Below, one piece after another: positions 1 through 64,000 of a stretch of 64,000 nucleotides of DNA; position 1 is the first letter of the stretch; each line of letters opens with the position of its first letter. The stretch is from Gammaproteobacteria bacterium (GTDB lineage Bacteria; Pseudomonadota; Gammaproteobacteria; 21-64-14). Below the pieces are notes generated by a model. That model was given only the letters and a program-made list of their open reading frames with translations, had not been told where the DNA came from and did no database searches. The position numbers were made by a program, and so were the translations under genes. The DNA lies in NCBI GenBank assembly GCA_027013145.1, contig JALUXX010000011.1, positions 62,001-126,000 of the forward strand, read 5' to 3'.

Positions 1-1
1 A

Positions 2-982
2 GGTACCGATCCCAACTCCGGGGCGCATATCAGCTCCATGATCGGTGGCTACCTGACCTTGGCCCGGGCGCTGCAGCCGGTTGGAGCGCTGATGTTGATC
101 TATCTTTTCCTGGATCGCCGTACACGCAGCGGGAAGATCCTGGCTGCCTTGCTCGCGATCATGGTGTTGGATATCGCACTTGGTTTTTTCGGTGGCGGTG
201 CCAAGCATATCGCGCTGGAAGTGCCGATACTGTTCCTGCTCAGCTTCACGCTTCTGCGGGAACGGATTCCCGTAGTCGCATTGTCCGTTTTTGTCATAGG
301 CGCTGCCGTCCTGTTCAACGTATTCGGAAACTACCGGGCTTCGCTCGCCCTCCATGCCGAAAGCCGCTCCGCCGCCTTTTCGCGGATCGCGAGCGGAAAA
401 GCCAGCCTACTGCAGAAACATGTCCCGCTGGGCGAACGGGTCTCGGACGGACTGGAGTATTTTATCTCGAGAATATCACAGCGGTGGGTGATCGATCTGG
501 TTGTCGCCCGCACCGGAAGAGATGGAACTCGATTCCAGGACGGTTCCACACTGGCGCCACTCTTCTATATTTTCGTCCCGCGCTGGGTGGCACCGGACAA
601 GCCCAACAATGTAACCGGACAATTGTTCAACCGCACCTTCTCGATTACTACGGCCAACACGTTCATCGCCGTCACCAACCTTGGTGATCTTTACTGGAAT
701 TTCGGGTGGCCGGGCGTACTTTTCGGCATGACCATTATTGGCGCATTTCTTGCTTGGGCCGCAACCAAATTTCGCTTGGACCGGAATCCAACGCTACCGA
801 AGTTTCTGTTCCTCATGGTGACGATTCTTCTTCTCGTCTTGAAATTTGAAGGCGGCATTGCGCTGATCTATACCATGTGGGCTCGTGTTGCTGTGTTCCT
901 GCTGCTGCTCCATGCTGCTATGCCGAAGGCTCGCCGTAGCAGGACGGTAGGACCTCCAGCAGCGGATGCCGGCAGCGAATGA
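2..982 (+). CDS. O-antigen/exopolysaccharide polymerase, Wzy-like (5' partial)
   Basis: Integral membrane protein that probably polymerises polysaccharide repeat units in the periplasm. The reading frame is open to the left edge, twelve codons before the first ATG at 38, so the N-terminus lies outside the window. Several hydrophobic segments are visible (for example LTLARALQPVGALMLIYLFL and FLFLMVTILLLVLKF). A soluble loop carries the signature FIFVPRWVAPDKPNN, which resembles the F-x-P-R-x-x-W-P-D-K-P loop of Wzy/EpsG-type polymerases. It is the only gene of the cluster here on the plus strand and converges on the minus-strand glycan genes. The family is assigned from topology and the loop motif; the substrate is unknown. 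Confidence 0.7.
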   Translation, partial: GTDPNSGAHISSMIGGYLTLARALQPVGALMLIYLFLDRRTRSGKILAALLAIMVLDIALGFFGGGAKHIALEVPILFLLSFTLLRERIPVVALSVFVIGAAVLFNVFGNYRASLALHAESRSAAFSRIASGKASLLQKHVPLGERVSDGLEYFISRISQRWVIDLVVARTGRDGTRFQDGSTLAPLFYIFVPRWVAPDKPNNVTGQLFNRTFSITTANTFIAVTNLGDLYWNFGWPGVLFGMTIIGAFLAWAATKFRLDRNPTLPKFLFLMVTILLLVLKFEGGIALIYTMWARVAVFLLLLHAAMPKARRSRTVGPPAADAGSE

Positions 983-1134
983 TCCGGGATCGACGCGCAG
1001 ATAGCCCGCTTTACCGGGCATAGTGTTTGCGGACTGATCTCGCCGCTTTCTACCGTCACCCTGGTCACGCGTAGACACGGCATGGCTGCAGCCGTACCAC
1101 ATTTCCACGTCACGGAGTAGGTTGGAGGTAGCTT

Positions 1135-1803
1135 CTAACAGGTCGGGGGCGAATCACCCGGCTTTTCCGCCTCAACATAGACACTTTCCGAACTCCTCTC
1201 GCTAAGGTTAAGTGGCTCGTGAGCCCGGATTCGCGTTTGCCCGGCCGGCATTGCCTGGACTTCCACGAACCCGATCTTCAGCAATAGGCGGGACAGGGAC
1301 CTGCCATCGTACATCCATTGGTGATTCCGTGCGCCGACGAGCATGCGCTGCAGGCGCTGTGCCACCGATCTGGGTCGCGGCACGCAGAGAAGGGTGGACT
1401 CTATGAACGCGTCAGCGTCGCCCGATTCTTTATACCGTTCAACATGGATCCTGATATCGGGCACGACCACCCTGAAGATTCCGCCCGGCCGCAGTACGCG
1501 GAACACCTCTCGGAGGAAGTTTTCTGCATCGCGCCGGTCGAGGTGCTCCAACATATGGGAGCTGTAGAGGACATCGACGGCCCCATCTCCTACCGGGATA
1601 CGCCTAGTGGCATCCGCATGATCTATTTTATGTTTTCTCGCGAAACAAATGAACTCATACTGTGCGGCACCAATTATTCCTAAAGCGTGCAGAAGCTGCG
1701 GCAGCGCGGGAATCTTCGAAAGTCTAAGGCTTGGGGAATTGTCAAGATTCATCCAGCCGGGAGTCGGACTTTGCCCGCAACCAACATTGATCCGTATCGC
1801 CAT
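1135..1803 (-). CDS. SAM-dependent methyltransferase, class I
   Basis: Predicted 222-residue soluble methyltransferase. The protein opens almost directly with the SAM-binding motif I (INVGCGQSPTPGWMNLD, residues 4-21). The stretch around residues 83-110 (VDVLYSSHMLEHL...FRVLRPGGIFRVVVPDI) is typical of class I methyltransferases in surface-polysaccharide clusters. The likely job is O-methylation of a sugar or a glycan-linked group, judged from its position between a Wzy-like gene and glycosyltransferase genes. It is on the same strand as the glycan genes but separated from the next one by about 600 bp. The acceptor cannot be told from sequence. Confidence 0.75.
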   Translation of the reverse strand: MAIRINVGCGQSPTPGWMNLDNSPSLRLSKIPALPQLLHALGIIGAAQYEFICFARKHKIDHADATRRIPVGDGAVDVLYSSHMLEHLDRRDAENFLREVFRVLRPGGIFRVVVPDIRIHVERYKESGDADAFIESTLLCVPRPRSVAQRLQRMLVGARNHQWMYDGRSLSRLLLKIGFVEVQAMPAGQTRIRAHEPLNLSERSSESVYVEAEKPGDSPPTC

Positions 1804-2398
1804 GATCTAGTCGCCCCCAAAAACCAGCGTTTGGAACCTATCCCAAGGTCACTTTGCACCCGGGAAATCATACAATTGCGACTAAGCGATGGACAGTATA
1901 GCCGCATCGGGGACCACATTCCGGAGGAACGCCTTCGCCCCGATCCCGCGAGCCGCACGTTGACGACCCGTCCCAAGATTCTCGAGTCCGTTGTCCGCAT
2001 TCTCGATACGGGTGCTCGGTGACACGTGCCGCTGCCGTGCCATTCGAACCACAAATCGGTTCATCGCCGATTGCAGCACTTCTGTCGCCAATGAAGTTCT
2101 GCGCGCTGTAATGACAGCTCTTTCCTGCGGGCTGAGCGAGGTAGGTGTGCTCGACGAATCGGCGTGGTCCACGACGTCACGTTTGCGCTCGAAAAACGAT
2201 AGGTCCAAGGCGGACGGCATCCAGCCGAACCTATATCGCCCACAACGTCCGGCATGAATAGTATCAGTCCGCCGGAAGCGCGGCTTTCAGCAGATACGAA
2301 GGTCATGGCTATGTGAGAAGGGCGATTACCTCTCACCAAGGCGATCTTTTCAAAGGGGGTCGGCCTGCGAACTGGCGACTGCGAAGTCGGCTGGTCCG
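1804..2398 (-). other. Gap in glycan cluster, possible remnant gene
   Basis: About 595 bp with no convincing intact gene. On the minus strand, 2220-1882 could encode 112 residues ending in a run (GIGAKAFLRNVVPDAAI) that resembles the hexapeptide-repeat turns of left-handed beta-helix acyltransferases. The rest of that frame has no family likeness, and the neighbouring frames carry other fragments. The simplest reading is a decayed acyltransferase in the polysaccharide cluster, but chance is not excluded. Confidence 0.2.
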
Positions 2399-3652
2399 TT
2401 ACCTAGTCCGCATGGCCTTGCTTGCGCTCACGGAAACTTCCACCAGCACGTCGAGCATGGTCGCCGCCAGCTTGGTTCTATCGTATCTCGGCGCCGCCCT
2501 GATACAGTTGGCCTTCAGCTTCTCATATAGCGAGGTATCCGTACGTAGTCGTGCGACTTCCTTCGCCAAAGCGGTACTGTCCTCCGGCTCAAACGCGATT
2601 CCGACCCCTTCCCGTTCCACCAATGCCGCTGACTCCCCAGCCACTCCGTGCAGAACGGGTATACCCATCCCCATGCTTTCAAATAGTTTGGAAGGGATCA
2701 CACTCGAAAACAGTGGAGTTTTCTTCAAATGTATGATTGCCAAATCCAGGATGGACCAGTATCGGGTTACCTCCGCCTTGGGGACCGAGTCGACGAAGAC
2801 GACGTTGTCCAGGCCCATATCGGCCGCCCTACGCATAAGCGCGACCTTGCTGGCGCCGTCGCCGAGAAGCACGATGCGATAGACGTCGCCCTCCGGTCGC
2901 TGCCGAAGCTTGGCGGCTGCATCGAGAACGGTCTCCAGGGCATGGGCCATCCCATGGGTTCCGATGTATCCTGCAACAAACTTCCCCTCTAGGCCCAACG
3001 CGCGTTTTAGCTCCGCGTCCGGTTTCCGAGGCTTGAATACGCGGAGGTCCACCCCATTTATGATGACGTGGATCTTGTCCGAAGCTATGCCACGGCCGAT
3101 CAAATTCCGCCGGAACGAATGGGTAACAGAGACCACGGCCGCCGCTTTTCGGTATAGCAAGACTTCCAATTTCTCCAAGAGGCGGAGCAGCATGGAATCA
3201 CTCATTGCCCCCACGGCTTTGATGGACTCCGGCCAAAGATCGCGCAACTCAAAGACATACGGGATCCGTTTGTACCGGCTCACGACGTAGGCGGCACATG
3301 CGGTGAAAAATTGTGGTGATGTTCCAACGACTACATCGACTTTACGGACGAACGGGCTTGCGAGGATTGCAGAAAACATGAAGCTTAGGTAATCCAGGAT
3401 CCGTTTTGCGAGACCTTCGTTCGACACGATATAGGTCCATACACGGATCACGCGTATGCCGTCACGCTCTTCCGTCTGCCATAGCTTGTTCCGGTACCCG
3501 TCGAAGAGCTTTCCCTTCGGGAAATTGGGCGCGCAGGTGATGACCGTCACCTGATGCCCGGCCGCCACCCACGCACGGCAGTGCTCGAAAGTTCGCGACG
3601 CGGGCGCATTGACTTCCGGGGGGAAGTTATCGGTCAGAAACAGGATGTGCAT
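2399..3652 (-). CDS. Glycosyltransferase family 4, WbuB-like
   Basis: Cytoplasmic GT-B fold glycosyltransferase that would add a sugar to a lipid-linked oligosaccharide. The start is placed at 3652 because MHILFLTDNFPPE is the canonical N-terminal beta-strand of the family; a longer frame begins at 3760 but adds 36 residues with no family likeness. The GT4 C-terminal half is clear: GYIGTHGMAHALETVLDAA, then SSVIPSKLFESMGMGIPVL with the donor-binding E. The RNKLWQTEERDGIRVIRVWTY region matches WbuB-type enzymes, of which WbuB is an L-fucosamine transferase, but the sugar here is not known. It overlaps the end of the upstream heparinase-like gene by 26 bp, which indicates translational coupling. 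Confidence 0.82.
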   Translation of the reverse strand: MHILFLTDNFPPEVNAPASRTFEHCRAWVAAGHQVTVITCAPNFPKGKLFDGYRNKLWQTEERDGIRVIRVWTYIVSNEGLAKRILDYLSFMFSAILASPFVRKVDVVVGTSPQFFTACAAYVVSRYKRIPYVFELRDLWPESIKAVGAMSDSMLLRLLEKLEVLLYRKAAAVVSVTHSFRRNLIGRGIASDKIHVIINGVDLRVFKPRKPDAELKRALGLEGKFVAGYIGTHGMAHALETVLDAAAKLRQRPEGDVYRIVLLGDGASKVALMRRAADMGLDNVVFVDSVPKAEVTRYWSILDLAIIHLKKTPLFSSVIPSKLFESMGMGIPVLHGVAGESAALVEREGVGIAFEPEDSTALAKEVARLRTDTSLYEKLKANCIRAAPRYDRTKLAATMLDVLVEVSVSASKAMRTR

Positions 3653-5315
3653 CCAACGCCCACAGGATGTGTATTTCGCTTGTCTGATTTTGAAGCCCAA
3701 CTTGTAGGCACCGGCTTGGTATGTCCACGCCAAATTCCGGATGGTAGCTACTTTCAACAAGCTCGGGCGAGCCCTGTTTCACGTCGACTCGGGCGATCAC
3801 GGCATCTCGCTGCTGAACCACCGCTGCCTTTCCTTTCAGGTTGATGGCTACGCTTGGATGGAAATGGTAATGCGCCACGGCATTGGCGCTAAGCCCGTCG
3901 ATCTCGTCGCGAATCGTGACCCCTCTCGGACCAAAACGCCATAAACGTCGATGCACGGGCTTCCCAGGTAGGCGCCGGTAACCATCGTGGGCACAGCAGA
4001 TTTCCGCGCCATCCTCGGTCACGCGGGTATCCCTTCCGAATGGGCGGGCCCGACGAGCAACTCTGAACGCCCCCCACACCTCAGAGGAATCCCGCCCATC
4101 GATCGCAACGGTGTTGTGGGCCGGTGTACCCCGCTGGCGCAACCGCTCAGGGCCCAATGCATACGTGGAACAACCGGAGTTCACGATAATTCTTTGGTTT
4201 GTATAGGACAGCTCAAAGGAGAGCGTGTCCGCATGGGCATGTCCAGGTAGGTAATCCGGCCCGACCTTAGCCAAGTCCAGAATTGCGACGCTTCCGGATA
4301 ACTCAACGCGTACGTAACCCGATGAGGCCAGATCGGTTAGCCTGCCGCCACCCGGCAACCGAACGGCCGCGATGTTCTCCGACAGCTCGGGATTTACTCC
4401 TAGTCGTTGGGCATACGCATACAATGCATCGTATTCCGGTGCTATCCCGAATGCGGCGTCGTTGAAGAACGCGATCTTTCCGTCCGGGTGGCACATGAGA
4501 CGCAGCCACTCCAGCATCCGAGCGGCAGTCCTTCTCCATCCCGGCACCCGATGCTGCGTTAGGCCATTCTGGGCAGATCCTGCGAGGTTGATCAGGTCCA
4601 GTAGGTCCTCAAGAATGATCGCGTGGTACATCGGGCTGCGTTCGAAGTGCCCTCCATCACTTAGAATTTGCTCTCCAAGTTCGCGGTCCAGTAATGCGAG
4701 GCCCTTGCTAAGCCAGCGATCCGCCTCCTTGCCCTCGAAATACATACCGGCAAACACCAGCGCCTTGGCATTAGCCAATAGGTGGTTTCCGAGCAGGTGG
4801 CGCTCCAGCCGCACGGCGAGCCACCGTGCCTGTACGGCGAGGCTCGCAGCGACTCCCGGCTCGAGGGCGTTCCCGGCAAGTGCCCACTTGATCCAGTTAA
4901 CGATGCGTAATGACGTTGGATACGGTTCCCACCCATTGCCGTGGGCCGGTGGATTTTCGCGCACCCAACGCTGCAATAGATCGCGGTGCCATTCACGCCG
5001 TTGGGCTGCTTCCGCGGCATTCAGGTCATCAAAATAGTGGAGGTTGTAGATCCAGAGCTTTTCAGGCTCGGAGGCATTCCAATCAGCGGGACCATGGAGA
5101 TTGCCTGCACGATTCAGAAAAACAAATGCGTTTGCCCCCGTCATCGTGGGCTGGCGGGCCACAACGGGCTGCCACCTGCCTCGCCGCTTGCGTAACGTTG
5201 GAGCTGAATTTCGGTCAGGAACGGGCACATAGACGCGAAACCATATCCGCCAAAAGAGCTGGCCGGGGCGGAGATACCGCAGGGTATGGTAGTATCTCCA
5301 AAATCGTGATGTCAT
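3627..5315 (-). CDS. Heparinase II/III family protein
   Basis: 562-residue protein with an (alpha/alpha)-toroid N-terminal domain and a heparinase II/III-type C-terminal beta-sandwich. Diagnostic stretches are GNHLLANAKAL and DGGHFERSPMYHAIILEDLL in the first domain, and PGHAHADTLSFELS, carrying the conserved His residues, in the second. Proteins of this family are constant members of PEP-CTERM-associated exopolysaccharide clusters, where they are thought to cut uronate-containing glycan by beta-elimination. No clear signal peptide is visible, so its location is uncertain. It sits 43 bp downstream of the bi-domain oxidoreductase gene and overlaps the GT4 gene that follows. Confidence 0.85.
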   Translation of the reverse strand: MTSRFWRYYHTLRYLRPGQLFWRIWFRVYVPVPDRNSAPTLRKRRGRWQPVVARQPTMTGANAFVFLNRAGNLHGPADWNASEPEKLWIYNLHYFDDLNAAEAAQRREWHRDLLQRWVRENPPAHGNGWEPYPTSLRIVNWIKWALAGNALEPGVAASLAVQARWLAVRLERHLLGNHLLANAKALVFAGMYFEGKEADRWLSKGLALLDRELGEQILSDGGHFERSPMYHAIILEDLLDLINLAGSAQNGLTQHRVPGWRRTAARMLEWLRLMCHPDGKIAFFNDAAFGIAPEYDALYAYAQRLGVNPELSENIAAVRLPGGGRLTDLASSGYVRVELSGSVAILDLAKVGPDYLPGHAHADTLSFELSYTNQRIIVNSGCSTYALGPERLRQRGTPAHNTVAIDGRDSSEVWGAFRVARRARPFGRDTRVTEDGAEICCAHDGYRRLPGKPVHRRLWRFGPRGVTIRDEIDGLSANAVAHYHFHPSVAINLKGKAAVVQQRDAVIARVDVKQGSPELVESSYHPEFGVDIPSRCLQVGLQNQTSEIHILWALDAHPVSDR

Positions 5316-5358
5316 GGCCCCATGCCGAGACGACCCTTAACCACTGGGCGGACTATCC

Positions 5359-7524
5359 TCAACGACTGCTCTCCACTGATACCGCGATCTGGCCACCAGA
5401 TGGCGGACATTTTGCGGCGGCGATGCTGATCCGGCTCACCTCGTCCAACTCATCGAACGGGATGGGCGGCCCGTAACCGAGACGCACCGCGTCTACGAAA
5501 GCCGCAACGCACGCTATTTGCCCTTTATCCTGCCGCCAAAGATTCATCTTGGTAAATCCCGGCCAGCCAAATCCAGCGAGTCTGCGAAAATTGTCGAGTT
5601 GCAGTATTCGGCCATCGGTAAACACCTCCAGCCGTTCCTTGGGAAAAGATTTATTCCCGTTCGCGAAATAGTTGATGGTGCCGATCGATCCGTCAGTGAA
5701 CGACAATTGCAGACTGACCGTATCCCCCACCGGGTCGCCCATCGTTGCTTTGGAGTACCCCTTTATGGGGTTACCCGCCAGAAAACGCAGGAGGTCAATG
5801 AAATGGCAGACTTCGCCGACGATACGTCCCCCTCCAATATCCGGATCCTGGGTCCAGTGCTCTGCGGGAATGAACCCTGCGTTGACCGTCAGGACGAAAC
5901 TTTTGGGACTATGCACCGTATCCAATAGCTGCTTGATCCTTACGATTTGAGGTGCGAAACGGCGGTTGAACCCGACCATCAGGAGACGCTCTGCCCGTTC
6001 CGACGTTACCGACCTGATTTCAGACAACTCATCCAATGACAGGCAAAGCGGCTTTTCAACGAACACGTGTTTGCCGGCGCGAATGGCCTGCAACACAAAG
6101 CGGGCATGCGAATCATGCCGCGTGGTGATTACGATAACGTTTACCTCGTCGTTAGCGATCAGGCTTTCAGTGTCGGTCGTGGTCTCTTCGAAGCCATACT
6201 TCCTTCCGGCATGCACTCCGCTCACGCCGGTTTTGGAGGCAATGCTGTACAAGCGGACGCCCGCTTGTCTGAAGGCCGGGATAAGTACGGAGGTCGCGTA
6301 GTTCCCAGAACCCACAAACGCCACCGAAAGGTCGGGCGTGGCCTCCCGGCCCACGGGAGTGGGTTGCGAAAACAGCCGGACCGTGTGTCCGCCGGCCTTT
6401 GGGCTAGACTCCGCGTCAACTGGGTATTCCAGAACGATACCTAGCGAGCGTTCCGACCCTCCGACGAGTTCATAGGCCTTGGCCGCGGCGTCTAGGCTAA
6501 AGCGATGGGAGATGAGGGGTTTTACGTCTAGACGCCCATCGGCGAGCATATCCAATACCGCGCCGAAATTTCGCTGCTCGGTCCAACGCACGAAGCCGAT
6601 GGGGTAATCGCATCCTTTTTCCTCGTAGCCCGGATCGTAGCGGCCCGGACCGTAGGAACAGGACACTTGGAACGTCAGTTCCTTCTCATAGAAGTCGGCT
6701 CGCGAGAGTTCAAGCCCGACGACTCCAATGAGTACAATTCGCCCACGCTTACGGGACATCAACGCGGCTTGGCGCACGGGCTCACTACTGTTGGTTGACG
6801 CTGTGATCACTACGGCGTCGATCCCGTGGCCCCGCGAAAACCGTGCCGCAGCGGACACTGGGTCTTCCCCCTTTGAAAGATCCACCACCTCCGCACCAAA
6901 CCGTTGCGCCAGCGCCAACCGCTCGGGGTCAAGGTCGATGCCGAGCACACGGCAACCATTCGCTCTCAACAGTTGGACCGCAACCAGTCCGATCAGCCCG
7001 AGGCCGGTAACAGCGACGGCTTCGCCAAGCGTGGGTTGAATCAAACGTATGCCCTGCAACGCGATCGCGCCAATTACCGTAAACGCTGCCTCCTCGTCGC
7101 TTACCGATTCCGGTATCTTTGCACAGAGATTCTTTGGGACACTGACGACCTCCGCATGCCGCCCGTTGGAAATCACTCGATCATTCGGTTCGAATCCCGA
7201 CACTCCAGCCCCGACTTCAATCACCCGTCCGACGTTGCAATATCCAAGGGGTAATGGCTGGTCGAGTTTATTGCGCACTGCAGCCAGGGTAGGGAACAGT
7301 CCGTCGCTCTTGATCTTATCCAGGACCATCTTCACCTTGTCCGGCTGCTGGCGCGCTTTCTGAATTAAATTGGCCTTTCCAAAATCCACCAACATCCGTT
7401 CCGTTCCAGCCGAGACCAACGACCTGGAAGTGCGGATCAGCAGGCACCCAGATACGACTCGCGGGGTTGGCACTTCAGCGAGTTCGGTTCGACCGTCCTT
7501 CAAGTTTTGTAGAATCTGTTTCAT
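5359..7524 (-). CDS. Bi-domain oxidoreductase (MDR + Gfo/Idh/MocA fusion)
   Basis: 721-residue fusion of two NAD(P)-binding enzymes. Residues about 1-370 are a medium-chain dehydrogenase/zinc-type alcohol dehydrogenase-like domain with GroES-like N-terminus and a Rossmann motif (VTGLGLIGLVAVQLL). Residues about 400-721 are a Gfo/Idh/MocA domain opening with AFVGSGNYATSVLIPAF and carrying the catalytic EKP motif (VFVEKPLCLS). This fusion is a known companion of heparinase-like genes in polysaccharide clusters; the likely role is making or epimerising an unusual nucleotide sugar. Substrate unknown. The next gene upstream carries a reduced version of the same architecture. Confidence 0.85.
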   Translation of the reverse strand: MKQILQNLKDGRTELAEVPTPRVVSGCLLIRTSRSLVSAGTERMLVDFGKANLIQKARQQPDKVKMVLDKIKSDGLFPTLAAVRNKLDQPLPLGYCNVGRVIEVGAGVSGFEPNDRVISNGRHAEVVSVPKNLCAKIPESVSDEEAAFTVIGAIALQGIRLIQPTLGEAVAVTGLGLIGLVAVQLLRANGCRVLGIDLDPERLALAQRFGAEVVDLSKGEDPVSAAARFSRGHGIDAVVITASTNSSEPVRQAALMSRKRGRIVLIGVVGLELSRADFYEKELTFQVSCSYGPGRYDPGYEEKGCDYPIGFVRWTEQRNFGAVLDMLADGRLDVKPLISHRFSLDAAAKAYELVGGSERSLGIVLEYPVDAESSPKAGGHTVRLFSQPTPVGREATPDLSVAFVGSGNYATSVLIPAFRQAGVRLYSIASKTGVSGVHAGRKYGFEETTTDTESLIANDEVNVIVITTRHDSHARFVLQAIRAGKHVFVEKPLCLSLDELSEIRSVTSERAERLLMVGFNRRFAPQIVRIKQLLDTVHSPKSFVLTVNAGFIPAEHWTQDPDIGGGRIVGEVCHFIDLLRFLAGNPIKGYSKATMGDPVGDTVSLQLSFTDGSIGTINYFANGNKSFPKERLEVFTDGRILQLDNFRRLAGFGWPGFTKMNLWRQDKGQIACVAAFVDAVRLGYGPPIPFDELDEVSRISIAAAKCPPSGGQIAVSVESSR

Positions 7525-7645
7525 ATGCTTCTCTGTTTTTGGACTCCGCGGAACCTATACCGTCCCGATTAGAATTGCCCCCCGTTCGATGACCACCGGA
7601 CCCTACAACGTACGCCTCCGGCGCCATCGCTTCTAATGACGGTGC

Positions 7646-9232
7646 TTAATGTGATGTGTGCTTCCGTCGCAGATCATCTTCGATTAAGAGCATTAGCTTG
7701 GTTGAATATAACGTATCGAGATCATCTCCGGATTTTCCCTCGACTATTCGCTCACAAATCGTTCTGTACATTCTCCGGTACGCCGACATCGGGTTCTCTC
7801 GGCGTCTGCGCAACACTTTGACGGCATTCTCCGCCTCATAATAGGTGGCATCGGTCAGACGTACGGTAACGCTTCCAGCGCGTAGCTCGATCACGTCGCG
7901 CACTCCCAAGCGCGCACTTCCGGTGTCGGTCAGACTCATTACCAGTTTCGCGCCGTTATCCAGCTTCACGAAGACGGCGACATCGGTCCCCGATGCGGTC
8001 CAAACACCCGCGTCAACAACTTGGCAGTAGTGGTTCATGAAAAGGAAATAGTCGAGCCAATGACACCCATTCGAAATAATGCGGCTGCCGGAATTCGGCC
8101 AGTTGTACCAATGCAGGGATGGAAGCGGGATTTCAAAAACGATGGAATGCATATCCACGGGTTCGCCGGCGGCGGTGCCCAAATCAGCTCGCGCCCAGTC
8201 GTTGAGCCTGGAATAGCGCTTGTGAAAGCATGTAAAAAGCCGCCGTTCTCCACCTGACTCAAGCGCCGTGCCCAGCGCCCTAAACTGCTCCCAGGAAGTG
8301 GCGAGTGGCTTCTCGACCACCGCATACGCCGAATCCCGCAACGCCCGGAGCGCCAACGCCGCATGGGTATGATGGTAGCCCGCTATAAACCAAGCGTCGT
8401 AGCGTTCGTCTTCTCTGGGTACAGGTGAGGTATCGAGAGCCACGCCCCATCCGCTTGCGGTGTGCAGTTGGGCGGGATCGACTTCGTGCACACAACGCAA
8501 ATCCAGGAGGCGCGAAACGGACGGAATAATCTGCGTCTTCGCGTAGTTGCCAAGCCCGAAGAGGACTGCGGAAGGGCGCCCCGACCGTCTGTGTCGGTCC
8601 GAAGCCGGCACACGATCAACAATCGATGCGATCGGTGTGGGCCAACTCGCGCCATTAGGTCGGTCCGGGTACGAATCCCGCACAAAATGCCGAAGCCCTT
8701 CCCATACTTTCTGCCGATCGACTGGTACACCGGAAAATGGTGACCAGCCCACGTAGGCCAGCAACTCAGCCGGAACTTCGTCCGTAGCCTTACGGGCAAC
8801 GTCATCAGCTCGGGGCCCCTCAACCGTGAACACAAAGTGCTCGTCGACGCAAATGTGCGGACTGGTTTCCGGATGGTTGGGGGCAAAAAATACTACGCGG
8901 CTACCGGGTTTCCATTCTGATGTAGTAGGCGCCTCAATGACAGTGCCGATCCCCACCGCTGCGACTTTTTGATTTCTGGCCTTTTCGGCAAGCCGTGACC
9001 GGATCTTTCTCCACGCGGAGACGGGCCCGACGCGCCGCAAATATTGCCATATCAGTCTGACACTGCGCGGCGGCTGGATAAACTGCCCTTCCACCCGGCA
9101 AATGACCTGCCATCCGTCAACCGCGATCCGGATGCCATGAAGTGGCTCTCGCCATTCGTCCAGTCCCGCGTGGGATGAATCTCGGGGCGACACTAACTTG
9201 TTTCTCCAAGATAAGCCGTGATACGCACCCAC
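7646..9232 (-). CDS. Gfo/Idh/MocA oxidoreductase with truncated GroES-like N-terminus
   Basis: 528 residues. The C-terminal two thirds are a Gfo/Idh/MocA oxidoreductase: Rossmann start SAVLFGLGNYAKTQIIPSV near residue 215, a GYHHTHAALALRAL helix and the EKP motif in VVEKPLATSW. The first 200 residues contain a GroES-like fragment (VGIGTVIEAP...WKPGSRVVFF) but no dehydrogenase Rossmann domain. It therefore looks like the neighbouring bi-domain enzyme with most of its alcohol-dehydrogenase half missing. It probably works with that enzyme on the same sugar. The 295 bp upstream (9233-9527) hold no gene I can support. Confidence 0.75.
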   Translation of the reverse strand: MGAYHGLSWRNKLVSPRDSSHAGLDEWREPLHGIRIAVDGWQVICRVEGQFIQPPRSVRLIWQYLRRVGPVSAWRKIRSRLAEKARNQKVAAVGIGTVIEAPTTSEWKPGSRVVFFAPNHPETSPHICVDEHFVFTVEGPRADDVARKATDEVPAELLAYVGWSPFSGVPVDRQKVWEGLRHFVRDSYPDRPNGASWPTPIASIVDRVPASDRHRRSGRPSAVLFGLGNYAKTQIIPSVSRLLDLRCVHEVDPAQLHTASGWGVALDTSPVPREDERYDAWFIAGYHHTHAALALRALRDSAYAVVEKPLATSWEQFRALGTALESGGERRLFTCFHKRYSRLNDWARADLGTAAGEPVDMHSIVFEIPLPSLHWYNWPNSGSRIISNGCHWLDYFLFMNHYCQVVDAGVWTASGTDVAVFVKLDNGAKLVMSLTDTGSARLGVRDVIELRAGSVTVRLTDATYYEAENAVKVLRRRRENPMSAYRRMYRTICERIVEGKSGDDLDTLYSTKLMLLIEDDLRRKHTSH

Positions 9233-9527
9233 TTTAGTGTCACTGTGCGCTGCTCGGGTCGTCGCTCGCTCACCGATGAATTTCCGCTCTGCGTCGTACT
9301 ATTGGCGGCCTTTGCGGAAGGCATCTGCCCATCCGAAACAGTACGTAGGAAAGGCCGTCAGTCCGACGGTAAGGGTGGGGAAGGCTTGGAAGGTCTGGCG
9401 GTTTTCGGGGTGCCAGGCCTGATTCCCTGTTCAAGTGACCTTCTGATATAGACGAGAGCCATGAGGCGCTCACGACAACACCAAAACGCTGGACCGAACG
9501 GACATCATCATCGGCGGGACTAACGAC

Positions 9528-10169
9528 TCACTTTGGCCGCCTCGCTACTACGATCATCGATTTCGCGAGCGCCCGTACGCGCCCCACCCGCCTCCATGTC
9601 ACTATTTCGAACCCCGCCTCAACAAGCAGGAAACCCAGCGTCTTATACGACCAGAACTTGATGTGACCGTGATCCCAGAGGGCCGTAAAATGTCTATCCA
9701 TACGTCCGGTCACCGCCATCGCCAAGTTTTTCCAGTACCCGTGGAACGGCGTGGAGATAATGGCGACGCCGCCTGGCTCCAACAGATCCAACATCCGGGC
9801 GGCATACCGACGCGGATCATAGAGATCTTCGACTACTTCCAGGCTGATGATCGCGGGGAAACGCCCGAATCGCTTTGCTAGGTCGTCATAAACAGAGGCC
9901 ACGTGAACCTCGACGTCAGGGTAGGCACCACGGGCTTGGGCGACTCCTTCAGCCGAGCCGTCCACCCCGCTCGCCACCCAGCCCTCCTTGCACAGGGCCT
10001 GGGTGATGTACCCGTTGCCGCAGCCGAGATCGAAGACCCTGGCCGGTTTTGGGACGTATGTCATCAATAGCCGCACGACCTCCGGGAGCAAATACTGATT
10101 CGCGCCGGTAGCCTCCGCCGAATGCCAACGGTAGCCCACCGTACCGTTACCGTCGCCTTCATCAGCCAT
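9528..10169 (-). CDS. SAM-dependent methyltransferase, UbiG-like fold
   Basis: Class I methyltransferase of about 213 residues. The SAM-binding loop is VFDLGCGNGYITQAL, followed by a conserved acidic residue (GVDGSAEGVAQA) and the ARMLDLLEPGGVAIISTPFHGYWKN strand typical of the Methyltransf_11/UbiG-like group. The start at 10169 (MADEGDG) is preferred to 10223 because the extra N-terminal residues have no family likeness. The position in the glycan cluster suggests methylation of a sugar precursor or lipid carrier-linked unit; ubiquinone synthesis is unlikely here. About 200 bp without a gene separate it from the glycosyltransferase block. Confidence 0.75.
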   Translation of the reverse strand: MADEGDGNGTVGYRWHSAEATGANQYLLPEVVRLLMTYVPKPARVFDLGCGNGYITQALCKEGWVASGVDGSAEGVAQARGAYPDVEVHVASVYDDLAKRFGRFPAIISLEVVEDLYDPRRYAARMLDLLEPGGVAIISTPFHGYWKNLAMAVTGRMDRHFTALWDHGHIKFWSYKTLGFLLVEAGFEIVTWRRVGRVRALAKSMIVVARRPK

Positions 10170-10427
10170 TCTGCGTCTCTCCCACCCTGAGCTGATGCCT
10201 TCTGTCCGCCAAGATTCGACCACCCCGCGACGCTATGGGGCCACCCTCGTGGCAGCCTACGGAGGGAATCTCACAGGTAACCCTTCGGCGAGAGTCGGGT
10301 GCTCGCTGTTTACGAGCGCCAAACAAGGCCTGAACGACCGGTCCGACGCGGCTGCGCAACTGGGTGCGGGCCGTTGGACTTAACCGCTGGTGAATACCTG
10401 AGGGCGAAAATGCTGTTGTTCGAGCGA

Positions 10428-11330
10428 TCATGACAGGTCACGCTCACTATCCCGAGCTGGTTTCCCGGCCGTTTCACCCCAGGCGCCGGTCTCCCGAAGC
10501 CGGCGCTCGTAGAGCTTGGCATCGACCAGAAATCGATACCAGAACCCCTGCAGGAAGTGGAACACCAGCCCCGGCACGCCATCCAACAGGCCGAGCCGCA
10601 CAAAATAGCGATAGAACCAGTAGAGAAAAGCACGTAGGAACAAGGGGGCACGACCGTAGAGTGAAAACTTCAGGCGCCGCCTCCGGCCGGCCTGCCCGGC
10701 AGGGGCGCCGGCGTCCTCCAGACCGGTGTTGCCGGCGACGAGGTCCAACACCTCGTGGTCGGCGTAACGGTTATGCTTGTCGATCCACGGCCCAAGACCC
10801 TTGAGGTTTTCGTCAACAATGTCGTGCTCGAAACGACGGATTTCACCCTTCGACAGCACCGCATGCTCGTCCATCAGACGTTCTTCGATCCGTCCAGCGC
10901 CGGTGCGCCACACCCGTAGCAGCCAGGTTGGATAATAGCCCCCATGGCGTATCCAGCGTCCCCAGAAATACACCCGCCGCCGGACCATCCACCCACCCAC
11001 TACCGCCGGCGCGGCGGACAGGGTGCGGCCCAATTCTTCGACCAACGCCGGCAGCAGATATTCGTCGGCATCCATGCGCATCACCCAGGGTGTGTCAATC
11101 GGCAGCTGATCAAGCGCCCAGTTGAACTGTGCCGCATGGCTCTCGAAAGGATGGTTGTACACTTCGGCACCCAGGTGCCGCGCCACTTCCGGCGTGCCGT
11201 CGGTGCTTCCGGAGTCCACAACGAGGATCCGACAGGAAAGCCCCCTGCAGCTTTCGATCAACCGCGGGAGGTGCATCGCCTCATCGCGGGTAAGCACGAT
11301 GACCGTCAGCAACGCCTGGGCTTCGTTCAC
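10428..11330 (-). CDS. Glycosyltransferase family 2 (WaaE/KdtX-like)
   Basis: Predicted 300-residue GT-A glycosyltransferase. The start is taken as the GTG at 11330, which overlaps the upstream gene's stop as GTGA and puts the family's first strand (LLTVIVLTRDEA) at residue 7. Donor-binding features are VVDSGSTDGT and the DxD motif in VMRMDADEYL. The C-terminal part, with RRRVYFWGRWIRHGGYYP and an amphipathic tail, is like LPS-core glucosyltransferases of the WaaE group. It forms a tightly overlapping operon with the two GT4 genes upstream. Donor and acceptor are unknown. Confidence 0.82.
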   Translation of the reverse strand: MNEAQALLTVIVLTRDEAMHLPRLIESCRGLSCRILVVDSGSTDGTPEVARHLGAEVYNHPFESHAAQFNWALDQLPIDTPWVMRMDADEYLLPALVEELGRTLSAAPAVVGGWMVRRRVYFWGRWIRHGGYYPTWLLRVWRTGAGRIEERLMDEHAVLSKGEIRRFEHDIVDENLKGLGPWIDKHNRYADHEVLDLVAGNTGLEDAGAPAGQAGRRRRLKFSLYGRAPLFLRAFLYWFYRYFVRLGLLDGVPGLVFHFLQGFWYRFLVDAKLYERRLRETGAWGETAGKPARDSERDLS

Positions 11331-12496
11331 CCGCCCTGCCCCCGCGCCAAGGCTGCCTCGAATAACCGAGCGTAGGAGGCCACCAACGACTCGTCCTGCG
11401 CAAGGCGTTTGGCGCGCGCAAAGGCGCCTTCGCGCCAGCTTTCGTGTTCGGATTCGGTCATTGCAGCCAATTGGTCGATACGTGCAGCGAAGCTGTCGGC
11501 GTCGTCCGGTGCCGCCGTCCATCCCGCGCGATCCTGCTCCAGGTCCCTCCACGGGGTACGATCGCTGAGCAGAACCGGAGTTGCGGCGGCCCAGGCCTCG
11601 ACGACTGCATGACCGTAGTTCTCGCCCAAAGTGGGTAGGAACAGCGCATCATAGGCGGCGAAAACCGCAAAGACCTCCTCCGGATGCACCTCGCCCCGGT
11701 AGGTTACCGTGACGTTCTCAGGGAGCCCCCGCCTGCACGCCTCACATCGCGCCCAATACTCGCGATCTTCGATGGGACCATAGATGTCAAGAGTCACCGT
11801 AGCGCGCACCCGTGCCAGTGCCTCGAGTGCCCCCAGGAGATTCTTTTTCGCCGATATCCGCGACAGGAAGACCAGGCGACAGCCTGGACCACCTTTCGCT
11901 GCGTGCCTTGCCAGCGCATCTGGCCTAGGGGTCGGTGGAAAATTGGCGGCTTTTACGACCGGAACGTCGCGCCCTTGCTCACGACGGATGGCATCGACTT
12001 CCTCGTCGCTACAGGCGTGCCACACCACGCCGCGACTTAGACCTAAGGCACGCGCTAGTCGCAGGTACAGGCCCTTGCGCACTTTCTTTAGCCCAATGGC
12101 GCCGGCGGAAAATTCCCCTCTAGGCGCCAGAATAACGGGAGAGCGAGGAATAAGCCCGAGGTATCGCAGGAAGAGTACCGGCATCGTGAACCGGCGAGAA
12201 AAAACACCATTTAAATAGATGATATCCGGCGCGATCCGGTACACGACCCGACGCAAATGCCAAAGCCGTCGGCGTCGCGCCGACGCGTACAGTACTCGCG
12301 CCCGCCCTCGCTCCTGCCAGTGATCCACTGAAATGCCTTCGAGCGTCGACTTGGACTTGAAATCCGTTTCACTGGTGAAAATATGGAACTCGCAGGATGG
12401 ATTCCCCTCCACCATCGAGGCTACTGAGCGCGCCGGGCCACCTATACGACGTGCCGGAGGATAGTGTCCGATGAAGATCAGCACCCGGACCATCAT
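11327..12496 (-). CDS. Glycosyltransferase family 4
   Basis: 389-residue GT-B enzyme. The N-terminal acceptor domain begins VRVLIFIGHYPPARRIGGPARSV. The C-terminal domain has LVFLSRISAKKNLLGALEAL, TYRGEVHPEEVFAVFAAYD and LPTLGENYGHAVVEAWAAATPVL, the E-x7-E type donor site of GT4. The start codon overlaps the stop of the upstream gene (ATGA) and its own stop overlaps the following GT2 start (GTGA), so the three genes are translationally coupled. Likely adds one sugar of the exopolysaccharide repeat. Confidence 0.85.
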   Translation of the reverse strand: MMVRVLIFIGHYPPARRIGGPARSVASMVEGNPSCEFHIFTSETDFKSKSTLEGISVDHWQERGRARVLYASARRRRLWHLRRVVYRIAPDIIYLNGVFSRRFTMPVLFLRYLGLIPRSPVILAPRGEFSAGAIGLKKVRKGLYLRLARALGLSRGVVWHACSDEEVDAIRREQGRDVPVVKAANFPPTPRPDALARHAAKGGPGCRLVFLSRISAKKNLLGALEALARVRATVTLDIYGPIEDREYWARCEACRRGLPENVTVTYRGEVHPEEVFAVFAAYDALFLPTLGENYGHAVVEAWAAATPVLLSDRTPWRDLEQDRAGWTAAPDDADSFAARIDQLAAMTESEHESWREGAFARAKRLAQDESLVASYARLFEAALARGQGG

Positions 12497-13581
12497 CTAG
12501 CTATGCCGAGCAAGGGGGGGAGGCTTTCACCAAGTACAGTCCGGAAGCGGGAACGGAAGGCGCTCCACGTAAAGTACCGCTGCCAGCGACGCTGGCCGCC
12601 CGCCCCAAGAACCTGCGCCCTATGGCGGTCCCTAAGGAGCACAACCAGCGCTTCCGCCAATTCAGTCGGGTGTTCTAGATCGATATTGAACCCCGTCTCG
12701 CCGTCGACATTGATCTCCTGGCCTGCATCTTGTTGGCTCGCAATAACAGGAAGACCGCGGCGCATCGCTTCGATATACACCAATCCAAATCCCTCGCCCC
12801 GGCTGGGCATGGCGAATACCGAGGTTCGGGCCCAGACTTCTTCCAGCTGCTCTGTCGGCACGAAACCGAGGAACTCGATATCGGCTGCCGCTGGAGACGC
12901 CTGGGCAAGTTGCCGGATGTCCTCCAGGCCGGGGCCCGCGCCGGCGATGAGCAGACGCGCCCCGGGAACCTGCTGCGCCACCGCCGGCCACGCCGCAATC
13001 AATTCGCGGTGGCCCTTATACGTCCATGCGTCGATGCGCGAAAGAATCAGTGCTGTCGGGGGGCAACTCGGGCGCGGCCCGACGTTCGGAACCGAATCCG
13101 ACTCGGTCCCGAGCCAGCAGACCCGAGCATGGTCCAGCCCCGCATGCAAGGCGGCGGCGCGGCGCCGGGTGAAGTCGCTGTTCGTCACGAGTACGTCCGT
13201 TCGACGCGCTGCGGCAAGATGCGCCGGACGCGCGTTCTCCCACACCTCAATCCCATGCATCCAGGCCAACGCACCCCGCCACCGGCCCGGGCCCATGAAA
13301 TGTGTGCGCGCCATGCTGAGCGAGTCGTAAAGAACAGCATCGGCAAAACACGCCCGGCCTTGCACGCGGGCGACGTACTCCAGACGCCGGCCTCCGCACG
13401 GAGTAGCCCACGCCCAGTCCAGGGGAGCATTGCGCGCATCACTCAGGCTCACGGCGCGTACTCGCAAGCCGCCTTCCTCGGCAAGTTCGCCCAATGCCTT
13501 GGCCATAAGCCGCGCTACTCGCCCGATGCCGCTGTTCGTCGGGGCGAGCGACTCGGCGGCAAGCAGCACGCGCGAGTTCAC
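12493..13581 (-). CDS. Glycosyltransferase family 4
   Basis: GT-B enzyme of about 362 residues. I chose the GTG at 13581 because it lies just after a GGGAGG ribosome-binding site and places RVLLAAESLAPTNSGIGRVARLM, the typical GT4 first strand and glycine loop, at the N-terminus; the frame continues to 13659 without support. Donor-domain motifs are ALILSRIDAWTYKGH, FLGFVPTEQLEEVWA and FAMPSRGEGFGLVYIEAMRRGLPVIAS. It is the first gene of the three-gene glycosyltransferase run, and its promoter should lie in the long non-coding stretch upstream. Confidence 0.85.
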   Translation of the reverse strand: MNSRVLLAAESLAPTNSGIGRVARLMAKALGELAEEGGLRVRAVSLSDARNAPLDWAWATPCGGRRLEYVARVQGRACFADAVLYDSLSMARTHFMGPGRWRGALAWMHGIEVWENARPAHLAAARRTDVLVTNSDFTRRRAAALHAGLDHARVCWLGTESDSVPNVGPRPSCPPTALILSRIDAWTYKGHRELIAAWPAVAQQVPGARLLIAGAGPGLEDIRQLAQASPAAADIEFLGFVPTEQLEEVWARTSVFAMPSRGEGFGLVYIEAMRRGLPVIASQQDAGQEINVDGETGFNIDLEHPTELAEALVVLLRDRHRAQVLGAGGQRRWQRYFTWSAFRSRFRTVLGESLPPLLGIAR

Positions 13582-14562
13582 CTTCCTCCCACCGATAAGA
13601 CCGCTCAATGGCAATCCCCACACGGCCGTCGTAGCCGGTCGGACACGACGAGCAGCCACACGCGCACCACGAACCCGCCCATCACCGTGGCCGCACCACG
13701 GGAAGAGCGAAAAGGTCGATGACGCAAGATTTCCGATGCGCGTATCAACTCACACGGGTGCAGGTTCGCACGCGCTTTCCATCATGGTGGGCCAGCCAGG
13801 GACTAGCCCGTAGGTGGGGTCCCATTTGGTGTCACAAAGACAATGCTAAAATTAGGCACTTGATCTAACTCATGACACCAAACCATCTACCTGTCGTCGC
13901 GGTTACGGAATCTCACGCGTGTACTCATCGCCGTAGCGCAGGATGCAAACTCCCGAATGGCCCCGAGCGCCGCGACGAAGATACCCCTCCCGTGCAGCGG
14001 ACAGGATCCCGGGCGACCGTGTAATGGGGAGGACTGTTATCAGCGACGCTGCCCACAGCCGGGCGGGGCAGGGACCATTCTGCCGCTGGAATGGGCACGC
14101 TACCGCCATAAAGGGCACCAGCGGAAGGCGCTCCTCCTCCAGATATATTCATGTTTTTATATATTTTTATTAACTCCGCCAGAGATTTTACGCTGACGGA
14201 TTTATGACGTAAAGGACTGGTCGGCCCACCCGCCCAGGCGACTGCCGTATGATGGCTTCTGAATGTGACGAGAGGGTAACGACCGTGGCCGCGTGTTCAC
14301 AATCGGTCCGGGCTTTCACTGCAGGGTAACCAACAGATCAGGCTGAACGAATTCAGGCAAGACGGGCCAGGAGACGTTGCGACGCGCAGCGTCTTCACTC
14401 GAGCCCGCCGGATTTGGAACCGACTTCTCCTCGCTCTCTTCTGAAGCCGTGATACGGGATTCATAAGTGATGCACCGAATTACCGTCCGGACCCGCACAT
14501 CCGGCTTCGGCTGGATTTCTTGATCGGCTTTCCTGTGTTGGCGTTACGTATCCGTGCGCTTA
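13582..14562. other. Long intergenic region upstream of the glycan operon
   Basis: Almost 1 kb without a supportable gene. It holds a 10-bp perfect inverted repeat at 13825/13882 and a very AT-rich stretch at about 14145-14175, unlike the surrounding GC-rich DNA. At 14183-14192 the core AGATTTTACG recurs, the same core that appears upstream of the PEP-CTERM gene near 57.5 kb. A 60-codon frame on the minus strand (14498-14316) has no recognisable features. The region most likely carries the glycan operon promoter and regulator sites. Confidence 0.5.
13825..13882. promoter_or_regulatory. Inverted repeat, candidate operator pair
   Basis: TTTGGTGTCA at 13825-13834 is matched by a perfect inverted copy, TGACACCAAA, at 13873-13882, with 38 bp between. 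The half-site shares GGTGTCA with one of the two repeats upstream of the PEP-CTERM gene. It lies 244-301 bp before the chosen start of the first glycosyltransferase gene. It could be a paired regulator site or a stem-loop in the leader. Confidence 0.4.
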
Positions 14563-16281
14563 TCACTCGCACGCCGAATCCAGGTACCCCTCCCGCAGCA
14601 GATACAAAAAGATCTCCTGTGCGGCCTCGACCGGGCTGAGGTGGGTGGTGTCGAGCCGGATCTCGGGATGGTCCGGGGGCTCGTAGGGGTCGCTGATGCC
14701 GGTGAATTCGGGGATGACGCCCTTGCGCGCCTTCTCGTAGAGACCCTTGCGGTCGCGCGCCTCGCAGACCTCGAGCGGGGTGGCGACGTGGATCTCGATG
14801 AAGGCGCCGTGCTCGGCGATCAGCTCGCGCACGGCGCGGCGGGTGGCGGCGTAGGGGGCGATGGGGGCGCAGATGGCGACGCCGCCGTTCTTGGTGATCT
14901 CGCTCGCGACGAAGCCGATGCGGCGCACGTTGATGTCGCGGTGGGCACGCGAGAAGCCGAGTTCGCTGGAGAGGTTGCGGCGCACGATGTCCCCGTCGAG
15001 GAGCGTCACGGGGCGCCCGCCGGCCTCGACGAGCTTGGCGTAGACGAGCTTGGCGAGCGTGGACTTGCCCGCGCCGGAGAGGCCGGTGAAGAACAGCGTG
15101 AACCCCTGGCGGCCGCGCGGCGGATACACGCGGCGCAGCTCCTCGATCACCTCGGGGTAGCTGAACCACTCGGGGATCTCGTCGCCCGCGCTCAGGCGCC
15201 GGCGCAGCTCGGGCTCGTCGAGGTCGGGGGCGGTGTCGGCCTGGGCGTTCTCGCTGCCGGCGCGGACCCAGGCCCCGCGGCGGGGCTCGTAGCGCAGGGG
15301 CTCGGCGAAGACGGCGGTGATGGCCAGCTCCGACTCGTGGCGGGCGATCAACTCGCGCGCGGCGTCCGCCGGGTAGTGGCGCCCGTTGCCGTCGGGGGCG
15401 CCGTGGTGGGGCTCGACGAGGAAGTGCGTGGCGCCGTAGTTCTGCTGGATGAGGGCGTGCCAGAGGGCGGAGCGCGGCCCGGCGTGGCGGCGCGCGAGCG
15501 GCAGCAGCGAGAGCACCGCCAAGCCGTGCGGGAAGTGGGCGCGCACGGCCTGATAGCAGCGCACGCGCGCGTAGTAGTGCAGGTCGCCGGGCGCGCTCAC
15601 GCCCACGGCCGGGTGCAGCAGGACGTGGGCGCGCGCGGTCTTGGCGGCGGCGAGGATCATTTCGCGCTCGCGCCGGTGGATCACCCCGGCGGGCTGGCAG
15701 GCGAGTACCCGGCGCCAGCCCATGCGGGCGAACAGCTCGCGCAGGCCCTCGGGGGTGTCCCACAGGTTCTCGAAGTCGTAGTGCGCGGGCGGCTCGATGC
15801 CCTCGACCTCGCCGCCGACGTAGGTATCGTGGGTCTGTTCGTGCAGTTGGCGCACGCCGGGATGGGTATCGGCGCTCGTGCCGTAGACGGCTTCGGCCTC
15901 GCGGCGCAGGTCCGGGCGCCAGACCTCGCTCACGGTCAGCAGGGCGTGGGTGAACCCCTCCGGATCCTGCAGCGCGACGCGCTCGCCCGGGGTGAAGGTG
16001 TCGGCGAGCTTGGCGGGGACGTCGAGGGTGACCGGGATCGGCCACAGTGCGCCGGAGGGCAGGCGCATGGATTCGAGGACGGATTCGTAGTCGGCGCGCC
16101 CGAGGAAACCGCGCAGGGGCGAGAAGCCGCCGTTGAGAAGCAGATCAAGGTCGCAGAGCTGACGCGGGGTGAGGACCAGCGCGCGGGCCTCGCGCGCCTG
16201 CGCCTTCAATTGCTCGGCGCGCTCGGGGTCGGCGAGGAGCCGGCAGAGGGTGCCGCCGTGGGGGGGGATGGTGTGATCCAT
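14563..16281 (-). CDS. APS kinase fused to degenerate ATP-sulfurylase domain (Sat-CysC type)
   Basis: 572 residues with the architecture of bifunctional sulfate adenylyltransferase/adenylylsulfate kinase. The start at 16281 gives the family opening HGGTLCRLL. The APS-kinase half is intact: P-loop GLSGAGKST (K406), then LDGDIVRRNLSSELGFS and FVASEITKNGGVAICAPI. The sulfurylase half aligns well (NGGFSPLRGFLGRADY, LRRRLSAGDEIPEWFS), but its catalytic motifs are lost: the usual QTRNPMHRAH is QPAGVIHRRE at 196-205, and the usual GRDHAG is EPHHGA at 290-295. It should phosphorylate APS to PAPS, perhaps for sulfated glycan, and probably no longer makes APS. It is a separate transcription unit near the glycan cluster. 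Confidence 0.85.
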   Translation of the reverse strand: MDHTIPPHGGTLCRLLADPERAEQLKAQAREARALVLTPRQLCDLDLLLNGGFSPLRGFLGRADYESVLESMRLPSGALWPIPVTLDVPAKLADTFTPGERVALQDPEGFTHALLTVSEVWRPDLRREAEAVYGTSADTHPGVRQLHEQTHDTYVGGEVEGIEPPAHYDFENLWDTPEGLRELFARMGWRRVLACQPAGVIHRREREMILAAAKTARAHVLLHPAVGVSAPGDLHYYARVRCYQAVRAHFPHGLAVLSLLPLARRHAGPRSALWHALIQQNYGATHFLVEPHHGAPDGNGRHYPADAARELIARHESELAITAVFAEPLRYEPRRGAWVRAGSENAQADTAPDLDEPELRRRLSAGDEIPEWFSYPEVIEELRRVYPPRGRQGFTLFFTGLSGAGKSTLAKLVYAKLVEAGGRPVTLLDGDIVRRNLSSELGFSRAHRDINVRRIGFVASEITKNGGVAICAPIAPYAATRRAVRELIAEHGAFIEIHVATPLEVCEARDRKGLYEKARKGVIPEFTGISDPYEPPDHPEIRLDTTHLSPVEAAQEIFLYLLREGYLDSACE

Positions 16282-16410
16282 GGGCGGGGTCTGCCGGCGG
16301 CTCCGGTCATGTGATTGTTTTTGCGTAATATTGGGTGGTGATATGCCTCCAGGATTGTACCTGAAAGGGGGTGGGGCGCAAGGGTGGGGGCAGGTTGGAT
16401 TGGTCGGCAT

Positions 16411-16720
16411 GGTCGGCGGGCCAAGGCCCGCCCTACCGGTGCCGGGATCGGCGTTGGGGGTACCGTAGGGCCGGGCTTGCCCGGCCGGCCGACTGGATCG
16501 GGGCGACGGCGTTGGGATCCTGCGCCGTGGCGGGCCGACGGCATCGGACCGGACGATGGCGCCCGGATCCAGGGTCGTCGACGGGGCAAGCCCCGCCCTA
16601 CCGGAGGTCCCTCCGGGGGTCGTGATGCGGTAGGGCCGGGCTCGCCGGGCCTACCGGCCGACGACGTGGATCGGTGCGACATCGTTTGGGTCGGCGTCGT
16701 CGGCGGGCCACGTAGTCGGG
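16411..16720. repeat. Palindromic GTAGGGC-type repeats (REP/BIME-like)
   Basis: Several short palindromes alternate in orientation: CGGCGGGCCAAGGCCCGCC near 16422, GTAGGGCCGGGCTTGCCCGG near 16465, GGGGCAAGCCCCGCCCTACC near 16585 and a further GGTAGGGCCGGGCTCGCC near 16630. Each can fold into a hairpin ending in CTAC/GTAG, so the region is an array of inverted repeat pairs. The same family recurs at 53.6-54.3 kb. The stretch 16282-17145 holds nothing else I can support as a gene. Confidence 0.75.
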
Positions 16721-17145
16721 GGCGATCCGTTGGTGCGGAGGCGAAGCGCGTTCCTGCGTTCCCGTCCTTCCCTGACAGCATAGGACGCCGACGGCGGCCC
16801 CTGCTGCGAGCATCGCGGGCCTCGAAGCGCGTGGGCCGGCGTGCGCCGATTGGTGCGGCTTTGGTGAACGGCGCCGGTGCGCGCGTGGTGGTGTATGCAT
16901 GCTGCCGGTGCGAAATCGGGCGCGCTCGGACGGCGCGACGGCTGGGAGGTATCGCCGTATTCGGTACGCGTTCAATGAATTGGGTGTTTCGGTTCGCGGT
17001 TGGTACGGCGTATGCAGTCCGCTCCGCGGGCGGCGCGGCCTGGCCGCGGGGGCGGTCAACGGATTCGACACGAACCCGACACCGTTGCGTCATCCGTGGC
17101 CGGCATAGTGTCCGCCACGGCTTGGCGATACGCCGGGGGGTGGCG

Positions 17146-17850
17146 ATGAAAAGGAATGCATCGGGTGCTTTGTATGAGGGGGTCGTCTTCGGTGTTGCGT
17201 TGACGCTCGCCGCCGCAGGGGCCATGGCGCCGCGGGCGGCTTCGGCGGCGACGATCTGGCAGCCGGTCGGCGCGAAAACCTACACGTCCAACGCGACCTA
17301 CCTGCTTTCGCTGTGGCTCGGGGCTTCGTGCACGCCACCGTCGACCTGCACCAACGGGATCACGAATTTTGGGATCTTCCGGCCGGGTACCACGACGCTC
17401 GATGCCGCTCATGGTCTGATGCTCTCGCCGACATCGGATTCGGTGACGTTCACGGCGCAGGGTTCGAACTGGCTCATCACGAATTCGACCAGCGGAAGCT
17501 TTACCTTGCTCGGATCGAACGCCTTCGTGATCGGTGCGACGACCGGGGCAAGCTGGGTCCTCGACAGTGGTTACCGGTACGCGGGCGCGGACCAGTATTC
17601 CGTGTATTTTCCGACCGGCAGCCCGGTGCCGACGACGACGTTGCAGGTGTCGGGCCTCGCCGCGGTGCCGCTCCCTGCGGCGCTGTGGCTGTTCGTCTCC
17701 GGCTTCATCGGCATGGTGGGTGTGGCACGCCGGCGCAGCGACCGCCGCCAGGCCGATGCGGGCGCGCCGGCGTCGCTGCAGCGCCGACGTACGGACCGGT
17801 CCCGGCGCGCGGCGCTCGTTGCGGCCCTGTTCGCGCGTCCGGGCGGCTAG
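17146..17850 (+). CDS. VPLPA-CTERM sorting-domain protein
   Basis: 234-residue exported protein. The start at 17146 (MKRNASGALYEG) gives a signal peptide ending near PRAASA-AT. The mature part is a small beta-rich, Thr/Ser-rich domain of unknown function. Residues about 173-195 read VPLPAALWLFVSGFIGMVGVARRR, the VPLPA variant of the PEP-CTERM sorting signal: motif, transmembrane helix, basic cluster. Such proteins are handled by an exosortase (XrtA/EpsH type) and linked to exopolysaccharide. Oddly, about 39 Arg- and Ala-rich residues follow the basic cluster, where the chain normally ends. Confidence 0.75.
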   Translation: MKRNASGALYEGVVFGVALTLAAAGAMAPRAASAATIWQPVGAKTYTSNATYLLSLWLGASCTPPSTCTNGITNFGIFRPGTTTLDAAHGLMLSPTSDSVTFTAQGSNWLITNSTSGSFTLLGSNAFVIGATTGASWVLDSGYRYAGADQYSVYFPTGSPVPTTTLQVSGLAAVPLPAALWLFVSGFIGMVGVARRRSDRRQADAGAPASLQRRRTDRSRRAALVAALFARPGG

Positions 17851-17955
17851 TTCGGCCGGGGTCCGCTCGGCCCCCACCTCGCGTCACCAGGAGGTAGTCG
17901 AGCGCAAGGTGCGGGCGACGATCGCCCGCGGGCGGCGCGACGTCGATCACGGCGC

Positions 17956-19164
17956 CTATAGAAGTTGGGACAGGAACGTCCGAACGGGCACGCTGATCGC
18001 GCCGCCGGACCGTGCAAAGCAGTCGGCGTCGATGTAGTCGCCATCGAGGACGGCCTGAAAAGCATAGGGTGCGGCGAGTTGTCGTTGAAAGTACCGCAAG
18101 ACGGGGCTGATCGACTCGTCGTGTTGTTTTACTTCCACCAGGAACCACGGTTGCCCTTCGCGGGCGACGACGAAATCGACCTCTCGCTTCTCCTTGTCGC
18201 GTAGATAGCCAAGCTCGAACCTACCCAGGCCCAGGTCGTTCCAGCCCTCCACGGCCTTGAGGAGATGGCAGGCGACGAAGGTTTTTGCCTTGTCCCCGGT
18301 ATCCCTGATCGTGGCCCAGTCCCGCAGGAACCATTTTGGTTCCTTGCGCAATGACCGGGAGACATTTTTGAACCAGGGCCTGACCAGAAATCCGAGATGG
18401 AGGTGAACAAGAAGATCGACCCAACGTCGGGCCGTATCGATGGATACGCGGACATGCTTGGCCAGATTGCCGTAGATCAGCTGGTGGGCCGAGCGCTCGC
18501 TCAGGAGCTTTACCAGCAATTCAAGCTGGTCGAGGTGCTGGATCTGCGTCAGGTCACGGATGTCCTCTCTGGCCAGTTGTTCCAGACGCAGCGATTGCCA
18601 GCGACGGCTGAAGCGGGCGTCGCGTTTCAGGAAAGGTTCCGGGTAGCCGCCGTGACACCAGAGGGCGTCGAAATCCGCGGGTCTGATCTTCCGGGGCGGG
18701 CGTACGATCCGCTTCGGGTCGGGTAATTCGCGGGCTGCGATTTCGGCGATGGAGAACGGGTGCATGCGGTACAGGAAGTATCGGCCCATCAGGCTGTCGC
18801 CGCCGCGCCGGTAGACATCCATGCGGCTGCTCCCCGTGGCCACGACCCGGACCCGCTCGGCGTAGCTGTCGAAAAAGCCTTTCAGGAACTGTTTCCAGCG
18901 CGGGTACTTGTGCACCTCGTCGAAGAGCACCACCGGTATCGTTTCGGATAGGTGATCGAGTCCGAGGCGCTCGCTCAGCCTGGCCGGGCCGGCAAGGACC
19001 GTTTCCCGGTCGTCGATGTTATCCCAGTTGATATACGCATCCGCATGGGCCCGGCAGGTGGTGGTCTTGCCGACCTGCCTCGGGCCGGTGATGAACGCCA
19101 TCTGCCGCTGGGTCGCCAGATGCTCGGCCAAAATGGCGTCATACAGTCTGGGCCTTGCCTTCAT
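17956..19164 (-). CDS. ATP-binding protein, AAA_14 + DUF4143
   Basis: 402 residues. Walker A is ITGPRQVGKTTT, Walker B PVVLFDEVHKYP, and a sensor strand RVVATGSSRMDVYRR follows. The C-terminal half is a DUF4143 domain, of restriction-endonuclease-like fold, recognisable by REVDFVVAREGQPWFLVEVKQ. Members of this family are widespread, often horizontally transferred, and their function is poorly defined. A near-perfect 16-bp palindrome covers the region just upstream of the start. It converges on the VPLPA-CTERM gene with about 100 bp between. Confidence 0.82.
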   Translation of the reverse strand: MKARPRLYDAILAEHLATQRQMAFITGPRQVGKTTTCRAHADAYINWDNIDDRETVLAGPARLSERLGLDHLSETIPVVLFDEVHKYPRWKQFLKGFFDSYAERVRVVATGSSRMDVYRRGGDSLMGRYFLYRMHPFSIAEIAARELPDPKRIVRPPRKIRPADFDALWCHGGYPEPFLKRDARFSRRWQSLRLEQLAREDIRDLTQIQHLDQLELLVKLLSERSAHQLIYGNLAKHVRVSIDTARRWVDLLVHLHLGFLVRPWFKNVSRSLRKEPKWFLRDWATIRDTGDKAKTFVACHLLKAVEGWNDLGLGRFELGYLRDKEKREVDFVVAREGQPWFLVEVKQHDESISPVLRYFQRQLAAPYAFQAVLDGDYIDADCFARSGGAISVPVRTFLSQLL

Positions 19165-19172
19165 GGACTACC

Positions 19173-19216
19173 ATTATTCTGTATATCGTAAAATAGTCAA
19201 GACTATTCTACGATAT
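19173..19216 (-). promoter_or_regulatory. Promoter with overlapping 16-bp palindrome
   Basis: Arms ATATCGTAAAATAGTC (19183-19198) and GACTATTCTACGATAT (19201-19216) form an inverted repeat with one mismatch and a 2-nt centre. On the minus strand the centre contains TTGACT (19200-19195), spaced 16 bp from AATAAT (19178-19173). A start site from this promoter would fall only 2-3 nt before the ATG at 19164. The palindrome would then be an operator over the -35 box and the mRNA nearly leaderless. Confidence 0.55.
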
Positions 19217-19375
19217 GCGCGATAAAGGTCTTGCGCTTGCAGGGCAGCACTCGTTGAGACTTGGAAAAAAAACGGGGACAGTATACTCATTACCGATCGA
19301 ACGCCGGACCGGTGCCTGTCACGAGTTGCGCAATTTGTTGACGGCCGTCCCGCGGCATAGATGAAGGCCCGGTCG

Positions 19376-19453
19376 TCGGTAATCCGGGGAATTGCGGTGC
19401 CGAAGGACATTCCCTCCCCGGATTGCGCTTCGCTTCATCCGGGCTGCATTTGC
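19376..19453. repeat. Degenerate GTAGCCCGGATG-family repeat
   Basis: Internal part of the dispersed repeat: AATCCGGGGAATTGCGGTGC, then CCCCGGATTGCGCTTCGC and CATCCGGGCTGC. The left terminus is missing. The surrounding intergenic region (19217-19579) shows no gene. Confidence 0.6.
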
Positions 19454-19579
19454 TGCTCAGCCTTTTCGGTACGGACCGGCGGGGAAATCGCGGTATCGCG
19501 CAGGGGACGGCGTTGAAGGGGCCCGGCGGCAGCCCCATAATGGCGTCAACGTAAATGTCCTGATTGGGATGGTTCGGAT

Positions 19580-19825
19580 ATGAACATCGATCGGATCGTG
19601 CTCGGCTTCGCCGGCTTCATGGTGTGCCTCAGCCTGGCGCTGGGCTATTTCTGGACGCCGTGGTGGTATCTGCTCACGGCCTTCGTGGGGCTGAACCTGC
19701 TGCAGTCCTCGATCACCGGCTTCTGCCCGCTGGCGATCATGCTCAAGGCGGCGAAGGTGGCGCCGGGGCCGGCGTTCTATTGTTCGGTCTCGGGCGGCGG
19801 GCAGGACGGCGGCACCGCTCGGTAA
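19580..19825 (+). CDS. DUF2892 (YgaP-type) membrane protein
   Basis: 81-residue protein with two hydrophobic segments (IVLGFAGFMVCLSLALGYF and YLLTAFVGLNLLQSS) followed by TGFCPLAIML, the hallmark of DUF2892 proteins and of the membrane part of the rhodanese YgaP. It probably forms a small inner-membrane dimer. Proteins of this type are often associated with sulfur-transfer genes; here a DsrE-family gene is about 0.9 kb away on the other strand. Exact function unknown. Confidence 0.75.
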   Translation: MNIDRIVLGFAGFMVCLSLALGYFWTPWWYLLTAFVGLNLLQSSITGFCPLAIMLKAAKVAPGPAFYCSVSGGGQDGGTAR

Positions 19826-19857
19826 CGCGCGCGGCCGGGCACGGCGGACGACAGGCC

Positions 19858-20727
19858 TCAGCGGTCGCCGCCGCCGTCATCCGCGGCGAGAAACCCGTGG
19901 GCGGCGTAGATCCGCGCCCCCTCGGGGCCGGCCAGGAAATCGACGAAGGCGTCCGCCGCCTCCCCGTGCGGGGCGGAGCGCAGCCGTGCGGCGAAGTAGC
20001 GGCCGATGACGTCGTGCCCGGGGGCGAGCGCAACCGTCTCCAGCGCGGCGCCGGAGCGGCGCTGGTGCAGCGCCTCGCTGAACCATACCGGCCCCGCGTC
20101 CATACGCCCGGCGAGAAGCAGGTCGATGGTCTCGCGGTGGTGGATGCGGGTGAGAAAGGTCTCGCCGCGCCGCACCTTGTCTTCCATGACCGCTCGCACC
20201 GCTTCCTCGCCGCCCGCCTTGCGTAGCGCCTCGACCACCAGGCGCCCGACCCCTTCGCGCGCGGGGTTGGGCATCGCCACGCGCGTTCCGGGACGGGCGA
20301 GGTCGGCGAGACCGCGGACGGCGGCGGGATTGCCGGCGGGCACCAGGATCGCCAGGCCGTTGCGCGCGTAGGGACGCGGTTGCGCCAGGAACCCGTCCCG
20401 CCGGAGGGCCTCCATCTCCTCGCGCCCGGCGGTGAAGACGTCGGGCGCCGCAGTGATCGAGAGCGTCCCCATCTGCAGGGCACCGCACCGGATCTGCTCG
20501 GCCAGCACGCCCGGCGGCAGGGTTTCATAGTAGATGCGCCGCACCTGCGGGTGGGCTTCACGGAAGGCGGCCAGCAGCTCCTCTATCACCATCCACTGGT
20601 TGCCGTTGAAGAAGAGTACGAGATCGGCCCCGCATGGATCGCCGTGCAGGTCGCGGACGATGTCCACGGCGGGGACCGAGAACGAGGCGGGCATGCGGAC
20701 CGCGCTCATCGCCGCGAATTCGCGCAT
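19858..20727 (-). CDS. ModA-like substrate-binding protein without signal peptide
   Basis: 289 residues with the fold of molybdate/sulfate-type periplasmic binding proteins: DLVLFFNGNQWMVIEELLAAF, NGLAILVPAGNPAAV, RVAMPNPAREGVGR, and a C-terminal FVDFLAGPEGARIYAAHGF typical of ModA-family proteins. The N-terminus (MREFAAMSAVRMPASFSVPA) lacks any hydrophobic export signal, so the protein may be cytoplasmic. It follows the DsrE gene by 12 bp, suggesting co-expression. No permease or ATPase gene is nearby. It may sense or hold an oxyanion inside the cell rather than serve transport; that is inference. Confidence 0.7.
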   Translation of the reverse strand: MREFAAMSAVRMPASFSVPAVDIVRDLHGDPCGADLVLFFNGNQWMVIEELLAAFREAHPQVRRIYYETLPPGVLAEQIRCGALQMGTLSITAAPDVFTAGREEMEALRRDGFLAQPRPYARNGLAILVPAGNPAAVRGLADLARPGTRVAMPNPAREGVGRLVVEALRKAGGEEAVRAVMEDKVRRGETFLTRIHHRETIDLLLAGRMDAGPVWFSEALHQRRSGAALETVALAPGHDVIGRYFAARLRSAPHGEAADAFVDFLAGPEGARIYAAHGFLAADDGGGDR

Positions 20728-20739
20728 GCGGGACGGCGC

Positions 20740-21090
20740 TCAGGGTTTGACATACGCGCAGCCCTCGGCCTGCAGGCGCACGATCTCGACGATGCCCGCG
20801 GGCACCACCTCGCACGGCGCGAGCAGCTCCCCGCGGTCGATGCCCAAGCGCGTGAGGGAGTTGTTGCACATCTGGAAGTGCACCCCCTGCCCGGCCAGCG
20901 CCTCGATGCGCCCGCCCGCCGCCTCCGCGCCCTCGCGGCGAAACAGCTTCACGGCACTGCCGTTGGCGACGACGTGGAGTTCCGTCTCCGCGGCGGGGAT
21001 GCGTTCGAGCGGATTTTCGAGGTTGGAGAGCGCCGTGCGCAGGGCCTCGGGGTCGTCGCGGTCGAGATGCAGCAGGGCCTTGGTCTTCAT
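20740..21090 (-). CDS. DsrE-family protein
   Basis: Small protein of 116 residues from the preferred start at 21090 (MKTKALLHLD). The fold matches DsrE/DsrF-like proteins: first strand KALLHLDRDDPEALRTAL, a helix with VHFQMCNNSL, and a Cys in CEVVPAGIVEIVRLQAEGCAY. DsrE-family cysteines can carry persulfide sulfur, and three cysteines are present here. It begins a two-gene unit with the ModA-like gene. Whether it transfers sulfur or is only structurally related is not known. Confidence 0.75.
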   Translation of the reverse strand: MKTKALLHLDRDDPEALRTALSNLENPLERIPAAETELHVVANGSAVKLFRREGAEAAGGRIEALAGQGVHFQMCNNSLTRLGIDRGELLAPCEVVPAGIVEIVRLQAEGCAYVKP

Positions 21091-21153
21091 CGGTGGGGCC
21101 GGCCTCCGGCAGGGCTCGCGCAATTGGACCGCGCGCCCGGCGCAAAGATCCCT

Positions 21154-21816
21154 TCAAGCCTCGGGCGCGATGCAGCGCTCGCCTTCGTGCTCGGGGCGGT
21201 TGACGTAGGTCGAGACCGGGTACGCCTCGAGGCGATCGGCCGGATAGGGGTCGAGCAGCGGGTCGAGCCGCGCGGGATCGCCTATCCCGGGATCCAGCCA
21301 GAGGTCGTATTCGTCGCGATCGAGGATCACCGGCATGCGCTCGTGGATCGGGCGGAGGGCCTCGCAGGCCTCGGTGACGACGATGGTGAACGATTCGATC
21401 GACCGCCCCTCGCCTTCCCAGCGCTCCCACAGCCCCGCGAAGGCGAACGGCTCGCCGTCGCGCCGGCGGATGTACCACGGTCGCTTGGCGCCGCCCTGCG
21501 CCTGCCATTCGTAGAAACCGTCCGCCGGCACCAGGCAGCGGCGCCGGCGGAAGGCCGCGCGGTAGGCGGGCTTGTGCGCGAGAGTCTCGGCGCGCGCGTT
21601 GATCATGGAAAAGCGCGGGTGCTCCGTGCGCACCCACGGCGGGAGCAGCCCCCAGCGCAGCGCGACCCACTCCCGGCCTGCATCCGTCCAGCGCACGACC
21701 GGCGCGTCCTGCGAGGGGGCGATGTTGTAGCGCGGGCGCAGGGAGTCCGGCGGCCGGACGCCGAACAGGGCGGCCAGCCGCGGGAGTCTCGAATGCAGTG
21801 CATAGCGCCCGCACAT
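21154..21816 (-). CDS. SOS response-associated peptidase, HMCES/YedK family
   Basis: 220 residues. Met removal would expose the catalytic Cys2 (MCGRYALHS), which in YedK/HMCES forms a thiazolidine crosslink with abasic sites in single-stranded DNA. Other active-site landmarks are the Asn in MINARAET, the Glu in CLVPADGFYEW and the His in HERMPVIL. Length and motifs are standard for the family. It acts in the cytoplasm in abasic-site protection. It stands between the DsrE/ModA-like pair and the diguanylate cyclase, all on the minus strand. Confidence 0.92.
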   Translation of the reverse strand: MCGRYALHSRLPRLAALFGVRPPDSLRPRYNIAPSQDAPVVRWTDAGREWVALRWGLLPPWVRTEHPRFSMINARAETLAHKPAYRAAFRRRRCLVPADGFYEWQAQGGAKRPWYIRRRDGEPFAFAGLWERWEGEGRSIESFTIVVTEACEALRPIHERMPVILDRDEYDLWLDPGIGDPARLDPLLDPYPADRLEAYPVSTYVNRPEHEGERCIAPEA

Positions 21817-21859
21817 CGTGGATGTAATGGTAACCGATACACCCTAGGCGCCGCCGGGC

Positions 21860-23557
21860 TCACGCGGCGACGACGCGGTCGCGCCCGTCATTCTTCGAGC
21901 GGTAGAGATTCTTGTCGGCGGCGGAGATCACCGCGTCGATGTCGCGGTGCTTGGCGGCGCGTTCGGCGACGCCGAAGCTCGCCGTGATGGTGATGTCCGC
22001 ACCCTGCCAGCGGATGCGGACACCGGCGATCACGCCGCGCAGCCGCTCCGCCAGCACGCCGGCCTCCTCCAGCCCCGTCTCCGGCAGCAGCAGGATGAAC
22101 TCCTCCCCGCCCCAGCGGGCCAGGACGTCCTGGTCGCGCATCGCCGATTTCAGCGCCTTCGCCGTCGCCACCAGGACCTCGTCGCCGCAGGTATGCCCGT
22201 AGCGGTCGTTGATGCGTTTGAAGTGGTCGAGGTCCATGAGGATCACGGACAGGTCGTGCCCGTGGCGCACGGCGATACTCCATATCGGCGTGGCGACGTC
22301 GTAGAAGCCGCGGCGATTGTTGATCCGCGTCAGCAGGTCGAGCTTGGCCAACTGCTCGGCGTTGATCCGCCGCGTCTGCCCCTCGCGGAAGCGATAGGTG
22401 AGCGCCAGGGCGAGCAGGGTCGCATCGAGGAGCATGCCGACCTCGACGGCGTGGAAGGTCCACACGTCATACGGTACGAACCCCCACACCGCCAGGGTGG
22501 TCGACATCGCCCCGATCATCGCCGCGATCGCCGCCAGGAGAAAGTACCGGCCGGCCTGGTGACCGCCGCGCACGGAGATCACGCCCAGGCCGAGCATGAT
22601 CCAGGAGAAGAGGAAGATGAAGCCGAAGGATACGAGCAGCGCACCGCGCTGCCCGCCCACGACGGCGCCGAGAACGAACGCGACCGCGGCCGCCGCCACG
22701 TAGGCACGCACCGCGAAAGAGACGCGCGGGAAGTGTTCGCGGATATCGAGGAAGCGCAGCGCGAACGCCAGACCGCTCAGGCCGTAGACCAGGATCAGAA
22801 TCGGGTTCGACCACTGCTCCCATACAGTGGCGTGCGGCCACAGCCACTCGAAGCCGTGGCCGCTGTAGGAGATGTTGGTGCCGACGAAGGCCGCGAGATA
22901 GAGCGAATAGAGGGCATAGCGGCTGTCGCGCAATCCGGCGTACAGCATCAGATTGTAGGCCATGAGCGCGAAGAGGAAGCCGTAGAGGAACCCGTACCCG
23001 TAGTCGCGGGCCCTATCGGCGCTGCGCGCCTCGGCCAGGGTCCGCAGGCGGATCGGGACCACCATGGGGTCGGGCGTCCGCACCCGCAGGTAGACGTCGG
23101 TCACGCCGGGCGGAAAACGGTGGTCGAACGCGAAGAAACGACCCGGGACCGGCCGGTCGGCGAACGGCTCGCGGTCGCCGACCCGGTAAGAGGCCGCGAC
23201 GCGCCCGCCGCGCAGGAAATAGACGTCAACGTGGTCGAGCCAGGGCGTGTCGACGGACAGGCGCCGCTCCACCGCCCGGGCGCCCGTGTTGTCGACCGCG
23301 AGCCGGATCCAGACCGGCCGCGGACCGATCCCGAAGGTCAGCACGGCGTTGTGACCGGAGCGAAACCGGCCCGCGGTATACGCCGCGACGGCCTGCCGCA
23401 GGTCGAGCGCCGGCCCGGTCTCCTGATAGAAGCTTGCGCATCGCCCGAGCGGGCCGGCGGGCGGCGCAAGGGCCGGCACCGCAAGGCACGCCCCCGCCCA
23501 CGCCGCCGGGGACGTTCCTGTCAGCAGCACCAACCAGAGCAACCGGAGAATCTTCAT
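21860..23557 (-). CDS. 7TM-DISM sensor diguanylate cyclase
   Basis: 565 residues. A signal peptide (MKILRLLWLVLLTG...AWA) is followed by a periplasmic 7TMR-DISMED2-type beta domain (residues about 30-185), seven transmembrane helices (about 190-390) and a GGDEF domain. The active site is RWGGEEFILLLPE and an inhibitory RxxD site (RDQD) lies five residues before it, so the enzyme should make cyclic di-GMP and be product-inhibited. Ligand probably carbohydrate-like. In an exopolysaccharide producer this signal would favour biofilm, but the direct target is unknown. Confidence 0.92.
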   Translation of the reverse strand: MKILRLLWLVLLTGTSPAAWAGACLAVPALAPPAGPLGRCASFYQETGPALDLRQAVAAYTAGRFRSGHNAVLTFGIGPRPVWIRLAVDNTGARAVERRLSVDTPWLDHVDVYFLRGGRVAASYRVGDREPFADRPVPGRFFAFDHRFPPGVTDVYLRVRTPDPMVVPIRLRTLAEARSADRARDYGYGFLYGFLFALMAYNLMLYAGLRDSRYALYSLYLAAFVGTNISYSGHGFEWLWPHATVWEQWSNPILILVYGLSGLAFALRFLDIREHFPRVSFAVRAYVAAAAVAFVLGAVVGGQRGALLVSFGFIFLFSWIMLGLGVISVRGGHQAGRYFLLAAIAAMIGAMSTTLAVWGFVPYDVWTFHAVEVGMLLDATLLALALTYRFREGQTRRINAEQLAKLDLLTRINNRRGFYDVATPIWSIAVRHGHDLSVILMDLDHFKRINDRYGHTCGDEVLVATAKALKSAMRDQDVLARWGGEEFILLLPETGLEEAGVLAERLRGVIAGVRIRWQGADITITASFGVAERAAKHRDIDAVISAADKNLYRSKNDGRDRVVAA

Positions 23558-23759
23558 CGCTCGGCCGCGCGGCCCCCGTCCGGATCCGCCGCACCTGTGC
23601 GGCGCACGGGAGGCGGGTGAATAGCGAAGGGGCCGCCCGGATGCTCGCGCCGACCCCCTCGGTCTGTCAGCGGCAATGCGGCCGCAACCTTGACCGCGGG
23701 CCGGCGGTGAGGCGGCGCAACCCCCGCGCCGGCGAATCCTCGCCCTGCGGCCGGGCGCC

Positions 23760-23765
23760 TATAAT
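23760..23765 (+). promoter_or_regulatory. -10 element of the RQC-like gene
   Basis: A perfect TATAAT box; no good -35 box is visible at 17 bp. Transcription would start near 23772, so an ATG at 23775 would have no leader. This supports the internal start at 23829. Confidence 0.5.
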
Positions 23766-23828
23766 ACCCTGTCGATGTCCGAAATCCGCACCGTGCTCGA
23801 AAGGACGTGCCGGACGGGGGGCACCACC

Positions 23829-24527
23829 ATGAGCCGACGCAAACCGGCGGTCCGGGTCCGACTCGACGACACGGGAATCGGCGAGTTGTCGCCGGAGGAC
23901 ATCCGCATCATTCTGCGCGGCGCTGATGACCTCGTCACGCTCGGCGGCCGCTCCGCGCTCGCCCGGCTGCTCAAAGGCTCGAAGGACAAGCGGCTGCGCG
24001 AGCGGGGTCTCGACGCCTCGCCGGCGTACGGCGCGCTCCGGGACCTCTCGATCGAGGAGATCACGGCGCGCATCGACCGCCTGATCCTGCGGGGCTATCT
24101 GCGGCTCGAATACGACGGGCGCTTCCCGCTGCTCGCCTTCACGCCGAAGGGCTGGGCGATCGAGCGCGAGACCTTCACGGCGGAATGGCTCGCAAAGATC
24201 GACCGCTCACTCGAAGGCACGGGCGATCCCGTCACGCCCGACGATCTCGCGCCCCTCAACCGCGAGGTCCTTTTTGAGTTGCTGGATCGTATGGCGGCGA
24301 GCGGAAACCGCGGATACATCGCGTTCCTCGACGCCTGGGCGCCCCACGCCGTGAAAAAGGTCCGCAAGCGCATCCACCACGTGCGAACGCTGCTCCAACG
24401 GACCGAACGACCGCCCCCGACCATGCCGACCCCGGAGACTCGTAGCCCGGATGCAGGCCGCAGGCCGGAATCCGGGGATCGCGGTGCCGGGAGAAAAGCC
24501 GCTACATCTGCCCTATCCTACTCGTAG
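23829..24527 (+). CDS. RQC-like winged-helix DNA-binding protein (RQC-minor type)
   Basis: About 232 residues. The middle part (SPEDIRIILRGADDLVTLGGRSALARLLKGSKD, then DLSIEEITARIDRLILRGYLRLEYD and FPLLAFTPKGWAIERE) looks like the RQC winged helix of RecQ helicases without a helicase domain, as in the RQC-minor families. Likely binds DNA. The last 30 or so codons (from [14 protein letters not shown]) are not protein-like: they are translated from the first copies of the repeat array that begins at 24441, which also supplies the stop codon. The original C-terminus has therefore been replaced or extended. Confidence 0.65.
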   Translation: MSRRKPAVRVRLDDTGIGELSPEDIRIILRGADDLVTLGGRSALARLLKGSKDKRLRERGLDASPAYGALRDLSIEEITARIDRLILRGYLRLEYDGRFPLLAFTPKGWAIERETFTAEWLAKIDRSLEGTGDPVTPDDLAPLNREVLFELLDRMAASGNRGYIAFLDAWAPHAVKKVRKRIHHVRTLLQRTERPPPTMPTPETRSPDAGRRPESGDRGAGRKAATSALSYS

Positions 24528-24730
24528 CCCGGATGCAGGCCAACGGCCGGAATCCGGGGAATCACGGCGCCGGAGGAGATTCCCGCCCCGGATTGCGCTG
24601 CGCTCCATCCGGGCTACATCTGCTCCATGCCACTCGTAGCCCGGATGCAGGCCGAAGGCCGGAATCCGGGGATCGCGGTGCCGGGAGAAAAGCCGCCCCC
24701 GGATTGCGCTGCGCTCCATCCGGACTACAT
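24441..24730. repeat. Three-copy GTAGCCCGGATG-family repeat array
   Basis: Copies start at 24441, 24523 and 24635. Full copies of about 95 bp run from CGTAGCCCGGATGCAGGCC to CATCCGGGCTACATC, so their ends are inverted repeats and the interior carries GGAATCCGGGGATCGCGGTG and CCCCGGATTGCGCTGCGCTC. The first copy has lost its second half. The array overlaps the 3' end of the RQC-like gene. Confidence 0.85.
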
Positions 24731-24781
24731 CTTCTGGCTGCACCTCGTACCGGGAACCGCAGTGCCGGGGCGGAAGCCCTG

Positions 24782-26143
24782 TCAGTCCCCGTCCTCATTC
24801 TCCGGCACGGAGACTACCTGCGAGAGCTTACGCCTCAGGGTCGAGCGGCTGATCCCCAGTATGCGCGCGGCCATCACCTGGTTCCCGTCGCAGGTCGTCA
24901 ACACGCGCTGGATATGCCAAAGCTCGACTTCGGACAACGGCGTCGCGACCGAGATCCCGCCACCTTCTGCCGGACCCGGGTCCGTCAACGCGACCGCGCC
25001 CGCATCGAGCACCGGGCCGCGGTGCAGTGCGAAGCTGCGTTCGATGACGTTCTGCAGTTGTCGGATGTTCCCCGGCCAATCGTAAAGCATCAACTTCTTG
25101 CGCGCCGCCGGCGTAAAATCCAGCGCCGGATCCCCAAGCCGTTTCCTCAGGTCGCAGAGGAAATGCTCCACCAGAGGAAGAATGTCTTCCCGCCGCTCTC
25201 TGAGCGGCGGTATGTGTATGGGGAGGACCTGCAACCGATAGAACAGGTCCTGTCTGAATACTCCCTCCTTGACCATCTCTTCGAGGTTCCGATTCGTCGC
25301 CGCGATTACGCGGACGTCGACCCGCGCGACCGTGTCGCCGCCCACCGGGCGCACGTCCCCGTTCTCCAGAACCCGTAGCAGCTTCGCCTGCAGCTTCGCG
25401 CCGATCTCCCCGATCTCGTCCAGGAACAAGGTGCCCGTGTCGGCCCTCTGGAAAAGCCCGTCCCGTGCCGTCGTAGCCCCGGTAAATGCGCCCTTAACGT
25501 GGCCGAACAGCTCCGAATCCAGCAGTTCGTCGGGAAGCGTAGCGCAGTTGATCGCAAGATAGGGCCCATCCTTGCGCGAACTCATTTCGTGGATCAGGCG
25601 CGCCACGACGTCCTTTCCGACCCCCGTCTCGCCGACCAACAGCACCGAGATATCTCGATCGCGAATCCGCTCCAGCACCACCAGAATTTCCCGCATCGCG
25701 GGACTCGCCGCCACCACCCGGCCCTGGGCCGCGCCCCCGGCGAGACGCCCTCTCAAGGCCTCGACCTCCCGCCGGAGCGATTGCGCCTCGAGGACCTTTT
25801 CGATCCGGAACCTGAGTTCCTCCAGATTGACGGGCTTGGTCAGGTAGTCATATGCGCCTCGTCGCATCGCTTCCACCGCGCTCTCGATCGAGCTGTAGGC
25901 CGTAAGCATGATGCATTCCGCCCCGCCGGACGAGCGTTCCTCCTCCAGCAGGTCGAGCCCGCTCTCCTCTCCTACGCGCAGATCGACGATGGCGACGTCC
26001 ACGCGGTTCTCCTTCAGCAGCGATCGTGAATCCGAGACGGTTCCGGCCTCAAGAACACGGTACCCGCGGGAGCGCAGGTAGATACCCAATGTGCGTCGAA
26101 TCGACGGCTCATCGTCGACGATCAAAATCGTATAGCCTTCCAT
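24782..26143 (-). CDS. Sigma54-dependent response regulator, NtrC family
   Basis: 453 residues: receiver domain (phospho-acceptor D54 in AIVDLRVGEESG), AAA+ domain with Walker A GETGVGKDV, the sigma54-contacting GAFTGA loop (HVKGAFTGATTA) and Walker B LFLDEIGEIG, then a Fis-type helix-turn-helix (MAARILGISRSTLRRKL). It should activate RpoN-dependent promoters from upstream sites. It is the last gene of the sulfur locus, 7 bp after its kinase. The only strong sigma54-type promoter seen upstream on the same strand is at the head of the porin/sulfur operon, its probable target. The arrangement recalls TspS-TspR of Acidithiobacillus. Confidence 0.93.
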   Translation of the reverse strand: MEGYTILIVDDEPSIRRTLGIYLRSRGYRVLEAGTVSDSRSLLKENRVDVAIVDLRVGEESGLDLLEEERSSGGAECIMLTAYSSIESAVEAMRRGAYDYLTKPVNLEELRFRIEKVLEAQSLRREVEALRGRLAGGAAQGRVVAASPAMREILVVLERIRDRDISVLLVGETGVGKDVVARLIHEMSSRKDGPYLAINCATLPDELLDSELFGHVKGAFTGATTARDGLFQRADTGTLFLDEIGEIGAKLQAKLLRVLENGDVRPVGGDTVARVDVRVIAATNRNLEEMVKEGVFRQDLFYRLQVLPIHIPPLRERREDILPLVEHFLCDLRKRLGDPALDFTPAARKKLMLYDWPGNIRQLQNVIERSFALHRGPVLDAGAVALTDPGPAEGGGISVATPLSEVELWHIQRVLTTCDGNQVMAARILGISRSTLRRKLSQVVSVPENEDGD

Positions 26144-26150
26144 CGCGCAC

Positions 26151-27590
26151 CTAGGAATAGGGAAGTGAGAAACGCACCGTAGTACCCTGGCCTACTTCGC
26201 TGGCCACATGCAACTCGGACCCGTGCATCATCAGGATGCGCGCCGCCAGCGCCAAGCCCAAGCCCGTACCCCCACGGCGCCCGGTCGTGAACGGGTGCGG
26301 GATGCGGTTCAGCAGTCTCTGCGGGATCCCCTTTCCGGTGTCGGCAATCTCAACATCTCCGGTTGCCGCTCCGCGACGGACTGCAACCCTTACGCGTCCG
26401 CCGTCAGGCATCGCCTCCAACGCATTGCGGATCAGATTCCAGAGCACCTGCTTGATCTGGTCACCGTCCACCGTAACGCGAACGGGGCTGTCGGGACATT
26501 CCACCTCAAACTGGATATCCGAACGATTCCTGGCATCGACCTGCGCCAGCGACGTGACCTGCCGCACCAGGCGGCACAGGTCAACCGGCGCGCGCTCCGG
26601 CGGGCGCATCTTTGCGAATCCCAGGAAGTCCTGTAATATCCGTTGCAGCCTTCCGGACTCCTCCAGGACGATTCCGCGCAGTTCGGCCCGTTCGGTATCG
26701 CCTACTTGGTCGCTGTCCAGTACCTGAACCGCGTTTACGATCGCCGTCAGCGGATTGCGAATCTCGTGTGCGATGCTCGCCGCGAATTCGCCTGCACAGG
26801 CAAGCTGTTCGACCCGTATACGCTTTTGGTGCTCCTGTTCGACCTGATGCGCGGAACGCGCCAGTGCCGCGACCATCTCGTTGAAAGCCGCCGCGAGCGT
26901 TCCGACCTCGTCTTTACTTCGGATATCCACGGATACGTCAGGATGACCTTCCGCGACTCTCTGTGCGGCCCCCGTGAGCAGGTGGAGATTTCGGGTGACG
27001 GTGAAGGACAGCGCCCATGCGGCCGCGCTCCCGATCAGCAACGCGGCGAGAATCATCAGCATTCCGTCGTTTCGGATCGCGGATATCTCGCGTTCCATCC
27101 GCGCGGTGGTCATGTGCAGGAACACCGTCCCGATCGTGTGTCCGGCGGCGCGTATGGGGCCCTCGAACTCCAGTGTATGGGAGGACTGCCCGCTATGAAT
27201 GCGCTCAGGCGGATCGGCCGGCGCGAATGTGCCGACCTCAGCGGCGTTCGTGCTGGCCAGCACCCGGTTCCGGACGTCGACGATCGCCGCGGAGAGGACC
27301 GCGGGCTGCCGTTTGATCCGTTCCATCACTTCGGCCAATGAGCCGAGGTTTTCGGACAATACGTCGTCGGCGGTGGATACGGCCATCAGGGCTACGAGAG
27401 AACGTCCGCGGTTCTGCAATTCGTTTCGGATCGTGTCGGACTGGTCGTGCACCGACATCGCTACGAAGGCGCCCATCAGGATGACGTGGACCGCGGCGAC
27501 GGAGAGAATCAGCCGGAAACGCAGGGTCGAGCGAAAGGCCGGCCGGCGTGCAGTTCCGGTCACTCGTGCCGTTGGGTGATCAGGCGACAC
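26151..27590 (-). CDS. Sensor histidine kinase, HAMP-containing
   Basis: 479 residues. Transmembrane helix 1 (about 28-48), a periplasmic sensor domain (about 49-175), helix 2 (LMILAALLIGSAAAWALSF), a HAMP linker with DEVGTLAAAFNEMV, then HisKA with the phospho-His in SIAHEIRNPLTAIV and an HATPase domain (LWNLIRNALEAMPDG, GGTGLGLALA). Partner of the adjacent NtrC-family regulator. The PhnD-like binding-protein gene lies 20 bp upstream in the same direction, so the kinase may read a ligand-loaded binding protein. Confidence 0.92.
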   Translation of the reverse strand: MSPDHPTARVTGTARRPAFRSTLRFRLILSVAAVHVILMGAFVAMSVHDQSDTIRNELQNRGRSLVALMAVSTADDVLSENLGSLAEVMERIKRQPAVLSAAIVDVRNRVLASTNAAEVGTFAPADPPERIHSGQSSHTLEFEGPIRAAGHTIGTVFLHMTTARMEREISAIRNDGMLMILAALLIGSAAAWALSFTVTRNLHLLTGAAQRVAEGHPDVSVDIRSKDEVGTLAAAFNEMVAALARSAHQVEQEHQKRIRVEQLACAGEFAASIAHEIRNPLTAIVNAVQVLDSDQVGDTERAELRGIVLEESGRLQRILQDFLGFAKMRPPERAPVDLCRLVRQVTSLAQVDARNRSDIQFEVECPDSPVRVTVDGDQIKQVLWNLIRNALEAMPDGGRVRVAVRRGAATGDVEIADTGKGIPQRLLNRIPHPFTTGRRGGTGLGLALAARILMMHGSELHVASEVGQGTTVRFSLPYS

Positions 27591-27610
27591 AGTTACCCCC
27601 CATACGACGG

Positions 27611-28489
27611 TTATGGGCGCACCCGGGAGTAGGTGGCGTTGGAGGCCGCGGCGAAACCATACGGAAAGTGGAGCGCCCTCAATACCCTTTTCCCGCCAGG
27701 CACTCGAATCAGTGACAGCAGATAGTTCCGGAGAAGTTGACGATCCTTTCGGGGCATAGTCTCGGAGACGGCGATCGCCATTTGCGGCTGAGGAGGAGTA
27801 CGCGCAATGACGCGAAGTTCGGACCTGACAGACGGAGAAACGGCCCGTAACGCGGGGGGCCAGGTCCCCCCCAGGTCCACAAGGCCGGAAGCGACCGCGA
27901 GGAGCACCGAATTCTGCGATCCGAAGTATCGGACCTTGAAATCCCTGGCGACGTCGAATCCAATGCTCTTCAGGTACCGGCGGACCATCACGGTGGCGGC
28001 GTAGGCCTGCGGATCCGGGAAGCCGATGGCTAGTCGTTTCCTGACGAGCCCCGGGGCGAGGCGATGAAGCGGGCTCGCCTTGCGCACGACGACAATCCCG
28101 ACGAACGGCTCCTTGGCGACCCGGGCGATGGCGCGATAACCGTAGGGTTCGGCGCGCCGGAACAGCAGCGGATTCAGATACAGGATATCGTACTCGTGCC
28201 TGCGGACACGACTCATGTACACGCGGAAATTGGGGGCGGTCACAAACTCGACCCGGCGGTGGAGCGCCTTGGCCATTCCCGCCGTGAGCGGAATGAACAT
28301 TCGCGCGAGCTGTACGGGACTCTCCAGGGGTAGGACGCCGAATCGCAGGAACGGCTTCGGGGTGGCGGCCGTTGCGGATGCACCGATCGCCCCGAAAACG
28401 ACCAGCGACAGGAACAGGATGACCGCGCGCGCACGCCCCCGTCGTACAGTCGTCTCACGCAGCGTTTGCAACCCGGCGTCGGGGCCCAT
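27611..28489 (-). CDS. PhnD-like periplasmic binding protein
   Basis: About 292 residues. The start at 28489 (MGPDAGLQTL) places a hydrophobic export segment, VILFLSLVVFGAIGASATAA, near residues 23-42; the open frame upstream of it has no family likeness. The mature protein matches the PhnD/transferrin-fold group: FLRFGVLPLESPVQLARMF, YDILYLNPLLFRRAEPYGY, FVGIVVVRKASPL, YFGSQNSVLLAVASGLVDLGG. No transporter genes accompany it; instead a sensor kinase gene follows directly. It is therefore probably a sensory accessory that binds a sulfur oxyanion or similar ligand. The ligand is not known. Confidence 0.8.
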   Translation of the reverse strand: MGPDAGLQTLRETTVRRGRARAVILFLSLVVFGAIGASATAATPKPFLRFGVLPLESPVQLARMFIPLTAGMAKALHRRVEFVTAPNFRVYMSRVRRHEYDILYLNPLLFRRAEPYGYRAIARVAKEPFVGIVVVRKASPLHRLAPGLVRKRLAIGFPDPQAYAATVMVRRYLKSIGFDVARDFKVRYFGSQNSVLLAVASGLVDLGGTWPPALRAVSPSVRSELRVIARTPPQPQMAIAVSETMPRKDRQLLRNYLLSLIRVPGGKRVLRALHFPYGFAAASNATYSRVRP

Positions 28490-28688
28490 CGAGTACAACC
28501 TGGCATGCGACGCCCTGCGGTCAGGCGCATCCCGGCCCCGGTTACAGGGGCGGTCGCCGGTATCGTCCACGCTCGCGGCCGACTTCGACCCGCGAGCCCG
28601 CAACGACGCCGGGCGCGACAATCGATAGGCCCGATCCGGCGCATGGGTACTATAGCACGGCCAAATTCCCATCTGGACCCTCGGAAAT

Positions 28689-29300
28689 TCAGTGGGGCGC
28701 CGGGTGCGCGGGCCGGTGCGGGGGCCCGCAGCCGCGAAAGAAATCCGCGAACGCGGCTAGCTCGGCAGGCGAGAAAGGGTTTTCGTATCTCGTGAAGCGG
28801 GTGCCGTGGATCCCATCGATGAGCCTCGCGGCGAACTCGCGCGCACGCAGCCGACGCGCCCAGCGGAACAGGTCCGGGGCGGGCCGCGGGGCGCGCAAAT
28901 CGGGATAGGCGTGGCAACCCCGACACAGTTGCCGGTAGGTCCGACCGGCCCAGCGTAGCTGCCACCGCGGCGCCCTGCAGCCGGACAGCGCCGCCGCGTC
29001 GAGGGGAAAGGACGCCCCGAGTTCGCGTAACCGCGCGAGCGCGGGGTCGTAGCGGCGCGCCACGAACTCCTTGCGTGTCGCCAACAGGGTGTGTACGACT
29101 TGGGCTTCGCACGCCGGCACATCCTCCAGGTAGGCCCGCGCCGTCAGCGGGAGTACAGCCAGTTCGCTTTCAACCTCGCGGAACACCCCGGTCCGATGCC
29201 GGCCGAACCAGCCTCGCCCGGACAATGCGTGCGCGAGATTGTCCGCGGTGACTTCGAGGAGGGCGGCGAAGGTCCTTCTCCGCCGGCCGGTCCGCAGCAA
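28689..29300 (-). CDS. Haem c-motif protein (CxxCH)
   Basis: A protein of about 200 residues with a single CRGCH haem-attachment motif near the C-terminus (RQLCRGCHAYPDLRAP), followed by an amphipathic region ending PFSPAELAAFADFFRGC that resembles the C-terminal helix of class I cytochromes c. The start is uncertain: TTG at 29300 is offered, a CTG overlapping the rhodanese stop is an alternative. No signal peptide is visible from either, which is unusual for a c-type cytochrome. The place at the end of the rhodanese/DsrE run suggests a link to sulfur-compound electron transfer. Confidence 0.5.
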   Translation of the reverse strand: MLRTGRRRRTFAALLEVTADNLAHALSGRGWFGRHRTGVFREVESELAVLPLTARAYLEDVPACEAQVVHTLLATRKEFVARRYDPALARLRELGASFPLDAAALSGCRAPRWQLRWAGRTYRQLCRGCHAYPDLRAPRPAPDLFRWARRLRAREFAARLIDGIHGTRFTRYENPFSPAELAAFADFFRGCGPPHRPAHPAPH

Positions 29301-29386
29301 TGGTGCGCCGTTGCAGGCGGTCGCAGGGGTCGGCGGCGGCGCGCCGCCAACGCGCGCGCCGCCCGACCTCTGCGCCGGGGATCCGC

Positions 29387-30343
29387 TCAGGGGATCTTCA
29401 CCCTCGCAAGCACCGGGAGTTTTGGGTTCCGGGACCACTGCGCCATGGATCCGTCGTAGACCTTCACGTCCTTGTTCTTGAGGATCTGTGAACTCACGAA
29501 CCAGCCCAGCGAGGCCCAGTGACCGGTATTGCAATAGGTGATCTGCGGGCCGGTCGTGGGGACGCCGGCATAGCGGTAGAGGGCGAGGTACTGCTTCGGG
29601 CTGCGGAACGTTCCCCCGTCGTTCACGGTCAGCCACCCCTGGGGCAGGCTGCGGGCCCCCGGAATCGCACCTGCGCGCTTGTCCATCGGCGGTTTTACGA
29701 CGCCCAGAAACTGATCCGTGGGTCGGTTGTCTACCAGGACGGCATCGTGCGTCTTTACGGCTTTTTCGACCTGGGCCTCGGTCGCCAGGTAGGCCGGATC
29801 GAGATGGGCGACGAATGTCTTCGCGCTACGGGTATATTTCCCTCTGCGAATCGGCAGCTTGGCCTTTACATAGGCCGCATACCCGCCGTTCATGATCGAG
29901 ACGTCGTTGTCGCCGAGGACCTTGAAAGTCCAAAACACGCGCGTCGCGCTGCCGGTGTCCAGGGCGTTGGTCCCCGCGGAGTAGATCACTACGTGAGTAT
30001 GGTTCCCGATCCCCAACCCGCCGATCAGCTTTTCGAGCTGGGCGACGGGGGCCATCATCCCGACCACCCCGTCCTTCTTGACGCGCCAGCCGGCGGTCTT
30101 GTAGTTGCTGTAGACCGCGCACGGCACATGTCCAGCCAGGTAGGTATAGTAATTCCCGCCGCCGCCCACGGGACTGCGAACGTCGATGACGGCAACGCCG
30201 GGCTTGCAGGAATTGCGGGCCACCCATTGCGGCGAAACGAGCGGCAGCGCCGCCGCGCCCAGTGCGATGCCGCAGCCGGCGCCGATCAGAGCGGCTGCAG
30301 CAATCACAGCCGCCGGAAGCGTCAATCGGAAGTCACGTTTCAT
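29387..30343 (-). CDS. Exported thiosulfate sulfurtransferase (tandem rhodanese)
   Basis: 318 residues with an N-terminal signal segment (LPAAVIAAAALIGAGCGIALG) and two rhodanese domains. The first (VIDVRSPVGGGGNYY) is the non-catalytic one. The second has the active-site cysteine in ITYCNTGHWASLGWF, and the CRIPGA-type lead (KRAGAIPGARSLP). It should move sulfane sulfur from thiosulfate or a related donor outside the inner membrane. It lies in the middle of the sulfur operon, near a second rhodanese-like gene that lacks the cysteine. Identification is firm; the donor is inferred. Confidence 0.88.
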   Translation of the reverse strand: MKRDFRLTLPAAVIAAAALIGAGCGIALGAAALPLVSPQWVARNSCKPGVAVIDVRSPVGGGGNYYTYLAGHVPCAVYSNYKTAGWRVKKDGVVGMMAPVAQLEKLIGGLGIGNHTHVVIYSAGTNALDTGSATRVFWTFKVLGDNDVSIMNGGYAAYVKAKLPIRRGKYTRSAKTFVAHLDPAYLATEAQVEKAVKTHDAVLVDNRPTDQFLGVVKPPMDKRAGAIPGARSLPQGWLTVNDGGTFRSPKQYLALYRYAGVPTTGPQITYCNTGHWASLGWFVSSQILKNKDVKVYDGSMAQWSRNPKLPVLARVKIP

Positions 30344-30368
30344 CGTGCTCTCCTCCTGCCTTGTTGAA

Positions 30369-30557
30369 CTAGACCGTGAACACGCGATCGGATCGCGCGA
30401 TCACCTGAACCAACTCTTCGCACATTCGCTCGTCGAGCCCGCCGTCCGAAGTGAAGTCGTAGGTGTACACGTAGTCCATCGGATAGAAATAGTTAAGGGC
30501 GTCCTCGACCGTTTTTCGATCCGGAAACAGCCCGGTCCTGATGACGGTTATGTTCAT
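30369..30557 (-). CDS. Small conserved-looking protein, 62 residues
   Basis: Opens MNITVIRTGLFPDRKTVEDA and contains an aromatic run (NYFYPMDYVYTYDFTSD) and one cysteine (DERMCEELVQV). I do not recognise a family. It is soluble with no membrane segment. Spacing of 34 bp from the DsrE-like gene before it and 25 bp to the rhodanese gene after it argues for a real gene of the sulfur operon. Confidence 0.6.
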   Translation of the reverse strand: MNITVIRTGLFPDRKTVEDALNYFYPMDYVYTYDFTSDGGLDERMCEELVQVIARSDRVFTV

Positions 30558-30591
30558 GTTTCCGATCCTTGCCTCTGTATCATCGGTGCTG

Positions 30592-30888
30592 TCATATACT
30601 CAGGGTAAAATCCGCTTCCGCCAGCATCTCGGCGAGCCTCGAAACCCCGATGGACTCCAACTGATCGGACTCCGGGACCGTGGTCACCGGGACGATGCCG
30701 GCCAGCTCGAGCATCTCCGCCTGTTCGGCCACTTCATCGGTCTCCTCCACCGCCCGGTCCATCAGCACCAGGCGGACCTGATGCCCGAAGACCGTGACGC
30801 CGCTCGCCACACGCATGGCCTCGGCATGATCGCGCCGACCGAGGACGACGATCGTCTTAATGCTTCCTGAATCGCTATCGGACACCAC
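30592..30888 (-). CDS. DsrE/DsrF-like small protein
   Basis: 98 residues with a DsrE-type alpha/beta layout: strand KTIVVLGRRDHAEAMRVASG, strand QVRLVLMDRAV, a helix with DEVAEQAEMLELAGI, and a final LAEMLAEADFTLSI. No cysteine is present, so it cannot carry persulfide itself; it may be the structural partner of the cysteine-containing DsrE-like protein encoded just upstream. Together with TusA and rhodanese genes it points to a DsrEF/Tus-like relay. Confidence 0.6.
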   Translation of the reverse strand: MVSDSDSGSIKTIVVLGRRDHAEAMRVASGVTVFGHQVRLVLMDRAVEETDEVAEQAEMLELAGIVPVTTVPESDQLESIGVSRLAEMLAEADFTLSI

Positions 30889-30934
30889 GGGCTCCTTTTG
30901 AAAGAAATTCCGGTTTCGAACGGCGACCGGCCGT

Positions 30935-31225
30935 CTACAGGCTGATCACCTTTTCCGCTTTCGACAGCATCGCGCTCAACTCCGTCTGGCTCCCCACGGC
31001 GACGGGGCACGTGGTGCCGTCCATAAACCGATCCCAGGAATGACCGCACACAGTCGCCGGCTGTGCCCGGCAAGCGAGTTCCCGGGCCCGCGCGTCGCCG
31101 AGCACACGGACGCCGTCGTCGGTGAAGAAGCACGCCCAGGATTGTCCCAGTCGCTCGCACGCCGAGGTAATCGCACAGAAGACGGGCCCGCTTTCTGGAT
31201 GCGACACGACAAACAGCAGCTTCAT
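30935..31225 (-). CDS. DsrE-like protein with cysteines
   Basis: About 96 residues from MKLLFVVSHPESGPVF (start 31225, four bases after the stop of the upstream gene). The first strand and the glycine turn fit the DsrE superfamily. Cysteines occur in FCAITSACERL, SWACFF, ELACRAQ, TVCGHSW and TTCPVAVG, so it is rich in possible persulfide carriers. Probably a sulfur-relay subunit acting with TusA and the rhodanese. The exact subfamily (DsrE, DsrF, DsrE2) is not clear. Confidence 0.65.
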   Translation of the reverse strand: MKLLFVVSHPESGPVFCAITSACERLGQSWACFFTDDGVRVLGDARARELACRAQPATVCGHSWDRFMDGTTCPVAVGSQTELSAMLSKAEKVISL

Positions 31226-31229
31226 CGGG

Positions 31230-32237
31230 TTAGCCCTTTCGTCGGACGGCCCTGACAACCAGGGCCGCTGTTATCACCAGCACCGCAGCCGCAATCAGCC
31301 CCGTGTATGCAATGGCGTCCAGGGGTTCGTCGCTGTGTCCCGCATCGGTATAGAGACGACCGCAATCGTCCGGTCCCGCGCACCGGCTCGCCATGTCGAT
31401 CGGGTCACCCGCGCGCCCGGACCATTGAACCCACCCCCCGGGATAGACGTCGGCATCGGCATGCAGGCCGGCGGTCAGCGCCGTGAAATACGCGATGCCG
31501 GTGTATGGGTTCGCGGCGTACGCGATCGCGCCGCGATCGATCGCCGGGAGGCTGCGGCCGCGCCTTTCCATTGCCTCCACCCGGTCGAGCGGCAGCGAGG
31601 ACGCCCCCGGGATGTGCCCCCCGACAGTACCGCGGACGTGGGCGCCCCAAAAGCGGCGGTCGGAACGCCCGTCCAGAATCTCAGGCGGAGATGGATGGTA
31701 GAGGCGATTGAGAAGCTCCCCGCGAAACACCAAACGGCGCAGGCGCGGGCGCCCGGCGTACAGGGGGGCGGCCAGCTCCGATCTCGGGCGGCCGGGGCCG
31801 GCGAGCGCGGGATGGCGGCCAATGAATCCGGTGACGGGCGCGCGGACGATCCGGATCTGCCGTTGACCGCACAGATACAACACGCCTGCCACGAAATCCC
31901 GCCGCAGGCGATGATCGCCGACGACGATGGCAGTTTCTCCGGCGTGTATCCCGCTCGTTCCCAGCACCCAGAAGATCTGCCTAAACGATGCGAGCGCCCC
32001 GCGGTAGCCGAGAAAGTCCCGGGGACCGAGGCAGATCGCCCCTCTTAGCGATGCCGACTCGCACTGCTTTCTCGGGCGAGTGTCCACGATGACCTCCCCG
32101 GGCCCGGGCGGGTGCTCCACCGCCCCGACGGCGGTGTATTCCAGTACGCCCGGGGGCGCCGCACCCCCGTAGCCCACGCAGGCGATAACCAGCAACAGGG
32201 CCGTCAGCACGGACTCCGACCTGTACGCCACGGCCAC
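31230..32237 (-). CDS. Membrane-anchored tandem rhodanese lacking catalytic cysteine
   Basis: 335 residues: signal segment (VLTALLLVIACVGYGGAA), two rhodanese-like domains (EVIVDTRPRKQCES... and ...EILDGRSDRRFWGAHVRGTVGGHIPGASSLP), and a C-terminal transmembrane helix (IAYTGLIAAAVLVITAALVV) followed by basic residues. Where an active rhodanese has its cysteine loop, this protein reads AIAYAANPYTGIAYF, so the nucleophile is replaced by Ala. It shares the GGW-W/MAQW element with its active neighbour. It may be a binding or docking partner at the membrane. Its stop lies 4 bp before the DsrE-like start. Confidence 0.75.
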   Translation of the reverse strand: MAVAYRSESVLTALLLVIACVGYGGAAPPGVLEYTAVGAVEHPPGPGEVIVDTRPRKQCESASLRGAICLGPRDFLGYRGALASFRQIFWVLGTSGIHAGETAIVVGDHRLRRDFVAGVLYLCGQRQIRIVRAPVTGFIGRHPALAGPGRPRSELAAPLYAGRPRLRRLVFRGELLNRLYHPSPPEILDGRSDRRFWGAHVRGTVGGHIPGASSLPLDRVEAMERRGRSLPAIDRGAIAYAANPYTGIAYFTALTAGLHADADVYPGGWVQWSGRAGDPIDMASRCAGPDDCGRLYTDAGHSDEPLDAIAYTGLIAAAVLVITAALVVRAVRRKG

Positions 32238-32243
32238 GAACGC

Positions 32244-32528
32244 TCAGCAACCGCCGAAATGCATCGCCCCGCTCGCTGCGGCTCCGCCCGCGGGCGCCCG
32301 CACCGGAGGAGGATTCTCCAGATAGGTCTGCATCAGCTGCTGCGCGGTGACCGAACCGTAGCGGGCACCGAGGTTCACCGGCTGTTGATACGCCGCCAGG
32401 GGCACCGGGACGGCCTGGGTCGACACGCTCCCCGCAGGGGACGCGACGAAATGGAATCCCGCCACGGCCACCGCGAGGAACAGCCCCAATGAAGTCCCTA
32501 TGAATGCCAGCACTCTTGCGTTGTTCAT
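32244..32528 (-). CDS. Small membrane-anchored protein
   Basis: About 94 residues from MNNARVLAF. One N-terminal hydrophobic segment (IGTSLGLFLAVAVAGFHFVA) is followed by a Pro/Ala-rich extracytoplasmic part with YQQPVNLGARYGSVTAQQLM and a terminal FGGC. I recognise no family. It sits between another small membrane protein and the cysteine-less rhodanese, with gaps of 19 and 6 bp, so it is part of the same transcript and perhaps of a membrane complex with them. Confidence 0.6.
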   Translation of the reverse strand: MNNARVLAFIGTSLGLFLAVAVAGFHFVASPAGSVSTQAVPVPLAAYQQPVNLGARYGSVTAQQLMQTYLENPPPVRAPAGGAAASGAMHFGGC

Positions 32529-32547
32529 TGCAGTCACCTCTCCTCGC

Positions 32548-32919
32548 CTACTCCCCGAAGGGGTCCTTCAGGAACGCCAGGTAAACGATGTAAAAGGTCA
32601 GAAAGAACATGCCGATCTGAATGCCCGTCGACAACGATATCGGTGTCGCGGCCTGCTTCTCCTTGCCCGCAGCCGAATGTTTGTTCGCAACACGGACGAA
32701 ATTTTGCGCCAGATCGTTCAGCGCCACGGGTTGCTGCGTGACCGGATTGATTATCGGTGGCGCATTCAGGGGTACGCCGTAACGCGTCTGCCAGAGCGCC
32801 GGGGGTTTTTCCAGGACGATATAGGCTACCGACCCCGCTGTGACCAGCATCGCCACCAGCACCCAGATCACCATCTGGACCTTCCCCGAAATCCGGAAGC
32901 CTTTCCTACCGCTACTCAT
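32548..32919 (-). CDS. Small two-helix membrane protein
   Basis: About 123 residues. The start at 32919 has a GGAGG site five bases upstream. Two transmembrane helices are visible: VIWVLVAMLVTAGSVAYIVL near the N-terminus and IQIGMFFLTFYIVYLAFL at the C-terminus. The loop between contains WQTRYGVPLNAPPIINPVTQ and probably lies outside the cytoplasmic membrane. No family recognised. Located between tusA-like and the next small membrane gene. Confidence 0.6.
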   Translation of the reverse strand: MSSGRKGFRISGKVQMVIWVLVAMLVTAGSVAYIVLEKPPALWQTRYGVPLNAPPIINPVTQQPVALNDLAQNFVRVANKHSAAGKEKQAATPISLSTGIQIGMFFLTFYIVYLAFLKDPFGE

Positions 32920-32958
32920 CATTGCCTCCAACTGCCACCGCTCGCGCAGCGGCAGGCT

Positions 32959-33276
32959 TCAAACCCGCTCCACGATCACGGTCCAGCCGCGCTCGCCCTT
33001 GACCGTGCCGAGATGGCGCCCGCCGAGGTCTGGAATCATCGAGTGCACCGCCTCCAGAGAGGTGGGGTTGTCGATCTTCACGGCGATGACTGCGCCATGT
33101 GACGCCGCTGCAAGCGCCTTCTTCGTCAGGAGCTGGGGCCGCGGGCACGAGTCGCCCAGGCAATTTACCGTCGTCGTCACCGATACCGCGCGACCGTCTT
33201 CGAGCTGCATGGTCACAGGTTCCGCGGGCGACTTGTCCACGCCCCGGTCGGCATTGCGTTTTCCGAAGAGTCCCAT
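32959..33276 (-). CDS. TusA-family sulfur carrier protein
   Basis: 105 residues from MGLFGKRNADRG. The TusA/SirA signature is clear: VNCLGDSCPRPQLLTKKAL, with the persulfide-carrying cysteine in CPRP, then VIAVKIDNPTSLEAVHSMI. An N-terminal extension of about 38 residues precedes the core, longer than plain TusA (about 80 residues). In sulfur oxidisers TusA passes sulfur among rhodanese, DsrE and Hdr-type systems. It lies between the YeeE/YedE gene and the small membrane proteins. Confidence 0.85.
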   Translation of the reverse strand: MGLFGKRNADRGVDKSPAEPVTMQLEDGRAVSVTTTVNCLGDSCPRPQLLTKKALAAASHGAVIAVKIDNPTSLEAVHSMIPDLGGRHLGTVKGERGWTVIVERV

Positions 33277-33334
33277 CGTGTCGATCCTCCGTCGCAAGCA
33301 TCGGCCCGAAGCGCAACCTGCCCGGGCCTCACCT

Positions 33335-34123
33335 TCATTTCGCCGCCGCCTTGCCCTTACGGCCGGGGGTGGACGGTGTCCGGGGTCGGGCGGCCGAAGG
33401 CCTCGAGTCTGCGGAGATCTGTGGCCCCTCGACGGCGGCACCCGCCGGTATCGGTTCCAAGCCGGACGGCCGGGACATACCTGCGGCGGCCGTCGGCGTT
33501 CTGACCCCGGCACCCGAGCGATGCGGATCCGGCGCCTGGGAACGGCGGCGCTCCCGGCGCACAATGGCGTAATACATCGCCCCCAGTATCGCCGCCTGCA
33601 CGAGACCGAACACGATGGCGGGAATACCGGTGGCCTTTTGCAGCGTTTGTGCGTTCGCCACACCGAATTGCAAAGTGTGGAGATTTGCGTGCGTAGACAT
33701 CGTCGCGGGGGCCGGCGGCCAGTGGAATGCCGACCAGAAGAGGGAAAACAGAAACATTCCGATGAAGGTCCAGACCAATGCCCAGATCGCTCCAACGTTT
33801 CCCTCGCCCGACTTCACCCAGGTGGAAACCGTACACGCCCCGGCAAGAACCATACCGATTCCGAAAAGGAACAGACCGATGAACTGATTGAATCCGACCT
33901 CGAACTCGATCGGGTGCCCGCCGCCGATCGACATGAATGCGGTAAACCCGACGGTATTTACGATCATCAGGGCCAAGAGCGCTTTTGTATTGCGGTAGTT
34001 CTTGAACAACATCGCGTCGCGCAACGCGGCGGTGTTGCAGAACCGCGACCGCTGCATGAGGAACCCCACGACCGCGGCGAAGATGAAGGATGCGAGTAGC
34101 TGTGTGAGCGAATTGTGTTCCAT
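33335..34123 (-). CDS. YeeE/YedE-family transporter, half protein A
   Basis: 262 residues with four or five membrane helices. The family motifs are FLMQRSRFCNTAALRDAM near the N-terminus and GIGMVLAGACTVSTWVKSGEGN, with the conserved cysteines used by thiosulfate importers of this family. The C-terminal 60 or so residues are Pro/Ala/Arg-rich and look disordered. With the next gene upstream it makes a split YeeE/YedE pair, each supplying half of what is one chain in YeeE. Likely imports thiosulfate or a related sulfur species. Confidence 0.82.
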   Translation of the reverse strand: MEHNSLTQLLASFIFAAVVGFLMQRSRFCNTAALRDAMLFKNYRNTKALLALMIVNTVGFTAFMSIGGGHPIEFEVGFNQFIGLFLFGIGMVLAGACTVSTWVKSGEGNVGAIWALVWTFIGMFLFSLFWSAFHWPPAPATMSTHANLHTLQFGVANAQTLQKATGIPAIVFGLVQAAILGAMYYAIVRRERRRSQAPDPHRSGAGVRTPTAAAGMSRPSGLEPIPAGAAVEGPQISADSRPSAARPRTPSTPGRKGKAAAK

Positions 34124-34128
34124 CGGCG

Positions 34129-34620
34129 CTAGGACTCCAATACGCGTTTGTAGATCCAGGAACCGACCCAGGCACCGGGAATGATTCCGCTAACGGCGAG
34201 GTAACCCCCCAGATTCATCTGCGGGGTAACGGCGAAGAAGGTGCTTACGTTGCAGATGAACGCCAGCCGGATCCCGACCCCCATCAAAAAGCCGCCCGCG
34301 GTGATCATCAGCCATTCGTTCAGGTGCCGCGGGATCCGCCAGTAGAACTCCTTGGCGAGCACGGCTGCGACAAGCGCCCCGAAACCCATTCCCAGACTGA
34401 TATACATCTTCCAGTAGTAGAGGGTCGGCTTGAATACATGTACCCAAAACGGAATCCGGAAGAGCTTGTCTCCCATGACGGAGTGCGCAATCAATCCGGT
34501 GATCATCGTCTCGCCGCCACCGACCGTCCAGGCACCGACGACGAGGAACAGGAAGATATCCAGAAAGCCGACGATCACCATCGCAATCACGGGATCGAGG
34601 GGTTTTTTCAGCAATTCCAC
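34129..34620 (-). CDS. YeeE/YedE-family transporter, half protein B
   Basis: About 163 residues from the GTG at 34620, which has GGAG six bases upstream; the longer frame to 34704 is Arg-rich and unsupported. Membrane helices include MVIVGFLDIFLFLVVGAWTVGG, MGFGALVAAVLAKEF and ITAGGFLMGVGIRLAFICNVSTFF. The last carries the family's cysteine in FICNVSTFF, comparable to GACTVSTW of the partner. Five bases separate it from half A. Expected to act as a heterodimer in the inner membrane. Confidence 0.8.
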   Translation of the reverse strand: MELLKKPLDPVIAMVIVGFLDIFLFLVVGAWTVGGGETMITGLIAHSVMGDKLFRIPFWVHVFKPTLYYWKMYISLGMGFGALVAAVLAKEFYWRIPRHLNEWLMITAGGFLMGVGIRLAFICNVSTFFAVTPQMNLGGYLAVSGIIPGAWVGSWIYKRVLES

Positions 34621-34703
34621 TTTCCACTCCGATGATCTGCGCCCCGACGGGCCCCGCGTCGCAAGAAAGGGAGGCCGCCGTTGCGGCCTCCAACGTCCAC
34701 GCA

Positions 34704-35894
34704 CTACATGAGGGAGATTGAGAACGGCACACTGATTTCCATATTCACGCGGTTGTCGGAACGCTTACCGAATCCCGGGAAAGTGCGATGGTCGTACTCG
34801 AGCAGGTAGCGGACATGGTGGGATCCGAATACGGTTCCGACGACGCTCGTCATGTTCACGTAGTTGCCGACACTGGTGTCCGGCTGATAGCTGCTGTAGC
34901 GAACGACGGCCTCCAGCCACCGAACCGGACGATACCCGCCGGAAACGAACCAGCTCTGGGCTTTGAGGTTCGGGGCCGCGCCGGCCTGCTCGTCGTCGGC
35001 ATGCTGGTATTCACCCCAAATCCAGAAGCTGTCCTTCAGATAGTTTCCGTAACGGGCGTCGAGCGCGAACTTCGTGCGCCCAAGGTTCGTCCCGGCGACG
35101 GTCTCGGTGCCGGTCCAGACTCCGCCGGCAAGGCCGAAGGGGCCGTAACTTCCGCCCAGGTGGCCGATGAAGTCGCGCGCCCGGTTGGCGGCGGTCTGGC
35201 TCAGGCCGTTGCCGTTGAACCAGCCGGCTTCGTAGTCCCAGGAGCGCTTTCCGGCGACGAACTGGTTAAACGCCATTACCCCCATTTCGCGACCGGCGTT
35301 GATGGTGGAGTCCGACAGCCCCTCTTTGTAGAAAATGTTCACCGTTCCGTCGGTATAGTTGATCCAAGGCAGGCCGCCGGCACCGACGACGCCTTCCCAG
35401 GCGAACGGAACCAGCATCTGACCGATTTGCACGTGGACCTCGGGGATCTGGTTCAGCGTTACCGAGCCGTCCAGCAACCGCGCGCCGTGGAAGAACTTGG
35501 AAGACGGGCCTGACGGATTGGTCAGGTAGTCCAAGGTCGCGCCGTTGCGGGCGAACTCGGGGAGGAAATAGTAATTGATGTTCTTCGTCAGTTTTCCTCG
35601 CAGGCCGGGCCGGAAACGGTAAAAGAGCACGGTGGAGTGACCCGCGACCTGATCGTAGCTGTAGCCCGGCTGTATGATTCCGAAGATTCGCGCGGAAGGA
35701 CTGCGTTCAGTCGTGGGCTCGGTGCCGTATATCATCGGCCAGGCCTTCATCGGTGCCTCGTTCATGCTGGGAAGGTTGAACGAAGGGGTTGTGGCGGCGG
35801 AGGCTGTAACCGGGAAGGCGGTGAAGGCGGCGCATGCCGCCGCAGCGCATGCCGCAGAAAACCAACGTGCGCGACGCACGCTAATCTTGGTCAT
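34704..35894 (-). CDS. Outer-membrane porin (OprP-like)
   Basis: 396 residues. A signal peptide ends at TASA-ATTPS. The mature protein is made of alternating amphipathic strands rich in Gly and aromatic residues (FGIIQPGYSYDQ, GKLTKNINYYFLPEF, HVQIGQMLVPFAWEG, TKFALDARYG) and ends in the strand MEISVPFSISLM. The layout fits phosphate-selective porin O/P-type channels, which take up anions. As first gene of the sulfur operon it probably admits thiosulfate or another sulfur anion to the periplasm. A sigma54-type promoter lies about 95 bp upstream of its start. Confidence 0.8.
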   Translation of the reverse strand: MTKISVRRARWFSAACAAAACAAFTAFPVTASAATTPSFNLPSMNEAPMKAWPMIYGTEPTTERSPSARIFGIIQPGYSYDQVAGHSTVLFYRFRPGLRGKLTKNINYYFLPEFARNGATLDYLTNPSGPSSKFFHGARLLDGSVTLNQIPEVHVQIGQMLVPFAWEGVVGAGGLPWINYTDGTVNIFYKEGLSDSTINAGREMGVMAFNQFVAGKRSWDYEAGWFNGNGLSQTAANRARDFIGHLGGSYGPFGLAGGVWTGTETVAGTNLGRTKFALDARYGNYLKDSFWIWGEYQHADDEQAGAAPNLKAQSWFVSGGYRPVRWLEAVVRYSSYQPDTSVGNYVNMTSVVGTVFGSHHVRYLLEYDHRTFPGFGKRSDNRVNMEISVPFSISLM

Positions 35895-35989
35895 GGTCCT
35901 CTCCTCCGTTTCCGATTCTCTTTAGGGGTCGGGTGAGATCGACCCGTCGCAGCGGCGCACGAAGCCGGCGCGTCGCCTGTCGGAGACGA

Positions 35990-36005
35990 TGCATCGGCGA
36001 TGCCA
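35990..36005 (-). promoter_or_regulatory. Sigma54 (-24/-12) promoter of the sulfur operon
   Basis: On the minus strand TGGCATCGCCGATGCA keeps the invariant GG and GC dinucleotides 12 bp apart, with CA after the GG and A after the GC. The consensus is TGGCACG-N4-TTGCA. Transcription would start near 35979, leaving an 85-nt leader before the porin ATG at 35894. Confidence 0.6.
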
Positions 36006-36069
36006 AAATCCTGTTGCGTCGACAAATCAAGGCGATAGGAGTTGTTTGAGACCGAGGCTCACGTATCGG

Positions 36070-36119
36070 CTGTATTGATTTGATCCAGGCCGAGGGCCCG
36101 CTGTATCGATTTGAAACAG
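36070..36119. promoter_or_regulatory. Tandem upstream activator-type sites
   Basis: CTGTATTGATTTGATCCAG (36070-36088) and CTGTATCGATTTGAAACAG (36101-36119) match at 16 of 19 positions and are 31 bp apart, close to three helical turns. Each is a partial palindrome with CTG/CAG ends. They lie about 91-140 bp upstream of the predicted sigma54 start, where bacterial enhancer-binding proteins usually bind. Confidence 0.6.
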
Positions 36120-36345
36120 GACGGAGATTCAGGCGGGCAGTCGCAGCGGCTGTGACACCGGGCGGGCACGGCCCCGCGGATCGCAGGGCGGCGCGCAGGA
36201 CCTACGCGCAAAGTTTTTCGCCGGGGGCGCCGATGGGCGGAGCACCGGGAGCCTCGGCGGTCCCGGAAGGTGATCAGACACAACAGAACCCCGGGCCAGG
36301 GCCGCTTGTGCGCAGACCCGGTTCGAAGCGCCGGTTTTTGCCGCG

Positions 36346-36720
36346 TCAGGCCGCTTCGGGCTCGGACGCCGGTGTCTCGCTGGCGGCGGTCACGACTTCC
36401 AGGGCACTGAGGGCCATGCCCCGAGGGCAGTTGCCCTCTCTCTCCGCGGCGCCGACCATCCTCGCCGCGAACAGAAGGTCGTTGGCAAGGTCGGGCTCTT
36501 CGAAGACCAATCTTGCGTGGACTACGTAGCAGTGTCCTTCGGAACAGCGTGCGCACGGCCCGCAGGGTGCGTACCCGGAACGGCCTCGCCAGTGCGCCGA
36601 GACGATATCGTCCAGACGGGACATCCAATTCGAGGGGCGGACCTTGTGTCCGGAGGGAGTGGTTGACGTAAAGACAATATAGGGATCTGCGACAGATGCA
36701 TCGTCGTCGCTGGTGTTCAT
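36346..36720 (-). CDS. DUF3579-like protein with four-cysteine cluster
   Basis: About 124 residues from MNTSDDDASV. The pattern YIVFTSTTPSGHKVRPSNWMSRLDD followed by an aromatic stretch and LVFEEPDLANDLLFAARMV resembles DUF3579 proteins (G-x-K-F-R-P-S-D-W-A-E-R-L and a C-terminal helix). In place of the usual central loop it has CGPCARCSEGHC, a C-x2-C-x2-C-x4-C cluster able to bind iron-sulfur or zinc. It is transcribed towards the sulfur operon but has its own upstream region with an FNR-type box. Function unknown; a redox role is inferred. Confidence 0.55.
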   Translation of the reverse strand: MNTSDDDASVADPYIVFTSTTPSGHKVRPSNWMSRLDDIVSAHWRGRSGYAPCGPCARCSEGHCYVVHARLVFEEPDLANDLLFAARMVGAAEREGNCPRGMALSALEVVTAASETPASEPEAA

Positions 36721-36941
36721 GGGGGGGCGCAATCTCCTGTAGGCCGATTCCAACGGGCCTCGCCCCTGGGTGTCGGCACACACTCAGGGACTACCTACGA
36801 CACGGTAGTTATCGTCACCGGGGCGTTGCTGTTTAGAAATGCGGTGTGCGCGCAAGTCGATTTGCACGCGGGCCGTGCTACCCGAGAGTTCGGGCGGTAG
36901 GTATCGCCGCAAGGCTGTGCTTCGATGACTCAGCGAGGAAG

Positions 36942-36982
36942 CTTATGCCTAACGTACACGAGTGACAATTGATGTACATCAT
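36942..36982 (-). promoter_or_regulatory. FNR/Anr-type box with possible -10 element
   Basis: TTGATGTACATCAT at 36969-36982 matches the FNR consensus TTGAT-N4-ATCAA at 9 of 10 positions and contains a perfect 12-bp palindrome (36970-36981). On the minus strand a weak -10 box (CATAAG, 36947-36942) stands where a class II FNR promoter would need it. The likely target is the cysteine-cluster gene 215-250 bp downstream. The rest of 36784-37330 shows no gene. Confidence 0.45.
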
Positions 36983-37353
36983 GAGTTCGTGCAATGCTCG
37001 CGTTCAGACAGGCGGCTGTCGCTTCGTGTAGTTTTCAAGCGACACGGCAGAAGATCGCTACGCGACAGTGGCCGTTCACCGGAGCCCTACGTCTTCAGTT
37101 GCACGATTGAATCGGTGCACGGTTGATGTGCGTGCAGTACTACTGCGTTGCCCTAACCTGAGTCGCTCAAGCGCTACGAGGTTCTTTCGAGCGCGGCTGT
37201 ATGGTCATGGGCTCCCGACCCGTGCGGCAGGATAGGGCAGAATCGCGTGGGGGCCCCGGAACGGTGCATTGGCATCCGAAGATGTTCCCCCCGTAACCTC
37301 GGCTTCCGGGTTGGGCCGCGATCCATCCGGGCCGCATCCTCGCGCGATATCCC

Positions 37354-37559
37354 GCAACCCGGATGCAGGCCGAAGGCCGGAATCCGGGAATCGCAGCGCC
37401 GGGAGAACGGCCGTCCCCCGGATTGCGCTTCGCTCCGTCCGGGCTACATCTTCGGACCGATGTCGTAGCCCGGATGCAGGCCAATGGCCGGAATCCGGGG
37501 AATCGCGGTCCCGGAGGAGATTCTCGCCCCGGATTTCGCTGCGCTCCATCCGGCTACAT
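37354..37559. repeat. Two GTAGCCCGGATG-family repeats
   Basis: One copy runs from about 37354 (AACCCGGATGCAGGCCGAAGG) to 37449 (CCGGGCTACATC) and a second from 37464 to 37559. A worn partial copy precedes them (about 37296-37350). They fill the space between the divergent FNR-box gene and the second binding-protein gene. Confidence 0.8.
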
Positions 37560-37730
37560 TTTTCAATGCGGAACGGGGAATAAGCGCGGCGCGCGACGCG
37601 TCTGAAACATGGGGGATCAAAGGTAGTTCCCGGAGCGGATCCGGGACCGTGGTTGTCGATCCCGGAATAATTTCGCCGTGCGGTGGGCCTTGTACCTCGC
37701 AATCCGCTACGCACGGCAAGGGGGAGGTTG

Positions 37731-38675
37731 GTGCCTGGGGGAACCGCCGCCGGACGAGCCGGGCGGGGGCTTGCGCAGGGATGCGGTCCGGCGGGTTGGG
37801 CACGCGGGCGCAGCGCTCGACCGTCCGCGTTCCGCCGATCCGCCGTGTTGTTCGCCTCCGTTTTGCTTGCGACCCTGAGCGCGTCCGCCGTTGGTGGGCA
37901 TGCGGGCACGCGCCAGCGGACACTTGTGTTCGGCTTTCTTCCCATCGTGAGCCCCGAGCGGCTGGTGCGACGCTTCGCGCCGCTGGTCGACTACCTCGCG
38001 CAGCGCCTCCATGTGGACATACGCATGGAGACGGCGCCTGACTTCGGCGCGTTCCTGCGCCGTACCCAGACGGAGCGCCGCTACGACATCCTGTTCACGG
38101 CGCCGCACTTCTACTATCTGGCCCAACATGCGGCGGGCTACCGGGCCCTGGTCCGCGTCGGGCGCCCCGGCATGCGGGCGGTGATCGTAGTGCCTAGGCG
38201 CAGCGCAATCCGTCGCTTGGCGGACCTTCGCGGGCGCCGACTGGCAACCACGGACCCCATGGCGCTCGCGACCGTACTGGTACGCCAGTCCTTGGTGCGG
38301 GGCGGCCTCGACCCCGATCGCGACCTGACGCTGGTCGCCACCCCCAGCCACAACGCATCCCTGCTCAGCGCCTACCAGGGCAGGACGGATGCGGCGGCGC
38401 TGATGCTGCCGCTGTTCCATCACGCCCCCGCCCGGATCGTGCGATCGATGCGCATCGTCGCCGAGACCGGCAGCAGCCCGCACATGCCGATCAGTGTGGC
38501 GCCGTGGATCGGCGCGGCCTTCGCCGCACGTTTGCGCTCAGTGCTGATGGAGATGCCAAGCACGGGGCGGGGCGGGAGGCTGCTGCGCAAACTCGACTGG
38601 CCCGCATTCGTACGCGTCGGGCCGCATGACTACGACGCGCTCGCGGCGATCGCACGCCAAGTGCATGGGGAGTAG
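37731..38675 (+). CDS. PhnD-like periplasmic binding protein (second copy)
   Basis: About 314 residues. The GTG at 37731 follows GGGGGAGG closely; the N-terminal region is long and basic before the hydrophobic export segment SAVLFASVLLATLSASAVG, so a later start is possible. The mature part matches the PhnD group: TLVFGFLPIVSPERLVRRFAPL, YDILFTAPHFYYLAQHAAGYRAL, RRLATTDPMALATVLVRQSL, HNASLLSAYQGRTDAAAL. Its stop is 3 bp before the kinase start, so it is again paired with a sensor kinase and not with transport genes. A TtrS-like sensing role, with the binding domain as a separate protein, is the best guess. Confidence 0.75.
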   Translation: MPGGTAAGRAGRGLAQGCGPAGWARGRSARPSAFRRSAVLFASVLLATLSASAVGGHAGTRQRTLVFGFLPIVSPERLVRRFAPLVDYLAQRLHVDIRMETAPDFGAFLRRTQTERRYDILFTAPHFYYLAQHAAGYRALVRVGRPGMRAVIVVPRRSAIRRLADLRGRRLATTDPMALATVLVRQSLVRGGLDPDRDLTLVATPSHNASLLSAYQGRTDAAALMLPLFHHAPARIVRSMRIVAETGSSPHMPISVAPWIGAAFAARLRSVLMEMPSTGRGGRLLRKLDWPAFVRVGPHDYDALAAIARQVHGE

Positions 38676-38678
38676 CCG

Positions 38679-40436
38679 GTGTCCGTAGACGTGCTTCGGT
38701 CGCTGCGGGTCCGGCTGATCGTCGGGGTGGTCGTGATCGAAATCCTGATGCTGTCGCTGCTGGTGTGGAGCAATATGCGCGTGATCCGCCGTGCGCACGC
38801 CGACCGGCTCCGCGACACTGCTGCGAGTCTGCTCCAGGAGGTCGCCGCGACCTCGGGAAGCTACATGGTCGAGGTGGACTACGCGCGGCTCAAGGAGTAC
38901 CTGAGCGGTATCGCCGAGAATCCGGAACTCAGTTATTTGGTCGTTCTGGACCGGGACCGGCACCCGGTGGTCCGTTTCGGATCCGCCCCCGCGGGATATA
39001 CGCCGGAAACCGACCACAGCCCCGCGGAGGTGGGCGACCGCCGGTTCGACGTCGCCGACGATATCGTTTTCGGCGGGCGGAAGATGGGTCGTGTGCTGAT
39101 GGGATTTTCACTCGCGCGCATGGAGCGCGCGATTCACGCCGCACGCGTACGCAGCGTGTCGATTGCGGGAGCGGAGATCGTCCTGACCATCCTTGCGACC
39201 GTGCTCATCGGCATGCACCTCACGCGCAGGCTGGGGCGGCTTGCGGAGGCGGCGCAGCGCGTCGGGGCCGGTGACTATTCGGTCGCCGTTCCGACCGAGA
39301 CCGACGATGAAATCGGAATGACTGCGGCGGCCTTCAACGGCATGGTCGCGGAGGTCTCCGCGCGCACGCGCCAACTGAAGGCGGCGCTGGCCCGCGAACG
39401 CGTGGTCAAGGAAGTCTCGATCGACGGTATGATCACCTACGACGTCGCGTCCCGGATCCTGTCCCTGAATCCGGCGATGAAGAGTCTATTCGGGTACGCG
39501 CAGCAGGAACTTCTCGGCCGGCGCACCGACGTGTCGTTGGCGGCGATTCCGGACGGCAGCGACTTCTGGATCCGGGCCACCGACAAGTGCTGCGAACTCC
39601 AGGGGCGACGCCGCGATGGCGGCGTATTTCCTCTCGAAGTTCACGTCGGATGGACCGATGTCGACGGGCGGCGCCTGTACGCGGCGACTCTGCGCGACGT
39701 CACCGAGCGTAAGCGGGCCGAGAGCGAGTGTCGCGGCCTGTTGGCGAGCAACCGGTACCTGGTGCACAAGTCGCTGGCGGTCCAGGAGCAGGAGCGCCGC
39801 CACCTGGCGCGCGAACTGCACGATGAACTCGGGCAGTGCATGACGGCCATACAGGCGGACGCGAAACTCATCCAGGAGCTGCCGGAACCGCGTGACGCTC
39901 GTGTGGTTGCCGCGAGCGCGGGCGCCATCATGCAGGTCTCCGCGCGCGTGTATGACGTCGTGCATTCCATGATGCAGCGCCTCCGGCCGACCGTGTTGGA
40001 CGACCTCGGTCTCGTGGCGGCACTGCAGGAGGCGGTGACGGCCTGGGAGAATCTGCACCCCGGGGTGTGCTGTGACTTCTCGGCCCGGGGTGCGCTGGGG
40101 GATCTGGGGGAGCGCGTAAACATCACGCTGTACCGCCTGGTCCAGGAGGCACTGACCAACGTCGCGAAACACGCACGGGCCTCCCGTGTGCGGATTCGCC
40201 TCGAACGCGGCGCCGACGCGACCGCGGGTGGCGCGCGGGCGGACGCGGTCTTCCTGCTGATCGAGGACGACGGGCGGGGCATGGACCCGTCGCAGCCCGG
40301 CCGGGGCCTGGGGCTCATCGGTATGCGCGAGCGGGTGGCGATGCTGAACGGGGCCCTGGAAATGCGCTCCTCCCCCGGAGCGGGTCTTACGCTGGCGGTC
40401 GCCGTTCCGGCGACAAACGGGGGCGACGATGGCTGA
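38679..40436 (+). CDS. Sensor histidine kinase, HAMP-PAS-HisKA_3 (NarX/DegS type)
   Basis: 585 residues. Transmembrane helix LIVGVVVIEILMLSLLVW, periplasmic domain (about 35-155), second helix (AGAEIVLTILATVLIGMHL), HAMP (GDYSVAVPTETDDEIGMTAAAFN), a PAS domain (about 245-350, ending TLRDVTERKRAE), then HisKA_3 with the phospho-His in ARELHDELGQCMTAIQ and HATPase_c (YRLVQEALTNVAKHA, GRGLGLIGMRERVA). The gene overlaps the response regulator by 8 bp. The likely input is the PhnD-like protein encoded immediately upstream. Confidence 0.93.
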   Translation: MSVDVLRSLRVRLIVGVVVIEILMLSLLVWSNMRVIRRAHADRLRDTAASLLQEVAATSGSYMVEVDYARLKEYLSGIAENPELSYLVVLDRDRHPVVRFGSAPAGYTPETDHSPAEVGDRRFDVADDIVFGGRKMGRVLMGFSLARMERAIHAARVRSVSIAGAEIVLTILATVLIGMHLTRRLGRLAEAAQRVGAGDYSVAVPTETDDEIGMTAAAFNGMVAEVSARTRQLKAALARERVVKEVSIDGMITYDVASRILSLNPAMKSLFGYAQQELLGRRTDVSLAAIPDGSDFWIRATDKCCELQGRRRDGGVFPLEVHVGWTDVDGRRLYAATLRDVTERKRAESECRGLLASNRYLVHKSLAVQEQERRHLARELHDELGQCMTAIQADAKLIQELPEPRDARVVAASAGAIMQVSARVYDVVHSMMQRLRPTVLDDLGLVAALQEAVTAWENLHPGVCCDFSARGALGDLGERVNITLYRLVQEALTNVAKHARASRVRIRLERGADATAGGARADAVFLLIEDDGRGMDPSQPGRGLGLIGMRERVAMLNGALEMRSSPGAGLTLAVAVPATNGGDDG

Positions 40437-41082
40437 TCGTGCGCCCCGGACGATCGGCGTGCTCCTGGTGGATGACCACGAAGTGGTGCGCGGTGGGTAT
40501 CGGCGCCTGCTCGAGAACACCCCGGACATTCTCGTGGTTGCCGAGGCGGCCGACGGGGAACAGGCCTATCTACGCTTCCTGGAGACGCAGCCGACCGTCG
40601 TGGTTATGGACCTTACCATGCCCGGAATCGGCGGGCTGGACGCCAGCCGCCGCATTCTGGCGCGCGACCGTACGGCGAGGATCCTGGTCTTCAGCGTCCA
40701 CGAGAACGAGATCTTTCTCAACCGCGCGCTCGACCAGGGCATTCTCGGCTACATCTCCAAGCGCAGCGCCTCGCAGCGGATGGTCGAGGCAGTGCGATGC
40801 GTCGCCCGGGGGGAACTCTATGTCGGCCAGGAGATGCATGGATTTCTGGTCCGGCGACGCAATCCCGGGGACGACGGCCGCATCGGGGAACTGTCTCCGC
40901 GTGAATTCGAGGTGTTCCGGATGCGCGCCGAGGGCAGGTCGATCAACGAGATCGCCGAGCTGCTGAACGTCAGCCCGAAGACCGCGGGGCACCACAGCAC
41001 CCGCGTCAAGCAAAAGCTGGGGATCTCGAACTCCGCCGAACTGGCGCGGCTCGCGATCCGCCTGGGGATCATCAGCGCCTGA
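40429..41082 (+). CDS. NarL/LuxR-family response regulator
   Basis: 217 residues: receiver domain with phospho-acceptor D61 (VVVMDLTMPGIGG) and Lys in GYISKRSASQ, then a LuxR-type helix-turn-helix (LSPREFEVFRMRAEGRSINEIAELLNVSPKTAGHHSTRVKQKLG). Partner of the overlapping kinase. Its targets probably include the SoxB-like gene 222 bp downstream and its own operon. Confidence 0.93.
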   Translation: MADRAPRTIGVLLVDDHEVVRGGYRRLLENTPDILVVAEAADGEQAYLRFLETQPTVVVMDLTMPGIGGLDASRRILARDRTARILVFSVHENEIFLNRALDQGILGYISKRSASQRMVEAVRCVARGELYVGQEMHGFLVRRRNPGDDGRIGELSPREFEVFRMRAEGRSINEIAELLNVSPKTAGHHSTRVKQKLGISNSAELARLAIRLGIISA

Positions 41083-41304
41083 GGCACCCGGATCCGGCGG
41101 CCGTCGGCGCCCCATCGGCGCCTCCCGCGCCCGCGCTCCGGCACGCCCCGAGCGGGCAGGATCAGGATTCCGCCGGGCGACTTTCAGGATTTTCCCTATT
41201 CCTCCGACCCGCCCCCGTGTCTAGCCTCGACCACGCCGTGTCCTGCCGCGGCGGATCGCCACATCCTGGAGCCATACACCATTCCTTCGACGGGGGATAT
41301 AACA

Positions 41305-43443
41305 ATGACACCATCAGAGGTTTCCCGGCGCCTGCGCCGTTGCGGTGCCGCGCTCGTCGTCTCGCTGGCCGCGTGCGCCGCGTTTTCCAGCGCCGCCGTA
41401 GGCGATGAGAAGATCATCACCCTGATCCAGCTTTCCGACCTGCACGGGAACATCGAGCCGCACCCGGGCGCCATCAAGCAGATGGACGGCAGCGAGCGCT
41501 GGGTGACCGACGCCGGCGGTCTGGCCAAGAACAAGACCCTGATCGACCGCATCCGTGCCGACAACCCCAACTCCCTGCTGCTCGGGGTCGGCGATACGAC
41601 CCACGGGACCGCGGAGACCATGTTCACCGTGGGCGACGCGATCATGCCCACGCTGAACACCTTCGGCATCGACGCCTTCACGCCCGGGAACTGGGATTTC
41701 GGCTACGGTCCCGCGGTATTCCGCAACCGCTTCGCGACGTTCGGCCCCAAACCGCCGCTGCCGGCCAACATCCGCGTGATGGCCGACGCCTTCGACGGCC
41801 CCGGCGTAACACCGGCCAACTTCCCGAGCTTGGCGATCAATCTCTACAACGACGCCGATACCGCACCGCTGCCCCCGCAGTTGCACAACAAGCTGGTATT
41901 GCCACCGTACAAGATCTTCGACGTGGCCGGCGTGAAGATCGGGGTCATCGGGATTACCGCCGCAATCCTTCCGCAACAGGCGAAGGTGTTCAACATCGGC
42001 CTGCGATTCTCCCAGGGGGTGGAGGAGCTCCCGGGTGCAATCGCCGCCGTAAAGGCGCAAGGGGCCACCGTGGTGGTGGTGATGTCGGAACTCGGGCTGT
42101 CCCAGAATCTGGAGATCGGCCGGCGTTTCCGCGACGTCGATGTGCTCCTGTCCGCGCACACGCATGAGACCACCCTCAACGCCCTGGTGGCCAACCGTCG
42201 CGGCGTGCGTCTGGCGCCGCCGGGACGGATGATCCGGGTCGGGCGCAACGCCACGGTCGTCGTCGAGACCACCGAGGACGTCTACCTGGGTCGCCTCGAC
42301 ATCGCCGTCGATGGCGGCGAGTTCGAGGGCTTTGTCTGGACTCCGATTCCGGTCGACGACTCCGTCCCCGAGGATCCGGCGACCAAGGCGCTGGCGGATG
42401 CCGCCGAGGCGCCCTTCGTCGGCGGCACGCTGGTTCGCCACACCTTCATGCCGGCCGGGTTCTGCCCGGCCAACAACTGCGGTGACACCACCAAGCGCGG
42501 CCTGCAGCTCACCGAGAGCCTCGATACCGTCGTCGGCCACACCGATGTAACCATGCACCGCGACAACGCGCTGGAGGACGAGGTCAACAATTTCATCGCC
42601 GATGCCTTCTATCACGCGAGTATGCCGATCGTCCCAGGGGGGGTGGATCTGTCGATGACCAACGGCTTCCGTTTCGGGAATCCCATCCTCGCCGCGTCCG
42701 ACGTACCTCCCGGGTCGGTGTTCCCGGACGGGCGCAAACCGGGCGATATTACGCTGCGGGATCTCTATATGCTGTTCCCGATCTCGCCGGCCTTTGCGGT
42801 GGCGGATTTCAGCGGCAACAGCATCGTGCGGAACCTGGAAGAGGTGCTGTCGGCGGTCTACAACCGCAACCCCTTCCTGCAGCGCGGCGGCTGGTACCTG
42901 GGGCTGGGGAACATGACCCAGAAGATCGACCTGAACAACCGCCCGTTCAGCAGTTCCGGCGGCCGTATCCTCGAGACCACCATCGGCGGCGTCAAGCTCG
43001 ACACGAGCAAGCGCTATGTCTTCGCATCCTGCTTCCCGCAGGGTGACCCGATCGACCGGGTGTGCCGGACCTTCGGCGGCGCCCACCACAAGTTCTTCGA
43101 ACTGGCGGATCCCGACGACTACAGCAGCGCCATCACTCTGGTGCCGCCGCTAAACACCGAGAACATCATCCAGGGCCCGATCGTGAAACAGATCGCCCCG
43201 GATCGATTCGTCCATCCGGTGCACATGCTGCGGCGCTACCTGGACAGCCTGCCCGGCAGGACGGTGACGGCCGCGGATGCGGCGGTCGGTCGCATTCAGA
43301 CCGTCGATTCCACCGTTGCCGGCGACCCGCCGGTTCCGCACCCGGTATCCAAGATCGACCCGACGTTGATTCAGATGCCCGAGGGCGCGGGACCGGCCTT
43401 CATGTCCGGCATCGTCAACGACCGCGTCGGCAACAACCGGTAG
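41305..43443 (+). CDS. SoxB-related metallophosphoesterase/5'-nucleotidase family protein
   Basis: 712 residues with a signal peptide (ALVVSLAACAAFSSAAVG). The N-terminal dinuclear-metal domain has TLIQLSDLHGNIEPH, LGVGDTTHGT, FTPGNWDFGYG and LLSAHTHETTL, and the C-terminal half is the 5'-nucleotidase C-type domain (VDLSMTNGFRFGNPI, DLYMLFPISPAFAVADFSGNSI). The GNWDFGYG motif is close to the GHWEFTYG of SoxB thiosulfohydrolases, but the chain is longer than SoxB (about 570 residues) and no other sox genes are present. Either a sulfatase-like SoxB relative or a nucleotidase; the sulfur context favours the first weakly. Two hairpins follow the stop. Confidence 0.75.
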   Translation: MTPSEVSRRLRRCGAALVVSLAACAAFSSAAVGDEKIITLIQLSDLHGNIEPHPGAIKQMDGSERWVTDAGGLAKNKTLIDRIRADNPNSLLLGVGDTTHGTAETMFTVGDAIMPTLNTFGIDAFTPGNWDFGYGPAVFRNRFATFGPKPPLPANIRVMADAFDGPGVTPANFPSLAINLYNDADTAPLPPQLHNKLVLPPYKIFDVAGVKIGVIGITAAILPQQAKVFNIGLRFSQGVEELPGAIAAVKAQGATVVVVMSELGLSQNLEIGRRFRDVDVLLSAHTHETTLNALVANRRGVRLAPPGRMIRVGRNATVVVETTEDVYLGRLDIAVDGGEFEGFVWTPIPVDDSVPEDPATKALADAAEAPFVGGTLVRHTFMPAGFCPANNCGDTTKRGLQLTESLDTVVGHTDVTMHRDNALEDEVNNFIADAFYHASMPIVPGGVDLSMTNGFRFGNPILAASDVPPGSVFPDGRKPGDITLRDLYMLFPISPAFAVADFSGNSIVRNLEEVLSAVYNRNPFLQRGGWYLGLGNMTQKIDLNNRPFSSSGGRILETTIGGVKLDTSKRYVFASCFPQGDPIDRVCRTFGGAHHKFFELADPDDYSSAITLVPPLNTENIIQGPIVKQIAPDRFVHPVHMLRRYLDSLPGRTVTAADAAVGRIQTVDSTVAGDPPVPHPVSKIDPTLIQMPEGAGPAFMSGIVNDRVGNNR

Positions 43444-43495
43444 CCGGCCGCCTCGCGGCCGGCTGCGACGCGCCGCAGGGATGCGGCGCGTCTTT
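43443..43495 (+). terminator. Tandem hairpins, rho-independent terminator
   Basis: A 9-bp perfect stem GCCGGCCGC/GCGGCCGGC (43443-43463) begins at the SoxB-like stop codon. A 10-bp stem GACGCGCCGC/GCGGCGCGTC with a 6-nt loop (43467-43492) follows and runs into TTTA. Confidence 0.75.
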
Positions 43496-43533
43496 ACTAT
43501 GGAGCGAACCCGAGCCTCCTTGGCCGATATGAA

Positions 43534-43980
43534 CTACGCCTTCTTCTTCAGGTAACCACTGAGGGACTGAACTAACTCCTGGGCCAGATTAAACCAAAGC
43601 GATGGCTTGGTGTCCTCCATACCATTTTGGTGAGGATTCTGGAAAACGAACCGTATAAGAGCCAATCCAAATACGGCGCTCAGGGATGTGAGGGCAACGA
43701 CTGGGGTAACAAAGAACGTTGTTGCGTGAAGATGCCTCGCCGCGATGCTTGGGCCGTGATGGAGCCAGTACACGAGGGTGCCGATTAGGACAAGTAGTAT
43801 GATCCCAGTGCCGTACAAGACAACAGATCTAAAAATTAGGAATTGCCGCTTTTCTCTTAGCACATATTCCAGCGGAACTCTGGCTACGCTATCAAAGCTC
43901 CCCGCGGAGAGATCATCTCGCACCGTATCGTCCTGAGTTCCCCCAGCACCTCGCCCCTCAGATGCCACTTGTTCAGTCAC
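43534..43980 (-). CDS. Two-helix membrane protein, island gene
   Basis: 148 residues with a soluble N-terminal part and two transmembrane helices (VVLYGTGIILLVLIGTLVYWL and FFVTPVVALTSLSAVFGLAL), ending in a basic tail (YLKKKA). No family recognised. Its start overlaps the ImmA/IrrE gene stop by 4 bp, so the two are co-translated, and the base composition is clearly more AT-rich than the flanking genes. It is probably the partner of the peptidase in a stress or immunity pair. Confidence 0.65.
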   Translation of the reverse strand: MTEQVASEGRGAGGTQDDTVRDDLSAGSFDSVARVPLEYVLREKRQFLIFRSVVLYGTGIILLVLIGTLVYWLHHGPSIAARHLHATTFFVTPVVALTSLSAVFGLALIRFVFQNPHQNGMEDTKPSLWFNLAQELVQSLSGYLKKKA

Positions 43981-44453
43981 AGCCAGCCCAGATTCTTAAG
44001 TCGATATTCCATGGCTACCTCAGAAACATGGAATTTGCGCGCCAATTTCGAGAAATCCGTAATTCCCTGCTCCGCGATTAACGCATCAACCGCTTCAGCA
44101 GGCATTAAAAGCTCGGCTGCAAATTGGTTTGCCGAGACCTCTTCTGGGTCATAATTAGACAAAGAGAAATTTCTTGCAGGATCGCGAAACGCTTTACCGT
44201 GTTCCAACGCGAAATGCCCGAGTTCATGGGCGATGGTAAAGCGCTGCCGGACCTCTGGGTCGGATTTGTTGTACACGATGACAGGCGTCTCGTCCCTGTA
44301 TTCGAATAAACCTGACAAAGGGTTAGGCTTGGTCCAATGCCTGACCTCCACCCCGGCGCCTCGCGCGATTCGGATCGGGTCGACAGGCAGAGTTCCGCCC
44401 CAATATTTCTGCAGAAATAGGCGTGCCTTCTTTTTTGGGCTCATGATTAACAT
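43977..44453 (-). CDS. ImmA/IrrE-family metallopeptidase
   Basis: 158 residues (a second ATG three codons in is an alternative start). The zinc site is RFTIAHELGHFALEHG (HExxH), followed by EEVSANQFAAELLMP, the third zinc ligand region of the ImmA/IrrE group, and a C-terminal helix-turn-helix-like stretch. Such proteases cleave repressors of mobile elements or stress regulons. The AT-rich composition and position at the 3' end of tRNA-Phe suggest horizontal acquisition. The space 44454-44719 is AT-rich and holds no gene I can support. Confidence 0.85.
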   Translation of the reverse strand: MLIMSPKKKARLFLQKYWGGTLPVDPIRIARGAGVEVRHWTKPNPLSGLFEYRDETPVIVYNKSDPEVRQRFTIAHELGHFALEHGKAFRDPARNFSLSNYDPEEVSANQFAAELLMPAEAVDALIAEQGITDFSKLARKFHVSEVAMEYRLKNLGWL

Positions 44454-44719
44454 CGCAAACTCACGCCGCTAGCCGACCCAACAAAGTACCTAACGTAGAA
44501 ATCTTGCAGGCGCCCCTGAACCGTACCTGTTTCTGACAAACGGCATACCCTGATTCTTTATGTTTACCCATATCTGTAAGCTATAAATACATCTAAGAGT
44601 GCGAGCACACGGGCTCAGCACTCGGCTAGACGCACCGCTTGGCTGTCTCGTCCACTTGCATGTTATTTATCGTCCTCAAACAGCCACCGCCTGCAATCAG
44701 GCTAACACATTGTTTTTAA

Positions 44720-44795
44720 TGGTGGCCAGGGACAGAATCGAACTGCCGACACGGGGATTTTCAGTCCCCTGCTCTACCAACTGAGCTACCTGGCC
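44720..44795 (-). tRNA. tRNA-Phe (GAA)
   Basis: 76 nt on the minus strand. Acceptor stem GGCCAGG pairs with CCTGGCC, and the gene encodes ACCA at its 3' end. The anticodon stem-loop is GGGGA-CTGAAAA-TCCCC with anticodon GAA, and the T-arm holds GTTCGATTC. Confidence 0.97.
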
Positions 44796-44842
44796 GGTGA
44801 GGGTGGGCCGCGTCGTCGGGCGCGGGCCGGAAAGGGGTCACC

Positions 44843-44871
44843 ATTTAAGCGGGAACCCGGGACGTCGTCAA
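44843..44871 (-). promoter_or_regulatory. Promoter of tRNA-Phe
   Basis: On the minus strand TTGACG (44871-44866) and TTAAAT (44848-44843) are separated by exactly 17 bp. Initiation near 44836 gives a leader of about 40 nt before the mature tRNA. Confidence 0.7.
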
Positions 44872-44883
44872 GCGCGGCGCGGG

Positions 44884-45159
44884 CTACTTGCTGCCGGGGG
44901 GGACGTAGCCGGCGGGCGTCTCGGCGCCTTCGCCGAAGAAGAACGCCTCCATCTGGCCTTCGAGGTACTTGCGGGCGTTGGGGTCCACCGGCGAGAGGTG
45001 GTTCTCGTTGATTAGCATGGTCTGGTGCCGGAGCCACATCTGCCACGCCTCTTTCGAGACGTTGTCGAAGATGCGCTTGCCGAGTTCGCCGGGATAGGGC
45101 GGCAGGTCGAGGCCCTCGGCCTCCTTACCCAGTTTCACACAATGTACGGTCCGGCTCAT
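44884..45159 (-). CDS. yggX: Fe(2+)-trafficking protein YggX
   Basis: 91 residues, the normal family length. The conserved opening is [23 protein letters not shown] with the functional Cys7, followed by [26 protein letters not shown] and the [13 protein letters not shown] helix. It protects iron-sulfur proteins from oxidative damage and aids iron delivery. Downstream of and overlapping mutY by 35 bp, the same arrangement as in many gammaproteobacteria. Confidence 0.95.
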
Positions 45160-46234
45160 CGCGATCTCCTTGCATCCGGGCGCCCGCGGCGGCGAGCAGA
45201 CGACGCACCGGCACGGCGAGCCCGCCGGGCGGTGGCTTGCGGGTGTTATACCAGAGGGCCCCGCCCTCTTCCACGGCGCCGTCGGTGTCGCGTCGGGCGC
45301 AAGCGTAGAGCGGCGTGATGCGAAGTCGGAAATGCGTGAAGGTGTGGGTGAATGCGGGACCCTCGCGCGGCGTGTCGATGGCCAGCCCGAGCCGACGCCG
45401 GCACCACGGGCCGGCCCGCTCCCCCTCGGGGAGTTCGGGAAAACCCCACAGCCCGCCCCAGATTCCGGTCGGCGGCCGGCGCAGGAGAAGGACGTCGCCG
45501 GCGGGGTCGGCGAGGATGAGCATGCGGGCGTGCCGCTCCGGCAGCTCGCGGCGCGGGCGCGGGGCGGGAAAGCGGTCTACCTGCCCCATACGGTAGGCGG
45601 CACAGTCCCCGGCGACGGGACACTGTGCGCACGCGGGGCGCGTGCGCGTGCACACGGTGGCGCCGAGGTCCATGATCGCCTGGGTGTAGGCGGCCACGTC
45701 GCGATAGGGGGTACAACGTTCAGCGAGCGACCACAGCCGGCGCGCGACGGCACCCGTTCCGGGCCATCCCGGGACGGCGAAGCGGCGCGCGAGCACGCGT
45801 TTGACGTTGCCGTCGAGGATCGCGTGGCGCTGCCCGGCGCTGAGCGCGAGGATCGCGCCCGCGGTGGAAGGCCCCACGCCGGGCAGCGCCGCCACCGCGT
45901 CGAAATCGGTCGGAAAACGGCCGCCGTGACGCTCGCAGACGAGACGTGCGGCCCGGTGCAGGTTGCGCCCGCGCGCGTAGTAGCCGAGCCCCGACCACAG
46001 GTGCAGGACCTCGTCGAGCGCGGCGGCGCCGAGGGCGCGCACGTCGGGGAAGCGCTCCATGAAGCGTTCGTAGTAGGGGATCACGGTACCCACGCGGGTC
46101 TGCTGGAGCATGATCTCCGAGATCCACACGCGGTAGGCGGTGGGATCGCGCTGCCAGGGGAGATCGCGTCGACCGGCGCGGCGATACCACGCCAGCAGGC
46201 GGTCGGCGAAGTCGTCGGGTGCCGGTCGCTTCAC
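45125..46234 (-). CDS. mutY: A/G-specific adenine glycosylase
   Basis: 369 residues from the GTG at 46234, which overlaps the stop of the upstream gene (GTGA). The helix-hairpin-helix/GPD region is [31 protein letters not shown], with the catalytic Glu in [19 protein letters not shown]. The iron-sulfur cluster loop is C-x6-C-x2-C-x5-C ([17 protein letters not shown]). A NUDIX-like C-terminal domain ([19 protein letters not shown]) recognises 8-oxoG. It removes adenine opposite 8-oxoguanine in base-excision repair. Confidence 0.95.
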
Positions 46235-46827
46235 GGTCCGACCCCCGGGCCCGCCGGGTGCGCATCGCCGGCCGCCGCGAGCCGCTCGAGGGTCGCCGCG
46301 GTGCGCAGGGCCTCCTGGCGCATCTTGTAGCGGATCAGCCAGGGGCCGATGAGCGGCGGCACCCAGAAGGACGGTTCGATCACCGCCTCGAAGTCCAGGC
46401 GGCAGGCGCGGGCGCCGCGCGCGACGATGCGCCAGCGCGCGCGCCCGTAACGGAAGTCGCTGAGCGCCGGGACGGTGACGGCGACGATCGCGCCGTCGGG
46501 CAGGGCGCGCACGTCCTGGACCTGATGCACGTCGAAGCAGAAGAACGCGATGCAGCCGCGCACGACGGTGCGCACGCGCGTGACCCCGCCGCGGTGCGAG
46601 AGTACCCGGCTCTCCACGACGGCCGGGTTGAGCCGCGCCAGATGGGCATAGTCGGTGACGAGTGCGCGCAGCGTGTGTGCCGGCATCTCCAGGTCCATTC
46701 GCATGGTCAGGCGATAGCGATCGCCCGCGCGGGCGACATGCAGATCCACGACGGCGGCCGCGTGTGCGAAGCCCGCGTATAGCACACACATGGAGAGGGC
46801 GAGGATCAGGAGCGGGCGCGCCCACAT
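46231..46827 (-). CDS. SRPBCC/START-like exported protein
   Basis: 198 residues. A signal peptide (LLILALSMCVLYAGFAHA) precedes a polyketide-cyclase/START-like fold: RMDLEMPAHTLRALVTDYAHLARLNPAVVESRVL, then VRTVVRGCIAFFCFDVHQVQDV and PLIGPWLIRYKMRQEALRTAATLERLA, which resemble SRPBCC proteins of the cyclase/dehydrase group. A hydrophobic ligand is expected. First gene of a three-gene unit with mutY and yggX; the relation to repair is probably only co-transcription. Confidence 0.7.
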   Translation of the reverse strand: MWARPLLILALSMCVLYAGFAHAAAVVDLHVARAGDRYRLTMRMDLEMPAHTLRALVTDYAHLARLNPAVVESRVLSHRGGVTRVRTVVRGCIAFFCFDVHQVQDVRALPDGAIVAVTVPALSDFRYGRARWRIVARGARACRLDFEAVIEPSFWVPPLIGPWLIRYKMRQEALRTAATLERLAAAGDAHPAGPGVGP

Positions 46828-47016
46828 CGGTCACCGGCCTCCCGCGCCGGCGGATGCCTTCGCGATCGACACCGACGTGGGTTCCGCGGGGGCCGCCGGG
46901 GCGGTCATGGCGCCGGTCGCGCCGCGCGGGCGGATTCCGGCGTGCGAGATGCCGCTCGCCACGGGAATTTCACCAGCACATGTTTCCATCCTGCTCGCCC
47001 CGGTTCCAACCGCCGG

Positions 47017-47466
47017 AGCGCCGGTGGCCCGGCCGAAGGCCGAAGTCCGGGGATCCCGGCGCCAACTCGAACCATCGCCCCCGGATTGCGCTTCGCTCCA
47101 TCCGGGCTACATCTCCACGTCTCGGGTCATCCCTCGTAGCCCGGATGCAGGCCGCAGGCCGGAATCCGGGAATCACGGTGCCGGGAGAAACATTGTCCCC
47201 GGATTGCGCGTCGCTTCATCCGGGCTACATCTCTACGTCTCGGGTCATCCCTCGTAGCCCGGATGCAGGTCGCAGGCCGGAATCCGGGAATCACGGTGCC
47301 GGGAGAAGCACTCTCCCCGGATTGCGCTTCGCTTCATCCGGGCTACATCTCTACGTCTCGGGTCATCCCTCGTAGCCCGGATGCAGGCCGCAGGCCGGAA
47401 TCCGGGAATCACGGTGCCGGGAGAAACGCTGTCCCCGGATTGCGCGTCGCTCCATCCGGGCTACAG
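47017..47466. repeat. Tandem array of GTAGCCCGGATG repeats, 118-bp period
   Basis: Copies begin at 47135, 47253 and 47371, exactly 118 bp apart, preceded by a worn copy from about 47017. Each unit contains the roughly 95-bp element with inverted ends plus a 23-bp spacer (ATCTCTACGTCTCGGGTCAT...) that is also repeated, so the array grew by tandem duplication. It lies between the divergent SRPBCC gene and the end of the AsmA-like gene. Confidence 0.9.
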
Positions 47467-47480
47467 GTTCGCCCGCGCGG

Positions 47481-49475
47481 CTACCGGAACAGGTTCTCCA
47501 GCCCCTTGCGCAACCCGCCGGGCAGTTGCTTCTGCAGTTTCTCTTCCAGCTTGCGCTCGACCTTGCGGCGCACCTCGCCGGTGAGTACGGCGGCCAGATC
47601 GACGCGGAATTCGGGCTTGGCGAAGGTCCCGCTCACCCGCACCGGCACCGACAGGCCCTTGAGTTCGCGCACCGCGGCGCCGGTGCCGCACTGTACCGGA
47701 TTGAGAAACGTTGCCTTGAGCCCGTAGTTCAGCGTCTGGTCGACGAGGTTTGCGGTTCCCGCACCAGTGGCGCGCAACACCGGCGAGGTCAGGAGCAGGT
47801 CGCGATTGTCGAGCACGCCGCGGGCGACGGTCGCATCGGCGGTCAGGCTGCCGAACGGGGTGCGCGCCGGCGCCGGCGGCGGCGGCGAACGGCGCTTGTA
47901 CAGCGCCCAGGCGGTGCACACGAGGTGGGTGATGTTGACGCCCTCGAGCGTGCCGTTCTTGAGTGCGAGTCCCGCCTTGCCCGAGAGCGTACGCCGCAAC
48001 TGCATCACGTTCGCCCCGCTGGCGGTGAGCTGCGCATAGAGGTCACCGGTGCCCGAGAGCCGGCGCACGCCGGCGAGATCGGCCGCCAGGTCGCCGACCT
48101 GGATGCCGCTGAGGCGCTCGTTCATCGACAGGCGCGGTACCCGTCCCGACGCATCGACGCGGATGTCCCCCGCGTAGCGCCCGCCGTAGAGCTGCGCGGT
48201 CGCGGGATGTACGCGCAGATCCCCGTTCACGGAGCGTACGCTCACGCGGATGTCCTTCGAATGGAGCTTGAACGCCGTGAGCTCTCCGATGCGAAGCGTC
48301 CCGTCAAGGTCGAACTTCCTCAGCACGCCCACCGGCAGCTTCGCCGCGGCGGCGGCGGCGCCGGCCCCGGGGGTCGCCGGCGCGGCGGCCGGCGCTCCGC
48401 CGTTCGCGGGCGGCGGGAGATAGCGGTCGAGGTCGAGGCGATCGAGGTCGAGCGCGAAGGTCACCGCAGGGTGGGCGAAGCGCCGCACCGCGAGCCGACC
48501 GGTCAGGTGTGTGTCGTCGAGCGTGACCTTCAGCGGGTCCACCGCCACGGCATCGGGGGCGGTACTCACCCCGATCTCGGCCGACACGCGGGTAAGGGCC
48601 TTGGGATCCGCGGTCGCGGGGGCGTGCAGCCCCAGTTGGGGGAAGAGGCTGCGGGCGTCGAAGGCGGGGATGGCGAGGCGGCCTTTCACGCGCGGCGCCG
48701 ACAGCACCTGCCTCGCCGTGAGCGCACCGGTGAGCTTCAGGTCGGCGAGCGACAGGGTCAGATCCTCGAGCGCGGCGGTCTGGCGCGCGAGGTCGAAGGC
48801 GATCCGGCTATGCAGGCGCACCGGCACCCCGGACGCCGGGAGGCCCTTGCCGGTGAGGGCGAAACGCAGATCCGCGGCGAACGGCCGGCCGGGGCGGATC
48901 GCGCCGGTGGTGAGATCGAGGTGTTGCACCGCGTAGCGGGTCCCCGCCCTGCGGTCATCCCAACGCAGCGTCGCGTCCTTCACGCGCACCCCGCCGACGG
49001 CCAGGGCTGCGATCGGCAGGGCGGGGCCGGCGGCGGGCTTCTTGGCCGCGGACCCGGCGTGCGACGTCCCGGCGCCGCCCAGACCGCTCCAGTTCGTCCG
49101 CCCGTCGCGCGCGCGTTCCAGGTTGAGCGTCAGACCGTCGAGCACCACGGTCCCCAGCTCGACGCGCTTCTGCAACAGCGGCAGCAGCTTCACGCGCAGC
49201 TCGGTCGAGGTGACCTTGACGAACGGCGCACCCGAGAAGCCGGGCGGATTGCTCAGGCTCGTCGGCCCCAGGCGCAACCCCAGCCACGGAAACACCGAGA
49301 GTTTGATGTCGCCCTTGAGGGTCAGCACGCGGCCGGTCTTCTCCTTGACCAGCGCCGCGATCTGCGGCTTGTAGTCGTTGGGATTGACGAAGATCGGGAT
49401 CAGGACGGCCGCCGCGAGGATCACCACGACGACCACACCCACGATCCATGCGAGAACCTTCAGCAGCGTGCGCAT
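47481..49475 (-). CDS. AsmA-family protein
   Basis: 664 residues. One N-terminal transmembrane helix (VLAWIVGVVVVVILAAAVLIPIFV) is followed by the AsmA signature NPNDYKPQIAALVKEKTGRVLTLKGDIKLSVFPWLGLRLG and a long repetitive beta-groove region. The C-terminal DUF3971/AsmA_2-type part includes VRRLSGTGDLYAQLTASGANVMQLRRTLSGKAGLALKNGTLEG. AsmA-like proteins bridge the periplasm and are thought to move phospholipids to the outer membrane. Monocistronic here; the repeat array begins just after its stop. Confidence 0.9.
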   Translation of the reverse strand: MRTLLKVLAWIVGVVVVVILAAAVLIPIFVNPNDYKPQIAALVKEKTGRVLTLKGDIKLSVFPWLGLRLGPTSLSNPPGFSGAPFVKVTSTELRVKLLPLLQKRVELGTVVLDGLTLNLERARDGRTNWSGLGGAGTSHAGSAAKKPAAGPALPIAALAVGGVRVKDATLRWDDRRAGTRYAVQHLDLTTGAIRPGRPFAADLRFALTGKGLPASGVPVRLHSRIAFDLARQTAALEDLTLSLADLKLTGALTARQVLSAPRVKGRLAIPAFDARSLFPQLGLHAPATADPKALTRVSAEIGVSTAPDAVAVDPLKVTLDDTHLTGRLAVRRFAHPAVTFALDLDRLDLDRYLPPPANGGAPAAAPATPGAGAAAAAAKLPVGVLRKFDLDGTLRIGELTAFKLHSKDIRVSVRSVNGDLRVHPATAQLYGGRYAGDIRVDASGRVPRLSMNERLSGIQVGDLAADLAGVRRLSGTGDLYAQLTASGANVMQLRRTLSGKAGLALKNGTLEGVNITHLVCTAWALYKRRSPPPPAPARTPFGSLTADATVARGVLDNRDLLLTSPVLRATGAGTANLVDQTLNYGLKATFLNPVQCGTGAAVRELKGLSVPVRVSGTFAKPEFRVDLAAVLTGEVRRKVERKLEEKLQKQLPGGLRKGLENLFR

Positions 49476-49601
49476 CGGCGAACCCCGGGGACGCGTGTCG
49501 CGTCACGGTCGAAAGACCCCGCCCGACCGGAAGCGCGGGACGGGCCGGCGCAGTATAACCCGAAAGCCGCGCGCGACTGCTCCCGGCAACGACGCGGGGA
49601 T

Positions 49602-49703
49602 TCAGGGAAAGACGAGGATCACCACCGCAAGGGCGACGAGCAGGAGGATGCCGGCGCCCCAGGCCAGCGCCCGCAGCAACGAACGCAGCGGGCGGCGTTT
49701 CAC
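49602..49703 (-). CDS. Possible 33-residue single-helix membrane peptide
   Basis: From a GTG at 49703: a basic start (KRRPLRSLLRAL) followed by one hydrophobic helix (GAGILLLVALAVVILVF) and stop. Positive-inside topology is convincing, but no ribosome-binding site is visible. The start overlaps the stop of a 23-codon frame (GTGA). A TATAAT box lies upstream at about 49774-49779 on the minus strand, without a good -35 box. The rest of 49476-50144 shows nothing else coding. Confidence 0.3.
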   Translation of the reverse strand: MKRRPLRSLLRALAWGAGILLLVALAVVILVFP

Positions 49704-50144
49704 CGGGACACCGGGAGACGAACCGCCGCAACGAACGCGAAGGTCCGCAAAAGACAATTGAACCAGATCATTATAGCACCCCTGTGCACGGCGCCCCGGT
49801 CCCCGCGCGACTGCGCCGCGGCGTTCTTGATTTCGCCCGAGGCCGGTGTGATGATCGAACCGCGTGCCGGCCGCGGTCGCGCACGCGCTCAGCGCATCCG
49901 CGTCTCACCGGGAGCCGCGCATGGATCGCATCCCCGCGGGTGGATATCACGCGCATCGGCCGCACCCTGCGCCCGCCGCCGGTTCGGCGGGTCGTGCCGC
50001 ATGCGACCGACCCCCGGGATCGAAGGCGCGCCTCGCGCTATCCCCTCCGACCGCCGGAGGGCGCGGAGGTTCGCCCGGCACGGCGCGATCCGGTCCGCAC
50101 CGCCGCATCCCCTACGTCCTTTGCCCCTGCGGAGGATCCTCGGC

Positions 50145-50642
50145 ATGAACGGATACTGTGTGGTCACGGCCGACGGCGGCCGCGCCCGGCTGTTCACACT
50201 CGAGCCGGCCCGCTACCCTGAAGTCGAATCCGGTCCCAGTCTCGTCGAGCAGCGCGACCTCGTCGATATCGAACAGGAGACGGCCGGCGCGGAACTGTGG
50301 ACCAGTACGAAGTCCGGCCGCAACCGTGCGCCCGGCGGCGGGCCGGCGCACGGCTACGACGACCATCGCAGCCAGCACCGCGCCGAATCGGAACGACGTT
50401 TCGCCCGTCAGGTCGCACAGGAGGCGATGCGCCTGGCCCAGGCGCACGCGGCGCGCACCATCGTGCTGGCCGCCGAAAAGCGCATGCTGGGATTCCTGCG
50501 CACCGCCCTCGATCCGCTCGTCCGCAACGGCATGGTCGTGCAGGAAGTCGCCAAGGACCTGAGCAAACACCCGCCCATCGAGATTCAGGAACTCCTGGCC
50601 CGCGACGGATTGCTACCGGCGCGACGCGCTCCGGCACGCTAG
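50145..50642 (+). CDS. Host attachment family protein
   Basis: 165 residues, start at 50145 preceded by GGAGGA. The sequence opens GYCVVTADGGRARLFTLEP and has GPAHGYDDHRSQHRAESERRFARQVAQEAMRLAQAHAARTIVLAAEKRMLGFLRTALDPLV, then the closing VAKDLSKHPPIEIQELL, all typical of the 'protein required for attachment to host cells' family. The fold resembles the eRF1/archaeal Pelota-type ribonuclease-like domain. Despite the name the role is not established; the protein is probably cytoplasmic. Confidence 0.85.
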   Translation: MNGYCVVTADGGRARLFTLEPARYPEVESGPSLVEQRDLVDIEQETAGAELWTSTKSGRNRAPGGGPAHGYDDHRSQHRAESERRFARQVAQEAMRLAQAHAARTIVLAAEKRMLGFLRTALDPLVRNGMVVQEVAKDLSKHPPIEIQELLARDGLLPARRAPAR

Positions 50643-50670
50643 CCGCAACGCCGCTGCGGATACGGCGCGC

Positions 50671-51468
50671 TCAGGAATGTACTCCGGCCGCGGGCAACCG
50701 CGCCCGCAACCGTGCGAGAAAGGTCTCGATGCGGTGCGCGTTGGTGCCGAGGTCGCCCCGGCCGACGCGCGATTCCGAGCGCAGGTCCACGCGGATGCCG
50801 CGGGGAGTCGGGCGCAGGCGCACGACGACGTCGTCGCGAAAACCGAACCAGAAGGTGGTGGCGGTCGCCTCGATACGCCCCTGCGCCGGTCGCGCCGCGA
50901 CGATGCGCCAGCCCATGGCGCGGGCGGTGGCGAGGGCGGCGCGAAAGATCGTCGGCTCCGGCGCCCGGAACCAGGCCGGGCGCACCCCGGGATAGGCCCG
51001 CTCCTGGAGGGCGGCGACCGCCGGCCCGCCGTAGACCGGTGAGTCGGGAGCCCCGCGGCGCAGGGCCAGCACGGCCTCGAACCGGGGCGGGTCGGCGGGG
51101 TCGGTGGTGATGTCGTGGATCGGCGGCAGCGCGCGGGCGCCCTGGAGGTGCGACCATGGGATCCAGACGGTGGCGGTGGCGACGGCCAGGCCGAGGAGCG
51201 CCCAGGTGAAGGTACCCCAGGCGCGGCCCAGCGGCGCGAGGGCCACCCCGACGAGCGAGACCGCGCCCGCCGCCAGGGCCCCGTAGACCGCCCACTGCAG
51301 GATGAGGAAGCCCGCACCGTAGCCCCACCAGCCGAAGCGATGCCCGAGCCCGGCGAGCAGCGCCGCCAGGGCGCACAGCAGCGCGAAGGCGAAACCCGCC
51401 CGCGGGACGGGGCACACGGCGCGGCGCAACCGCCCCTGGCTGCGCCCGGCCGATTCGGTGAGTTCCAT
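50671..51468 (-). CDS. DUF1499 membrane protein
   Basis: 265 residues. Three hydrophobic segments in the first 110 residues (FAFALLCALAALLAGLGHRFG, FLILQWAVYGALAAGAVSLVGVAL, WGTFTWALLGLAVATATVWI) are followed by a soluble DUF1499 domain: IHDITTDPADPPRFEAVL, AYPGVRPAWF, GRIEATATTFWFGFRDDVVVRLRP, SRVGRGDLGTNAHRIETFLARL. The architecture is standard; no function is established for the family. It stands alone between the host-attachment gene and tRNA-Gly. Confidence 0.88.
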   Translation of the reverse strand: MELTESAGRSQGRLRRAVCPVPRAGFAFALLCALAALLAGLGHRFGWWGYGAGFLILQWAVYGALAAGAVSLVGVALAPLGRAWGTFTWALLGLAVATATVWIPWSHLQGARALPPIHDITTDPADPPRFEAVLALRRGAPDSPVYGGPAVAALQERAYPGVRPAWFRAPEPTIFRAALATARAMGWRIVAARPAQGRIEATATTFWFGFRDDVVVRLRPTPRGIRVDLRSESRVGRGDLGTNAHRIETFLARLRARLPAAGVHS

Positions 51469-51524
51469 TGCCGTCCGGCCTCCGGGCCGGCGGCCTGCGG
51501 CCGCGGCAGCGTTCAGGAAACAGA

Positions 51525-51598
51525 TGGAGCGGGTGAAGGGAATCGAACCCTCGTCATCAGCTTGGGAAGCTGAGGTTCTACCATTGAACTACACCCGC
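51525..51598 (-). tRNA. tRNA-Gly (CCC)
   Basis: 74 nt on the minus strand. Acceptor GCGGGTG pairs with CACCCGC, with TCCA encoded at the 3' end. The anticodon stem-loop is TCAGC-TTCCCAA-GCTGA with anticodon CCC. The sequence is close to the gammaproteobacterial glyU type. Confidence 0.97.
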
Positions 51599-51613
51599 GT
51601 TCCCGGCGCACTA

Positions 51614-51642
51614 TTGATAGCGTCTGTGCCGCCTCCTGTCAA
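51614..51642 (-). promoter_or_regulatory. Promoter of tRNA-Gly
   Basis: On the minus strand a perfect TTGACA (51642-51637) is 17 bp from TATCAA (51619-51614). The start would lie near 51607, about 9 bp before the tRNA. Confidence 0.8.
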
Positions 51643-51719
51643 AGGGCGCGCCCGGCCGCGGCCCGGTGCGCATGGTGTAGAATGGGGGATCCGGGAACCA
51701 GGCCCGCGGAGCGGCGGCG

Positions 51720-51920
51720 ATGGAGATCTACCTCAACGGGGAACCGCGTCAGGTCGCGGACGGCATCAGCGCCGCCGAACTCCTCGAGCAGCTCGCGCTC
51801 GGCGGCAAGCGGGTCGCCGTTGAGGTCAACCGCGAGATCGTCCCGCGCAGCGCCTGCCCGAGCCGCCGGCTGCGGCCCGGAGACCGGGTCGAGGTGGTGC
51901 GCGCCATCGGCGGGGGTTGA
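51720..51920 (+). CDS. thiS: Sulfur carrier protein ThiS
   Basis: 66 residues with the ubiquitin-like pattern: [38 protein letters not shown], and the closing [16 protein letters not shown] ending in the Gly-Gly that is thiocarboxylated. It supplies sulfur for the thiazole ring of thiamine. First of a thiS-thiG-trmB operon, the order usual in gammaproteobacteria. No TPP riboswitch is visible in the 120 bp upstream. Confidence 0.95.
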
Positions 51921-52002
51921 CCCGCCGCGGATGCGTCCGACGCCCGGGGCATCGCCCCGTCCCGAACCTCCAGACCTACCAGACCTAAAGGTATCGATCG
52001 AC

Positions 52003-52824
52003 ATGTCGAGCGTGATTCCCACCCCTGTTTCCACTGCGCCGGCCGGGGACGACGTCTTCACCGTGGCCGGGACGGTCTATCGCTCGCGCCTGCTCGTGGG
52101 CACCGGAAAGTACCGCGACCTCGAACAGACGCGGCGCGCGGTCGAGGCGAGCGGGGCCGAGATCGTCACCGTGGCCATCCGGCGCACGAATATCGGCCAG
52201 GACCCGGGCGAACCGAACCTGCTCGACGTCCTGCCTCCGGAACGCTACACGATTCTTCCCAACACCGCGGGCTGCTATACCGCCGCGGACGCGGTGCGCA
52301 CCTGCCGGCTGGCGCGCGAATTGCTCGACGGTCACGACCTGGTCAAGCTCGAGGTGCTCGGGGACGAGAAGACGCTGTTCCCGGATATCGACCAGACCTA
52401 CGTCGCGGCGCGCGAGCTGATCGCCGACGGTTTCAAGGTGATGGTCTATACCAACGACGACCCGATCGCGGCGCGGCGCTTCGAGGAGATGGGCTGCGTG
52501 GCGGTGATGCCGCTGGCCGCGCCCATCGGCTCGGGCCTGGGCATCCGCAACCCATTGAACATCCGCACTATCGTCGAGAACGCCGGCGTGCCGATCCTGG
52601 TCGACGCGGGGGTGGGCACGGCCTCCGACGCCGCGGTGGCGATGGAGCTGGGTTGCGACGGCGTGCTCATGAACACCGCGATCGCCGGGGCGCGCGACCC
52701 GGTGCTCATGGCGGGTGCGATGCGCAAGGCGGTGGAGGCCGGACGCGAGGCCTACCGCGCCGGGCGCATCCCGCGCAAGCGCTTCGCCAGCGCCTCCTCG
52801 CCCCTCGAGGGCACGTTCTTTTGA
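52003..52824 (+). CDS. thiG: Thiazole synthase ThiG
   Basis: 273 residues, TIM-barrel. Typical family stretches are [86 protein letters not shown] and [29 protein letters not shown]. It condenses DXP, dehydroglycine and ThiS-thiocarboxylate to the thiazole phosphate. The start is at 52003; the frame upstream is not family-like. Its stop overlaps the proposed trmB start (TTGA). Confidence 0.96.
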
Positions 52825-53588
52825 TCCCCCACCCGCGCCCGGGCGCGGGGACGGCGGGGCGGGAGGCCTCCGACGGAGACCCGGCCGGCGCGCAGCGGCG
52901 GCGCGTGCGCAGCTTCGTGCGCCGCGAGGGGCGCATCACCCGCGCCCAGCGCCGCGCGCTCGAGACCCTGTGGGGACGCTACGGGATCGACCCGCCCGCC
53001 TCCGGTAGCATCGATCTGGACGCCCGCTTCGGGCGGCGCGGCGCGCCGCGCGTGCTCGAGATCGGCTTCGGCAACGGCGAGGCGCTGCTGGCGCTGGCGC
53101 GCAGCCGCCCCGAGGTCGACTGCCTCGGCATCGAGGTCCACCGGCCCGGCGTCGGCCATCTGCTGCTGCAGCTCGAGCGCGAGGGAATCGCCAACGTCCG
53201 TGTGATGTGCGCGGACGCGCTCGAGGTGCTGGAACGCCACCTGCCCGATGCCGCGTTCGACCGCATCCTGCTGTTCTTCCCGGACCCGTGGGTGAAGAAG
53301 CGCCATCACAAACGGCGCATCGTGCAGTCGGCATTCGCGCGGCTCGTGCACCGGCGCCTGCGCCCCGGCGGGACCCTGGAGATGGCGACCGACTGGGAGG
53401 ACTACGCGCGGCAGATGCTCGCGGTGATGGAGGCGGAGGGTGGTTTCGCCAACCGCGCCGGTCCCGGGCGCTACGCGCCGCGGCCCGCGGAACGTCCGCC
53501 GACGCGATTCGAACGCCGCGGCGAGCGTCTCGGGCACCCGGTTTGGGACCTGGCGTTCGTGCGGGTGGGGGAGAAGGAGACGCCGTAG
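52821..53588 (+). CDS. trmB: tRNA (guanine-N7-)-methyltransferase TrmB
   Basis: Class I methyltransferase for m7G46 of tRNA. The core is complete: [25 protein letters not shown] loop [34 protein letters not shown], and the catalytic region [20 protein letters not shown], then [17 protein letters not shown] at 52821, overlapping the thiG stop, gives 255 residues with a Gly/Ala-rich leader; GTG at 52905 is an alternative that starts right at RSFVRREG. Confidence 0.93.
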
Positions 53589-53619
53589 GGGCGCCGCGCG
53601 GGGCGGCATCGGTTGGGTC

Positions 53620-54310
53620 CGGCATCGCCGGCGGGCCAAGGCCCGCCCTACGGATGGCCCGTCGGCGCGTAAATCATGGGGTAGGGCCGGGCTTGCCCGG
53701 CCGACGTCGTTGCCTGGTCCGACGGTGCTTGGATCAAACGTCGTCGGCGGGGCAAGCCCCGCCCTACAGGCCGACGTCGTTGCCTGGCCCGACGTTGTTT
53801 GGATCGAACGTCGTCGGCGGGGCCGGTGGCGTCGAACGGTGCGATGCCGCGGGAAGAGGCCACGGGCCCCACGGAACGCACGGAAGAATTGTAACCGGTC
53901 CGTGGGTGCGGTGGATTCCGTGGCGCTTGTGTCTTTGTTCTCGGTAGGCCGCGGGCACCCCGATCCAGGGAACCGCGATCCCGGGCGTCGCCGGCGGGCC
54001 GAGGCCCGCCCTACCGGCGCCCGGGTCGGCGTGGGAGGCGGGGTAGGGCCGGGCTTGCCCGGCCGGGGCCGCTGCCTGGTTCGACGTTGTTTGGATCAAA
54101 CGTCGCCGGCGGGCCGAGGCCCGCCCTACCGGCGCCCGGGTCGGCGTGGGAGGCGGGGTAGGGCCGGGCTTGCCCGGCCGGGGCCGCTGCCTGGTTCGAC
54201 GTTGTTTGGATCAAACGTCGCCGGCGGGCCGAGGCCCGCCCTACCGGCGCCCGGGTCGGCGTGGGAGGCGGGGTAGGGCCGGGCTTGCCCGGCCGGGGCC
54301 GCCGACCGGA
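53620..54310. repeat. GTAGGGC-type palindromic repeats with 115-bp tandem units
   Basis: Hairpin units (CGGCGGGCCGAGGCCCGCC and GTAGGGCCGGGCTTGCCCGG) alternate through the region. From 53986 a 115-bp unit is repeated in tandem at 54101 and 54216; each unit also contains TTCGACGTTGTTTGGATCAA. Between the two blocks, 53845-53985 holds an unrelated segment with CCACGG...CCGTGG inverted pieces. It fills the gap between trmB and the SLC13 gene; no gene is supported in it. Confidence 0.88.
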
Positions 54311-54370
54311 ACGACGGGGTTCGAGGGTCGGGGTGCGTTTGAGCCGGGCGCGCCCGGCCGGGGAGGAGAG

Positions 54371-56206
54371 ATGGCCGAACCGATTACGCTGACCACGGAG
54401 ATGATGGTGGTCCTCGCCATCCTCGGGTTCACGATCTTCCTGTTCGTCTCCGAGCTGGTGCGGGTGGACGTGGCCGGGATCCTGGTGATGGTGATCCTGG
54501 GCCTGATCGGCCTGGTGCCGGGCGACCGGCTGTTCTCGGGATTCTCGAGCAACGCGGTGATCTCGATCATCGCCATCATGATCATCGGCGCGGGGCTCGA
54601 CCGCACCGGCGTGATGGGGCGGGTGGCGGCGTTCCTGCTGCGGGTGGGCGGAAGCACCGAGCGGCGCATCATTCCGCTGATCTCGGGCACGGTGGGGATC
54701 ATCTCGAGCTTCATGCAGAACGTGGGCGCGGCGGCGCTGTTCCTGCCGGTGGTCAGCCGCATCTCACTGCGCACGCGCATTCCGCTCTCGCGCCTGCTGA
54801 TGCCGATGGGCTTCTGCGCGATCCTCGGGGGTACGGTGACCATGGTCGGCTCGAGTCCGCTGATCCTGCTCAACGACCTCATCGCGACCGCCAACGAGGC
54901 CCTTCCGGGCGGTGCGGCGCCGATGAAGCCTTTCGGACTGTTCGCGGTGGCGCCGGTCGGGCTCGCCCTGGTGGGGGCCGGGATCCTCTACTTCGTGCTG
55001 CTGGGCCGGCGCGTGCTGCCGGCCATCGAGACCCCGGCGGCGGGGCCGGGCGAGACCGCGCGCTATTTCGAGGAGGTCTACGGGATCCGCGGCGAACTGT
55101 TCGAACTGGCGGTCCCGCGCGCGAGCGCCGCGGCGGGCGCCGCCGTCGGCGCGCTCGAAAACCGGCCTGGGGCGCCGTTCCTGGTGGCCGTCGCCGACTC
55201 GCAGGGGCTGCGCGTGGCCCCGCACCGCGGCGAGCGGATCGAGCCCGGCAGCCGCCTGTGCGTGATGGGCGATCGCGGCCAAGTGGAGGCGTTCGCCGCC
55301 GCGCTGGGGCTGGAACGGCGTCCCGAACCGGAGACCTTCGCCGACGCGCTCAACCCGACCGTGTCGGGGATCGCCGAGGTCGTCATTCCGCCCAACTCCG
55401 CGGTGATCGGCAAGACGCTGGCCGAGGTGCAGCCGCGGCGGCGCTACGGCGTGGGGGCGCTGGCGGTGTTTCGCGGCGACCGCGTCGTACGCGAGGAGCG
55501 GCGCGAGCTGGTACTGCGCGCGGGCGACACACTGGTGATGCACGGGACCTGGAAGGACCTCGCGCAACTGGCGCGCGAGCGGCGCAACTTCGTGGTCGCC
55601 ACCGACTTCCCGCGCGAGGAGACGCGCCCGCACAAGGTCCCGCACGCACTCGTGTTCTTCGCCGTGGCGATCGCCCTGGTGCTGTTCACGGACTTCCGCC
55701 TTTCGGTGGCCCTGCTCGTCGGCGCGCTGGGCATGATCCTGACGGGGGTGATCCGGATCGACGAGGCCTACCAGGCGGTGGACTGGAAGACGGTGTTCCT
55801 GCTCGCGAGCCTCATCCCCCTCGGCATGGCGGTGGAGACCAGCGGGACGGCGGCGTGGATCGCCCAACAGACGGTGCGGGTCGTCGGGGACTGGCCGACG
55901 TGGGCGCTGCAGGCGGCGGTGGCCGTGCTCGCGACCTTCTTCACGCTGGTGATGTCGAACATCGGCGCCACCGTACTGCTGGTGCCGATCGCAGTGGACA
56001 TCGCCGCCGACACCGGCGCCGACCCGGCGGTGTTCGCCCTCACGGTGGCGCTCGCCACCTCCAACTCCTTCCTGATCCCCACCCACCAGGTCAACGCCCT
56101 GATCATGGGCCCGGCCGGCTACCGCGTGCCCGACTTCCTGCGCGCCGGCGGCATCATGACGGTGCTCTTCCTGGTGGTGATGCTGGCGGTGCTGCGGTTC
56201 TACTGA
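54371..56206 (+). CDS. SLC13/DASS-type permease with TrkA-C domain
   Basis: 611 residues, start at 54371 after a GGGGAGGAGAG site. Two hydrophobic blocks (about residues 12-215 and 425-610) flank a soluble TrkA-C/RCK_C region with VSGIAEVVIPPNSAVIGKTLAEV and LVLRAGDTLVMHGTW. Transport motifs are MQNVGAAALFLPV, GTVTMVGSSPLILLND and VMSNIGATVLLVPIA, SNSFLIPTHQVNALI, as in divalent-anion:Na+ symporters and sulfate permeases of the SLC13 group. Sulfate or a dicarboxylate is the likely substrate; sequence alone does not decide. Confidence 0.85.
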   Translation: MAEPITLTTEMMVVLAILGFTIFLFVSELVRVDVAGILVMVILGLIGLVPGDRLFSGFSSNAVISIIAIMIIGAGLDRTGVMGRVAAFLLRVGGSTERRIIPLISGTVGIISSFMQNVGAAALFLPVVSRISLRTRIPLSRLLMPMGFCAILGGTVTMVGSSPLILLNDLIATANEALPGGAAPMKPFGLFAVAPVGLALVGAGILYFVLLGRRVLPAIETPAAGPGETARYFEEVYGIRGELFELAVPRASAAAGAAVGALENRPGAPFLVAVADSQGLRVAPHRGERIEPGSRLCVMGDRGQVEAFAAALGLERRPEPETFADALNPTVSGIAEVVIPPNSAVIGKTLAEVQPRRRYGVGALAVFRGDRVVREERRELVLRAGDTLVMHGTWKDLAQLARERRNFVVATDFPREETRPHKVPHALVFFAVAIALVLFTDFRLSVALLVGALGMILTGVIRIDEAYQAVDWKTVFLLASLIPLGMAVETSGTAAWIAQQTVRVVGDWPTWALQAAVAVLATFFTLVMSNIGATVLLVPIAVDIAADTGADPAVFALTVALATSNSFLIPTHQVNALIMGPAGYRVPDFLRAGGIMTVLFLVVMLAVLRFY

Positions 56207-56226
56207 AATGGCGCGCGGAAAGAAAA

Positions 56227-56253
56227 GGGCCGCGGAGGGGATCTCCGCGGCCC
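56227..56253 (-). terminator. Terminator of the PEP-CTERM gene
   Basis: A perfect 11-bp stem (GGGCCGCGGAG/CTCCGCGGCCC) with a 5-nt loop. On the minus strand it is followed by CTTTTCTTTC, so it ends transcription from the PEP-CTERM gene. It may also slow transcripts from the SLC13 gene. Confidence 0.7.
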
Positions 56254-56295
56254 CGGTTGCGGGCTGCGGGGTGCCGCAGCCGGTATTCCCGGGCC

Positions 56296-57132
56296 TCAGC
56301 GCCGCCGCAGACGCCGCGCCGCCGTCCACCCCAGCAACGCCACTCCGATCAGAACCAGCGTGGCCGGTTCCGGCACGCTCGGCGTTCCGCCACCCGTGAA
56401 GCCGCCGCCTCCGATGCCGAGGTTGCGCGCACCGAATGCGACCGGCTTGCCGTTGTCGGCCCCGAACCGGGCCAGGCTGTCGGTCACCTCGAAGACGGTG
56501 AACAGACTGGTGTCGATACCGTCGTAGAAGCTGTGGGTGATGTCGCGGTCGACGACCGGGTCGGTGAGCCCGATCGCGAGACCGGCGGCCGTCGGCGCGA
56601 AGACCCCGCTGACACTGATCGTGTTGTTCACCGCGGTCCCGAACGAGGGTACGAAGTCGTACCAGCTCTGGCCGAACCCCTCGTCGGTATTCACGTACAG
56701 CGAGCCTCCGCCGTTGAAGTAGGTGGCGAAGGCGGAGGCCGCGGAAGCGAGGTTCGCCGCAGCCGCGGGGGTACTGCCCGAGCCCACCATGACGGCATCG
56801 AAGCCGCCGCTCAGGGCACCGCCGATTCCGGCGGCGGTGGCCGAAAAGAAGGTGGGGCTGTATCCGGCGCTGGCGATGCCGGAAGGTGTACTGCTTCGAT
56901 TGACGCCGATGTAGGCGACGGACTTGCCGGCCCGCGCGGCGGCAGTCGAGGCCGTTCCGAACAGGGTGTAGTCAAGTCCCGCGGCCATGTAGGCGCTGTT
57001 GTTGTGCTCATCGGAATCGTGGCCGGTGATGAAGATGTTTCCCGCGTGGACCGGGAAGGCGAACCCGAGCGCGAGCATGGCGGCGATCACGCCGGCGCGA
57101 GCCGTTCGGGCGGTGCTCGATCGGAGTCTCAT
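56296..57132 (-). CDS. PEP-CTERM sorting-domain protein
   Basis: 278 residues from MRLRSSTARTARAG, with a signal peptide ending FAFPVHA-GNIF. The mature protein opens NIFITGHDSDEHNNSAYM and has a GATase-like Rossmann layout with DAVMVGSGSTP and THSFYDGID. The C-terminus is a textbook sorting signal: SVPEPATLVLIGVALLGWTAARRLRRR. It should be processed by an exosortase encoded elsewhere and released or anchored with exopolysaccharide. A sigma54-type promoter and two upstream repeats precede it. Confidence 0.9.
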   Translation of the reverse strand: MRLRSSTARTARAGVIAAMLALGFAFPVHAGNIFITGHDSDEHNNSAYMAAGLDYTLFGTASTAAARAGKSVAYIGVNRSSTPSGIASAGYSPTFFSATAAGIGGALSGGFDAVMVGSGSTPAAAANLASAASAFATYFNGGGSLYVNTDEGFGQSWYDFVPSFGTAVNNTISVSGVFAPTAAGLAIGLTDPVVDRDITHSFYDGIDTSLFTVFEVTDSLARFGADNGKPVAFGARNLGIGGGGFTGGGTPSVPEPATLVLIGVALLGWTAARRLRRR

Positions 57133-57284
57133 GGTCGGTTTCCTCCTGCGCATTCTCCGTTGGGTGCTCCGGAGGCCCGGAGCGGTTGAAATCGGCTGCG
57201 GCGGCGTGTACCCGCCCGGGCCGCCACGCCGGCCGACCGCTCATTGTCGTCCGCGGTCCTCGATCCGGCGCGTATCCAAAGAAC

Positions 57285-57300
57285 TGCCAGATTCGTGCCA
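57285..57300 (-). promoter_or_regulatory. Sigma54 promoter of the PEP-CTERM gene
   Basis: On the minus strand TGGCACGAATCTGGCA has a perfect -24 element (TGGCACG), four spacer bases and TGGCA for the -12 TTGCA, with GG and GC exactly 12 bp apart. Start expected near 57274, 142 bp before the ATG at 57132. Confidence 0.75.
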
Positions 57301-57359
57301 TCGTCAGCACTACAAATCAATTCAGGTGCTTGCGGAGGCGGATCGCGTAGGGCAAACGA

Positions 57360-57512
57360 TGACCGTAAAATATCCTGACGCCGGAACTGGGACCCAGTGG
57401 CCCGCGCGCGCCGCTGGCCCGGCAAGAACCGATAAACACAAATCGATTCATGTTGTTACAATACGTCCGCCGAACCCCCTCAGGAACTGGAAACCGTAAA
57501 ATCTCCTGACAC
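57360..57512 (-). promoter_or_regulatory. Two direct repeats upstream of the PEP-CTERM promoter
   Basis: On the plus strand CCGTAAAATATCCTGACGCC (from about 57362) and CCGTAAAATCTCCTGACACC (from about 57493) differ at two positions and are 131 bp apart. They lie about 86-107 and 217-238 bp upstream of the predicted sigma54 start, suited to an enhancer-binding protein. Confidence 0.55.
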
Positions 57513-57811
57513 CCAGCCCGGAAACCGCAATAAAACAATCAACTATGCCGTTGGGTCGGTGACAAACGCGTCTCATTCTCAGCGCCGTGATTCGGCCTTC
57601 GGGGGTTGCCACCGCGCGGGTGAACAGCCGCCGACAGCCCTCCGTGCCGCCCGGCGACGCGCCCCCTCGGCGTCCGCACTTGTGGCCCGGACGCCGCCTA
57701 GGGCAGAATCGCCGATTGCCTGCCCCCGCCGGGGAGCTGTCATCCGGCCCGCTGATGGTCCAGTGGCGGGCCGTGCGGGCTCGCGAACGTACCCGAATCC
57801 AGGAGTGAGAC

Positions 57812-58687
57812 ATGTCGGAACAGCACCCGATCATCGCCGTGACGGGGTCCTCCGGGGCCGGCACGAGCACGGTCAAGCGCGCCTTCGAACACATCTTCCG
57901 GCGCATGGGGATCAACCCGGTGATCGTGGAGGGCGACAGTTTCCACCGCTACGACCGCCAGGAGATGAAGAAGGCGATCGCGGAAGCGCACGCCGAGCAT
58001 CGCAACGTCAGCCATTTCGGGCCCGAGGGCAATCTCTTCGATCGCCTCGAGGCGCTGTTTCGCGAATATGGGGAGACCGGGGGCGGCCAGCGCCGCTTCT
58101 ACCTCCATAGCGAGGAGGAGGCGGCGCCGTACAATCAGGAGCCGGGCACCTTCACCCCGTGGGAGCCGATTCCGCCGGACACCGATCTGCTCTTCTACGA
58201 AGGGCTGCACGGCGGGATCGTGACCGACAAGGTCAACGCCGCACGTTACGTCGACACGCTCGTCGGCGTCGCCCCCATCGTGAACCTCGAGTGGATCCAG
58301 AAGATCCACCGCGACTGTAAGGAGCGCGGCTACAGCGCCGAGGCGGTCACCGATACGATCCTGCGACGCATGTACGACTACGTCCACTACATCACGCCGC
58401 AGTTCTCGCGCACTCACATCAACTTTCAGCGCGTACCGACCGTAGACACCTCCAATCCCTTCATCGCGCGGGAGATTCCCACGCCCGACGAGAGCTTCGT
58501 GGTGATCCGCTTCCGCGATCCGAAGAGCGCGGATTTCCCCTACCTGTTGCGGATGCTGCACGATTCCTTCATGTCGCGCCCCAACACGATCGTGGCCCCG
58601 GCCGGCAAGATGGGCTTCGCCATGGAGATCATCCTCACGCCGATCATCGAGCGGCTGATGGAGAACCGGCGCAAGGGCCGGCACTGA
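57812..58687 (+). CDS. prkB: Phosphoribulokinase
   Basis: 291 residues of the proteobacterial (PrkB) type. P-loop AVTGSSGAGTSTVKRAF, then EGDSFHRYDRQEMKKAI, and the catalytic and substrate region FYEGLHGGIVTDKVNAARYVDTLVGVAPIVNLEWIQKIHRD, with the C-terminal FIAREIPTPDESFVVIRF. It makes ribulose-1,5-bisphosphate for RuBisCO, so the organism has the Calvin cycle. RuBisCO genes are not in the window. The following gene starts 17 bp after its stop and is probably co-transcribed. Confidence 0.96.
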   Translation: MSEQHPIIAVTGSSGAGTSTVKRAFEHIFRRMGINPVIVEGDSFHRYDRQEMKKAIAEAHAEHRNVSHFGPEGNLFDRLEALFREYGETGGGQRRFYLHSEEEAAPYNQEPGTFTPWEPIPPDTDLLFYEGLHGGIVTDKVNAARYVDTLVGVAPIVNLEWIQKIHRDCKERGYSAEAVTDTILRRMYDYVHYITPQFSRTHINFQRVPTVDTSNPFIAREIPTPDESFVVIRFRDPKSADFPYLLRMLHDSFMSRPNTIVAPAGKMGFAMEIILTPIIERLMENRRKGRH

Positions 58688-58703
58688 CTACGCCGGGATA
58701 GCG

Positions 58704-59186
58704 ATGGGCCGGTTCCGGAGACTGATCGCGAGACTGTTCCGGATCGGCCGGGAACCCTCGCGTCTGCTGCTGATGCGGTTCATGGAGCGGTACATGAACC
58801 GCACGATCATCGTGCATTCCGGACTCCCCGCCGATTGGGTCGCGGAGTTGTTGAAGGAACCGGGCGGCGCGGGTCATTTCCGCTTCGACGTACGCCGCGC
58901 GCCGGGCCCCCGCCCGACGCCGGTGGAGTGGGTCGTGCACCGGCACGTGCTGGTGCTGGGGCTTCCGTTGCCCCTCATCCTCCAGGTGCGCGAGGACGGA
59001 ATCCGTGTGCGCCACCTGCGCCGTGGCGGACACATCCTGCACCCCAGCGAACTCGTGTGGCTGCTCGACGAGATCGGACCGCGGCACCACGCCCGGCTGT
59101 TCCCGACGGAAGACGGGCTCGCCGCCGAAACCGGCATGGCGGCGGCCGACAACCGGATCGAGTATCCTTACGGAACCGCCCCGTAG
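58704..59186 (+). CDS. Hypothetical protein, 160 residues
   Basis: Basic N-terminus (GRFRRLIARLFRIGREPSRLLLMRF) and a compact body with WVVHRHVLVLGLPLPLILQVREDGIRVRHLRRGG and LHPSELVWLLDEIGPRHHARLFP. No transmembrane helix or signal peptide is clear and I do not recognise the family. It follows phosphoribulokinase by 17 bp and precedes the FIST gene by 52 bp, on the same strand. Confidence 0.65.
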   Translation: MGRFRRLIARLFRIGREPSRLLLMRFMERYMNRTIIVHSGLPADWVAELLKEPGGAGHFRFDVRRAPGPRPTPVEWVVHRHVLVLGLPLPLILQVREDGIRVRHLRRGGHILHPSELVWLLDEIGPRHHARLFPTEDGLAAETGMAAADNRIEYPYGTAP

Positions 59187-59237
59187 GGTCATCATCCGCC
59201 GGCCTTCCGTTTCCGGCACTACCGGAGGTTCTCCCTA

Positions 59238-60359
59238 GTGAATACGTTCCGCGCCGCCCATGTGCGCGCCGGCGATTGGACCGAGGCCGCCGAGCGCTGT
59301 CTCGCCGAGTTGGAGCCGGTCCCGGATGGCGTCAACCTCGGCTTCGCCTACGTGACCGATCCGCTGGCGGCGGATCTCGGGGCATTGCTCGAGTTGTTGC
59401 GGACGCGGACCGGTGTCGCCCACTGGGTCGGCACCGTCGGCGTCGGCGTCTGCGCGACGGGCACCGAGTACTATGAGGAGCCGGCCCTGGCCGTGATGCT
59501 CGCCGCCCTGCCGGACGGTGAGTTCCGCGTCTTCCCCCCGCTGGGCGAGGAAGACACGACGCTCCCCGCGGACATCGGGACCTGGGCCGAGCGAGCGCAG
59601 GCACGCCTCGGGGTGGTCCACGGGGATCCGCGCAATCCGGCCCTTCCCGCCATCGTCACCGCACTGGCGGCGCGCCTGCCCGGCGGGTTTCTCGTCGGCG
59701 GCCTCACGTCCTCCAACGACGTCTACGCACAGCTCGCCGACAAGGTGGTGGAGGGGGGCTTGTCCGGTGTCCTGCTCTCGGCCCGCGTCCCCGCGGTGAC
59801 CGGTCTCACCCAGGGCTGCACGCTGATCGGGACGCGCCATGTGGTCACCGAATGCCGCCGCAACATCCTGGTGCAGCTCGACGGCCGACCGGCCCTGGAG
59901 GTCCTGCGCGAGGACATCGGCGAGGTGCTCGCACGCGACCTCAACCGGATCGGGGGCTATATCTTCGCGGCGCTGCCGGTTGCGGGATCGGACACCGGCG
60001 ACTATCTGGTCCGCAATCTGGTGGGTATCGATCCGGAACAGGGGCTGGTCGCGATCGGCGATCTGCTGGAGAACGGCCGCGCGCTGCAATTCTGCCGGCG
60101 TGACGGGACCAGCGCGCACGCCGATTTGGTGCGGATGCTGCGCGAGCTGAAGCGCCGCACGGAGAACACCCCGCCCCGGGGGGCGCTCTATTTCTCCTGC
60201 CTCGGGCGCGGACGTCACCTGTTCGGTTCCGAGTCGGCGGAACTCGAGATCATCCGCCGCGAACTCGGCGAATTTCCGCTGGTCGGATTCTTCGCCAACG
60301 GGGAGATCTCGCACGACCGCCTCTACGGCTACACCGGCGTCCTGACCCTGTTCAGTTGA
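59238..60359 (+). CDS. FIST domain protein
   Basis: 373 residues with an N-terminal FIST domain (VNLGFAYVTDPLAADLGALLELLRTRTGVAHWVGTVGVGVCATG and LPGGFLVGGLTSSNDVYAQ) and FIST_C domain (RNILVQLDGRPALEVLRED, LVGIDPEQGLVAIGDLLENGRALQFCRRDG, and FPLVGFFANGEISHDRLYGYTGVLTLF). FIST proteins are predicted small-ligand sensors in signalling. No kinase or cyclase is fused here. The G-V-C-A-T-G and SCLGRG loops with cysteines are as in the family. Confidence 0.88.
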   Translation: MNTFRAAHVRAGDWTEAAERCLAELEPVPDGVNLGFAYVTDPLAADLGALLELLRTRTGVAHWVGTVGVGVCATGTEYYEEPALAVMLAALPDGEFRVFPPLGEEDTTLPADIGTWAERAQARLGVVHGDPRNPALPAIVTALAARLPGGFLVGGLTSSNDVYAQLADKVVEGGLSGVLLSARVPAVTGLTQGCTLIGTRHVVTECRRNILVQLDGRPALEVLREDIGEVLARDLNRIGGYIFAALPVAGSDTGDYLVRNLVGIDPEQGLVAIGDLLENGRALQFCRRDGTSAHADLVRMLRELKRRTENTPPRGALYFSCLGRGRHLFGSESAELEIIRRELGEFPLVGFFANGEISHDRLYGYTGVLTLFS

Positions 60360-60389
60360 TCGCGGCGCAGACGCCGCCCGGAGTCTTCG

Positions 60390-61430
60390 ATGCGCTGTCA
60401 CACCCTCGGCGACACCGACCTGAAGGTGAGCGCCGTGTGCCTGGGTACCATGACCTTCGGCGAGCAGAATGACGAGCGCGAGGCCCACGAGCAACTCGAC
60501 TTCGCGCTCGAGCAAGGCGTGAACTTCATCGATACGGCGGAGATGTACCCCGTGCCCCCGCGGGCGCCGACGCAGGGACTGACCGAGACCTACATCGGGA
60601 CCTGGCTCGCGAAGCGGCGCTGCCGCGAGCGCGTCGTACTGGCGAGCAAGGTCGCGGGGCCCGGCGAGGAACTGGCCTATCTGCGCCCGGGCGGCCCGCG
60701 CCTCGACCGCGCCGGGGTCTTCGCCGCGCTCGATGCGAGCCTGCGCCGGCTGCAGACCGACTACCTGGACCTGTATCAGGTCCATTGGCCGGCGCGGCGC
60801 ACGAATTTCTTCGGGCGCCTGGGTTACGTCCATGAGCCCGGCGACGGGGAGACCCCGATCGAGGAGACCCTGGAGGCACTTGGCGAGGCGGTGCGCGCGG
60901 GCAAGGTCCGCCACGTCGGCGTCTCGAACGAGACGCCGTGGGGCGTGATGCGCTATCTGGAGATCGCCGCGCGCACCGGCCTGCCGCGCATCGTCAGCGT
61001 GCAGAACCCCTACAATCTGCTCAACCGCAGCTTCGAGATCGGGCTCGCCGAGATCGCCCATCGCGAGCGGGTCGGGCTGCTCGCCTACTCGCCGCTCGCC
61101 TTCGGGGTGCTGAGCGGAAAGTACCTCGACGGGGCCCGGCCCGCCGGGGCGCGCCTGACGCTGTTCGAGCGCTTCCAGCGCTACAACAATGCACAAGGCG
61201 AGGCGGCCACGCGCGCCTACGTACGGCTCGCGCGCGAGCACGGCCTGGATCCGGCGCAGATGGCGCTCGCCTACGTCAATACCCGCGGCTTTCTCACCGC
61301 CACCATCGTCGGCGCCACGAACCTCGAGCAGCTCGCCGCGGATATCGCGAGCATCGACGTCGAACTGCCCGCGCCGGTGGTCGCCGCCATCGAGGCGATC
61401 CACCAGGAACACCCGAACCCCTGCCCCTGA
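60390..61430 (+). CDS. tas: NADP(H)-dependent aldo/keto reductase, Tas-like
   Basis: 346 residues, (beta/alpha)8 barrel. Family landmarks: LGDTDLKVSAVCLGTMTFGEQNDEREAHEQLDFAL, active-site region GVNFIDTAEMYPVP with the catalytic Asp and Tyr, VLASKVAGPG with the Lys, YLDLYQVHWPAR with the His, and the cofactor site near TIVGATNLEQLAADI. The insertion and the Tas-type NTFG-like start match the Tas subfamily of E. coli. Reduces aldehydes or ketones; substrate unknown. Confidence 0.9.
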   Translation: MRCHTLGDTDLKVSAVCLGTMTFGEQNDEREAHEQLDFALEQGVNFIDTAEMYPVPPRAPTQGLTETYIGTWLAKRRCRERVVLASKVAGPGEELAYLRPGGPRLDRAGVFAALDASLRRLQTDYLDLYQVHWPARRTNFFGRLGYVHEPGDGETPIEETLEALGEAVRAGKVRHVGVSNETPWGVMRYLEIAARTGLPRIVSVQNPYNLLNRSFEIGLAEIAHRERVGLLAYSPLAFGVLSGKYLDGARPAGARLTLFERFQRYNNAQGEAATRAYVRLAREHGLDPAQMALAYVNTRGFLTATIVGATNLEQLAADIASIDVELPAPVVAAIEAIHQEHPNPCP

Positions 61431-61474
61431 CCGGCTCCGGCCGCAGGTTTTCGCGGGGCGGACACCAGCGGCCG

Positions 61475-62098
61475 CTATTCCAGAGCGCGCTCGAGTGCTG
61501 CGCGTACGGCGACGCCGGCCCCCGGGCCGTAACGCGTGCGGCCGGGCTCGAACACGTCCGTAAACGCGTATTCGTAGCGCAGGTCGCGCAACCCGAGGGC
61601 ACCGATAACACGGTTCTCGTAGGAGGCGTCGTCGTCGTGCGGCAGCAGGGCCGGCCAGCCGTCGTCTCCCGGCCCGAGGATGGGGCCGAAGAAGATGACG
61701 CCGGGCTTGTTGCGCAGACGTAGCGCGCAACTGCCGGCGGTGCGCCCGGACATCGGCAGAAAATCGATGGTCCGGGTGAGTTTGGACTGGCGATCGAGCG
61801 GGATGTCGACCTCCGCGTCGATGGCGGGTACCTCGGGGCCGAAGGCCAGTGCGCGCGCCCCGGTTCGGGCGCGCCAGCGGTCGACGTCGCGCGCGCCGAA
61901 ACGGCTCGGCAGGAACAGATACCGCAGCGGCCCGACCGCCCCCAGTGCCGCCGCCAGACCGGGGTCGAATGGCGGCGCATTGATCAGGATTGCGCCCGCC
62001 TCCCGGTCCGCGACAAGGTAGCTCGCGGGACCGGGTACGCGCAGCCGGAAGATCCTGCGCCCGGGGATCTCGAGCAGCGGTTCCAGCGGGTCGGTCAT
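61475..62098 (-). CDS. Degenerate metallo-beta-lactamase-fold protein
   Basis: 207 residues. The layout follows the MBL fold (SYLVADREAGAILINAPPFDPGLAAAL, then LRYLFLPSRFGARDVDRWRARTG and a FFGPILGPG strand), but where a functional MBL has the H-x-H-x-D-H zinc motif this protein reads PSRFGARDVDRW, and later ligands are not evident. Zinc binding and hydrolysis are therefore doubtful. Convergent with the aldo/keto reductase gene and divergent from the small gene at 62208. Confidence 0.55.
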   Translation of the reverse strand: MTDPLEPLLEIPGRRIFRLRVPGPASYLVADREAGAILINAPPFDPGLAAALGAVGPLRYLFLPSRFGARDVDRWRARTGARALAFGPEVPAIDAEVDIPLDRQSKLTRTIDFLPMSGRTAGSCALRLRNKPGVIFFGPILGPGDDGWPALLPHDDDASYENRVIGALGLRDLRYEYAFTDVFEPGRTRYGPGAGVAVRAALERALE

Positions 62099-62144
62099 CG
62101 TGTCGCCCTCCTCCCGACGCCGGCCGCGGGCGGTCCTCCGCCGC

Positions 62145-62172
62145 TTGACCCGGGCGCCAAGGGATCTACTAT
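62145..62172 (+). promoter_or_regulatory. Promoter of the small gene at 62208
   Basis: TTGACC (62145-62150) and TACTAT (62167-62172) with 16-bp spacing; TATTAG at 62170 is an alternative -10. Initiation near 62180 leaves about 28 nt to the GTG at 62208. Confidence 0.55.
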
Positions 62173-62207
62173 TAGGGTTGGATCTGCAGGGCGCAAGCGG
62201 GGCGGAC

Positions 62208-62459
62208 GTGAAACTCGAGGACTACCTGGCGGGCTGCCGCGAGATCACCGCCTTCTGTACGCAGAACGGCTGGATCGACGGCGAGACCCTGCGCGTCGAC
62301 GTGCTCGAACGCAGCGGGCCCTCGCTGCTCGCGGCGGTGACCTTCGAGGAAGTCCTCATGGAAGGCTCCGGTTGCGTCGCCGGGCGGGTCGGATGCTACG
62401 GGCGCGTGCGCGTCACCGTCGACGAGAACGGCGACGTGCAGCGACTGGAGCCGCTCTGA
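62208..62459 (+). CDS. Small conserved-looking protein, 83 residues
   Basis: Start taken at the GTG 62208, which fits the promoter just upstream; the open frame before it would lie outside the transcript. The sequence VKLEDYLAGCREITAFCTQNGWIDGETLRVDVLERSGPSLLAAVTFEEVLMEGSGCVAGRVGCYG has four cysteines and ends in a beta-hairpin (VRVTVDENGDVQRLEPL). I recognise no family. Followed by the TetR-type gene after 67 bp. Confidence 0.6.
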   Translation: MKLEDYLAGCREITAFCTQNGWIDGETLRVDVLERSGPSLLAAVTFEEVLMEGSGCVAGRVGCYGRVRVTVDENGDVQRLEPL

Positions 62460-62526
62460 GGCTCGGGGGGGTGCCGGATCGGGCGCCCCTCCCCTGCTGC
62501 GGGCGCGGAACGGCGGAGGACGGAGG

Positions 62527-63198
62527 ATGGCGCAACGGCGGGACGCGGGTGACCGGATCCTGGACGCGGCCCTGGAGATCGCCGAAACGGCGGGCTGGGA
62601 GGCGGTCCGGGTCGCCGACGCCGCGCGTGCCGCGGACGTCGCGCCGGCGGACATACCGCTGTGGTATCGCGAGAAGGAAGATCTCGTCGACGCCTGGTTC
62701 GCGCGCGCCGACCGCGCGCTGCTCGCACTGTCGGGCCAGCCGGAGTTTCAGGATCTTCCGCCGCGCGCACGGCTCCATCGCGCGGTGATGACGTGGCTGC
62801 GGACCCTCGCGCCGCACCGGCGCGTCACCCGCCAGATGGTCCTCACGCGGCTGGAGCCGGGGCACGTCCACATCCAGTACCGCGCCCTGCTCGGGGTGAG
62901 CCGGACGGTGCAATGGCTGCGCGAGGCCACGCGCCGCGACGCACGTTATCTGCTGCGTGCGCTGGAAGAGACGGCGCTCACGGCGGTCTTCCTCACGACC
63001 TTCACCTTCTGGCTCTGGGACGACTCGGCGGATTCGGTGCGCACCTCGCGGCTGCTCGACCGCCTGCTCATCGGGTCCGGGGGCTGCACGCCCGGTGCCC
63101 GGCGCCGACGCGGCACCGGACAGACCCCGCCCGCGCCGGCTGCGGCGGCCGGTTCGGAATCCCCCCCGGCGCACGATTCGCCGGCGGGCCCCGGCTGA
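62527..63198 (+). CDS. TetR-family transcriptional regulator
   Basis: 223 residues, start after a GGAGG site. The N-terminal helix-turn-helix (GDRILDAALEIAETAGWEAVRVADAARAADVAPADIPLWYREKEDLVDAWF) is TetR-like. The ligand domain has VMTWLRTLAPHRRVTRQMVLTRL and VFLTTFTFWLWDDSADSVRTSRLLDRLL, close to COQ9-like TetR relatives in its W-x-D-D-S element. The last 30 or so residues are Pro/Ala/Ser-rich and disordered. Target unknown. Confidence 0.75.
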   Translation: MAQRRDAGDRILDAALEIAETAGWEAVRVADAARAADVAPADIPLWYREKEDLVDAWFARADRALLALSGQPEFQDLPPRARLHRAVMTWLRTLAPHRRVTRQMVLTRLEPGHVHIQYRALLGVSRTVQWLREATRRDARYLLRALEETALTAVFLTTFTFWLWDDSADSVRTSRLLDRLLIGSGGCTPGARRRRGTGQTPPAPAAAAGSESPPAHDSPAGPG

Positions 63199-63240
63199 AG
63201 AGCGACCCGTGGCCTTCAGCGCGCCCCCAGCACCGGCGCC

Positions 63241-63406
63241 AGGAGCCTGTCGGACTTAGGCGTTCGTAGCCAGGCGGCGGGAGATCGGGGACGGTCTTGC
63301 GATCGTTTGAGGCGAATAGTGGTCACTATTTAACGAGAACGATCGGGAAAAAAGGGACCGATCTTTTACCGCCGCAGCAGAAGGAGCCTAAATCCGACAG
63401 GCTCCT
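63241..63406. mobile_element. 166-bp MITE-like inverted-repeat element
   Basis: Terminal inverted repeats of 21 bp with one mismatch: AGGAGCCTGTCGGACTTAGGC (63241-63261) and GCCTAAATCCGACAGGCTCCT (63386-63406). The interior is also largely self-complementary (CGGCGGGAGATCGG against CCGATCTTTTACCGCCG, and a central AATAGTG-GT-CACTATT), so the element can fold back. It has no coding capacity, which fits a MITE mobilised by a transposase elsewhere. No target-site duplication is evident. Its right end overlaps marC. Confidence 0.75.
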
Positions 63407-64000
63407 AACCCGTTGAGGACGAACTGCACCGCCAGGGCGGCGAGCACCAGCCCCAGCAGCCGGCTGATCACGTTCGCACCCGTCTCCCCCAGCCAGCGCA
63501 TCAGACGATCGGCGGCGCGCAGCGCGGCGTAGGTCATCGCCAGCACCGCGGCCAGCACCCCGAAGACCACGGCGTAGGTCGCCGCGTCGACCCCGCTCCG
63601 GGTGAGCACCAGGAGCACCGTCGTCAACGCACCCGGGCCCGCGATCAGCGGGAAGGCAAGCGGGAAGACCGAGATGTCGGACCGTCGCGCCGCCTCGCGC
63701 TGTTCGGCGGGCGTGGCCGAACGCAGTCCGGACTGGCGCGCGAAGACCATGTCGATGGCGAGCAGGAACAGCAGCACGCCGCCCGCGATCTGAAACGCCG
63801 GCAGACCCACCCCGAGGGCGCCGAGCAGGCGCCGGCCGGCGACGGCGAACCCCACCAGGATGGCACCGGCCAGCAGCACCGCCCGACCGGCCACACGTGC
63901 GCGCTCGGGCGCGGACATGCCCTGCGAAAGGGCGCCGAACATCGGGGCGAGCCCGACCGGGTCGATCACCACGAGCAGCAGGATGAACGTATTGACCACC
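63388..64000 (-). CDS. MarC-family membrane protein (probably cut at window edge)
   Basis: About 203 visible residues with six transmembrane helices: NTFILLLVVIDPVGLAPMFGALS, AVLLAGAILVGFAVAGRRLLGAL, FQIAGGVLLFLLAIDMVFA, SVFPLAFPLIAGPGALTTVLLVL and others, matching MarC/NAAT proteins. A GTG at 63999 could be the start, but the family usually has several residues before VVIDPVG, so the true start may lie beyond 64000. The last five residues (GACRI) and the TAG stop are encoded by the terminal repeat of the MITE, so the native C-terminus has been replaced. Confidence 0.85.
   Translation of the reverse strand, partial: VVNTFILLLVVIDPVGLAPMFGALSQGMSAPERARVAGRAVLLAGAILVGFAVAGRRLLGALGVGLPAFQIAGGVLLFLLAIDMVFARQSGLRSATPAEQREAARRSDISVFPLAFPLIAGPGALTTVLLVLTRSGVDAATYAVVFGVLAAVLAMTYAALRAADRLMRWLGETGANVISRLLGLVLAALAVQFVLNGLGACRI

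Follow-up and report, generated by a model that had tools for sequence, protein, structure and literature searches.

A block of about 12 genes, found in near-identical order in about 80 proteobacterial genomes, probably serves dissimilatory sulfur oxidizers as an operon for importing and relaying sulfur, with expression set by a three-component system resembling AioXSR. We have analyzed it in a 64,000-nucleotide stretch of DNA (the window), where it forms the core of a run of 15 genes. The conserved order is YeeE half, YeeE half, TusA, p123N, a 30-residue peptide, p97, rhodanese-1, DsrE-a, DsrE-b, p62, rhodanese-2 and cytochrome c. The block is neither a chance arrangement nor unique to the window, and it combines known parts with several conserved proteins hitherto without explanation. 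A preliminary description of this DNA could match the combination to no named system; the block is in fact widespread, and the search that it proposed for the same gene order in other sulfur oxidizers was successful. Among the carriers are Sedimenticola, Thiobacillus, Sulfuriferula, SUP05 and Maritimibacter, which are generally regarded as sulfur oxidizers. With components in the periplasm, membrane and cytoplasm, and dsrB in most carriers, the fixed 12-gene block offers a defined set for study.

In the window the 15 genes run from 35894 to 24782 on the minus strand, on which all the genes and sites given below lie. They are separated by gaps of about 4-86 bases, with a porin first and an NtrC-type activator last. 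The genes, order and strand of the preliminary description were all borne out. Domains were assigned using Pfam and NCBIfam profiles, giving matches to Porin_O_P, Sulf_transp (twice), TusA, Rhodanese (twice), DsrE (weak), Phosphonate-bd, kinase domains and a receiver-Sigma54_activat-Fis protein.

The transporter is encoded as two halves of a YeeE/YedE protein. The first (34129..34620, with a GTG start at 34620) is a PmpA-like C-terminal half matching PF04143 profile positions 167-310, and the second (33335..34123) is a PmpB-like N-terminal half matching positions 1-161. One cysteine of the C-terminal half is present in 100% of 86 homologues, and the window N-terminal half has two near-invariant cysteines (column conservation 0.98 and 0.99), so that both halves of a PmpA/PmpB-type pair are present, each with conserved cysteine. 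Both also match TsuA models in part. TusA (32959..33276; PF01206 and alignment) contains its conserved cysteine in the motif GDSCPRPQ. It is followed by p123 (32548..32919, ATG 32919), a two-helix membrane protein of 123 amino acids with no above-cut-off Pfam family. This is a fusion of genes that are separate in relatives, encoding a protein of ~70 amino acids and the 30-residue single-helix peptide. A Pfam match of p123 to CopD was weak and below cut-off, and was not accepted. Because of that weak match, we weighed as a parallel the Thioalkalivibrio cluster for thiocyanate oxidation, which likewise has a sigma54 pair and CopD; it was set aside, as YeeE, TusA and DsrE are absent from its paper. 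The p97 protein (32244..32528, ATG 32528; 94 amino acids) has one N-terminal membrane helix and no Pfam family. It ends in Gly-Cys at its extreme C-terminus in 88 of 88 homologues (FGGC, IGGC, FQGC, VGGC and similar), and judged from its sequence it is most likely a tethered sulfur arm. The charge distribution of p97 does not fix its membrane topology, and therefore its cysteine may face the cytoplasm. Within the block these tiny conserved membrane proteins gain a clear genetic context.

Rhodanese-1 (31230..32237; PF00581) has a hydrophobic N-terminus and a C-terminal membrane anchor. It had been called cysteine-less, which is true of its rhodanese loop and not of the protein as a whole, since two other cysteines are kept in 99% of 85 homologues. 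Rhodanese-2 (29387..30343; PF00581 in two stretches) is exported and has its catalytic cysteine (YCNTGHWAS), as do 97% of its homologues. The cytoplasmic DsrE-a (30935..31225) has a DsrE fold. Its AlphaFold2 model (pLDDT 97.3) was matched by Foldseek to the DsrE/DsrF-like 2qs7 (prob 1.00, E=0.01), and Cys60, invariant in the alignment and present in 99% of 83 homologues, is a candidate counterpart of the conserved cysteine (Cys67/Cys78) of the DsrE-like protein in YTD and dsrEFH type II systems. DsrE-b (30592..30888; alignment) is a conserved cytoplasmic protein that is at best weakly DsrF-like, and p62 (30369..30557, ATG 30557), in the DsrH position of the gene order, is modeled by AlphaFold2 as a small soluble alpha/beta protein (pLDDT 86.6). 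No significant fold match was found for the p62 model, and profile searches with DsrE-a and p62 against PDB sequences returned nothing significant. In the monohaem cytochrome c-like protein (28689..29300, start uncertain; CRGCH), the cysteines of the CxxCH motif are shared by 97% of 80 homologues. No signal peptide was recognizable in the window ORF; 72 of the 80 homologues have a hydrophobic N-terminus. Taken with the conserved cysteines, the transporter and TusA families and the fold of DsrE-a support the sulfur-relay block that had been proposed.

A sigma54-type -24/-12 element, TGGCATCGCCGATGCA, is located at 35990..36005, ahead of the porin gene. Its two conserved parts, as in TTGGCATCGCCGATGCA, are GG at 36004-36003 and GC at 35992-35991, with an expected start at about 35979. 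Its PWM score of 12.0 bits is the highest in the 350 bases upstream of the porin, and a score at least as high occurs in 0.5% of random 350-base locus pieces. No site of this type was found ahead of the YeeE half. Of 28 clusters accompanied by the regulatory trio described below, 25 have a sigma54 promoter ahead of them, compared with 10 of 56 others (p=2e-10), and the element already suggested for the head of the operon thus has counterparts elsewhere. A palindromic enhancer motif, CTGTaTCAnnnTGAtACAG, was trained on the non-coding sequence of other genomes only, with the window left out. Its top match in the 64 kb (19.6 bits) is putative site 1, CTGTTTCAAATCGATACAG, at 36101..36119, and the runner-up (15.5 bits) is putative site 2, CTGGATCAAATCAATACAG, at 36070..36088. 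The centers of sites 1 and 2 lie 131 and 100 bases upstream of the expected start, 31 bases apart. Allowing up to 3 mismatches, the enhancer sequence occurs only once more, with 3 mismatches, in the 3.28 Mb genome, which also contains rpoN. Because the gene block and the promoter-plus-enhancer both recur in independent genomes, they are beyond chance, and on this comparative evidence we rejected the idea that the promoter arose by chance.

The regulatory trio comprises a PhnD-type periplasmic binding protein (the X component; 27611..28672, true start perhaps further in; PF12974), a sensor histidine kinase (26151..27590; HAMP-HisKA-HATPase) and the NtrC-type sigma54 activator (24782..26143; Fis HTH). 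The last is the GAFTGA-containing activator noted previously at the tail. The best PDB match of the PhnD-type protein is ArrX (E=5e-13). The ligands of ArrX and AioX are arsenic oxyanions, and this was counted against a sulfur reading of the trio. A PhnD-type protein, a membrane kinase and a sigma54 response regulator are adjacent as in AioXSR, and the target operon has an upstream conserved site and a predicted RpoN promoter. The association of promoter and trio, the enhancer and its rarity in the genome all argue for the sigma54-controlled unit with its own activator that was originally suggested. The trio adjoins the block in about 30 genomes, mostly upstream. In the window lineage it has been shifted to the tail and the porin (34704..35894; Porin_O_P-like, PF07396, weak at 25.5 bits) inserted at the head. 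A porin homologue is present in 4 of 90 loci, and the porin is evidently an addition of this lineage. The preliminary description had the operon span the whole route from uptake at the outer membrane to sensing; that claim is not supported, the porin being so local an addition, with a putative role.

The short gaps in the window, 16 bases between the haem protein and PhnD genes and 7-20 bases along PhnD-HK-NtrC, suggest that the 15 genes form a single transcript, and no copy of the enhancer was found at the trio with motif CTGTaTCAnnnTGAtACAG. Yet in most relatives the trio lies upstream of the sigma54 promoter and is therefore transcribed apart from the core, and an ordinary promoter within the cytochrome gene may serve the trio here. 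It is thus possible, if doubtful, that there are at least two transcripts, the sigma54 promoter serving the core only and the tail trio having its own promoter. This would be compatible with sulfur import.

The block is linked to sulfur oxidation by its distribution. dsrB scored above cut-off in 44 of 52 cluster genomes, and in the class sample it was found in 15 of 18 cluster-bearing genomes against 102 of 351 others (raw counts, with phylogeny not factored in). dsrB occurs twice in the host genome, which also contains an sHdr-LbpA locus. A neighboring gene is SoxB-like only, with 155.9 bits against the curated SoxB cut-off of 550. The cluster is present in ~13% of dsrB-bearing sample genomes (15/117), and is therefore not required for rDsr; some carriers lack dsrB.

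Gene order, conservation, promoter, enhancer, key cysteines, rpoN, dsrB and the sHdr set are features read from the DNA, and from them we infer a substrate, a direction, a role for p97 and the formation of complexes. In the periplasm the active rhodanese and its membrane-anchored partner would charge a carrier with sulfane sulfur derived from thiosulfate, polythionate or persulfide. The sulfur would pass through the inner membrane via the two half-size YeeE proteins, p123 and p97. Inside, TusA would accept the sulfur and hand it on to a DsrE-type complex (DsrE-a, DsrE-b and p62) for delivery to rDsr or sHdr. The PhnD-type protein would sense an oxyanion and the kinase phosphorylate the NtrC-type activator, which on the two upstream palindromes would fire the sigma54 promoter. 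In the window genome the porin was placed between the promoter and the first core gene, and with the trio moved to the tail the activator would therefore raise its own level. A fuller proposal, which we make tentatively, is a dedicated sulfane-sulfur translocation machine feeding rDsr or sHdr, with p97 as a new type of carrier tethered to the membrane by a protein with obligate C-terminal Gly-Cys, the 30-residue peptide as a membrane subunit, and the first sulfur-linked XSR system. The block may instead serve sulfur export, or assimilatory thiosulfate uptake.

The nearest known systems are YTD/DsrEFH type II, PmpAB/SoxT and AioXSR. PmpA/PmpB and SoxT of the YeeE family likewise have a half-size YeeE pair with conserved cysteines, and SoxT is a proposed importer of sulfane sulfur from SoxYZ (PMC11582611). 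However, SoxT works with ArsR-type repressors rather than sigma54, and the p97/p123/rhodanese block is not described for these systems. TsuA-TsuB (YeeE-YeeD) thiosulfate uptake also pairs a transporter with a cysteine-containing TusA-like partner, but is an assimilatory system of two genes with a single-chain YeeE. The split of PmpAB and the partial TsuA match could point to assimilatory thiosulfate uptake or to sulfane-sulfur homeostasis or detoxification, with no role in energy metabolism. The association with dsrB, the far greater number of genes, among them exported rhodaneses and a cytochrome, and the dedicated oxyanion-type sensor make this unlikely.

The YTD and yeeE-tusA-dsrEFH type II sets of cable bacteria and Desulfobacterota (PMC13293266, PMC13047784) share with the block adjacent YeeE-family, tusA and dsrE-like genes and, among three small proteins, one that is DsrE-like and has a single conserved cysteine. 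In vitro, the cable-bacteria set transfers sulfur from TusA to DsrEFH type II to DsrC (PMC13293266). The window block differs in having YeeE split in two, in its constant members (two exported rhodaneses, p123, the 30-residue peptide, p97 and cytochrome c), and in being proteobacterial and mostly accompanied by dsrB. Compared with DsrF and DsrH, the match of DsrE-b is weak (2hy5_B, E=0.94) and that of p62 not significant. Carriers such as those named above are known as sulfur oxidizers, and the two exported rhodaneses and cytochrome c also speak against a module for sulfur disproportionation or reduction, running in the reductive or anaerobic direction, as YTD was originally read. The shared YeeE, TusA and DsrE-type genes belong to a proposed disproportionation marker (PMC8780430, PMC12998232), but whether YTD marks disproportionation is itself contested (PMC13293266), and we think such a module quite improbable here.

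AioX-AioS-AioR work through an RpoN promoter (PMC5908839), and for AioR there is a conserved site upstream of it, as proposed for the window trio; AioXSR and ArrXSR are tied to arsenic enzymes, whereas the trio is tied to a sulfur block. That the trio senses arsenite, arsenate or thioarsenate and the operon handles arsenic-sulfur species is suggested by the ArrX match and by the arsenic oxyanions sensed by XSR systems known so far (PMC5908839), but was rejected as very unlikely, given that arsenite oxidase is missing from 20 of the 22 genomes with the trio, that no arsenic gene was seen in the block and that no conserved cysteine was found in the PhnD homologue set. The block would instead connect an XSR-type oxyanion-sensing system to the oxidation of sulfur, and it supplies a precisely defined enhancer sequence. 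TspS-TspR of Acidithiobacillus, a sigma54-dependent two-component system of sulfur metabolism, had been put forward as the nearest parallel to the whole system. It controls sox-II, with no PhnD-type component reported there (PMC6335251), and the layout in the window resembles AioXSR. The reported TspR enhancer, TGTCCCAAATGGGACA (PMC6335251), does resemble the CTGTaTCAnnnTGAtACAG motif of the window block.

The gene set and order given in the preliminary description, on the minus strand at 35894-24782, are real. Family searches find a Porin_O_P-like protein, TusA, two rhodanese proteins and a weak DsrE match, with one protein matching the C-terminal half of the YeeE/YedE family and another the N-terminal half. 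The tail encodes a trio: a binding protein of the PhnD type, a kinase with HAMP-HisKA-HATPase domains, and an NtrC-type activator that contains GAFTGA. Four small proteins (p123, p97, DsrE-b and p62) have no family match above cut-off in these searches. Upstream of the operon promoter there is a weak DUF3579-like protein (36346-36783, minus strand). An intergenic repeat with chance translations RNPGI..PGE and CSPDGAQRNPG recurs at approximately 24450-24750, 37200-37580 and 46900-47500.

A scan with p123 gave relatives in nine further genomes of the class, with the same block visible in the surrounding 20-kb regions, and a genome-collection scan with a TusA alignment gave 80 loci. The search for the same gene order elsewhere was successful; by profile searches the block recurs across 90 loci, window included. 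TusA and p123N (the N-terminal part of p123) occur in all 90, the TusA count being true by construction because the scans were seeded with TusA. The YeeE halves were detected in 86 and 88 loci, a separate 30-residue peptide in 87, p97 in 88, rhodanese-1 and rhodanese-2 in 86 each, DsrE-a and DsrE-b in 82 each, the cytochrome in 79 and p62 in 78; many absences are contig ends. In a few cases two routes led to one and the same contig (e.g. L043/L062, L045/L063 and L042/L094), so that distinct genomes number slightly over 80. Among the named carriers are Sedimenticola, Thiobacillus, Sulfuriferula, SUP05, Magnetovibrio, Rhodobium and Maritimibacter. Judged from these sequences, the gene block is in excess of chance. 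L048, from the same genus as the window, has a very divergent version without the trio, yet with a good sigma54 site, and its p123N homologue is closed by a C-terminal cysteine.

The window's copy has its own arrangement. In most relatives the trio precedes the first YeeE half; it lies downstream in the window, L087 and L088, and is divergent in L097, L116 and L119. The porin heads the block only in the window, with homologues present in L087, L116 and L119, and p123 is a fusion of what are two separate genes elsewhere. In a tree built from both YeeE halves and TusA, the window has a long branch and groups with L060, L061 and L040 (support 100/99). The trio label is strongly clustered on the tree, with 8 changes compared with 22.8 in shuffles.

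A weight matrix drawn up from general knowledge places a sigma54 site (score ≥11) ahead of the first YeeE half in 25 of the 28 loci that bear the trio and in 10 of the remaining 56 (Fisher p = 2e-10, uncorrected for kinship or a few duplicate contigs). The ten are mainly one acid-habitat clade, and some are contigs that end before reaching the trio. The window's own site precedes the porin, not YeeE. An enhancer motif learned from non-coding sequence of 18 loci, the window not among them, is the palindrome CTGTaTCAnnnTGAtACAG; its score is 170, compared with 48-54 when the sets were shuffled. Within the 64-kb window it matches best at 36101-36119 and next best at 36070-36088, and a pattern made from these two sites, allowing three mismatches, has only one further match in the genome, where rpoN is single copy. 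The putative operon and its predicted sigma54 control are well supported by comparison. In the acid-habitat clade the promoter is preceded by another repeat, TCACCATCnTGGTGA, perhaps the target of a different activator. This palindrome lies upstream of YeeE in L087, L095, L114, L133, L041, L116 and L119, usually as two copies before the sigma54 site. An RHH_4 protein is encoded near the block in 17 trio-less loci (e.g. L136:8352-8732), and is perhaps the regulator there. Its frequent replacement of the trio points to an exchange of regulation between lineages.

The closest solved structure to the PhnD-type protein is ArrX (E = 5e-13), and the trio shares the anatomy of AioX, AioS and AioR, which control an RpoN promoter via a conserved upstream site (PMC5908839). 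Given that arsenite oxidase is absent from 20 of 22 trio genomes tested, an oxyanion of sulfur would be the likelier ligand. The palindromic enhancer is similar to TGTCCCAAATGGGACA, reported for TspR in Acidithiobacillus (PMC6335251). Upstream of the operon, and with transcription directed away from it, the plus strand (37683-41082) encodes another PhnD-type protein together with a HisKA_3 kinase and a LuxR-type response regulator.

Homologue alignments reveal near-invariant cysteines in both YeeE halves, TusA and rhodanese-2, and one conserved in 99% of DsrE-a homologues. Gly-Cys forms the extreme C-terminus of p97 in 88/88 homologues. Rhodanese-1 has lost its loop cysteine and keeps two others at 99%; its homologues have a hydrophobic N-terminus (63/85) and a C-terminal anchor (55/85). 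The best meaningful fold matches of the predicted DsrE-a structure (pLDDT 97) are DsrE/DsrF-family proteins, with modest E-values of 0.01-0.09, while that of p62 (pLDDT 87) had no significant match in the structure search. The CxxCH cysteines of the cytochrome are kept in 97% of homologues. The window's cytochrome c reading frame (28689-29390) has no recognisable signal peptide, unlike the 72 of 80 homologues with a hydrophobic N-terminus.

Of the gene sets described so far, YTD comes nearest; it has recently been redefined as yeeE-tusA-dsrEFH type II, and its TusA, DsrE and DsrC transfer sulfur in vitro (PMC13293266). The block shares the logic of that set, but has YeeE split in two and adds the rhodaneses, p123, the 30-residue peptide, p97 and the cytochrome. 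No paper naming the block was found among open-licence PMC papers, which is weak evidence of absence. Sulfur import and relay is the best reading of its role, and a reasonably probable one; its substrate and the mechanism of p97 are things we infer.

Of the 52 cluster genomes, 44 have a dsrB that scores above the curated cut-off. In a single sample of 369 genomes from the class, the gene occurs in 15 of the 18 that bear the cluster and in 102 of the 351 that do not (p = 5e-6). Two full-length copies are present in the window's genome (G000:C53:20046-21050 and G000:C9:48518-49519), together with an sHdr-type set on contig C37 in which HdrB-like, HdrC-like, HdrA-like flavoprotein, DsrE and GcvH-like LbpA genes are adjacent. 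Five of seven dsrB-less carriers checked have paired HdrB-like genes spaced as in that set, and from this spacing they too would probably have an sHdr-type set. A SoxB-like protein in the window (41305-43443, plus strand) scores 155.9 bits to the SoxB model, far under the cut-off of 550.

Follow-up and report, generated by a model that had tools for sequence, protein, structure and literature searches.

Sigma-54 promoters assisted by IHF are known generally for activators of the NifA, XylR and NtrC type, and Desulfovibrio reportedly provides an example. The locus analysed here resembles such promoters in having an enhancer, a bend site and a -24/-12 promoter and in an apparent dependence on the helical face, and differs from them in that the activator would belong to the PrsR family and in that the IHF-type site keeps a near-constant distance from the -24 element while the enhancer shifts by whole turns.

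The closest described system is that of the PEP-CTERM genes. According to the portion of Haft et al. 2006 (BMC Biol 4:29, PMC1569441) drawn upon here, most proteobacterial PEP-CTERM genes are preceded by a box and a sigma-54 site. The box is a 17-nt motif ending in TTTACA, repeated in some cases, and is separated from the sigma-54 site by a spacer of 62.8 +/- 10.6 nt (range 32-92 nt), with a leader of about 71 nt on average (range 23-221 nt) between the sigma-54 motif and the start codon. PrsR is the predicted box binder, assigned by phylogenetic profile, the species profile of the box having matched that of PrsR/PrsK/PrsT exactly. The present locus shares with that system the TTTAC(A) motif, the spacer of about 63 nt, the -24/-12 element, the encoded PrsR/PrsK/PrsT, the long intergenic region that precedes a single PEP-CTERM gene and the repetition of motif 1, which is occasional in the published system. 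In contrast to that system as described in the same portion, every promoter identified here in the genus has two boxes and two PrsK-PrsR pairs are encoded, and neither an IHF-type element nor spacing steps of 11 bp are mentioned in those parts of PMC1569441. In Aquincola tertiaricarbonis, transcription of pepA is rpoN1-dependent and its -24/-12 promoter (TGGCAC / CTGCTT) has been mapped (PMC9850573). It is likewise a PEP-CTERM gene with a predicted enhancer upstream, from another organism and encoding another protein, and RpoN dependence is experimental in Aquincola and predicted here (PMC9850573).

The 64,000-nt stretch of DNA analysed here, hereafter the window, very probably contains a sigma-54 (RpoN) promoter of the PEP-CTERM regulon, at which PrsR would act from two boxes with the help of an IHF-type bend and helical phasing. 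The always-doubled boxes of the genus, the IHF-type site and the 11-base spacing rule appear, as judged from sequence, to go beyond the published findings; no paper linking IHF with PEP-CTERM promoters was found in the open-access literature, and no report of PrsR binding the predicted box was found in the literature.

The promoter and the gene behind it

The features observed in the window are as follows.

56296..57132, minus strand: PEP-CTERM protein gene, 278 aa from the ATG at 57132 (285 aa if the start is 57153)
57142..57147, minus strand: putative ribosome-binding site AGGAGG, preceding the ATG at 57132, predicted from the sequence
57285..57300, minus strand: putative sigma-54 -24/-12 promoter TGGCACGAATCTGGCA, with GG-N10-GC spacing and supported by the composite score
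57320..57332, minus strand: IHF-type element CAAGCACCTGAAT, starting 32 nt upstream of the T of TGGC
57364..57380, minus strand: proximal PEP-CTERM box CGTCAGGATATTTTACG (Haft motif 1; predicted PrsR site), its core ending 64 nt before TGGC
57446..57458, minus strand: IHF-like element TAACAACATGAAT, downstream of the distal box and belonging to the duplicated unit
57495..57511, minus strand: distal PEP-CTERM box TGTCAGGAGATTTTACG, 131 bp upstream of the proximal box
57812..58687, plus strand: divergent neighbour of the phosphoribulokinase family (PRK15453), with both boxes in its upstream region

From the far end towards the gene, the order is box TGTCAGGAGATTTTACG, TAACAACATGAAT, box CGTCAGGATATTTTACG, CAAGCACCTGAAT, TGGCACGAATCTGGCA, AGGAGG and ATG, and both boxes share the orientation of the PEP-CTERM gene. 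The near-consensus sigma-54 promoter of the original prediction was confirmed at 57285-57300 on the minus strand, and the two nearly identical upstream motifs that it had reported were located at 57364-57380 and 57495-57511, where they form two copies of the 15-nt core GTCAGGA[T/G]ATTTTAC. A second repeat, which that prediction did not include, is present at 57312-57327 and 57438-57453 (ACAAATCAATTCAGGT / ACAAATCGATTCATGT) and overlaps the IHF-like element adjoining each box. Sigma-54-type sites of the same quality number four in the window against 1.3 expected, TGGCACGAATCTGGCA alone being unexceptional; the composite score of box, spacer and sigma-54 site, in turn, is 39.9 for the window against a best of 18.4 in 192 kb of Markov-shuffled sequence.

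By its sequence the window promoter is a member of the published class, the layout and occasional box duplication of which are already known, because it carries the published features apart from the last base of the box: two copies of the 17-nt motif 1, each with G for A at the end; a spacer of 64 nt from core to TGGC, followed by -24 (GG) and -12 (GC) elements spaced GG-N10-GC; a sigma-54 motif 152 nt before the start codon of a PEP-CTERM gene, within the range of 23-221 nt; and a genome encoding PrsR, PrsK and PrsT (TIGR02915, TIGR02916 and TIGR02917, over cut-offs). The suggestion that the motif is the PrsR site is thereby supported, since the site corresponds to the published PEP-CTERM box, of which PrsR is the predicted binder. 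Some details count against this explanation. The sigma-54 site departs once from TGGCACN5TTGCW, with TGGC for TTGC in the -12 element; both boxes end in G (TTTACG) in place of the usual TTTACA, A being found at 94% of 36 other sites; and the leader of 152 nt to the ATG at 57132 (131 nt to 57153) exceeds the published mean (71 nt), though not the maximum (221 nt).

The product of the gene matches PF07589 (28.0 bits, cut-off 20.7) and TIGR02595 (22.9 bits, cut-off 16) and comprises a signal peptide, recognised by eye, a body and a SVPEPATLVLIGVALLGWTAARRLRRR tail (PEP motif, transmembrane stretch and basic tail), as in exosortase-sorted PEP-CTERM proteins, and the genome encodes the exosortases XrtA and XrtD. 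Translation likely begins at 57132 rather than 57153, with AGGAGG just upstream. A paralogue on contig 66 is 35-37% identical, and no orthologue was detected in 54 relatives at E <= 1e-10; the AlphaFold model (mean pLDDT 34) is unusable. The gene is absent between trmB and prkB in the one genus relative compared. Over 53600-57800 the window adds to this interval a citrate/sodium-sulfate-type transporter gene and the PEP-CTERM gene, and the relative has a gap of ~465 bp with a box-like GGCAGATTTTTTACA (L190, about 8677), possibly the remnant of the promoter of a lost gene. No sigma-54 site directed at the phosphoribulokinase gene was found upstream of it. A perfect tandem repeat is also present at 53986-54302 (period 115 bp, 2.8 copies, 100% identity); it looks genus-specific and interspersed between genes, because contig C11 (ORF start regions near 24301-25158 and 28351-31587) and the genus relative (L189, L190) carry similar GC-rich repeats.

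Predicted regulon members and encoded regulators

The 3.28-Mb genome as a whole contains three copies of the 15-nt box core GTNAGGANATTTTAC when no more than one mismatch is allowed, all before PEP-CTERM genes, namely the two window boxes and one before the paralogue on contig 66. Relaxing the pattern yields 17 sites, of which 7 precede CTERM-type genes (about 0.03 would be expected), so that the genome-wide enrichment to be looked for under the original prediction is observed before PEP-CTERM and VPLPA-CTERM genes of this genome. A composite scan, with box and sigma-54 weights derived from other genomes, was performed on 285 kb of stretches around CTERM genes, prs genes and pattern matches. 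It identified nine promoters, preceding seven CTERM-type genes, one lipoprotein-like gene and one BTAD regulator, with scores of 26.9 to 44.9 (shuffled sequence never exceeded 18.4), and further regulon members may exist elsewhere in the genome because the scanned stretches were selected.

Window, 57285-57511, minus strand: one composite promoter, PEP-CTERM gene
C66: two composite promoters, PEP-CTERM genes
C29 and C42: one composite promoter each, PEP-CTERM genes
C16:238105 and C11:233078: two composite promoters, VPLPA-type genes
C53:97063: one composite promoter, lipoprotein-like gene
C16:261914: one composite promoter, BTAD-domain regulator

Control of exopolysaccharide operons by the box, which had also been envisaged, is unsupported, because no composite site was found near exosortase or prsKR genes or operons in the scanned stretches, which represent part of the genome. 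The BTAD-domain (SARP-like) regulator, of 660 aa (G000:C16:262145-264127; L026:4145-6127), has a doubled-box sigma-54 promoter in both genus species (in the second, L134) and is possibly a regulatory, non-CTERM member of the PrsR regulon. A PEP-CTERM match at C10:16423-16485 (L009) contains an in-frame TAA and probably represents a PEP-CTERM gene that has decayed.

When 84,980 genomes were searched for the combination of box, spacer and sigma-54 site, 12 places were returned, all proteobacterial, and the downstream ORFs carry a PEP/PAP/PTP-type sorting tail wherever they are readable to the end, such tails in other genomes being judged by eye and by a loose C-terminal rule. A strict pattern applied to 369 genomes of the class gave only two sites (L048 and L049), both before a 117-aa ORF, which we take to be DUF3135-like, and not before a CTERM gene. 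These two sites have an exact box and sigma-54 element, gaps of 63 and 64 and an IHF-type site, and their genomes are not on the PrsR-positive list.

All the components that the proposed promoter would need are encoded. One PrsK-PrsR pair (C11:38119-41583) adjoins PrsT and the VPLPA-type exosortase XrtD (TIGR04152, 568 bits), and the other (C29:29945-33414) adjoins a PEP-CTERM gene; the profile scores are 696 and 672 bits for PrsR (cut-off 502.6) and 821 and 805 bits for PrsK (cut-off 300). XrtA is encoded on C42 (TIGR03109, 323 bits), RpoN by one gene on C5, IHF-alpha on C60 and IHF-beta on C38 (TIGR00987, 160.9 bits and TIGR00988, 155.0 bits, both over cut-off). The phylum sample contained 50 PrsR-positive genomes, and none but this one has two PrsR genes over the cut-off. 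PrsR1 and PrsR2 are 64% identical, are not sisters in the tree and differ in their recognition helices; their origin by a recent local duplication was rejected, the tree showing an ancient divergence.

Spacing steps and the IHF-type element

The 51 box-to-sigma-54 gaps fall in clusters at about 53, 64, 75, 86 and 97 nt. Gaps outside the main mode have a best period of 11.3 bp (R = 0.82, with 0 of 5000 null draws as high), and an independent period of 11.3 bp is seen in the box-to-box distances of the genus (p = 0.003 with the period scanned and 0.0004 with the period fixed), these p-values being optimistic because some sites are related by descent.

The IHF-type motif YAANNNNTTGATW, with at most one mismatch, was found in 24 of 43 spacers against 4.0 expected and a maximum of 10 in 200 shuffles; the spacers came from 7 promoters of this genome and 36 of other genomes, the latter retrieved with patterns in which only the box and sigma-54 letters were fixed. 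As a rule, 31-33 nt separate the start of the element from the T of TGGC downstream of it, with the box at 53, 64 or 75 nt, and 6 of 11 additional promoters, taken from prsR loci and from the genus relative, also contain it. A weight matrix built from the 36 outside sites and applied to both strands of the seven spacers of this genome placed the best match in register in six, the window included, and the in-register match was second best by 0.1 in the seventh. On the window this model scores 7.9 at CAAGCACCTGAAT and 0.2 at the next best position of the spacer. Enrichment and fixed register thus hold family-wide, and the window copy itself is two mismatches off the E. coli IHF consensus WATCAANNNNTTR (reverse YAANNNNTTGATW), which counts against the proposed explanation.

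By analogy with NtrC-type activators in general, from which the binding proteins, the bending by IHF and the requirement for RpoN are drawn, PrsK, a histidine kinase, would activate PrsR, an NtrC-type enhancer-binding protein, by phosphorylation, and phosphorylated PrsR would bind both boxes (57364-57380 and 57495-57511). In the interval from the proximal box to the promoter, some 32 nt upstream of the -24 element, the DNA would be bound and bent by IHF or a comparable protein, such that the AAA+ domain of PrsR could reach RNA polymerase-sigma54 at 57285-57300 and open the promoter, thereby switching on the gene of the exosortase-sorted surface protein. One helix face would be shared by box, bend and promoter, for which reason the spacing would shift in steps of ~11 bp.

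Doubled boxes and competing explanations

Two boxes are present at all 13 promoters found in the genus (nine in this genome and four in a second species) and at 2 of 44 elsewhere, that is, at 1 of 33 external promoters selected for perfect proximal boxes and at 1 of about 11 around prsR loci, which were not so selected. In this genome the second box lies 110-223 bp upstream in the same orientation at all nine promoters (8/8 of the first set and the BTAD promoter), and in the second species all four composite promoters found in the 49% of the genome covered are doubled. Fisher's test gives p = 1e-4 when 8/8 is compared with 1/11 and p = 4e-11 when 13/13 is compared with 2/44, with promoter kinship ignored and with a bias towards pairs, as some promoters of this genome and the genus were first found through strong boxes. 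Orthologous copies of the BTAD promoter occur in both species, with the box pair at 122 and 121 bp, and the retention of this distance argues for function. The distal box, which is always of the TGTC form, may be a high-affinity or co-operative site.

Alternatively, the distal box could be a passive relic of a local duplication of ~130 bp, comprising the box and the adjacent element, and add nothing to a promoter and proximal box that are functional. The repetition of the IHF-like element along with the box in the window, as after a segmental duplication, and the sufficiency of one box for most regulated genes elsewhere agree with such an origin. However, one duplication cannot explain the doubling at all 13 genus promoters because the box distances differ so widely (110-223 bp); moreover, distal boxes are often nearer the consensus than proximal ones and the BTAD pair is retained in two species despite diverged flanks, and we regard a relic as unlikely. 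That the two boxes are read by different regulators, PrsR1 (C11) and PrsR2 (C29), with the promoters integrating two signals, can be entertained tentatively. Two PrsK-PrsR pairs, unmatched in the rest of the 50 sampled PrsR-positive genomes, differing recognition helices and an initial T in 13/13 distal vs 6/13 proximal boxes (p = 0.005) favour this division of labour, but the box cores are almost identical, no PrsR was seen in the roughly half of the second species' genome covered, and PrsR1 and PrsR2 need not have arisen with the box pairs because they diverged long ago.

Two further alternatives concern the bound proteins. The IHF-type element might be an A+T-rich track or the site of another protein, kept for polymerase contact without IHF, given that the spacers are A+T rich and that in GC-rich genomes the agreement of the copies with the E. 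coli IHF consensus is partial. This appears doubtful in view of an enrichment that is orientation-specific (6 of the motif in the opposite orientation vs 3.6 expected in the 43 spacers), a fixed register and the recovery of both half-motifs, YAA and TTGA, with the correct 4-nt spacing. As for the boxes, the genome contains eight or more other NtrC-family matches, which could supply another sigma-54 activator in place of PrsR; such a substitution is highly improbable, as the box patterns recovered boxes in PrsR-positive genomes and the species profile reported in the portion of Haft et al. 2006 cited above (PMC1569441) coincides with PrsR/PrsK/PrsT.

Regulation by PrsR from paired boxes, with an IHF-type bend at a sigma-54 promoter, is thus the preferred reading. 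A more ambitious version, which seems unlikely to hold in full, combines these parts into a four-part switch (the PrsR box pair, the IHF bend and the sigma-54 site) with intervals quantised at ~11.3 bp, in which both boxes would be required at every genus promoter and be read by the two PrsK-PrsR pairs, two signals being integrated before the surface proteins are made.

The switching-on of PEP-CTERM/exosortase surface proteins, which are linked to flocs and biofilms, is barely studied. A position-locked IHF-type element and the ~11-bp rule would provide a better promoter model for finding regulon members and a cheap mutational test, and the period of 11.3 bp may be a readout of the helical repeat of DNA in vivo. 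With its always-doubled boxes and two PrsK-PrsR pairs, the genus would offer a natural system in which to ask whether two signals are integrated.
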